Notes under the pieces: model-generated | The model's database searches: none | What the model saw: only the letters and a program-made list of their open reading frames with translations | What the model was told of the DNA's origin: nothing | Made by a program: the position numbers and the translations under genes | Part shown: piece after piece, positions 1 to 20,394 of the stretch | Position numbering within the stretch: position 1 is the first letter of the stretch | How the letters are laid out: the number at the start of each line of letters is the position of its first letter | Source of the DNA: a virus | Virus record (IMG/VR): IMGVR_UViG_3300031578_004030 | Span: 1 to 20,394 of that record | Reading direction: 5' to 3' (one strand) | DNA length: 20,394 bases

Positions 1-324
1 GAGAATCTAGCGGTCGAGGTCGCCATAAAGCGTGCAATGGATGGTACGCTCTACACCTATGTGAAACGGAAGGGTCGCCGGAAGCTCCAGTGGACCTTCG
101 GGCTGTCGCGAAACAAGGGTCTGGAGTTGAGGGCGTTTATCCAGTCGTACTTTGCCTCCAAGATTCTGGTGACCGACCACAATGGACGGAAGTGGATTGG
201 CAACTTTATGAACAACCCTTTTGAGTTTGAAATCGATCGCCGGTCGGCCCCGGCGATCGCTCCGATGCCCCGTGGGGAACGACAACGGATCACTCTTGAA
301 TTTGAGGGGGAGGAGATCACATGA
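1..324 (+). CDS. Small tail-region protein, 3' part (5' end outside window)
   Basis: The reading frame is open from base 1, so the gene probably begins upstream; the first in-window ATG at 37 has no convincing ribosome-binding site. About 107 residues are visible. They are basic and aromatic-rich at first (YVKRKGRRKLQW) and end in short beta-prone segments (RITLEFEGEEIT). I do not recognise the family from sequence. The stop codon overlaps the ATG of the large tail protein (ATGA, 321-324), which indicates translational coupling. Position just before a tail hub gene suggests a small tail-tip, distal-tail or adaptor protein; this is inference from gene order. Confidence 0.7.
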   Translation, partial: ENLAVEVAIKRAMDGTLYTYVKRKGRRKLQWTFGLSRNKGLELRAFIQSYFASKILVTDHNGRKWIGNFMNNPFEFEIDRRSAPAIAPMPRGERQRITLEFEGEEIT

Positions 325-3131
325 GAACCCTGAATGTCGATGCTCTCAACAAGATCGCCACGAAGCTCGGCACCGAGCCAGTGACGATTGTTGAGATTGA
401 CTGGCTTGAAGACGGGGCGCCAGCACTCTACGCAGACCGGACGGTGGGATCAATCCCCGGCAAGATTCACGATTTGGGTGATCTTGACAATGTGATCAAT
501 GTTTCGGACAGCGATAGCTCTCAAGAACTCGACATAACCCTGGATGACACCGATGGAACAATCAAAGCAATCCTCGACGCCAACGACATTCACAAACGCA
601 GCATCCGTGTTTATCAGTGGTTTGAAGGGTTGGACCTTGATGACCGATTCATGCTCTTCGCCGGAAAAATCAGTTCCCCAATCACCTGGAATGAGCGAGA
701 CCGAAGCATCGGCTTCACGATCCTCTCGCAACTCGAAGACAAGGAAATAGGTTTCTCGGCCGAGGAAGGCGACTTTCGGTGGATTCCCAAAGACTTGATT
801 GGCAAAGCCTGGCCGATGATTTTCGGGACGGTCCAAGACGTGCCTGCCTTACAGTTCAACCAGGCTGTCTCTGGAACCACACTCTGTCCAATCGGCAGCG
901 TCATTGGTGAAGAGTACCATAATGCTGTCCCTCTTGGTGGGGCCGATCCCTCTTGGGGTCTAAACATGGGAATGCAAAGCATACAGAAGAGCATGTTGTG
1001 GTGCGCACTCGATGCGTTCCAGCGGGCGGCATTCAAGTGGCCATACAAGATGAATGAGTATACGGCTAAAGCCAATCAGTGTCTTGACCAGATCAATGTG
1101 ATCAATAGCCAGATCAGCCAATCACAGAGTCAGAAAGCAGCCCAAGAATCCTGTGCGACAGCCCAGCGCCAATTGACGATCGACAATGCCAAAGATGGTG
1201 GTTGTAATCCCGTCCGTATCCTCGGCGGCGAAGATTTCCCACAGAATAAAACCATCAGTGTGCAAATCAGTGGGTCGATTCTCATTGGGTACTTCTCGGG
1301 GGACAACTTCCACTACTCCAGTATCGTGAATGAAGACAAGGAAGCCAAAGCGGAGGAAAAGTACAATGCATCACTGGATCACCTTTGTGATGTCCCGGGC
1401 CAAGGCCAATCCTTTGACTTTTCGATGGATGTCCCCTGTGGCTTAGGGAATCAATTCCTCAGTGATAACTGCCGGTGTCGTTTCCATGGGTATCTCATAT
1501 CCACGATCTCACACCAGTCGCGACCCAACATCAATTCGGTCGCCGAACACTTGTGGATTGATTCCGGCAGCCGGGTTACCATTTACAGTGCCGAGAACAT
1601 CACCTATGTCGCATCTATCATTCCCGGGACGGTATTGGCTGTCAAAGCCTACAAGACGTTTGAGGGTGGCGAGCGGCGTCTGGTCAATGTTCCAAGCGAT
1701 CTCTGGTGGGCGGAGACGAAGGACTATGGCCCGATTACGGCAACTCAGATCGTAACGGTGAAGCCGCTGAGTTCCTACGAGGACCAGGGTTGGAGTGACG
1801 ACATCTACGTGACGTACCAGTCTGATGTTGGCCCCCACACTTGTGACATCCTTGAGTATCTCATCGACAACTACACGGACCTGGAATATGATACGACGAG
1901 CTTCACGGCTATTCGATCGAAGCTCGATCCGTTCCCGATGAATTTTCCAATCCTCGATCGGAAGAACACCCTGGAGGTGCTCCAGGAGATCGCCTTCCAG
2001 GCTCGGTGTGCCTTGTGGCTCTCGAACGGCAAGTTCTACATCAAGTACCTGCCAGAAGAGCCTACGAGCGATGAAACTATCACCGTGACTGACCTGGATG
2101 CTGAAGCGGGGGTCGCGCTCGAAATGACTTCCACGGAAGACCTGGTCACGAAGATGATTGTCGAGTGGCGCATCAGTTGGGCAGAGGATGATCCAAACAA
2201 GATCATTCTGCGGCACAACGTTGGTAAGTACGGCACCCAGCAGGAGATGTTCGACATCTACTGCTACAATCAGCCCGACATCGTTCTCAAGGTGGCCACG
2301 TTCTGGTTGATCCGCAAGAGTAACACCTGGAAGAAGGTCCGTTTCAAGACGTATCTTACGAAGCTCAACCTGGAGACGTTCGACACCGTAACGCTGGACT
2401 TTGGTAGCCAGGACTACGTGTCAACGGGCTCCGTGAAGGCGATCGTTGAAGAGGCTGTTTACAACTCGAATGATCGCACGATTGATTTTGTTTGCCTGAC
2501 GCCTGTCAGGTCGGGCGAGATGACGGAGTATCAATTCTTTTGGCCGGCGGCAATTAGCATTTCGGCAACATTTCCAACAGCCGCTGAACGGGAGGCTGGT
2601 TTCGCTGGCGGCGATGGAATCGGGGCGGGTGCCACCGGCGAACTGCCCGTTGGCTTCACGAATCTTGAGGACTGGGGTGATGGTGTAGTCTGGGTCGGAG
2701 GACCCAACGTGGTATTCAGCGGCCATGCGGACTATGGGGACAATACCCCGACTGATGTTGATTTTGAGGCTCAGCAAGTCATCCACCCTGAGACTTACGC
2801 CGAGTTGACAGTCGTGAAGAATCCTAATCCCGACTTGACGCTCAACTATGTGGACCCGATTGACCCGCCGCCCTTGATGGACTATGGCGGGGCCACTTTG
2901 GAGATCGACATCCGTAAGACGGCAATCGTCGACTCGGATAACGAAGGAGTGGTGTCCACCCTGGACACGATCTACAAGAAGATCAATGCGGATGGAAAAC
3001 TCGTTATTGATACCAAGAAGGCTAAGTACGGAGACGATGACCATCCGGAGGGTGAAGTCTTTGACTACCGCTTCGATGACGACGGTGGTGAATGGGGTGC
3101 CGGCACGGCGTTCTTGAAGGGCCCAAGCTAG
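321..3131 (+). CDS. Phage tail hub/tip structural protein (936 aa)
   Basis: Start chosen at ATG 321, preceded by a strong GGAGGAG about 5 nt upstream and overlapping the previous stop. The first ~190 residues (RVYQWFEG, then LFAGKISSPITWNERDRSIGF) resemble the N-terminal part of phage tail-tip proteins of the DUF2163/baseplate-hub type. Residues ~230-320 hold a Gln/Ser-rich probable helical segment (INSQISQSQSQ). Residues ~530-730 look like a hub domain (NTLEVLQEIAFQARCALWLSNGKFYIKYLP). The last ~200 residues are acidic, Gly/Pro-rich and beta-prone, as in host-facing tail-tip domains. Expected role: baseplate or tail-tip assembly, possibly host contact. The phage-structural call is firm; the exact family is not. 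Confidence 0.75.
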   Translation: MRTLNVDALNKIATKLGTEPVTIVEIDWLEDGAPALYADRTVGSIPGKIHDLGDLDNVINVSDSDSSQELDITLDDTDGTIKAILDANDIHKRSIRVYQWFEGLDLDDRFMLFAGKISSPITWNERDRSIGFTILSQLEDKEIGFSAEEGDFRWIPKDLIGKAWPMIFGTVQDVPALQFNQAVSGTTLCPIGSVIGEEYHNAVPLGGADPSWGLNMGMQSIQKSMLWCALDAFQRAAFKWPYKMNEYTAKANQCLDQINVINSQISQSQSQKAAQESCATAQRQLTIDNAKDGGCNPVRILGGEDFPQNKTISVQISGSILIGYFSGDNFHYSSIVNEDKEAKAEEKYNASLDHLCDVPGQGQSFDFSMDVPCGLGNQFLSDNCRCRFHGYLISTISHQSRPNINSVAEHLWIDSGSRVTIYSAENITYVASIIPGTVLAVKAYKTFEGGERRLVNVPSDLWWAETKDYGPITATQIVTVKPLSSYEDQGWSDDIYVTYQSDVGPHTCDILEYLIDNYTDLEYDTTSFTAIRSKLDPFPMNFPILDRKNTLEVLQEIAFQARCALWLSNGKFYIKYLPEEPTSDETITVTDLDAEAGVALEMTSTEDLVTKMIVEWRISWAEDDPNKIILRHNVGKYGTQQEMFDIYCYNQPDIVLKVATFWLIRKSNTWKKVRFKTYLTKLNLETFDTVTLDFGSQDYVSTGSVKAIVEEAVYNSNDRTIDFVCLTPVRSGEMTEYQFFWPAAISISATFPTAAEREAGFAGGDGIGAGATGELPVGFTNLEDWGDGVVWVGGPNVVFSGHADYGDNTPTDVDFEAQQVIHPETYAELTVVKNPNPDLTLNYVDPIDPPPLMDYGGATLEIDIRKTAIVDSDNEGVVSTLDTIYKKINADGKLVIDTKKAKYGDDDHPEGEVFDYRFDDDGGEWGAGTAFLKGPS

Positions 3132-3155
3132 GCACATTTCTGAGGGTGTGAATGA

Positions 3156-3191
3156 AAACACCCCACCCGGCATCTGCCAGGTGGGGTGTTT
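3156..3191. terminator. Strong bidirectional intrinsic terminator
   Basis: A perfect 12-bp stem pairs 3156-3167 with 3180-3191. Part of the 12-nt loop can pair further (GGC 3169-3171 with GCC 3176-3178, loop ATCT). Read rightward the stem ends in TTT and continues CGTTTC; read leftward it ends in TTTT then CATTC, so it can stop transcription both ways. It lies 24 nt after the tail-gene stop and ends 9 nt before the ribosome-binding site of the next gene. Confidence 0.88.
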
Positions 3192-3210
3192 CGTTTCTTG
3201 GGAGACATCT

Positions 3211-3591
3211 ATGAGGCTGAGCAAACGCCAGAAACGGTTTTGGCAATACATGATTCACCAGTTGAAGAAGAATTTTTCACCAGGTGTCCCAGTCGAAGTC
3301 CGAACAAGACCCATAAAGGGTGTCTATGCCGACTGCCTCGGCGTGATGAAATTGGGGCGGATGGTGAAGATCATCATCACCATTGGCAGCACGAATGTAT
3401 GGAAGGTCAAGCAAGACTGTCTCATACATGAGTGGGCTCACGCAATGGAGTGGGAAGCCAATTGGACGGACGATAGTCCGAAGCGGGAGCATGGAGCAAC
3501 ATGGGGCGTCTGGTACGCCCAAATCTACGAGCATCTGATGGACAAGTGCTGGCCCGATATGAAGGAGCGTGGTCTTCTTCGCCAGGATTAA
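3211..3591 (+). CDS. Small HExxH zinc metallopeptidase-like protein (126 aa)
   Basis: Start chosen at ATG 3211, with GGAG at 3201-3204. An upstream in-frame GTG at 3148 is rejected because the added codons run through a terminator hairpin. Residues 73-77 read HEWAH, a zinc-binding HExxH motif with Glu74 as the expected catalytic base. A likely third ligand is His94 in EHGATWG, the spacing and context seen in SprT-like and related small phage metallopeptidases. The first 20 residues are strongly basic. No signal peptide or membrane segment is visible, so it should be cytoplasmic. Family knowledge supports a metal-dependent peptidase fold; the substrate is unknown. It follows the tail genes but sits beyond a terminator, so it may rely on read-through. 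Confidence 0.8.
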   Translation: MRLSKRQKRFWQYMIHQLKKNFSPGVPVEVRTRPIKGVYADCLGVMKLGRMVKIIITIGSTNVWKVKQDCLIHEWAHAMEWEANWTDDSPKREHGATWGVWYAQIYEHLMDKCWPDMKERGLLRQD

Positions 3592-3651
3592 CAGAACGTC
3601 GAATAATGGTGGACAACCCCACATCCGCCATCGCGGCGACGATTTCCTCGA

Positions 3652-4185
3652 TTACGATTGAGGCGGTTGAGCCGCTCCGGATGGAACAGATTCCGGTGAT
3701 CTAAACGGCTCCGGTAACGGCGTTCGTTTTGGGGTAATGCGTACCGGGATCGGTTCCCGCCTCGGGCAGTCTTCGCACACCTCGAATGGGATTTTTCCAT
3801 GCTCGTCGAGTTCGGATTCGGGGTCGCTACATATCGCAACCACCTGGATGCACTCACAAGCCTCCTTGACTACCGTGCTGTACAGTCGCATTCGGCACGA
3901 TTTCCATAGCGGTCGGAAGAGCCATGCATCTTCTGTATCGCGTTCGTACCCCTCAATAGGGCCCGGCGGCTCCCAGTCGTCGGGCCTTTTTTCGTATTGA
4001 ATGGACCCATCCGGTAGGAATTGCCCCTTCTGATAATCAGCCGGCAGGGTGTGTTGCATCATCGCGAGATGCAGTTCAGGCGGGCCCCCGGTGTACACGA
4101 CCCATCCGATTGATGCCAGCCCCTCGGGAGCGATAACATCAGGGATGCCACTTGGTGTCTGTTCTGGGCAGTCTTTACAAGCCAT
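3652..4185 (-). CDS. Cys-rich tandem paralogue A (177 aa, unknown function)
   Basis: Start chosen at ATG 4185: it shares a base with the upstream stop (TGATG) and has GGAGA about 8 nt upstream; an in-frame alternative at 4212 lacks this support. The protein begins MACKDCPEQ. It contains the motif shared with the next two genes (DG-I-Y-K, then WEPP, a GY-R turn, then DAW) and a Cys set C..CEC...C followed by C-x2-CP. The paired cysteines suggest metal binding; no family is recognised. The C-terminal ~35 residues are Pro-rich and probably flexible. It is the last gene of the leftward operon. A rightward terminator-like hairpin lies within its coding sequence. Confidence 0.7.
   Translation of the reverse strand: MACKDCPEQTPSGIPDVIAPEGLASIGWVVYTGGPPELHLAMMQHTLPADYQKGQFLPDGSIQYEKRPDDWEPPGPIEGYERDTEDAWLFRPLWKSCRMRLYSTVVKEACECIQVVAICSDPESELDEHGKIPFEVCEDCPRREPIPVRITPKRTPLPEPFRSPESVPSGAAQPPQS
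3960..3992 (+). terminator. Rightward terminator-like hairpin inside antisense gene
   Basis: On the plus strand 3960-3970 pairs with 3976-3986 (11 bp including two G-U pairs) around the 5-nt loop TCCCA, followed by six T residues at 3987-3992. It would end rightward transcripts that pass the metallopeptidase gene, about 370 nt beyond its stop. It also encodes the KRPDDWEPP segment of the leftward gene, so the structure may be a by-product of coding. Confidence 0.5.
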
Positions 4186-4475
4186 CAAGTCTTCTCCGGG
4201 CAACTCTGACACTGAGGTGGTTGAACTGTGCCGTGCAGGTCACAGTGATACGTGATTTTGGCAGCCCCGCATGCTGAATAGGTGATACTCTGTGTCCGGT
4301 GCCCACAGGCATCCAGGATTGGGAGGAACACCCATGCATCCGGTGACTTTAGGTTGTCGCTCTTCCGCTTGTAGCCAGCGGGCGCCAGGGGAGGTTCCCA
4401 TCCCCGCTTTGGGTAGGCAATCACGCCGTCTTTGAAGATTCGTGGGCGGGCGTGTGTCAGCGGTTGTTCTGGCAT
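4185..4475 (-). CDS. Cys-rich tandem paralogue B (96 aa, unknown function)
   Basis: Start chosen at ATG 4475, giving a 19-nt overlap with the upstream gene; a TTG at 4547 in the same frame would add 24 residues lying wholly inside that gene and is less likely. There is no strong Shine-Dalgarno, so translation is probably coupled. The protein is almost entirely the shared module: DGVIAYPKRGWEPP, GYKRKSDNLKSPDAW, then C-GHR, C, C-DLHG and C-x2-CPE. The C-x2-H-R / C / C-x2-HG / C-x2-C order resembles small zinc-ribbon-like proteins that I associate with Planctomycetota (inference). Metal binding is likely; role unknown. Compared with copies A and C it lacks extra terminal domains and may be the minimal unit. 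Confidence 0.68.
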   Translation of the reverse strand: MPEQPLTHARPRIFKDGVIAYPKRGWEPPLAPAGYKRKSDNLKSPDAWVFLPILDACGHRTQSITYSACGAAKITYHCDLHGTVQPPQCQSCPEKT

Positions 4476-5035
4476 GTGACACACTGGTCCAGTTCGATGT
4501 TCTTCGACTTGCCATTGAACGTGCAGGTCGGGATGACCCGCATGCAATCACAGCTTGGCCGTTTGATCCGCTTGAGTTCACAGTGTTTACACAGGGGTTC
4601 TTTTCGGACCAGAGTCCAAGCGTCCGGACTCTTCAAGTCATCCGATAGCCTGCGATAGCCCACGGGGACCGGCGGCGGCTCCCAGTCGACTTTCTGGTAG
4701 ATGATTGTGCCATCACCCAGAATCTTGGGATGCCCTGGAGAGGGCCTTGTGGGCTCAGGAAGGGGCATCCGGTCACCAACTGGATGGCCCACCGTGTTGA
4801 CTTGAAAGCTCGGTTGAGGGGCCTTCACTGGTTCTTGCTCCGTGCAGCCCTGGCAAGTCTTGCATGTGACCTGCCGTTTGCCGAACCACTTCGCGGGTTC
4901 TTTGATGGCTTGGGCATCTGTGACCGTTCGTGGCCTCGTGGGCGCCCGGCACCAGATTTGGACGCCATCCAGACTCTGCATGGGCCACCGACGCCCACAT
5001 GGTGGCAGATCAGCAATATGCTTCATGTCGGTCAT
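4457..5035 (-). CDS. Cys-rich tandem paralogue C (192 aa, unknown function)
   Basis: Start chosen at ATG 5035, with GGGG six bases upstream; it overlaps the upstream gene by 26 nt. An N-terminal third holds its own cysteine cluster (CKTCQGC). A Pro-rich linker follows (EPTRPSPGHP), then the shared module (DGTIIYQKVDWEPP, GYRRLSDDLKSPDAW) and the C-terminal set C-x2-C, CDC, C and C-x2-C. It resembles paralogue B most closely, sharing the stretch LKSPDAW exactly. Likely a metal-binding soluble protein; function not recognised. The gene is embedded in an overlapping leftward string with copies A and B. Confidence 0.7.
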   Translation of the reverse strand: MTDMKHIADLPPCGRRWPMQSLDGVQIWCRAPTRPRTVTDAQAIKEPAKWFGKRQVTCKTCQGCTEQEPVKAPQPSFQVNTVGHPVGDRMPLPEPTRPSPGHPKILGDGTIIYQKVDWEPPPVPVGYRRLSDDLKSPDAWTLVRKEPLCKHCELKRIKRPSCDCMRVIPTCTFNGKSKNIELDQCVTCQNNR

Positions 5036-6530
5036 TATACACCCCGTGGTAATCAAGCCATTTACTGTGTTCGTCGAGCCACTTGTCTCGCTTCTCTGAG
5101 TTGTCTCTCATTCCACCCTTCTTCTTTGTGTGAAGGTGGAATTCGTCCGATCCAAGTGCGACCCAGTCGGGCTCCGGGAGCGGCGACCAAATCCAACAGC
5201 CAAAACCGGTGCAGCTACCGACGCAACTTCCTTCGCTCGGCCAGCCTTGGCTCCACCAGATGACGGAGAAGTCAGGCCACTCGTCGTATTTACAATTACC
5301 TGGGATTGGCTCGCAGGCACCACCGATGAGGGACTCACAACGCCAACGGTTTCGCCGCTCGGAATAGGTCTGGCTGTAGCTCCTGTTGTTGACTTTGGCT
5401 GTCATTCCTCCAACGTACCAAGTACCATCGGGAGCGATGCGGACTCCTTTCCTATCAGATATGCTGCCATACCTGGAATTGATCCGGTACACATCAGCCG
5501 CCGGCAACACACCATCCGAAGTATCACTGCACTGGTTCAAAGTCCAGTCCCACTTATCGCCGAGCTTGTCCATCGTGGAAGGGTCCCACCAGTCATACCA
5601 TGGCCATTCAGGTAGGGCTTCGCTGTAGCACTCGGCGAAGATGTTGTGATCAGCGGGGTAGCGACCATACAAGCCCAACACTGCTGCACTGTTCTGTGCG
5701 GCGGCAGCGTTCGCACTTGCGATCAGGGGGAGGCCTTGGTTATACCAGAGGTTGAATGTCTCGACCCGCTCTTCTACCTTGTCCTGGTACTCTCTTGCTC
5801 TCTGCCCGTGTGTGCAGATTTGGAACTTGATGGACTGGCACTCAAGCGGCTCGGGGGTTACACCCTGGCATTGTGATTTCCATTGAGCAATGAGGGTGTC
5901 GACCTGTGCTACTTCGCTGTCAACAATGGCTTGGTAGTTTTCCATGCCTTTGCCGATGGCCGGCAACTTGTTGAAGAAGGTGAGGAGGTTGCCGATGTCC
6001 GCATGCGCCGAATCCCAAGTGTCACAGATGAGGTTGTACTTCGGATCGTTGTTGCCGCTCGGCGTGGGGTAGTAGGCTCCACGGTATTCTACCTCGTGGC
6101 AATCCATACCAATACAGATGGCACATGGGTCCTTCGAGTAGACCCCGGTGGATTTGCCCTCGGATTCCGCAGCGTTGACTGCTGTGTGACTGAAGATGCA
6201 GACCATCTGATCCTCCTCGTCCGGCTCCGTTTCGCAATCACACCAGGCATCATCCATCTGGTCATTGATCTCATCAATGATCGCTTGCTTCCAGAGCACG
6301 AGTTCCTCCAAGAAACTGATGTCCGGGCAAGTCTCTTTGAGCTTGTCCCGCATCTCCGTGACATCATTGACGGACCATAGGTGTGGGTCCGTAACTTCGT
6401 CGATCGGATCAATCGGCGGACAATTGCTGGCTCCCACAGGGGGACCCTGGAGAATCTCATTCACGTCCTGAATGAGCGAGTTCCAATCCTCGATAGAGAA
6501 CGGTTTGTCTGGGTCGTAGTATTCGGACAA
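5010..6530 (-). CDS. Large Cys/Trp-rich protein, possibly virion-associated (506 aa)
   Basis: The only start that fits is TTG 6530, preceded by GAGGAG at optimal spacing immediately after the exonuclease stop; the next ATG would remove the conserved-looking N terminus (FSIEDWNSLIQDVNEIL). The protein has about 21 cysteines, many tryptophans in the second half (WPWYDWWDPS; VIWWSQGW), a Cys/Gly cluster SCVGSCTGFGCW near residue 450, and a charged C-terminal tail. Residues ~185-225 look helical. No signal peptide or membrane segment is seen, and I recognise no family. The layout of a helical N terminus followed by Gly/Trp-rich repeats resembles tail-fibre or other structural proteins, but it lies in the replication operon, so that role is a guess. 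Cysteines may bind metal or form disulfides. Confidence 0.72.
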   Translation of the reverse strand: MSEYYDPDKPFSIEDWNSLIQDVNEILQGPPVGASNCPPIDPIDEVTDPHLWSVNDVTEMRDKLKETCPDISFLEELVLWKQAIIDEINDQMDDAWCDCETEPDEEDQMVCIFSHTAVNAAESEGKSTGVYSKDPCAICIGMDCHEVEYRGAYYPTPSGNNDPKYNLICDTWDSAHADIGNLLTFFNKLPAIGKGMENYQAIVDSEVAQVDTLIAQWKSQCQGVTPEPLECQSIKFQICTHGQRAREYQDKVEERVETFNLWYNQGLPLIASANAAAAQNSAAVLGLYGRYPADHNIFAECYSEALPEWPWYDWWDPSTMDKLGDKWDWTLNQCSDTSDGVLPAADVYRINSRYGSISDRKGVRIAPDGTWYVGGMTAKVNNRSYSQTYSERRNRWRCESLIGGACEPIPGNCKYDEWPDFSVIWWSQGWPSEGSCVGSCTGFGCWIWSPLPEPDWVALGSDEFHLHTKKKGGMRDNSEKRDKWLDEHSKWLDYHGVYNDRHEAYC

Positions 6531-6542
6531 AGTGTTCTCCTC
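6531..6542 (-). promoter_or_regulatory. Ribosome-binding site deciding a TTG start
   Basis: Leftward, the sequence reads GAGGAGAACACT directly before TTG at 6530. The strong Shine-Dalgarno and spacing support the rare start codon. Confidence 0.7.
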
Positions 6543-7160
6543 TTAGAACAAGTCGACATGGACTAATGCACGATACACTTCTGCCTCTGCCAAGGCGTCA
6601 GACAGGGCATCGTGTGGAGTCTCGTTGACGATCCCGAAATGTTTACAGAGATACTTGAGACCCACATAGTTGAACGGGGCGGGTTCGCCCGCGAAGGCTG
6701 CTTTATCCTTGAGACTCAAAGCGAAGGTCATACTGTCTCGTGGATGGAAGTGGAAGATGTGGTCGAACAACTTGGTGCCCAACCAGGCTTTGCCAAAGGA
6801 AGACTCGAAAGCCCAGTTGTGGGCCATTGGTGTGAGCTTCTTACCAACCGGTAGGTCGAGTGCCTCGAACCATTCCACCAGAAGATCGGCGACCTTCTCG
6901 TTGGAAGGTGCGTTGAGCATCAAGTCAGCCAGGTTGAGCCCGTGGATAACCAAGGCTTCCCTGTTGGCCCGCTCCGGATACTTCGGCGCGATGTTGTGAT
7001 AGAATGGCCGAAGCTCCTTGTTTGGGTGGAGATCAGCATCCAGAGGCACAACGCCAATCTGGATGATTTCGTGATAACCCGCCGTGTCGCCGGTTGTCTC
7101 AAAGTCGATGGCAACCATCAGATTACCATTGAGGTGGACCAGCCCATTGTATGTGCGCAC
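6543..7160 (-). CDS. DEDDh-family 3'-5' exonuclease (205 aa)
   Basis: Start chosen at GTG 7160: GAGGAG lies 7 nt upstream and overlaps the end of the kinase gene; the longer frame upstream is inside that gene. Motif ExoI is clear (VAIDFETTG; Asp19, Glu21). ExoII reads AHNWAFESSF, with Glu119 where the family usually has Asp. ExoIII is HDALSDA (His183, Asp188). This is the DnaQ-like fold of DNA polymerase epsilon subunits, RNase T and phage exonucleases, which remove 3'-terminal nucleotides using two metal ions. Length fits a single-domain enzyme. In an operon with primase-helicase and dNMP kinase it probably serves phage DNA replication or processing. No polymerase is in the window. Confidence 0.88.
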   Translation of the reverse strand: MRTYNGLVHLNGNLMVAIDFETTGDTAGYHEIIQIGVVPLDADLHPNKELRPFYHNIAPKYPERANREALVIHGLNLADLMLNAPSNEKVADLLVEWFEALDLPVGKKLTPMAHNWAFESSFGKAWLGTKLFDHIFHFHPRDSMTFALSLKDKAAFAGEPAPFNYVGLKYLCKHFGIVNETPHDALSDALAEAEVYRALVHVDLF

Positions 7161-7174
7161 AGTGTTACTCCTCG
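7161..7174 (-). promoter_or_regulatory. Ribosome-binding site deciding a GTG start
   Basis: Leftward sequence CGAGGAGTAACACT precedes GTG 7160 and contains the kinase stop codon TAA. The same ten bases, GGAGTAACAC, occur before the kinase ATG (7927-7936). Confidence 0.72.
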
Positions 7175-7926
7175 AACTTGAGACCGGCGGCTTTGTAGAC
7201 GGCCAGGACTTCCTTGTGACTTGGCATCCGTTGGACTGCCAGGGCTTCATTGATTTCTTGCTGGGACCGTTTGAGGGCATCCAAGCTGCCTGGCGCCCGG
7301 TAGATATTCAGTCCGGTAACTCGCGGTGGGGATGTCTTTATGATGTGCGCCGCATACCTGGCAGCCCATTGGCGAAGATTCTCGATGCCGCTACAAGTCA
7401 CAGGGGTCGGAAGATCACCAATCACGTTGTCCCAGTCGGTGTGGTAGATCAACGCCAAGTCGGCAACGGTCATCTTCGGGCCATACCCGTCACGGACGAT
7501 CTTGATCAAGTGGCCGCCGGTATCCTGGATGGCCTTTATCTCGTTCGGGAAGCGGACATCCGAGATCACGATCACGTCCAACCCGTGGTCTGTCTTCAAC
7601 AGGTAATCGACCCAAGTGAGATCATAGACCTGCTCGCGGACAGCGGGCGTCCCGAATTGAACCCAGACCTCTATAGGTGTCATATCGAGGGCGGGCAGCT
7701 TCACATCACGTTCATGCTCGTTGGCGGGGACGTTGTAGTAGGCTTCGTCTTGGACACCAGCCCAACCATAGAGATCGTGGGTGATCTCCTTCAGCTTTGA
7801 GGCGAAGCCCTTACGGCCCACCCTGAGCTTCGGTGCCATCTCCTGAAGGGTGTCGATGAGGGCGTTGGCGAAAGTGTCTTTTCCGGTACGGCTATAGTGG
7901 CCAAGACCAATGATGAGAGGATGCAT
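7165..7926 (-). CDS. Phage deoxynucleoside monophosphate kinase-like protein (253 aa)
   Basis: Start ATG 7926 has GGAG six bases upstream. The N terminus carries a P-loop of the phage dNMP kinase type (GHYSRTGKDTFA, with Asp after Lys). Further family signatures are VWVQFGTPAVREQ and DVRFPNE around residues 86-128. Family enzymes, typified by T4 gene 1, phosphorylate dNMPs to dNDPs with ATP to feed phage DNA synthesis. The C-terminal ~60 residues are helical and less recognisable. It is a soluble protein. Placement between the primase-helicase and the exonuclease supports a nucleotide-supply role. Related nucleoside or adenylate-type kinases are the alternative. Confidence 0.83.
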   Translation of the reverse strand: MHPLIIGLGHYSRTGKDTFANALIDTLQEMAPKLRVGRKGFASKLKEITHDLYGWAGVQDEAYYNVPANEHERDVKLPALDMTPIEVWVQFGTPAVREQVYDLTWVDYLLKTDHGLDVIVISDVRFPNEIKAIQDTGGHLIKIVRDGYGPKMTVADLALIYHTDWDNVIGDLPTPVTCSGIENLRQWAARYAAHIIKTSPPRVTGLNIYRAPGSLDALKRSQQEINEALAVQRMPSHKEVLAVYKAAGLKFEE

Positions 7927-7936
7927 GTGTTACTCC
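7927..7936 (-). promoter_or_regulatory. Ribosome-binding site of kinase gene
   Basis: Leftward GGAGTAACAC lies directly before ATG 7926 and matches ten bases of the site before the exonuclease GTG, suggesting a repeated or duplicated translation-initiation cassette. Confidence 0.65.
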
Positions 7937-7954
7937 AGGTGCAAATTGTTGATG

Positions 7955-10684
7955 CTAATCTTTGATGCGAAGTCGACCGTTGACACAGATGTACGGCGAT
8001 CCAGTTTCGTCCTCTACCGAAGTCCATGAGATATTGCCGACGAAACGTTTGTTGTCAGTGGAGGCCCCTACCGGTGTGTCCGAAGGCATCCCACGCGAGA
8101 CTTTGATCTTGCTCCACTGATACCGTTCCTCGGGGTCCAACCACTCAATGAACTTCTCGTAGAACTCGGCAAAGAGAATCTTCACGCCGGGGGCCGAGTG
8201 GCATTGATCCCGGACAAAACTCTCCAGTTGCGTGCGTTGCATATCCTCTGACTGCTGCTTTTTGATGGTGTCAACCACAGGCAGTCGTAAACGTCCTTGC
8301 ACTTTTGGAAGCTCCAAATTGTGCAACGTATGCATGAAGTGAGGCCCCTCGGCTTCAAGTGCCTTCATCAAGATGGACTTTGGTATTTCCTGGTCAGGTT
8401 GGAGATCGGGGACTTCGATGACGGTGATTCGTGTGTCGCCCGGGAAGACCGGGCAGTTCTTCTGGTCGTTTGCCATCATCATCATGTGTAACGTATTCGG
8501 CTGGGGGTAGGCGTCCGTTCGCATCCGGCGAATCCAGAGGGTCTTCGCCGTAGTCCATTCCTTCATTCTGGGATAGGCATACGGGCTACGAGCGATGTCG
8601 GACTCTTCGATGTAGGCGACCACTGCATTGGCCAGTTCCCCATTGAAGCCACTCTGGTTTGTTAGCGACCTCTCAGCGGAGACGACACCACCGGTGGTCA
8701 GGGAAGCCAAGGCTTCGTGGAAGATCGACTTGCCACAGTCTTGGTTGCCAAAGAAGAAGAGGAACGGAAGCGGCTCGAATGGATCACGGAAGCAACAGGC
8801 AATCCATGCAAGGCCGTACTCTGCGCCGGTGCGGATGTTGGCCTCTTGTGCCCACTTGAGACCGTTGATTTCATGGTCCAGGTCACGAAAACAGTGGTGT
8901 AGGAGCAGGTCCCAATGGGGGTGATGTGGGTGTTCATCACTTGCCAGGGTTGCTGTCTCGTGGGCGTACTGCGGGCAGTTGTAATTCCACTGGCGGTTAC
9001 CGGGGTACTCATCACTGAACGGGTGATTGATCAACCTCCATGGTCTGTCGATGCATCTCCCGAGGATCACTTCTGCTTCACCTTTGGGGTGGCCATGCTG
9101 CTGGAGCCACATCTTGCAGTCGGACGCCGTGCATCGTCCCCAGTTCTCGCCGGTATCCTCAATGAACCAACCCGCTGTGTCTCCAGTGGAGGTGTTCAGC
9201 CGTCGAAGACGATCATCATACTCGGCCCCACTAAGGTCGTCCTCGTTCTTTTCCGTTTTCACGTCAAACACTCTTTCCCAGTAGCCACCACGAACCTTCG
9301 CCCAACCTTCGCCCGGTTTCGGGTCTTCCTTCTCCTGACTCATCCGCATGACTAGGCGGCCGTCTTTGCTTGGGCGAAGGACCGCCTCGCGAAAAAGGAA
9401 CTTCTCGTCAAGGGCAATGTCAGGGCTGCCCAACGTCCGGGCAACCTCAATGGCGTACTTGGCTTTGTCAAACTGGTAGCCCTTGTTGTCGGCCAGTTCG
9501 GCACCACCCTTGGCGCGAGACGCCGTGACGAAGTCGGGGTCGTGGTTGAACAGGCAGGTCGTCCATCCCTCACCATCCTGCTGCCAGGTGGCGTCCTCAT
9601 TGATCCCCTGACCGAAGCGGTAGACTTTCCAGGCTCCGTTCCGCAGGGGGAACGCGAAGCAGTTGGGTTCCGATGGGTTCGAGCCACGGGAGTTGGTGAT
9701 GAAGAAACCCTTCAGACCGAGCTTGACACGGGCATCCTCATCCAGGGTCAGCATCTGAAAGGCACAGGTGTGGGTCTGGAGCAAGTGGTGATCCTGAATC
9801 CACACCGTGGAGAAGCCACTCTGGGCCAACCAGTCGATGGTGTCCTTGTGGGTCTCGTCCAAGTTGATGACCGGCCTCGCAGACGCCAGTTGATCGAACG
9901 GGTCTTGCTCGATATCATCGAGGCCGTTTACACGCACCTTGGTCCGACGCCGGCTGACCACTTCGACGTGGTCCTTCCAGTTGGCAGGGAGATCATCGAC
10001 CGTGAGAATCTTCTCAGCCGGCTTCAGGAGGGCGAGACCTTTATTCTCCTGGGTCAACTTGCGGTGCCAGAACCACATGATCGATCCGCAGCAGTCGATC
10101 TGCCGGGAGAAGTCGAAGCCGGTCTCCTGAGTCATCATCCCCAGGACGCAGCGGGCAAGGGCGGCATGCTCCGTGTGATTCGCCGTGGGAATGCTGTCCA
10201 GGAGGACATAGAGGTGGATTCCCTTGCCTCCGGTGGATCGCCGCACTTCGGTGTAGGGCAGGTCTTCGGCCGCTCTCTGGACCTCTGCGAGCTTCTCATC
10301 GGTGATCCCAACACCTCTGGCATGGCCCGTAATGGCGTCGAAGTCGAAGCCTACCCACAGGCTGACTCTGTTCCGCCAATGCCAACCCGTGGTCCCGATC
10401 CCTTCAGCGTGAAGCTCCAGGGGCCAGGACAGCTTGTAGTCCTTGAACTCGGGCTCATCATAGGCGTTCTTCGGGATTCGCAGGTTCCAATACTGATACG
10501 TGCCGGTGTCCCAGGTGGCCCGCTTCCCGGCCACCGGCTCGCTGTTGCCAGCCGCCACGTTGATCTGGGTCTCCAGGTCTGTGCCGTGCTCCAGAAAGCG
10601 GTCAAGAAGGTCTTGGCCAGGATGTTCGCCTCGGCGCCCCTTCAGGAAGTCCACGAGGGCTTTGGTAATGAACTTCGTTGGCAT
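7955..10684 (-). CDS. Primase-helicase: AEP-like primase plus SF3 helicase (909 aa)
   Basis: Start ATG 10684 has AAGGAG six bases upstream and is the first gene of the leftward operon. Residues ~100-210 show primase-like motifs: VGFDFDAITGH (Asp114, Asp116 for metal) and GGKGIHLYV (His157), as in archaeo-eukaryotic-type primases and LigD polymerase domains. Residues 640-760 form a superfamily 3 helicase: Walker A GNQDCGKS (646-653), Walker B VVAYIEESD (Glu693, Glu694), and motif C MMMMANDQKN with Asn739 and an arginine at 752 as possible finger. The architecture resembles poxvirus D5 and phage P4 alpha-type proteins, which unwind DNA and prime synthesis. The ~400-residue linker has scattered cysteines. 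Primase activity is less certain than helicase. Confidence 0.87.
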   Translation of the reverse strand: MPTKFITKALVDFLKGRRGEHPGQDLLDRFLEHGTDLETQINVAAGNSEPVAGKRATWDTGTYQYWNLRIPKNAYDEPEFKDYKLSWPLELHAEGIGTTGWHWRNRVSLWVGFDFDAITGHARGVGITDEKLAEVQRAAEDLPYTEVRRSTGGKGIHLYVLLDSIPTANHTEHAALARCVLGMMTQETGFDFSRQIDCCGSIMWFWHRKLTQENKGLALLKPAEKILTVDDLPANWKDHVEVVSRRRTKVRVNGLDDIEQDPFDQLASARPVINLDETHKDTIDWLAQSGFSTVWIQDHHLLQTHTCAFQMLTLDEDARVKLGLKGFFITNSRGSNPSEPNCFAFPLRNGAWKVYRFGQGINEDATWQQDGEGWTTCLFNHDPDFVTASRAKGGAELADNKGYQFDKAKYAIEVARTLGSPDIALDEKFLFREAVLRPSKDGRLVMRMSQEKEDPKPGEGWAKVRGGYWERVFDVKTEKNEDDLSGAEYDDRLRRLNTSTGDTAGWFIEDTGENWGRCTASDCKMWLQQHGHPKGEAEVILGRCIDRPWRLINHPFSDEYPGNRQWNYNCPQYAHETATLASDEHPHHPHWDLLLHHCFRDLDHEINGLKWAQEANIRTGAEYGLAWIACCFRDPFEPLPFLFFFGNQDCGKSIFHEALASLTTGGVVSAERSLTNQSGFNGELANAVVAYIEESDIARSPYAYPRMKEWTTAKTLWIRRMRTDAYPQPNTLHMMMMANDQKNCPVFPGDTRITVIEVPDLQPDQEIPKSILMKALEAEGPHFMHTLHNLELPKVQGRLRLPVVDTIKKQQSEDMQRTQLESFVRDQCHSAPGVKILFAEFYEKFIEWLDPEERYQWSKIKVSRGMPSDTPVGASTDNKRFVGNISWTSVEDETGSPYICVNGRLRIKD

Positions 10685-10708
10685 GGATTCTCCTTCGCGA
10701 AAATTGAC

Positions 10709-10749
10709 GTACTATTCATACAGTACAAACGCGAGCCACAAAATGCGCC
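10709..10749 (-). repeat. Left arm of outward-facing inverted repeat (promoter/operator)
   Basis: Core 10714-10749 matches the reverse complement of 10908-10943 at 35 of 36 positions, and the match extends to 10709 with a one-base gap. Read leftward it contains GCGCATTTTGTGG, then TTTGTACTGTATGAAT. GTACT-N8-AGTAC (10709-10726) is a small dyad. A weak sigma70-like reading is TTGTGG with TATGAA, spacing 15. It ends 24-30 nt before the primase-helicase ATG. Confidence 0.8.
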
Positions 10750-10907
10750 TCGGAAAAGATTCTTAGGTTACTTCCGGAAATGGACAGAAGTTTTGCCATA
10801 ACCCCAATGCATATCATGGTTTAGAGGCAGGAAGTATCGAAGTATCCATTTCGGATGGCCCCATTAAATTCCTCACAATCAGAATTCCGAGAAATTTATT
10901 TTGTGGG

Positions 10908-10947
10908 GGCGCATTTTGTGGCTCTCGTTTGTACTGTATGAATGTAC
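10908..10947 (+). repeat. Right arm of outward-facing inverted repeat (promoter/operator)
   Basis: Rightward copy of the element, differing from the left arm at one base in the 36-bp core. Candidate hexamers are TTGTGG (10916-10921) and TATGAA (10937-10942), with a short 15-nt spacer, so a host sigma70 promoter is only tentative. The dyad is GTAC-N9-GTAC (10931-10947). The ParB-like ATG follows 31 nt later. Confidence 0.8.
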
Positions 10948-10977
10948 GCGGTATGAAAGAGCCCACATGACAGCGAG

Positions 10978-11853
10978 ATGGATGACGAACTTCGCAGACT
11001 ACCAATCGACCAACTCGTGAAGCCCTGGGTTCTACTGAGGCCGGTGGACCGGCATTCAGTCGAGTTCGCGGAGATGAAGGACTCGATCGCGGCGAAAGGA
11101 TTTCTTGCCTCGATCGCGGCCAGACCGTGTAAACGCCGTCCCGGCACATTCGAGATCATCGACGGCATGTGGAGGTGGTCATGCGCCAAGGAAATCGGGT
11201 TGGCCACCATACCCACGATCGTCAAGCACGGCATCACGGATGAAGATGTCCTGAGCCTGCAAATCCAGGCGAATGCGATTCGTCCGGAGACCAAGCCGTG
11301 TGATTTCGCACGGCAGTTGAAGAGGATTCAGAAGGCGCATCCTGGGATCACCATGTCGCAGGTCGCTGTGATGATCTCGAAGTGTCCTGCTTGGGTGCGC
11401 CAACAACTGGGTTTGCTGAATCTGAACCCTGCCCAACAGAAGATGGTCGATCGTGGGGAAATCTGTCTCCAGAACGCTTACATGCTGTCAAAGATTCCAT
11501 CCCATCTTCGCAAGCACCATGTTGAACAAGCGAAGACGGCACCAGCAAAAGCGTTCCATGCTCTCGCAGCTAGTGTGATCAAACAGTACATGGAGGCCGT
11601 CCGGCAAGGAAAGCTGGATGCCTTCTTCACGGACGACTTTGAACCACAAGTCTATCTGCGATCTCTCAAGGAAGTCCAGGACGAATTCCGGACTCAAACG
11701 GATGGTCCTCTACTTGTCGCCGCCGAGAACTGCAAAACGCCAGTAGATGGATGGATGGCGGCCCTTCGATGGGCATTGCACCTCGACCGCCAAAGTGTGG
11801 AAGAACAGGAACACGCTGCGCGGGCACGAGCCCGTCAGAAGTGGGAATCCTGA
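10978..11853 (+). CDS. ParB-like DNA-binding protein (291 aa)
   Basis: Start ATG 10978 is the first codon compatible with the full domain, although the ribosome-binding site is poor. Residues ~5-85 form a ParB N-terminal domain: LRRLPIDQLVKPW, a MKDSIAAKGF helix, and IDGMWRWSCAKEIG, matching the DGxRRxxAAxxxG box of the family, where ParB proteins bind and hydrolyse CTP. A helix-turn-helix follows at ~124-147 (ITMSQVAVMISKCPAWVRQQL) and then LNLNPAQQKMVDRGEI. The box is altered (MWRW for HRRW). The C-terminal ~120 residues are not recognised. No ParA ATPase is in the window. It could be a phage partition protein, a transcription regulator, or a ParB-fold nuclease; the inverted repeat upstream is a natural candidate target. 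Confidence 0.82.
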   Translation: MDDELRRLPIDQLVKPWVLLRPVDRHSVEFAEMKDSIAAKGFLASIAARPCKRRPGTFEIIDGMWRWSCAKEIGLATIPTIVKHGITDEDVLSLQIQANAIRPETKPCDFARQLKRIQKAHPGITMSQVAVMISKCPAWVRQQLGLLNLNPAQQKMVDRGEICLQNAYMLSKIPSHLRKHHVEQAKTAPAKAFHALAASVIKQYMEAVRQGKLDAFFTDDFEPQVYLRSLKEVQDEFRTQTDGPLLVAAENCKTPVDGWMAALRWALHLDRQSVEEQEHAARARARQKWES

Positions 11854-11906
11854 GTTCACACTCGTCTCTTTTCCAATTCTATTCTCTTGTTTCAAGGTGT
11901 GTAAGT

Positions 11907-12641
11907 ATGTCGAAAGAAACTGCGCTCGTCCCTGTTGATTTCACCCAGCTTCCCGCTACCCAACGTGGTGACGACAAAGCATACGGTGAACTGTCCCAGG
12001 GCAACGAGTTCCTTGGCCGCCTCCAGCTTTTCTCCAAGGGTGGTGCGATCAACAAGGGCCTCATCAAGCCCGGCCACTGGGGAATCCCTGAGAGTGATGA
12101 AGACATCATCGATCTCGGTGTGAGCATCGATTGCTTGGTGCTCGCTCGACGGCCCAAGGCCCTCGATATGAGCGACAAGGACGCCATCATCGGTAACTAC
12201 GACATGGAGTCGGATGAGTTCAAACGGATCGCCGATGCATCAGCGGGCCAGGACTCCGGTTGCATGTATGGCCCGAGCTTCCTCGTCCTGGAGCGGTCGT
12301 CCGGCCGCCTCCTGGAGTATTTCTGTGGCACCAAGAGCACCCGCTCCGAAGCCAAAAAAATCTACCCCTACCTGCCGCTGACCGCACAGGACATCGTCGC
12401 CAGGAAGCTGGCCGCCGACACGGAGCCGCACGCCCCGCTGCCCTTCACCATGAAGACCAAGCTGGTCGAACGGAAGCATTTCTCCTGGCACGTCCCGGTG
12501 GTCCTGAAGTGCTCGACGCCATTCAAGGCCTTGCCCGAGATGGCCGTGATTGTCAAGGAAATCGAGCGGTTCATCAATCCTCCAGCGGACGGCGTTGAGA
12601 AGGTTCCGGAGAAGGAAGCCGGCAAGCGCCGAGCCCGCTGA
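11907..12641 (+). CDS. Conserved-looking phage protein of unknown function (244 aa)
   Basis: Start ATG 11907 (MSKETALVPVDF) has AAGG about 9 nt upstream; a longer in-frame opening at 11751 lies inside the ParB-like gene and is rejected. Notable segments are FLGRLQLFSKGGAINKG, GHWGIPESDEDIIDLG, LARRPKALDMS, DSGCMYGPSFLV and FTMKTKLVERKHFSWHVPVV. The mixed alpha/beta composition without signal or membrane segments suggests a soluble protein, and the C terminus is charged (EKEAGKRRAR). The sequence looks like a family I have seen uncharacterised in phage genomes, but I cannot name it. Position between ParB-like and helicase genes hints at a DNA-related role, for example nucleic-acid binding; this is inference. 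A terminator follows. Confidence 0.75.
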   Translation: MSKETALVPVDFTQLPATQRGDDKAYGELSQGNEFLGRLQLFSKGGAINKGLIKPGHWGIPESDEDIIDLGVSIDCLVLARRPKALDMSDKDAIIGNYDMESDEFKRIADASAGQDSGCMYGPSFLVLERSSGRLLEYFCGTKSTRSEAKKIYPYLPLTAQDIVARKLAADTEPHAPLPFTMKTKLVERKHFSWHVPVVLKCSTPFKALPEMAVIVKEIERFINPPADGVEKVPEKEAGKRRAR

Positions 12642-12668
12642 GCAACTTTTTGCCCTTTTTCTGAAGTT

Positions 12669-12690
12669 CCCCGACAAAACGGGGCGTTTC
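12669..12690 (+). terminator. Intrinsic terminator after the unknown phage gene
   Basis: CCCCG (12669-12673) pairs with CGGGG (12680-12684) around ACAAAA, followed by CGTTTCTT. The stem is short but GC-rich. It begins 28 nt after the stop and separates that gene from the structured RNA region. Confidence 0.65.
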
Positions 12691-12726
12691 TTGTCTAAGT
12701 CTAGATAGAGGGCAACACAAATGCAT

Positions 12727-12864
12727 CGACCTGCTGGATTAGTTTCTAGGGCGAGTCCTGTCCAAGGGAACCCAGCGTAGGTGTGCCTTGGTCTCAATCT
12801 GTTTGTATTCCCTTGTGCGACGGCAAAAGGACTCACAGATGAAGGGGACGCTGGGAGCAGGTCG
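12727..12864 (+). ncRNA. Putative pseudoknotted structured RNA, class unknown
   Basis: Four exact complementary pairs occupy this 138-nt non-coding stretch. P1: 12727-12735 with 12856-12864 (9 bp, CGACCTGCT/AGCAGGTCG). P2: 12753-12759 with 12828-12834 (7 bp). P3: 12763-12770 with 12808-12815 (8 bp, CAAGGGAA/TTCCCTTG). P4: 12771-12778 with 12848-12855 (8 bp, CCCAGCGT/ACGCTGGG). P2 and P3 are nested inside P1; P4 starts directly after the P3 5' strand and closes directly before the P1 3' strand, crossing P2 and P3, so it makes a pseudoknot. Small hairpins may fill the joins (12779-12788; 12816-12825). TTTT follows P1. Strand is inferred from the flanking genes. It may be a free RNA or a leader of the small peptide gene 26 nt downstream. 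I matched no known riboswitch or ribozyme. Confidence 0.65.
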
Positions 12865-12889
12865 TTTTCATTCAACCTGAGGTAATCCG

Positions 12890-13021
12890 ATGAAGATCAT
12901 TTCGTTTGTCTTGAAGTCCAAGTGGACTTACGTGATCGCCCTGGCTTTGGGTGGGCTCATCAGTGGAAGCACTTACTCCGATCGGATCGTGCAAGCGATC
13001 CAGACATTGATCGGCCCGTAA
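12890..13021 (+). CDS. Small single-span membrane peptide (43 aa)
   Basis: ATG 12890 follows GAGGT at good spacing (GAGGTAATCCG). The peptide begins MKIISFVLKSK, then has a hydrophobic stretch WTYVIALALGGLISG of about 15-18 residues, and ends DRIVQAIQTLIGP. This pattern fits one inner-membrane helix with a basic N-terminal flank. It is too short for family assignment. It lies between the structured RNA and a strong terminator, so RNA and peptide may form one transcription unit. Possible roles include a membrane-acting phage peptide, a toxin-like peptide or a holin-like peptide; none is shown. Confidence 0.65.
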   Translation: MKIISFVLKSKWTYVIALALGGLISGSTYSDRIVQAIQTLIGP

Positions 13022-13053
13022 GTTCAATCCTAGTCAACGCGAGCATCCGACTG

Positions 13054-13093
13054 GGCCGGCAGTGGCTCGACGCCACTGTCGGCCTTTTTCTTT
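13054..13093 (+). terminator. Strong intrinsic terminator
   Basis: A 13-bp stem (13054-13066 with 13072-13084, one G-U) around TCGAC is followed by TTTTTCTTT. It ends the RNA/small-peptide unit 33 nt after the stop codon. Confidence 0.92.
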
Positions 13094-13141
13094 GGAGGCC
13101 TGCTCAGGGGCTTAGTACCTGTGACTGACGAGTGAACAACC

Positions 13142-13666
13142 ATGAATCCAAGCGCAATCCTAATCCAACAACCAGCAGTCGATTGGTCGACGTTTCTTGA
13201 TCTCGCTGACCAGGCACTCGGGTACAGCCCGAGCGCGGCGTCGGACGCGAGTGGTATCCAATTGCACGATGCTGAGAAGTTCATGTCCTGCCTGGCAGCC
13301 ATGAAGGACCAGAATGCGCCGGTCGGTTTACCACCACATCTGATGACGCATGTGTCCTTCAGCATACTGGTTGGAGCCAACAATCGAGACATGCAGGATA
13401 TCCTGGAATACTGTTCCGGGATGCCGTTCGTGATCGCCAACACGATCGTGCGTGGTGTCCAGATCGCCGTGGTCACTGGCACCCTGGCTCAGTGGCGGGT
13501 CGCCGTTATCTCCGGTTGCCAGTTTTCTGTTGATTCGATGGTTCGCGCCCTCTTCAACCATATTCTCAGTCTCTTTGAGGCTGTCAACCTGAGTGTTTGG
13601 AAAGACTGCGAACGGAAGGAGTCTGGGGCTACCTTCCTACTGGAAGACCACAGGGGTCGCCTATGA
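13142..13666 (+). CDS. Hypothetical phage protein (174 aa)
   Basis: ATG 13142 has only a weak purine-rich site upstream (GACGAGTGAAC). The protein is soluble-looking, with several amphipathic helices: an N-terminal half MNPSAILIQQ...LADQALGYSPS, then HLMTHVSFSILVGANN, MPFVIANTIVRGVQIAVVTG and FNHILSLFEAVNLS. No catalytic motif is recognised. The stop overlaps the next ATG (ATGA, 13663-13666), which indicates translational coupling to the DUF2061 membrane protein and a possible shared role. Confidence 0.7.
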   Translation: MNPSAILIQQPAVDWSTFLDLADQALGYSPSAASDASGIQLHDAEKFMSCLAAMKDQNAPVGLPPHLMTHVSFSILVGANNRDMQDILEYCSGMPFVIANTIVRGVQIAVVTGTLAQWRVAVISGCQFSVDSMVRALFNHILSLFEAVNLSVWKDCERKESGATFLLEDHRGRL

Positions 13667-13884
13667 AAAACACCAGCCGAGCACAGAGGTCCCTGATGAA
13701 GGGGTTGAGTTGGGAGAGCTTCTCCTACTTCCTCACGATACTCATCACCTACTGGTATCTCCACAGCTTCAGTACCAGCGTTAAGCTCACCAGCACCCTC
13801 TTCATCATCAAGATCATCTTCTTCTATTTCCACGAACGCATCTGGCACCAGATCAAGTGGGGAAAGATCACTGGCAAGGAATAA
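13663..13884 (+). CDS. DUF2061-family small membrane protein (73 aa)
   Basis: Start at ATG 13663, overlapping the upstream stop; an in-frame ATG at 13597 lies inside the upstream gene. The protein matches the DUF2061 pattern: basic N terminus with RSLMKGLSWE, a first hydrophobic span FLTILITYWYL, a second span LFIIKIIFFYF, and the family-typical ending HERIWHQIKWG. Members are short predicted inner-membrane proteins of unknown function, so full length is normal here. They are mainly known from cellular genomes; presence in a phage-like operon is unusual. Confidence 0.85.
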   Translation: MKNTSRAQRSLMKGLSWESFSYFLTILITYWYLHSFSTSVKLTSTLFIIKIIFFYFHERIWHQIKWGKITGKE

Positions 13885-13886
13885 CC

Positions 13887-16800
13887 ATGTCTCAAGTTCT
13901 TGACATCAAACTCATCCACGAAACCCAAAGCGGGAGTCTGGTTCGGAGCCCTGCTAAGATCGAGATTGCTGACGGTCGCATCTTCTTCCTGAAGTCCGCC
14001 TTTGCTTTGAAGGACGAGATCAAATCAATGGCTGGCTCCCGATGGCACGGCTACGATGACGAGAACCCCCACAAAATTTGGTCCGTCACGGATTGCCCAC
14101 GGAACCACTTCCAACTCGGCTACCTCATGGGTGAGGATGTCTACGAGTGGTTCGAGCGTGATCTGATTCGTCACGAGTACCGCCAATACCAACTGAAGGG
14201 CGTCGATACTGATCCGATGCCCCACCAGTTCGATTTGGCGGACTCCGGCCTCACTTACCACTACCAAATCTGGGGTGCCGAGATGGGCACGGGCAAAGGT
14301 GGCCTACCTAGTACGAAGGTTGCTACTCCAACTGGCTGGACCACTTTGGGTGAAATTCAGGTGGGTGACGAAGTCATTAACCCTGAAGGTGGGACAACCA
14401 AGGTTAAAGGCGTTTACCACCGGGGCCGGATGGAGATGTTTCGAGTAACGTTTTCGGATAACTCATCCACTGTGTGTAGTCGGGACCATTTGTGGAACGT
14501 GCGTTCGGCGTGCCGGAAGCATCGTGGGATGTCTTGCGAAGTGTTGGAGTTGCAGGAGATTCTTTCGCGTGGGCTCAAGGGAGTGGCGAACGGCAATGCT
14601 AAACACTACATCCCGATGGTGAACTCGGTTGAATATCATAAGGCCCCGTTGCCGGTACATCCGTACCTCTTAGGGTACATCCTTGGTAATGGTGGATTGA
14701 GCGGGTATACCAATATCCTCTCTATTCCGGACACCGAGACCGTTGAACGTCTTAATTCGATGATGTTGACCCCTCTCAAGCAAAAGAAGAACTCACAGTA
14801 CGACTACATTATCAAGGACGATGGGGTCAATCGCTTCATTGAGGAAGCTGGCCTAAGGGGTCTAAGATCACACGAAAAGCATCTTACTACTGAATACCTG
14901 TTTAGTGCAGTCGAGAATCGGATTGCGATTCTCCAAGGATTGTGTGACTCCGATGGCCATGCAGTTCAGACTTCGGGAGTCGAGTATTCAACCACCTCAC
15001 CTGACCTATGCAGCAGCTTTGTCTCACTGGTGCAATCCCTTGGTGGAACATGCCATGTTAGTGAAAGCCGGCCTACCTATACCTACAAAGGTGAGAAACG
15101 GGTTGGACGCTTGGCCTATCGAATCAACGCTTCGTTCCCGTCCACAATTGTCCCTTTTTGGTTGAGTCGAAAGGCTTCACAGTACACGGTGCCTACAAAG
15201 TATGAGCCCACCCGAGCCATTGTGAAAGTGGAATCAATCGGTGAGGAAGAGTGCATCTGTATCGCTGTCGAGGCAGCCAATCAGCTTTATGTGACTGATG
15301 ACTTTATCGTCACCCACAATACTCTGGCGGCCCAGATGGTGATCGAGCACTCTGGTGTCGACTGGTGGTATTGGGTTGGCCCAGCCAGGTCGCTGCCCAA
15401 CATGAAACGAGAGTTTCGACTCTGGGGCTTCGATGAATCAAAGATTCGTATCGATTTCATGTCTTACGAGAAACTCAAACGAGTTGTGGACGAGTGGTCA
15501 CCGGATGGCCCGTTGCCGAGAGGCTTGATCTGTGATGAGTCCAGCCGCTGCAAGACATACAGCAGCCAACGATCGGTAGCCACCCAACTCTTGGCGGATC
15601 GTATCCGGGCGAAGCATCGCTTCGATGGTTACATCATCGAGATGTCGGGAACCCCGAGTCCGAAGAGGCCAACCGACTGGTGGAGCCAATGCGAGATTGC
15701 CTGGCCCGGCTTCCTGCGGGAAGGCAGCGTGAAGGCGTTGGAACAGCGGCTGGCCTTCATGGTCCAGAAAGAGTTTGACTCGGGCACATTCTGGAAAGCC
15801 TCCGGCTGGCGAGACGACGAACGCAAGTGTGCCGTTTGTGGTGAGTTTGAAGAGCACCCGTGCCACACGATGGACAACTTCATGGGGGAGATGGAGGAAT
15901 CGGATGAAGAGTTCCACAAGTTCGAGCCCTCGAAAAATGAAGTCGGCTTCATGTACGAGCGTCTCAAAGGGCTGGTGGTCATCAAGCACAAGAAGGACTG
16001 CCTCTCACTGCCCGACAAGCGTTATCGCCGAGTCATCTGCAAACCGAAGGCGTCTGTTCTTCGCGTTGCCAAAGCTCTGGTTGATGCTGCTGAGAATGCC
16101 GTCACCGGCATGACAATGCTGAGGGAACTCAGCGACGGTTTCCAGTACCGTGAAGAGCCTGATGGCAAGATTCCCTGCAACCATTGCAAGGATGCCTGTG
16201 GTGAAGTCGACCAGTGGTTTATTCCGGGCGAAGAGAATCGCACGTTCTCCAACATCGACATGCTCGAAAAAGAATTGGTGGCCCGCTTGGAGAAGCGGAG
16301 AGTCAAGTGTCCGAAGTGCAAGGGCACGGGCGAAGTCATCAAGATGAAGCGGTATGCACGCGAGGTGCCATGTCCCAAGGAGGGGGCTCTGCGAGACCTG
16401 CTCGAAGAAAACGAAGAGACCGGCCGCCTGGTGATCTTTGCCGGGTTCACCGGAAGCGTTGATCGTTGCTGTAACATCTGCCGCAAAGAAGGCTGGTCGG
16501 TTGTCCGCTGTGACGGACGTGGCTACCAGGTGACTCTGGCGGATGGATCAACGGTCACCGGTGCTGAAGCTCTCGACTACTGGGCTGACTTGGAGAACAA
16601 CCCCCGGGTTGCTTTCGTGGCCCACCCGGAGTCCGGTGGTATGTCACTTACGCTGGTAGAGGCCAGGATGGCAGTCTACTGGTCCAATAGCTTCAAACCT
16701 GAGTATCGCACTCAGTCTGAGGATCGTATCCACCGTAAGGGGATGGATGAGAACCTCGGGTGTATGATTGTTGATCTGATCCACCTGCCTACCGACGACC

Positions 16801-16925
16801 GTGCTCTGACAATCATCCGGGAGAACAGGAAGCTCGAACTGATGACGATGGGTGAGGTTTTCCCAGACTTTAACCCTGATGAGGAACCTGTAGATGAAAG
16901 CGCGATGGGGGGCGCCCAGCCATGA
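13887..16925 (+). CDS. SNF2/SF2-type helicase interrupted by an intein (1012 aa precursor)
   Basis: Start ATG 13887 follows AAGGA at 6 nt, three bases after the DUF2061 stop; an ATG at 13857 lies inside that gene. The extein is a superfamily 2 helicase: Walker A MGTGK (133-137) joined after splicing to TLAAQ (479 on), motif II DESS (550-553), motif III MSGTPS, motif V GGMSLT, and motif VI QSEDRIHRKG (943-952). Removing residues 138-478 leaves about 671 residues. Two cysteine clusters look like zinc ribbons: C648-x2-C651 with C659, and C764-x2-C767 with C808-x2-C811. Family members use ATP to translocate on or remodel DNA; in phages they act in replication, recombination or repair. The next gene starts inside its stop codon. 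Confidence 0.9.
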   Translation: MSQVLDIKLIHETQSGSLVRSPAKIEIADGRIFFLKSAFALKDEIKSMAGSRWHGYDDENPHKIWSVTDCPRNHFQLGYLMGEDVYEWFERDLIRHEYRQYQLKGVDTDPMPHQFDLADSGLTYHYQIWGAEMGTGKGGLPSTKVATPTGWTTLGEIQVGDEVINPEGGTTKVKGVYHRGRMEMFRVTFSDNSSTVCSRDHLWNVRSACRKHRGMSCEVLELQEILSRGLKGVANGNAKHYIPMVNSVEYHKAPLPVHPYLLGYILGNGGLSGYTNILSIPDTETVERLNSMMLTPLKQKKNSQYDYIIKDDGVNRFIEEAGLRGLRSHEKHLTTEYLFSAVENRIAILQGLCDSDGHAVQTSGVEYSTTSPDLCSSFVSLVQSLGGTCHVSESRPTYTYKGEKRVGRLAYRINASFPSTIVPFWLSRKASQYTVPTKYEPTRAIVKVESIGEEECICIAVEAANQLYVTDDFIVTHNTLAAQMVIEHSGVDWWYWVGPARSLPNMKREFRLWGFDESKIRIDFMSYEKLKRVVDEWSPDGPLPRGLICDESSRCKTYSSQRSVATQLLADRIRAKHRFDGYIIEMSGTPSPKRPTDWWSQCEIAWPGFLREGSVKALEQRLAFMVQKEFDSGTFWKASGWRDDERKCAVCGEFEEHPCHTMDNFMGEMEESDEEFHKFEPSKNEVGFMYERLKGLVVIKHKKDCLSLPDKRYRRVICKPKASVLRVAKALVDAAENAVTGMTMLRELSDGFQYREEPDGKIPCNHCKDACGEVDQWFIPGEENRTFSNIDMLEKELVARLEKRRVKCPKCKGTGEVIKMKRYAREVPCPKEGALRDLLEENEETGRLVIFAGFTGSVDRCCNICRKEGWSVVRCDGRGYQVTLADGSTVTGAEALDYWADLENNPRVAFVAHPESGGMSLTLVEARMAVYWSNSFKPEYRTQSEDRIHRKGMDENLGCMIVDLIHLPTDDRALTIIRENRKLELMTMGEVFPDFNPDEEPVDESAMGGAQP
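14298..15320 (+). mobile_element. Class 3-type intein with LAGLIDADG endonuclease domain (about 341 aa)
   Basis: The insert splits the helicase P-loop between Lys137 and Thr479. It begins Gly-Gly-Leu-Pro, so it lacks the usual Cys or Ser at position 1; block A continues ATPTGWTTLGEIQVGDEV. Block B ends in RDHLW, with Trp203 two residues after His201. Block F is CICIAV with Cys458 at its fourth position. Block G is IVTHN, with Thr476, His477 and Asn478, followed by Thr+1. Trp/Cys/Thr at these places is the signature of class 3 inteins, which use the block F cysteine as first nucleophile. Two LAGLIDADG motifs are visible: LLGYILGNG (261-269) and LQGLCDSDG (349-357). The first has Asn268 where a catalytic acid is expected. 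Codon use looks more relaxed than in the extein (TTA, CTA, AGA). Confidence 0.9.
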
Positions 16926-17224
16926 AGTTTACTGCCACGGTCACCCAAAGGTTACTGAGACCTCTGGGTACGCGAGAGGCATGTGAGAGCACGCTGCTGA
17001 GGGTGTTTCAGGAGGCGTTCTGGCCAGCGATGCCTTTGGCGAATCGAGAACAGAGCATTCTTGTCGAGGTGCCCGAGATTTGTACCATCGAGATCGATGT
17101 TGATCTTGACTTGGTGCAACGGGACGCTGAAGTGGTCATGTACATGCTCCACGAAGCGATGGACGTTCTCCTCGATCCGGAATACAACTCTGACATTGAA
17201 GTGGTTATCAACAACGAACTGTGA
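16922..17224 (+). CDS. Hypothetical protein (100 aa)
   Basis: ATG 16922 overlaps the helicase stop (ATGA), with a G-rich purine run upstream, so it is likely coupled to the helicase. The protein is acidic overall, with TREACESTLLRVFQEAFWP suggesting a helix and IEIDVDLDLV suggesting a strand. There are no cysteine pairs, signal or membrane segment, and I recognise no family. It is probably a small soluble phage protein, possibly a helicase partner because of the coupling (inference). Confidence 0.68.
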   Translation: MKFTATVTQRLLRPLGTREACESTLLRVFQEAFWPAMPLANREQSILVEVPEICTIEIDVDLDLVQRDAEVVMYMLHEAMDVLLDPEYNSDIEVVINNEL

Positions 17225-17234
17225 GGTCTCAACG

Positions 17235-18278
17235 ATGATGCTGAGAATGATTACTATCCTTTCACTGCTGCTCTTGGTAGTGAGCCCGTGCTTTGCGGAA
17301 CCTGCCAAACGCCTACAAGCGAATACCGTTGTGCTAACTGATGGTTACGGCCACGGCTCCGGTGTCCTGTTCTCCCGTGACAGGGAGACCTTCATCTGGA
17401 CGGCGGGTCACGTCGCTGACATTTGGATGAATTCCGATGGGACCTACGATCCCATCCCGGTCGTCCAAGGTGGCAGACTAGGTGCAGCCGAAGTGCTCCG
17501 CGTGGGTGACTATGAAGCCGGCGTCGATGTTGCCCTTCTCCGGGTGACTGAGGGCGACTTCAAGGGTGATGCCGAATTCTACCGAGGCTTCAACGATGTC
17601 AAGGTCGGCCAGAAGGTGATCCACTGCGGTACACCTCTGGACAAGGATTGGAACGAACGTCTGATTGCTTACGGCCGCTTTGCTTACGTAGATCGCCTAG
17701 TCGAGGGTCGCCCGCTTCTGGAGCCCCGCCGGATCGACCAGGTCGATATCACTGCATACCCTGGCTGTTCAGGCGGGCCTGTTGTTGATGAAGAGACCGG
17801 GGGTATTGTAGGTTTGCTGGTGATGGGAAGTTCCCCACGATTGACGATCATTGAACCGACCCGGCACATCTATAAGTGGGCGAAAGAGCACGACTGCCTT
17901 TGGGCGTTTGATCGAATGGTGGATATGCCAGGGACACCTGTTGCATGGCCGGGTGATCGATTCCTTCGCCAAGTCCGTGATCGTTACTGCCCTTCAGACG
18001 GGGGCTGGGGCACGCTACCGCCCTCACCGGAACCGGAGCCCGAGCCGAGTCTGGAGGAGCAGATCGAAGCCATCCTTGGTGACCTTCTGGAGAAGCTCTT
18101 GCCCAATCTGCCTGAGTACCCTGTCGAGCCTACCCAGCCGGTCGAGCCTGTTGAGCCCAAGCCGACGCCCGCGCCGGAACCGGTTGAACCACCCGCTGGC
18201 AATCCTGAAGGGGATGTGATCATCATCGATATTCCATCCCCGGACGACTACGAGTTCCTGCCTTACATGGCAGCCTAG
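17235..18278 (+). CDS. Exported trypsin-like serine protease with Pro/Glu-rich tail (347 aa)
   Basis: Start ATG 17235 has TGAGGT about 7 nt upstream; an in-frame opening at 17061 lies in the upstream gene. Residues 1-21 are a classic signal peptide (basic start, hydrophobic core ITILSLLLLVV, then SPCFA before Glu22). The catalytic triad of a chymotrypsin-fold protease is visible: His59 (TAGHVAD), Asp98 (GVDVALL) and Ser179 (YPGCSGGPV). The fold ends near residue 225. The C-terminal part is rich in Pro and Glu with repeated PVEP units and an amphipathic EEQIEAILGDLLEKLL stretch. It should act outside the cytoplasm. Substrate unknown; cellular HtrA/S1-like enzymes are the nearest analogy, but no PDZ domain is seen. 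Confidence 0.87.
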   Translation: MMLRMITILSLLLLVVSPCFAEPAKRLQANTVVLTDGYGHGSGVLFSRDRETFIWTAGHVADIWMNSDGTYDPIPVVQGGRLGAAEVLRVGDYEAGVDVALLRVTEGDFKGDAEFYRGFNDVKVGQKVIHCGTPLDKDWNERLIAYGRFAYVDRLVEGRPLLEPRRIDQVDITAYPGCSGGPVVDEETGGIVGLLVMGSSPRLTIIEPTRHIYKWAKEHDCLWAFDRMVDMPGTPVAWPGDRFLRQVRDRYCPSDGGWGTLPPSPEPEPEPSLEEQIEAILGDLLEKLLPNLPEYPVEPTQPVEPVEPKPTPAPEPVEPPAGNPEGDVIIIDIPSPDDYEFLPYMAA

Positions 18279-18354
18279 TCTCTCTGTCTCTCTTCAAACA
18301 GCAACCAGGCAGCCTGTAGGCCAACTACGAGCTACCATCATCTGAGGATACATC

Positions 18355-19665
18355 ATGTCACGACCACCGAGTCTCTCTGAGAAAGAGGCAAAGAGGCTAA
18401 AGGCCGCTATTGTTGCTGGTGTGAAGCAGACGCAGATCGCCAAGAAGTACGGGGTGAGCCGTTCCCTCGTATCGGACATCGCCACGGGGCGAATCTACAA
18501 GGCCATTCCGTGGCCGGAAGGTGGGCAGCCGGCACCCAAGAAGGCCGGCGGTCAACACAAACCGATTGAGGATTACGATCCCACCGACAAGAAGATTCAG
18601 GAATTGGAAGCCGAAGTTATCCACCTCACGGAAGAGCGGAACCGTGAACGTCAACGTGCTAAGAGCAACGCCAAGACCGAGGGCCTGTTCAAGGCGATGG
18701 CCGGTGAGTTGACCGACAAGATCGTCCCCGTCAAATCGTTGCCGCCGGCACGCAAAGCCTGGGCGGCGAAGAAGCGTATTCAAGAGCATGCGGTACTTCA
18801 CCTGAGTGATGGTCACCACGATCAGGTTGTCTCGCCAGAGGAGTGCGGCGGCCTGGAGACTTACGACTTCCCCATCTCATGCTGCCGCGCGGAGCGTCTT
18901 GTTGACAGCACGATTCAGTGGACGCAAGAGACACTGTCGGATCGCTTCCGGTTCCCGGTGCTCAATGTTTTGGCGTATGGTGACCACACCAGCGGGGAGA
19001 TTCATGGTGCGGCTACCCGGAGCTACTTCCGCCACATGATGCGGAACTGCATTGCGATCGGAAAGCTCCACGCTTTGATGTACCGCGATCTGGCTCCCCA
19101 CTTCGAGCAGGTCAATGTCGTCTATGTCCCCGGTAACCACGGTCGTCGTTCCAAGAAGAAGGACTACCATGGCGCCCATGACAATTGGGATTACATGCTG
19201 GCCGAGATGGCCCGCCTGTACTGCCAGGACATCCCCAACGTGAGCTTCCTGATCCCCAACAGCTTCTCGGTCAATCTCGATATCAATGGTGTTGGCTTCA
19301 ACATCGCCCACGGGGATGACATTCGATCCCAGATGGGGATTCCCTGGTATGGCCTCCAGAGGCGACAGTCACGCCTGCAAGCCCTCGCCCCGCTTCAGTC
19401 CGGGCCTCGGGTTCGCTACTACTGTGTCGGCCACTTCCACCAGAAGGGAATGGTTGGCGCACAGGACACTGAGACGATTATGAACGGTCCCTGGCTGGCC
19501 ACCGACGCCTTCGCCTTCAATAGCCTTGCGGGCTACACGGAACCGTTCCAGTGGCTCCATGGTGTCAATCCCAAGTACGGAATCAGTTGGCGGATGGACT
19601 TGAAGCTGAAGGACGAGCTTCGCGAGTCCCGTGGTCCTCAACGCTACAAGATCGAATTGGAGTAA
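18355..19665 (+). CDS. HTH-metallophosphoesterase fusion (436 aa)
   Basis: ATG 18355 has GAGGA six bases upstream. Residues ~8-48 form a helix-turn-helix (KQTQIAKKYGVSRSLVSDIATGR), like those of resolvases or small regulators. A charged linker, probably coiled coil (~78-107), follows. Residues 145-365 hold the calcineurin-like metallophosphoesterase motifs in order: SDGHHD (Asp152, His154), GDH (Asp210), GNH (Asn261, His262), AHGDD (His319) and GHFH (His360, His362). Such enzymes use two metal ions; SbcD/Mre11 nucleases and cyclic-nucleotide phosphodiesterases share the fold. Attached DNA binding suggests a nuclease or repair role, as inference. The stop is 2 nt from the next start, so it heads the small-protein cluster. 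Confidence 0.86.
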   Translation: MSRPPSLSEKEAKRLKAAIVAGVKQTQIAKKYGVSRSLVSDIATGRIYKAIPWPEGGQPAPKKAGGQHKPIEDYDPTDKKIQELEAEVIHLTEERNRERQRAKSNAKTEGLFKAMAGELTDKIVPVKSLPPARKAWAAKKRIQEHAVLHLSDGHHDQVVSPEECGGLETYDFPISCCRAERLVDSTIQWTQETLSDRFRFPVLNVLAYGDHTSGEIHGAATRSYFRHMMRNCIAIGKLHALMYRDLAPHFEQVNVVYVPGNHGRRSKKKDYHGAHDNWDYMLAEMARLYCQDIPNVSFLIPNSFSVNLDINGVGFNIAHGDDIRSQMGIPWYGLQRRQSRLQALAPLQSGPRVRYYCVGHFHQKGMVGAQDTETIMNGPWLATDAFAFNSLAGYTEPFQWLHGVNPKYGISWRMDLKLKDELRESRGPQRYKIELE

Positions 19666-19667
19666 CC

Positions 19668-19859
19668 ATGGCGAAAGAAACCGCCACCGAACGACTGTTC
19701 AACAAGGGTGGGCTGTTCTCTTCGAGGTTCTCTTCGAGGGGCAAGGCGGCCAATAGTGTTGTTGCCGACGACGTGCCTGAGGAACCAGAGGGAGAGGCCA
19801 AGCCCAAATCTCGGGCCGCCAATGCCTTCCTCGACTCCCTCAAAGAGGGGCAAGAATGA
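19668..19859 (+). CDS. Small basic/acidic hypothetical protein (63 aa)
   Basis: ATG 19668 follows GGAG at 5 nt; the GGAG overlaps the end of the phosphoesterase gene. The N-terminal half is Lys/Arg/Ser-rich and contains SSRFSSR, encoded by a tandem 12-nt repeat. The middle is acidic (DDVPEEPEGE) and the C terminus may be helical (AANAFLDSLKEGQE). Low complexity suggests disorder. No family is recognised. The stop overlaps the next ATG (ATGA). Confidence 0.65.
   Translation: MAKETATERLFNKGGLFSSRFSSRGKAANSVVADDVPEEPEGEAKPKSRAANAFLDSLKEGQE
19716..19739 (+). repeat. Tandem 12-nt duplication in coding sequence
   Basis: TTCTCTTCGAGG occurs twice in immediate succession (19716-19727 and 19728-19739), in frame, giving SSRFSSR. 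It looks like a recent slippage or duplication event. Confidence 0.85.
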
Positions 19860-19975
19860 CCCACATGATTTGGCTATATTGTGGTTCCATCATCGGGGTC
19901 TGTTTGGGTCTTTTGATCATCATGGTCATCACCCATTTCACTATCAATTCTCACGATTCAGAGGATCAAGAATGA
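19856..19975 (+). CDS. Small membrane peptide (39 aa)
   Basis: ATG 19856 overlaps the previous stop and its own stop overlaps the next ATG (both ATGA). The sequence is MTHMIWLYCGSIIGVC, then LGLLIIMVI, a single hydrophobic span of about 22 residues, followed by THFTINSHDSEDQE. One inner-membrane helix with an acidic tail is predicted. Size and placement between a small protein and an exported protein fit a lysis-type or other envelope peptide, but nothing proves this. Confidence 0.65.
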   Translation: MTHMIWLYCGSIIGVCLGLLIIMVITHFTINSHDSEDQE

Positions 19976-20331
19976 AGTATCTGCTCGCTATCTGTCTGTG
20001 TCTGTTCGCCTTCTCGCTGGCCTCGGCCGGCGAAGTCGAGATCATCGACCCTTCACTCTTGCCCATCCAATACCCGGTGGCATGCTACGAGATGTCTGAC
20101 ACCGAGTTCTTCCAGTGGGCTGTCCGGTTTAACGAGGGCCAACGTCAAGCGGTGGTCTACAGTGAGGGGCCCCAGTGGATCGACGGCACAGGCTACCGAG
20201 TCAATCACGTTGGGACCCGATTGGGTCTCAACGTGACTCGTGAAGCCTACCCGACCCGGTTCCGGAATCCTTACTACCGGCCACCGACCTCGTTGCGAAT
20301 TCTCAACCCGTACTGCAAGCCGTTACGATGA
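19972..20331 (+). CDS. Exported small protein of unknown function (119 aa)
   Basis: Start ATG 19972 overlaps the previous stop; a longer frame from 19708 is rejected because it covers two upstream genes. Residues 1-19 form a signal peptide (MKYLLAICLCLFAFSLASA, probable cleavage before Gly20). The mature part has about 100 residues with FFQWAVRFNEGQRQAVVY, Tyr-rich YRPPT and only two cysteines. There is no lipobox, so it is likely periplasmic or secreted rather than a lipoprotein. The stop overlaps the next ATG. No family is recognised. Confidence 0.7.
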   Translation: MKYLLAICLCLFAFSLASAGEVEIIDPSLLPIQYPVACYEMSDTEFFQWAVRFNEGQRQAVVYSEGPQWIDGTGYRVNHVGTRLGLNVTREAYPTRFRNPYYRPPTSLRILNPYCKPLR

Positions 20332-20394
20332 CGGGCGTCATCCTCGGTTGGATCGGCTCAGTCTGCTTCGCGGCCTGTGGACTCCCACAGGCCG
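20328..20394 (+). CDS. Probable PQ-loop membrane protein, 5' end only
   Basis: ATG 20328 overlaps the preceding stop, and the frame stays open to the window edge (22 residues). The start MTGVILGWIGSVCFAACG-LPQA matches the first helix of PQ-loop/SemiSWEET-like proteins, in which a GWIGS helix ends in a conserved Pro-Gln. Family members are small integral membrane proteins, several being transporters. With only 22 residues the call is tentative. Confidence 0.5.
   Translation, partial: MTGVILGWIGSVCFAACGLPQA

Follow-up and report, generated by a model that had tools for sequence, protein, structure and literature searches.

The window, that is, the whole stretch of 20,394 bases analysed here (IMG/VR virus record IMGVR_UViG_3300031578_004030), carries three small overlapping genes, C, B and A, which follow the gene of a 506-aa protein, FIB (Table 1). 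The end of FIB extends 26 nt into C, the C/B overlap is 19 nt, and B and A have one base in common (TGATG). The ATG start of B at 4475 was preferred to the TTG at 4547, because the B gene of the related locus L092 overlaps its C gene equally briefly. Next to the array lies a SprT-like metalloprotease-type gene (3148–3591, +), convergent with A, which adjoins the array in L003, L019, L024 and L092, too.

Table 1. Module genes, their parts and the neighbouring genes in the window
Feature	Position	Strand	Remarks
Protein A	3652–4185	−	177 aa; ATG start; MACKDCP CxxC at N terminus, GWVVYTGGPPE segment, module, Pro-rich tail
Protein B	4185–4475	−	96 aa; ATG start; module alone
Protein C	4457–5035	−	192 aa; ATG start; cysteine unit at N terminus, linker, module
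Module of A	3736–4050	−	DGxIxY, DWEPP, GYxR, AWxFxP, five Cys; from alignments
Module of B	4188–4475	−	From alignment
Module of C	4460–4750	−	From alignment
C-x2-C at N terminus of A	4168–4179	−	Shared by A-types and by the single-copy proteins L006 and L020
Extra N-terminal cysteine unit of C	4829–5008	−	CGRR...DGVQIWC...VTCKTC; from alignment
Shine-Dalgarno GGAGAAG	4191–4197	−	Within the end of B, upstream of the ATG of A
FIB, 506-aa protein	5010–6530	−	Upstream of array; conserved N terminus of about 95 aa, much more variable remainder
936-aa tail-region protein	321–3131	+	Convergent with array; neighbourhood landmark
DnaQ-like exonuclease (RNase_T)	6543–7280	−	Same strand as array

The proteins share the motifs DGxIxYxK, WEPP, GYxR and DAW and a cysteine block, and a preliminary description had read them as three diverged tandem copies of a Cys-rich module. 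Single pairwise BLASTP comparisons gave E values of 4e-19 (B–C), 6e-13 (A–B) and 8e-9 (A–C). A test profile, built from the modules of other phages alone with the window sequences left out, was run against the 399 window ORFs of at least 30 aa and matched exactly A, B and C (E 1e-32, 2e-26 and 3e-20) and none of the other 396. The real proteins scored 67–107 bits, while their shuffled versions (3,000) stayed at or below 11.3 bits. Thus, profile similarity among the three is readily detected, the module reading is confirmed by the independent profile, the shuffles and BLASTP, and the paralogy of A, B and C is supported. A stretch of identical bases common to A and C, formerly counted as 15, is indeed shared and comprises 16 bases (3964–3979 = 4673–4688); it encodes the conserved DWEPP peptide and therefore says little on the recency of the copies.

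Module anatomy and the putative zinc site

The core module spans some 95 aa and its cysteines follow the pattern C1-x2-R...C2...C3...C4-x2-C5, in which C1 and C3 are single cysteines and C4-x2-C5 is the only knuckle across all modules. Among 90 distinct modules C1, C3, C4 and C5 never vary (100%), and conservation is 99% for two glycines, 97% for one proline and 94% for the arginine of CxxR; C2 is missing from some A-types. The A-types and several single-copy proteins start with a cysteine pair, usually C-x2-C, and pairs related to that of A occur in L007 and L050. A second, N-terminal cysteine unit of protein C had been missed in the preliminary description. Extra units of this kind are found in C-types and some B-types, one each in window C, L003, L014 and L021 and two in L004; the unit of C aligns with all the others, and those of L003, L004 and L014 were recovered by HMM as well. 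The dN/dS ratio was 0.08–0.35 in pairs with finite dS (several dS values were near saturation), and the module family is under purifying selection.

Metal binding had been suggested from the cysteine spacing, and the invariance of four cysteines in every module supports a pattern of the metal-binding type. A, B and C probably bind zinc, with a single structural zinc most likely coordinated by C1, C3, C4 and C5; we infer zinc, rather than Fe-S or disulfides, at these cysteines. A redox protein, in which the cysteines would bind iron, carry an Fe-S cluster or be joined in disulfides, appears improbable. The presence of four or five cysteines would suit it, and so would the resemblance of the FhuF C-terminal 2Fe-2S domain (PF11575) to a short C-x2-C-containing stretch of A, but this weak match covered 9 residues, was seen in A only and reached 14.8 bits at a cut-off of 20.5 bits, so membership in FhuF_C was rejected. 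Moreover, the C-x2-R / single C / C-x2-C spacing together with the hairpins seems to resemble structural zinc sites, and partner redox genes were not recognised within the window.

The AF2 models of A (pLDDT 81.8, with 90 residues at 90 or above) and B (pLDDT 82.6, pTM 0.66) are fairly confident and predict short hairpins that precede a longer one, with a small C-terminal helix adjacent to the CxxC. Foldseek gave no match at E ≤ 0.001 for either model against the PDB or for the A model against BFVD, the best VIA Z being 2.2; for such predicted models, a missing fold match would not amount to proof of a new fold. The module family had no match in Pfam, PHROGs, NCBIfam and the PDB sequences, and was not found in the literature on Planctomycetota phages and small phage zinc proteins. 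The generic Cys4 structural zinc sites of the zinc-ribbon/knuckle class are like the module in having four invariant cysteines with C-x2-C, beta hairpins and a small size. They differ in that the module has one C-x2-C knuckle, its first half consisting of C-x2-R and the lone C3, and its N-terminal DGxIxY/WEPP/GYxR part found no counterpart among these sites and no sequence or fold match. A classical zinc ribbon with two CxxC-type knuckles was rejected, as the module contains the C4-x2-C5 knuckle alone. The best PDB sequence match was the ZZ zinc finger of CBP (PDB 2n1a, 1tot), whose E value of 0.29 is insignificant, and membership in this class was rejected, too. ZZ fingers bind two zincs with a ligand set unlike that of the module. 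A Cys motif associated with planctomycete glycosyltransferases was considered as a lead only and not confirmed.

Spread of the family and its neighbourhood

A profile made from the three window copies found 7 loci, to which iterated profiles added others. A better bait was the 936-aa tail-region protein next to the array, which yielded 138 IMG/VR loci, of which 80 were kept. The junction set comprised 74 loci with the tail gene plus EXO or PRIM, in which a few contigs fetched twice were counted. Module genes were present in 64 of the 74 junctions (one in 34, two in 28 and three in 2). A clear copy was absent from 10, so the lineage does not strictly depend on the module gene, and in two of these ten ‘negative’ loci, L160 and L165, the refined profile detected degenerate cysteine units. 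Degenerate relatives, with cysteine units and no WEPP, lie in L160 (13737–14108, −), L165 (15413–16135, −; two units) and L124 (15318–15818, −). Scans of viral contigs with the single proteins C and FIB, tblastn of C and A against INPHARED and a search of genome contigs with the module profile gave no match. This previously uncatalogued family is an almost constant mark of a large lineage of phages that apparently infect Planctomycetota; its profile can annotate dozens of unknown genes, and the module protein, being small and easy to express, lends itself to structural work and metal analysis.

In bacterial assemblies, the tail-protein profile detected relatives only in four Planctomycetota MAGs, two of which are Pirellulales. 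The Planctomycetota MAG contigs L051 and L052 keep the order t95-TAIL-EXO-dNMK-PRIM-ParB and lack the module, so Planctomycetota are the probable hosts of the lineage and possible hosts of the window’s own phage. As bacterial contigs that preserve the phage tail-to-ParB order, they also suggest that the lineage may include temperate members.

The usual site of the array is the meeting point of the tail-gene block and the PRIM-dNMK-EXO block. Of 60 junctions, 52 have the array on the EXO/PRIM (replication) strand and 7 have it on the tail strand. Assignment to the tail operon as a structural gene was rejected, since only these seven arrays share the tail strand and the window array is on the replication strand. 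FIB stands upstream of the array on the same strand in 30 junctions, in 22 of which the open frames of FIB and the first module gene overlap, and in G408 a FIB-module pair occurs together elsewhere in the genome. The gene upstream of the module is SPFH in L006, L020 and L050, ClpP in L007 and the exonuclease in L026, L029 and L031. An invariable coupling of the array to FIB was not upheld by these counts: other upstream genes, and FIB or the array on the tail strand, indicate that the partnership is not obligatory, and the SPFH, ClpP and exonuclease cases suggest that coupling is general, FIB being merely the commonest partner.

The same arrangement bears on a tail-tip or virion accessory function, in which late module proteins would assemble on the particle with the tail protein and with FIB as an adhesin. 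The array usually adjoins the tail gene, and in L006, L007, L011, L012, L020 and L050 it follows the tail-operon genes directly on the tail strand; FIB homologs are adhesin-like in their conserved N terminus and variable rest, and in 9 junctions FIB, apart from the array, follows the tail gene on the tail strand. We nevertheless consider this function rather unlikely, since the great majority of arrays are on the replication strand, the copies of L033 and L044 adjoin PRIM/ParB, and CxxC units are a typical feature of zinc sites in the cytoplasm.

SPFH/Band_7-like genes are located directly after the tail gene in L006 (4828–5367), L011 (5129–5695) and L020 (7441–7986), these three having been scanned with Pfam (E 5e-13 to 8e-24), and also in L012, L044 and L050. 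In L007, the slot directly after the tail gene is occupied by a ClpP-like gene.

Evolution of the array

In a tree of 91 rows, window A grouped with L161 (the L014 contig), L089, L090, L091 and L092 (support 100/90), its orthologs being those of L003, L014, L019/L091, L024/L090 and L092. Window B joined its own orthologs from other phages (99/92), and window C fell together with L092 and L019/L091 (89/87), the weakest support because C forms a long branch. The C-B-A array recurs in L092, along with the SprT-like and 506-aa genes. A, B and C can thus be read as old paralogs within a family of small, one-domain proteins specific to phages.

The copies had earlier been proposed to arise by in-line duplication, as the N terminus of A resembles the C terminus of B; the two ends have only C-x2-C-P-E in common (BLASTP E 0.07). 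A recent local tandem duplication without wider meaning would account for the tandem order of the genes and the 16 bases in common, but it is contradicted by the separate orthologs of each paralog and by the C-B-A array of L092, and has very little probability left. Furthermore, the N-terminal CxxC of A is kept far beyond the window phage and also occurs in single-copy genes, so the likeness of the two ends is an old family feature and not a duplication scar.

The B-type protein of L003 is a fusion: its first 64 residues match the front of L092 C at 57% identity, and its module matches L092 B at 65%. This alignment suggests that the array can contract by recombination between copies. The third module gene of L027’s phage (L079, 6338–6805, −) lies at a distant site, directly downstream of a homolog of the 506-aa protein.

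The profile search formerly proposed across phage and Planctomycetota genomes recovered the family in phages; the module and cysteine-unit profiles, run against 392 Planctomycetota genomes, returned weak matches only (the first pass scored some candidates per genome), the best module match running antisense through a thiC-like gene. A cellular origin of the module was therefore not found.

Possible roles of the module proteins and other observations

An early host-takeover or regulatory protein of zinc-finger-like character might bind host RNA polymerase, nucleic acid or another host factor, or counter a defence system. Small diverging arrays of one to three paralogs, mostly in the replication-strand operon, would agree with such a role, as would the very basic N-terminal extensions of L011 (+20) and L012 (+17). 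The modules themselves, however, are not consistently basic (net charge −9 to +8, mean +2), their gene stays at one fixed locus in most of these phages, which sets it apart from typical accessory anti-defence genes, and Pfam and PHROGs gave no match; this role is possible but seems unlikely.

An intracellular structural-zinc adaptor is the most likely reading overall, with about an even chance of being right, followed closely by the tail-accessory and host-takeover roles. It draws on the profile matches, the invariant cysteines, the dN/dS values, the presence in most junctions and the prevailing replication strand, and further on the frequent upstream or overlapping position of FIB, the G408 pair, the predicted hairpins and helix, the clades and the L003 fusion. 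The domain would comprise several short beta hairpins (DGxIxY; GYxR...WxFxP) and, after them, the cysteine unit C1-x2-R...C2...C3...C4-x2-C5. The unit is re-used in three ways, namely in tandem genes (C-type, B-type, A-type), as additional copies inside a single protein and in fusions. The adaptor role as such is put forward tentatively, at somewhat less than an even chance. A, B and C might act as intracellular adaptor or assembly proteins, made in a fixed ratio through translational coupling from the operon of the PRIM-dNMK-EXO side; they might bind each other via a conserved aromatic/proline surface, the same surface could bind the FIB product where FIB is the upstream gene, and the divergent ends could give each paralog a separate partner. 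A more far-reaching proposal, which we regard as doubtful, combines a near-core, lineage-marking family with a new small zinc fold, a C-B-A paralog array that gains, loses and fuses modules, and a modular adaptor set that would act on Planctomycetota hosts or on the phage’s own variable upstream protein.

Elsewhere in the window, an intein-like insert (GGLPSTKVATPTGW...FIVTHN) separates EMGTGK from TLAAQ in a SNF2-like helicase ORF (13857–16925, +) and sits exactly at the Walker A motif; the homolog in L014 (11779–13731) is without the insert. The first residue of this insert is apparently Gly, not Cys or Ser. An intein-like insert (CFSGDTEIITDEG...NGVFTSNC) is also present in a primase-helicase ORF of L006 (7351–10986, −).

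Follow-up and report, generated by a model that had tools for sequence, protein, structure and literature searches.

The divergent primase/helicase and ParB/helicase operons of an uncultured phage are separated by an outward-facing inverted repeat, and we infer that its two arms are probably one phage-specific promoter present twice, back to back, which would start both operons together. The DNA that was analyzed (hereafter the window) is an entire IMG/VR record of 20,394 bases, itself a fragment, so that a genome-wide scan was feasible in relatives only. We observed the repeat and its conservation, a third copy of the element in long genomes, the agreement of the copies within each genome, a relative in which the gene order is flipped, and a sigma70-family gene in every long genome.

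An inverted repeat between two divergent operons

The arms of the window repeat have cores at positions 10714-10749 and 10908-10943, face outward, and are reverse complementary at 35 of 36 positions. A spacer of 158 nt (10750-10907) separates them. This geometry agrees with the sequence-only reading of this DNA, which had claimed a 36-bp core on opposite strands with one mismatch and a 158-nt center. When one gap is allowed, the arms extend to 10708-10749 and 10908-10948 (42 columns, 95%), and the repeat attains a score of 71, against 20 or less in 25 shuffles. The left arm, on the minus strand, is the putative promoter element of the primase operon and reads leftward, with TTTGTACTGTATGAAT at 10714-10729; the right arm, on the plus strand, is the corresponding candidate for the ParB-like operon and reads rightward, with TTTGTACTGTATGAAT at 10928-10943. 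The pattern of the element is GGCGCATTTTGTGGCTC-N2-GTTTGTACTGTATGAAT. There are exactly two occurrences of a 16-nt core in the window, whereas dinucleotide shuffles average 0.12 at up to three mismatches. The start codons lie 29 nt from the 36-nt core on the primase side (ATG at 10684) and 34 nt from it on the ParB-like side (ATG at 10978); the claimed values of 30-35 nt are thus nearly matched.

The leftward operon, on the minus strand, is headed by a primase/helicase (7955-10684; DUF5906, PHROG DNA primase) with an AGGAG ribosome-binding site before its ATG. The remainder of this operon (3652-7926) comprises a dNMP kinase (7165-7926), an exonuclease (6543-7280), a gene at 5010-6530, and three smaller genes. 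Three neighboring small genes at 3652-5056, encoding 186, 120, and 199 aa, match one another's homologues from relatives and have the appearance of tandem paralogues of unassigned function. The rightward operon, on the plus strand, is headed by a ParB-like protein (10978-11853) possessing ParB_N and HTH_ParB domains, and continues (11871-19665) with conserved proteins of 257 and 174 aa, a helicase with an apparent intein, and trypsin-like and exonuclease-like proteins. By PHROG and Pfam matches, the helicase frame (13857-16925) has a LAGLIDADG-type segment, the apparent intein, between its helicase halves. The window primase has no relative among 50,697 deposited phage records, the window ParB finds only distant matches among cultured phages, and no relatives were found in bacterial genomes.

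The spacer has a G+C content of 44%, AT-rich relative to its surroundings, and carries GGTTACTT at about 10766-10773. Motifs like GGTTACTT are present in the spacers of the window and of three relatives (L003, L004, and L005), the window copy being reversed relative to the genes; this sharing is marginal against shuffles (k=18, best 13 mismatches, null minimum 14). A search of Rfam returned no match. A scan for the plain sigma70 consensus found no sites at the window arms, which is expected of a non-host promoter class, yet is no proof of one.

Conserved position without conserved sequence

Three IMG/VR contigs whose primases are 64-68% identical to that of the window possess the same architecture and an arm pair at the same junction. 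The sequences of these arms are different ones, and the pairs extend over 75 nt at 85%, 29 nt at 97%, and 50 nt at 80%. Between genomes, for the window and the four relatives closest to it, arm comparisons gave values at or near the shuffle level, the sequences being unrelated or faintly alike, whereas agreement of the arms within each genome is strong. Thus, the place of the element and its pairing are conserved and its sequence is not. A search of the 100-kb relative G002 with its arm core returned the two arms and chance-level matches only, one of which, with two mismatches, lies near the contig end without a clear gene. The gene-poor contig ends of G002 contain short tandem repeats of GGTTACTTA and CCACCCA (14589-14640 and about 100550-100800, L016). 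In G003 (L005:4995-7636) and in L122 (3856-6714) the primase is split across two overlapping frames, which may reflect a frameshift, an intron-like insert, or an assembly error.

Extending the survey through conserved neighbors (64 alignments) added more than 100 further loci. A significant outward repeat is present at 53 of 56 distinct divergent homologous junctions and, after clustering of similar sequences, in 48 of 51 clusters; among the 56 junctions tested, L114, L096, and L113 lack a significant repeat, L113 having a weak one. L144 is a second locus at which the primase and the 257-aa gene share a strand, approximately 4.7 kb apart, and ParB has no match in the interval or ahead of the two genes.

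The adjoining gene and the DNA-binding domains of its product favor a mechanism akin to that of KorB-type ParB proteins, with the ParB-like protein bound to the arms and both operons under its control. We judge this very improbable. At L086 and L120 the primase and its neighbor across the junction have no ParB gene between them, and the repeats score 69 and 74, against 20 or less when shuffled; this comparison covers the junction only, and either genome may have a ParB gene at another place. The partnership with the ParB-like protein suggested by the sequence-only reading is therefore not needed for the repeat to persist at the junction. A ParB-family gene adjoining the repeat is a likeness to KorB/ParB operators, and the persistence of the repeat without ParB at the junction is a difference from them.

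The elements of the family share a layout in which an A-rich block is followed, about 10 nt further on, by a core some 20 nt long. The A-rich block of the larger clade reads TGGAAAA or CTGAAAA, among others, and much of this clade has a TATAGG-like core end. The length of the core and this frequent TATAGG-like end would suit promoters of a phage single-subunit (T7-type) RNA polymerase, a possibility that we regard as improbable: the separate upstream block is conserved too, and three copies is a low number for such a system. PF00940 had no match in G002 and G004, but the search was silent in control genomes as well and so carries no weight as to the presence of such a polymerase.

The spacer in the larger clade is often just 3-10 nt, such that the two elements nearly touch. 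These short spacers, found in many relatives, weigh against the repeat being part of a replication origin or of a ParB centromere between replication genes, which its location beside the primase/helicase and ParB genes and its AT-rich character relative to the surroundings might suggest. No iterons were found, a solitary element is present at the terminase operon, and G004 has one at each of two separate genes (see below), leaving an origin or centromere very doubtful. An invertible DNA switch, which was also considered, fits poorly, since in many relatives there is almost no segment between the arms to invert, and single or direct copies occur elsewhere.

Arm identity spans 50-76 nt in some relatives. 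Arms of this length exceed what a promoter needs, which suggests that some homogenization has been added on top. They also bear on the earlier claim that similarity continues from the arms into the center. In the window this continuation is weak, a permissive gapped alignment of the two halves covering about 107 columns and raising the score merely from 74 to 85; the long arms of several relatives lend it some support.

A third copy at the terminase operon

Genomes read whole comprised G002, G004, and ten long contigs, and a terminase-small-like gene was identified in 11 of these long genomes. In ten of the 11, a copy of the arm sequence proper to that genome lies directly upstream of this gene, 24-100 kb from the arms; the eleventh, G002, has a weak third copy only (p=0.007). 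Eight of the ten copies score above the best match of the reversed-motif control, and that of G012, which ties with the control maximum, is in register before the terminase-small-like gene; the G004 copy is described in the next section. One arm of G009 spans a boundary between sequence pieces and is for that reason absent from the scan, but the arm itself is visible. In nine of the ten genomes the arms that the third copy resembles most are those of that genome, and in the tenth they rank second. The element is, in sum, a low-copy motif upstream of the first genes of unlinked operons, with three copies in ten of these 11 long genomes and two within the window fragment; the phage of the window probably has a third copy too, beyond the fragment.

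These copies bear on how the arms came to be alike. Local gene conversion, or recombination and segment flipping, could make two arms alike without regulatory meaning, and the 50-76-nt arms of some genomes fit such a process. As the whole explanation it has very little to recommend it, given that the sequence peculiar to a genome recurs in copies 24-100 kb away and that G004 has two direct copies about 6 kb apart. The distant third copies rule out gene conversion as the sole cause; it may add to the pattern of long arms. A purely local duplication, as the sequence-only reading had proposed, likewise does not hold for the long relatives, whose terminase/head operon carries a copy as well. Instead of the scatter over random coding sites against which that reading had warned, the long genomes show the element at these operon starts only.

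A relative with an inverted primase operon

In G004 (106 kb) the whole primase operon block is inverted, and the primase and ParB genes are consequently read in the same direction, about 6 kb apart from element to element. The junction of this genome has no inverted repeat, yet the element is retained ahead of both primase and ParB. The two copies, GGCGTAAAA...GCCTATAGTATG...GTATCGA, are identical at 33 of 42 positions and lie in direct orientation. A third copy precedes a gene encoding 193 aa at 93 kb. The product has weak likeness to terminase-small (PHROG 3678), and its G002 homologue matches a terminase-small family at E 0.047; the gene lies upstream of, and on the same strand as, those for the large terminase and the portal, and heads the terminase-portal operon.

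Because G004 keeps its elements without an inverted repeat, the element appears to work singly at each gene, and the inverted layout of other genomes to follow from their divergent gene order. We therefore take the elements to act one by one as promoters of a single class. We also considered that the inverted repeat was born from an inversion of the primase operon; this was dropped, since the divergent order is the usual one and G004 the exception. What stands of the sequence-only reading is one promoter-type element in two copies, through which the replication and ParB-like operons would be controlled together; the inverted layout itself, as G004 indicates, is not essential.

A sigma70-family protein as candidate reader

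A match to sigma70 region 2 was found in both of the first long relatives, and one orthologous sigma70-family gene is present in all 12 long genomes, on the ParB strand and 12-19 kb downstream of ParB. Of 18 further records, some of them partial, 15 also have an ortholog, and the records with one include G003, which belongs to the window's own subgroup. The 20-kb window fragment is without a sigma gene, the corresponding position lying beyond its end. A profile of the family protein matches sigma factors of known structure, the best being sigma factor 1l0o (E 5e-15). The protein is fast-evolving, with a mean pairwise distance of 0.64, compared to 0.29-0.49 for four other shared proteins. Across the 12 genomes, promoter distances and sigma distances are correlated (Mantel r=0.60, p=0.012); the partial correlation under control for ancestry is 0.07 (p=0.35). 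Since the correlation vanishes once ancestry is controlled, the link to the sigma factor rests on function and co-occurrence and is not singled out statistically. The orthologous sigma factor is the likely reader of the elements. If the ParB-side operon is read as far as the sigma gene, its promoter would feed that gene and close a positive loop. A few genomes contain a second sigma-like gene. Additional ECF-like sigma genes are located at 20462-21226 of G004 (L032:462-1226, minus strand) and at 8077-8865 of G002 (L036, minus strand), their products being 25% identical to each other.

Three co-varying copies per genome would suit any trans-acting DNA-binding factor, and partial dyads are present in some arms (ACTATT-ATG-AATAGT in L005 and CTAGT-N7-ACTAG in L003). 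Both observations count toward the arms being operators, at host-sigma70 promoters, of a phage repressor or activator that is not a sigma factor, with the three copies forming a co-evolving regulon. We consider this unlikely. The block layout and the position right before start codons are those of a promoter rather than of an add-on site, the plain sigma70 scan found no promoter at the window arms, and a non-exhaustive search identified no single candidate for a regulator conserved in the way that the sigma factor is.

Discussion

We propose that the elements are promoters of one phage-specific class. The end of the core would lie close to where transcription probably starts, with 0-100 nt left to the start codon, and a trans-acting specificity factor would read every copy of the element in a genome. 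The most likely such factor is the family's own sigma70-family protein, operating with the host core RNA polymerase. In the long genomes of the same phage family, the third copy would start the terminase-small/head operon. Drift in the specificity of the factor would force all copies along, with the result that copies in one genome would match one another and those of different genomes would not. A broader account, in which replication and head assembly depend on about three promoters and a vertically inherited sigma factor has changed specificity repeatedly, generating dozens of natural, mutually distinct sigma-promoter pairs, with the divergent promoters visible as a near-palindrome, is one to which we give slightly less than even credence.

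If these proposals are correct, a short repeat in one fragment marks the master switch used by an uncultured family of phages, and the approximately 50 junctions, which have kept position and copy agreement through changes of promoter sequence, represent a natural data set on the joint change of sigma and promoter specificity. The family would also be a possible source of sigma-promoter pairs without cross-talk. A repeat of this kind in a single genome is recognizable as functional only through comparison of architecture between relatives, not of sequence.

The closest known case is that of phages phiEco32 and 7-11, with promoters that depend on a phage sigma factor. Two features of that case which sequence can reveal, a sigma70-family gene and a low-copy motif ahead of unlinked operons, are found here as well. 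Phage 7-11 has eight late promoters with the motif GTAAtg-16-aCTA, which are read by the sigma factor SaPh711_gp47; their start sites were mapped and sigma activity was shown (PMC8948821). The likeness lies in a phage-encoded sigma70-family protein and in a low-copy bipartite motif common to unlinked operons (PMC8948821). The present family differs in having about three promoters rather than eight and in unrelated promoter sequences, and here both the promoters and the role of the sigma factor are deduced from sequence. Unlike the arrangement reported here, no inverted promoter pair is described for 7-11 in the portion of that report used here (PMC8948821). As described in the same paper, the middle and late promoters of phiEco32, six in number, have a single-element motif, tAATGTAtA, and are read by gp36, and promoter positions are conserved between phiEco32 and 7-11 where the sequences are not (PMC8948821). 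Position without sequence conservation is likewise seen here, over about 50 genomes. The sigma genes of 7-11 and phiEco32 are taken there to have been acquired independently (PMC8948821), whereas the sigma factor described here is orthologous across the family. Low-copy promoters of a phage sigma factor have also been predicted in a single cultured phage by pairwise comparison of intergenic regions (PMC4331800). The logic of discovery is the same, and in both cases copies are located at divergent intergenic regions and structural clusters; the set described here is family-wide and co-varying, as opposed to that of one phage. What is new, relative to these systems, is the extent: the sigma factor is orthologous, each genome has about three promoters, two of them in a conserved back-to-back pair, and turnover has been repeated over some 50 junctions.

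Follow-up and report, generated by a model that had tools for sequence, protein, structure and literature searches.

A strongly conserved pseudoknotted RNA family in environmental phages, often located in tRNA arrays

A 138-nt RNA encoded by an IMG/VR virus record of 20,394 bases (the window, i.e., the whole stretch of DNA analysed here) is, on comparative evidence, a member of a real, previously uncatalogued, and strongly conserved RNA family in scattered environmental phages. Comparison of the homologues shows that two crossing helices, PX and P4, form an H-type pseudoknot with a hairpin, P5, in the last loop. The new family is nearly confined to phages and often resides in tRNA arrays, and its crossing helices are backed by dozens of compensatory changes. 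Of the RNAs known from the tRNA-array niche (GOLLD, ROOL, and the theta ribozymes), some are catalytic and the others lack an explanation. The small core of the new RNA, which has about 20 near-invariant bases, also lends itself readily to studies of cleavage, binding, and structure. The features of the locus are listed in Table 1.

Table 1. Features of the RNA locus, with positions counted from the first base of the window.
Feature	Position	Strand	Basis
Gene A, upstream flank, no assigned function	11907..12641	+	served to find relatives
Terminator-like stem 3' of the upstream gene	12669..12684	+	sequence
Whole structured RNA (138 nt)	12727..12864	+	covariance-model match to the core, and homologues
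P1 5' arm, CGACCTGCT (closing helix)	12727..12735	+	exact 9 bp; recurs abutting P4 across most lineages
P2' 5' arm, GGATT (variable hairpin between P1 and PX)	12736..12740	+	weakly supported, putative
P2 5' arm of the preliminary description (partner 12828-12834)	12753..12759	+	not conserved
P2' 3' arm, AGTCC	12754..12758	+	weakly supported
PX 5' arm, CCAAGG	12762..12767	+	covariation
P3 5' arm of the preliminary description (partner 12808-12815)	12763..12770	+	not conserved, overlaps PX
P4 5' arm, CCCAGCGT (crossing PX)	12771..12778	+	covariation
Invariant loop, AGGTGTG	12779..12785	+	identical in 25/25 members; partly fixed by search patterns
PX 3' arm, CCTTGG	12786..12791	+	covariation
Conserved linker, TCTCA (YCUYA in the family)	12792..12796	+	alignment
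P5 5' arm, ATCTGT (local hairpin, loop expanded in the window)	12797..12802	+	covariation
P5 3' arm, ACAGAT	12835..12840	+	covariation
Linker GAAGGGG, joining P5 to P4	12841..12847	+	AAGGGG nearly invariant (n=25); partly fixed by patterns
P4 3' arm, ACGCTGGG	12848..12855	+	covariation
P1 3' arm, AGCAGGTCG	12856..12864	+	directly 3' of the P4 3' arm
43-aa membrane peptide	12890..13021	+	relatives in L065, L067, L003/L009, L046
Terminator 3' of the peptide gene	13053..13085	+	sequence
Gene B, downstream flank, no assigned function	13142..13666	+	flanks the RNA locus

The preliminary description of this segment had proposed a nested core of three helices (P1 enclosing P2 enclosing P3) crossed by P4, which would abut P3 on one side and P1 on the other. 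All four exact pairs, of 9 (P1), 7 (P2), 8 (P3), and 8 bp (P4), are present in the window with zero spacing on both sides of P4, and so are terminator-like stems upstream of the RNA and after the peptide gene. The four inverted repeats of ≥7 bp in the 138-nt segment are more than chance would give, the mean being 0.39 after shuffling; none of 500 dinucleotide shuffles reached four, and 0.3% of the 138-nt windows across the contig did so. The nested MFE fold of the segment is unremarkable (z of -1.08), as expected because the key helices cross. The covariance model matches the window core (12751-12856) with 75 bits and an E-value of 4e-16, the window itself being part of the training set. Neither a sigma-70-like promoter in front of the RNA nor a tRNA was found in the window.

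Gene A has 47 homologous loci in the second scan of IMG/VR. A version of the window RNA preceding a related peptide was found at the locus L007, on the same contig as L065, with the helices P1 GTTACCC/GGGTAAC, P4 CTTGGGGT/ACCCCAAG, and PX CCGAGG/CCTCGG, the last compared with CCAAGG/CCTTGG in the window. Comparing the two revealed PX: P1 and P4 are kept with changed sequence, and the P3 proposed earlier is lost. The first search pattern, derived from these two RNAs (AGGTGTG, CTCAA, and GAAGGGG with free helices), matched 25 contigs. The helices are present in 22 of these, and eight further contigs came from a second pattern that targeted the other motif half. The third, relaxed pattern matched 26 contigs that were all family members already, and the coverage of this collection is therefore good. 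Five pattern matches (L068, L075, L079, L087, and L088) lack the helices and were discarded as chance. The family amounts to 31 phage contigs including the window, plus one contig from a Nitrospira metagenome-assembled genome, the sole match of a stricter pattern over 84,980 prokaryote genomes, where the RNA lies near an actin-like (ParM-type) gene. A search for exact 17-nt matches to the window sequence found none, and a pattern with a longer P5 gap found no members. With blastn, the window and five homologues against isolated phages, as well as one homologue against plasmids, returned nothing convincing, a test limited by the short queries.

In the alignment of 25 sequences, 95.2% of the cells over all 20 pairs are paired and 17 of the 20 pairs have changed on both sides, giving a covariation score of 0.777 as opposed to ≤0.109 with the partners slid. 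The corresponding values for the earlier 17-sequence alignment were 94.9%, 16 of 20, and 0.769 (≤0.14 slid). PX, which the covariance model for search and alignment did not include, is paired in 98.7% of the cells of the larger alignment, with five of six pairs compensated and a score of 0.603 (≤0.102 slid). The respective figures are 92.5% and seven of eight pairs for P4, and 95.5% and five of six pairs for P5 (n=25 for each helix). Several family members come from one clade. Since PX and P4 cross and both covary, the pseudoknot is real. This covariation, together with the absence of an Rfam match, strongly supports the suggestion that the segment encodes a new, truly pseudoknotted phage RNA. 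The pseudoknot frames three near-invariant loops, AGGUGUG, YCUYA, and GAAGGGG. Their invariance is partly built in because the search patterns fixed part of the loops, while PX, P4, P5, and P1 were left free except that the later patterns also fixed two G's within PX. The core measures about 75–105 nt in most members.

P1 abuts P4 without a gap in most lineages despite quite different sequences (e.g., TACCCACC, TATTACAAA, ACGTGCGC, and CATCGAGG), with a combined p of 3e-12 in which the members of one clade are not independent. This comparison shows that P1 closes the molecule, end to end with P4, in most lineages. A further hairpin between P1 and PX, P2', is weakly supported; it is seen in many members (combined p of 0.003, and 0.80 for the window alone). 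In four members (L066, L070, L085, and L090), a hairpin lies between P4 and P1 instead of between P1 and PX. It takes the form of a canonical tRNA T arm in L090, where a 9-bp acceptor-like stem lies above it, and is T-arm-like in the three others. In L065 and L067, both linked to the peptide, the PX 5' segment is tandemly duplicated just before PX.

Among the helices proposed at the outset, the comparison bears out P1, P4, and their abutment, but P2 and P3 are not conserved in the homologues. The core consists of PX crossing P4, with the hairpin P5, instead of the nested P1, P2, and P3. The 5' arms of the earlier P2 and P3 overlap conserved helices, and both helices were rejected because their 3' partners sit in the P5 loop that the homologues lack: the loop is long in the window and short or different elsewhere. 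The P5 loop of the window (12803-12834) is complementary to 12753-12770, i.e., to the 5' side of these two helices. It is possible that the loop could invade PX and P2', resulting in an alternative fold particular to the window.

The preliminary description could not match the segment to the known RNA classes it considered. No Rfam 15 family at the gathering threshold overlaps the RNA in the window or in the homologues, and at E-values up to 10 the window gave only a weak snoRNA match outside the RNA. No description of the RNA was found in the literature searched (mostly open-access texts). Judged on Rfam 15 and the open-access literature, the novelty of the RNA is strongly supported, and it concerns the family, not the mechanism. 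The preQ1-II and SAM-II classes of riboswitches are H-type pseudoknots with conserved loops. The new RNA is alike in its H-type pseudoknot but comes without an Rfam match or a consistent downstream gene; rather than holding a constant place before functionally related genes, as a riboswitch or leader would, it is followed by features including tRNA and tmRNA.

The array context is shared with tRNA and tmRNA (RF00005 and RF00023), and L090 has both the T arm and the acceptor-like stem. However, the new RNA has no anticodon loop, tag reading frame, or covariance-model score, and the T arm is lacking in most members. We rejected both identities: ARAGORN and Rfam call no tRNA at the RNA, and no tmRNA is called there even though a separate one adjoins it in L058, L073, and L078. 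GOLLD and ROOL are likewise structured phage RNAs with pseudoknots, often near tRNA islands, but they are several times larger (GOLLD often >800 nt vs. 138 nt in the window; PMC12286853). Neither family model matches the new RNA and the size is wrong, and this identity was also rejected.

The RNA lies within arrays of 30, 36, 37, 26, 12, and 7 tRNAs (L072, L082-L084, L086, and L089) and is on the same strand as the tRNAs or tmRNA wherever they are close. In L072, the 5' arm of P1 starts immediately after the CCA of tRNA-Met and tRNA-Thr begins 6 nt past P1, and the tmRNA of L058, L073, and L078 begins 5 nt past P1. Such positions next to the ends of tRNAs and tmRNA suggest that tRNA-type processing could release the RNA. 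Within 5 kb of about half of the representative loci, several of which were fetched as short sequences, neither a tRNA nor a tmRNA was recognised. Away from these genes, the RNA precedes gene B, the 43-aa peptide, or unrelated ORFs.

We lean towards a stand-alone phage noncoding RNA that would be cut from tRNA-type transcripts and act in trans, which we regard as somewhat probable. It would share a transcript with tRNA, tmRNA, or tRNA-like genes or, as in the window, with an adjoining phage gene. Processing of the tRNA type would set the ends of the RNA at P1, which would hold the molecule closed, and the rigid core would act in trans during infection as a binding site for a translation or tRNA-processing factor, either as an effector or as a decoy. 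The invariant bases cluster in the three loops joined by the pseudoknot, suggesting a probable active or binding surface. The context agrees best with a function in trans in translation or tRNA biology; an analogous case is GOLLD, which shares this niche and is reported to bind ribosomes (PMC12286853). It is conceivable, though short of probable, that the family represents a new phage RNA machine, a compact pseudoknot sometimes set in a tRNA-like body, which would either cleave itself as a new ribozyme or act in trans on host translation or tRNA-targeting enzymes.

Alternatively, the RNA might be a cis-acting leader, such as a riboswitch or a protein-binding element, for the next gene, e.g., the 43-aa peptide or gene B, which we consider unlikely. 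At about half of the loci an ORF starts ≤60 nt downstream of the RNA, and a leader role is therefore possible there. ORFs start 10–40 nt past P4 in the window, L065, L067, the L055 clade, L056, L062, and L076, and in the L055 clade the 3' arm of P1 occupies the expected position of the ribosome-binding site. However, L072 has a tRNA and L058 a tmRNA as the next gene, further members are located among tRNAs, and the downstream ORFs are unrelated to each other. The earlier suggestion that the RNA controls the peptide fails as a general role. Relatives of the peptide accompany the RNA in L065 and L067 and occur without it in L003/L009 and L046, and the RNA for its part has tRNAs, tmRNA, or unrelated genes as neighbours where the peptide is absent; the peptide pair used as a search probe recovered only the already known relative. 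Given the varying downstream genes and the absence of the RNA from two of the five peptide loci, it does not serve in general as the leader of the peptide.

A self-cleaving ribozyme of HDV-like/theta topology processing the tRNA-array transcripts appears quite improbable. In such a ribozyme, PX would stand for P1, P4 for P2, P5 for P4, and an AGG:YCU contact for P1.1. The new RNA resembles HDV-like ribozymes in the strand order of its crossing helices, in its small size, and in its proximity to phage tRNAs, a niche shared by the theta ribozymes (PMC10879173). PX and P4 cross and covary as P1 and P2 would, the unpaired core is conserved and framed by variable helices, and the second, P1.1-like contact is no more than possible, its bases being invariant. 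However, the P3 helix between the 5' strand of P2 and the 3' strand of P1 is absent: the P4 5' arm and the PX 3' arm are separated by only 7–8 nt, mostly AGGUGUG, in all 25 members. Most members have U where the catalytic C would be, at the first position of J4/2, and this C-to-U change inactivates HDV-like ribozymes with no known rescue (PMC10879173). Membership of the HDV-like/theta class was rejected on these two grounds. Moreover, the new RNA has an outer closing helix, P1, and no sequence match to the class, the Rfam ribozyme models do not match it, and PX does not adjoin a tRNA 3' end; the tRNA in L072 ends 47 nt before PX. Cleavage achieved in some other way is conceivable.

The interval between genes A and B varies strongly among relatives, which carry tRNAs, tmRNA, tRNA-like RNAs, or other short conserved RNAs there. 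As judged from these loci, phages exchange various unrelated small structured RNAs at this hotspot. The segment could instead serve the replication, packaging, or recombination of the phage, as a DNA- or RNA-level element that occurs in such hotspots by chance. This would agree with the replacement of the RNA by other small RNAs at this variable site and with the frequent recombination for which tRNA loci are known. We consider such an element very improbable, as the RNA shares the strand of nearby tRNAs and carries compensatory changes in its crossing helices, which mean that a single-stranded RNA structure is selected.

The A–B interval contains a second short conserved RNA (ACACCCGCYGCACCGCUCCCG..CGGUGACGUGCAUCAUGGGCGGGU; L012, L018, L022, L023, L029, L040, L041, L043, L044, and L050) with a compensated outer helix (ACUCGC/GCGAGU, ACCUGC/GCAGGU) and no Rfam match in the loci scanned. 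The tRNA-like RNAs of the interval (L012, L015, L024, and L031; also L025, L027, L028, L033, L035, and L038) comprise an acceptor stem, a T arm, and a long anticodon arm containing CGAGCACAC..CUCG, and Rfam calls no tRNA for them in the loci scanned. In the tRNA arrays of L083 and L086, the RNA is followed by a conserved segment, AAACTGAAACTGCCGAGGGCACGGCTGTAAAACGGTGAAACTCCGATG, which may be another small RNA. L007 has a long GC-rich, structured-looking noncoding stretch (4023-4310) between the peptide and gene B. Further downstream in the window, at 13890-16922, a helicase gene contains an in-frame intein bearing a LAGLIDADG domain.
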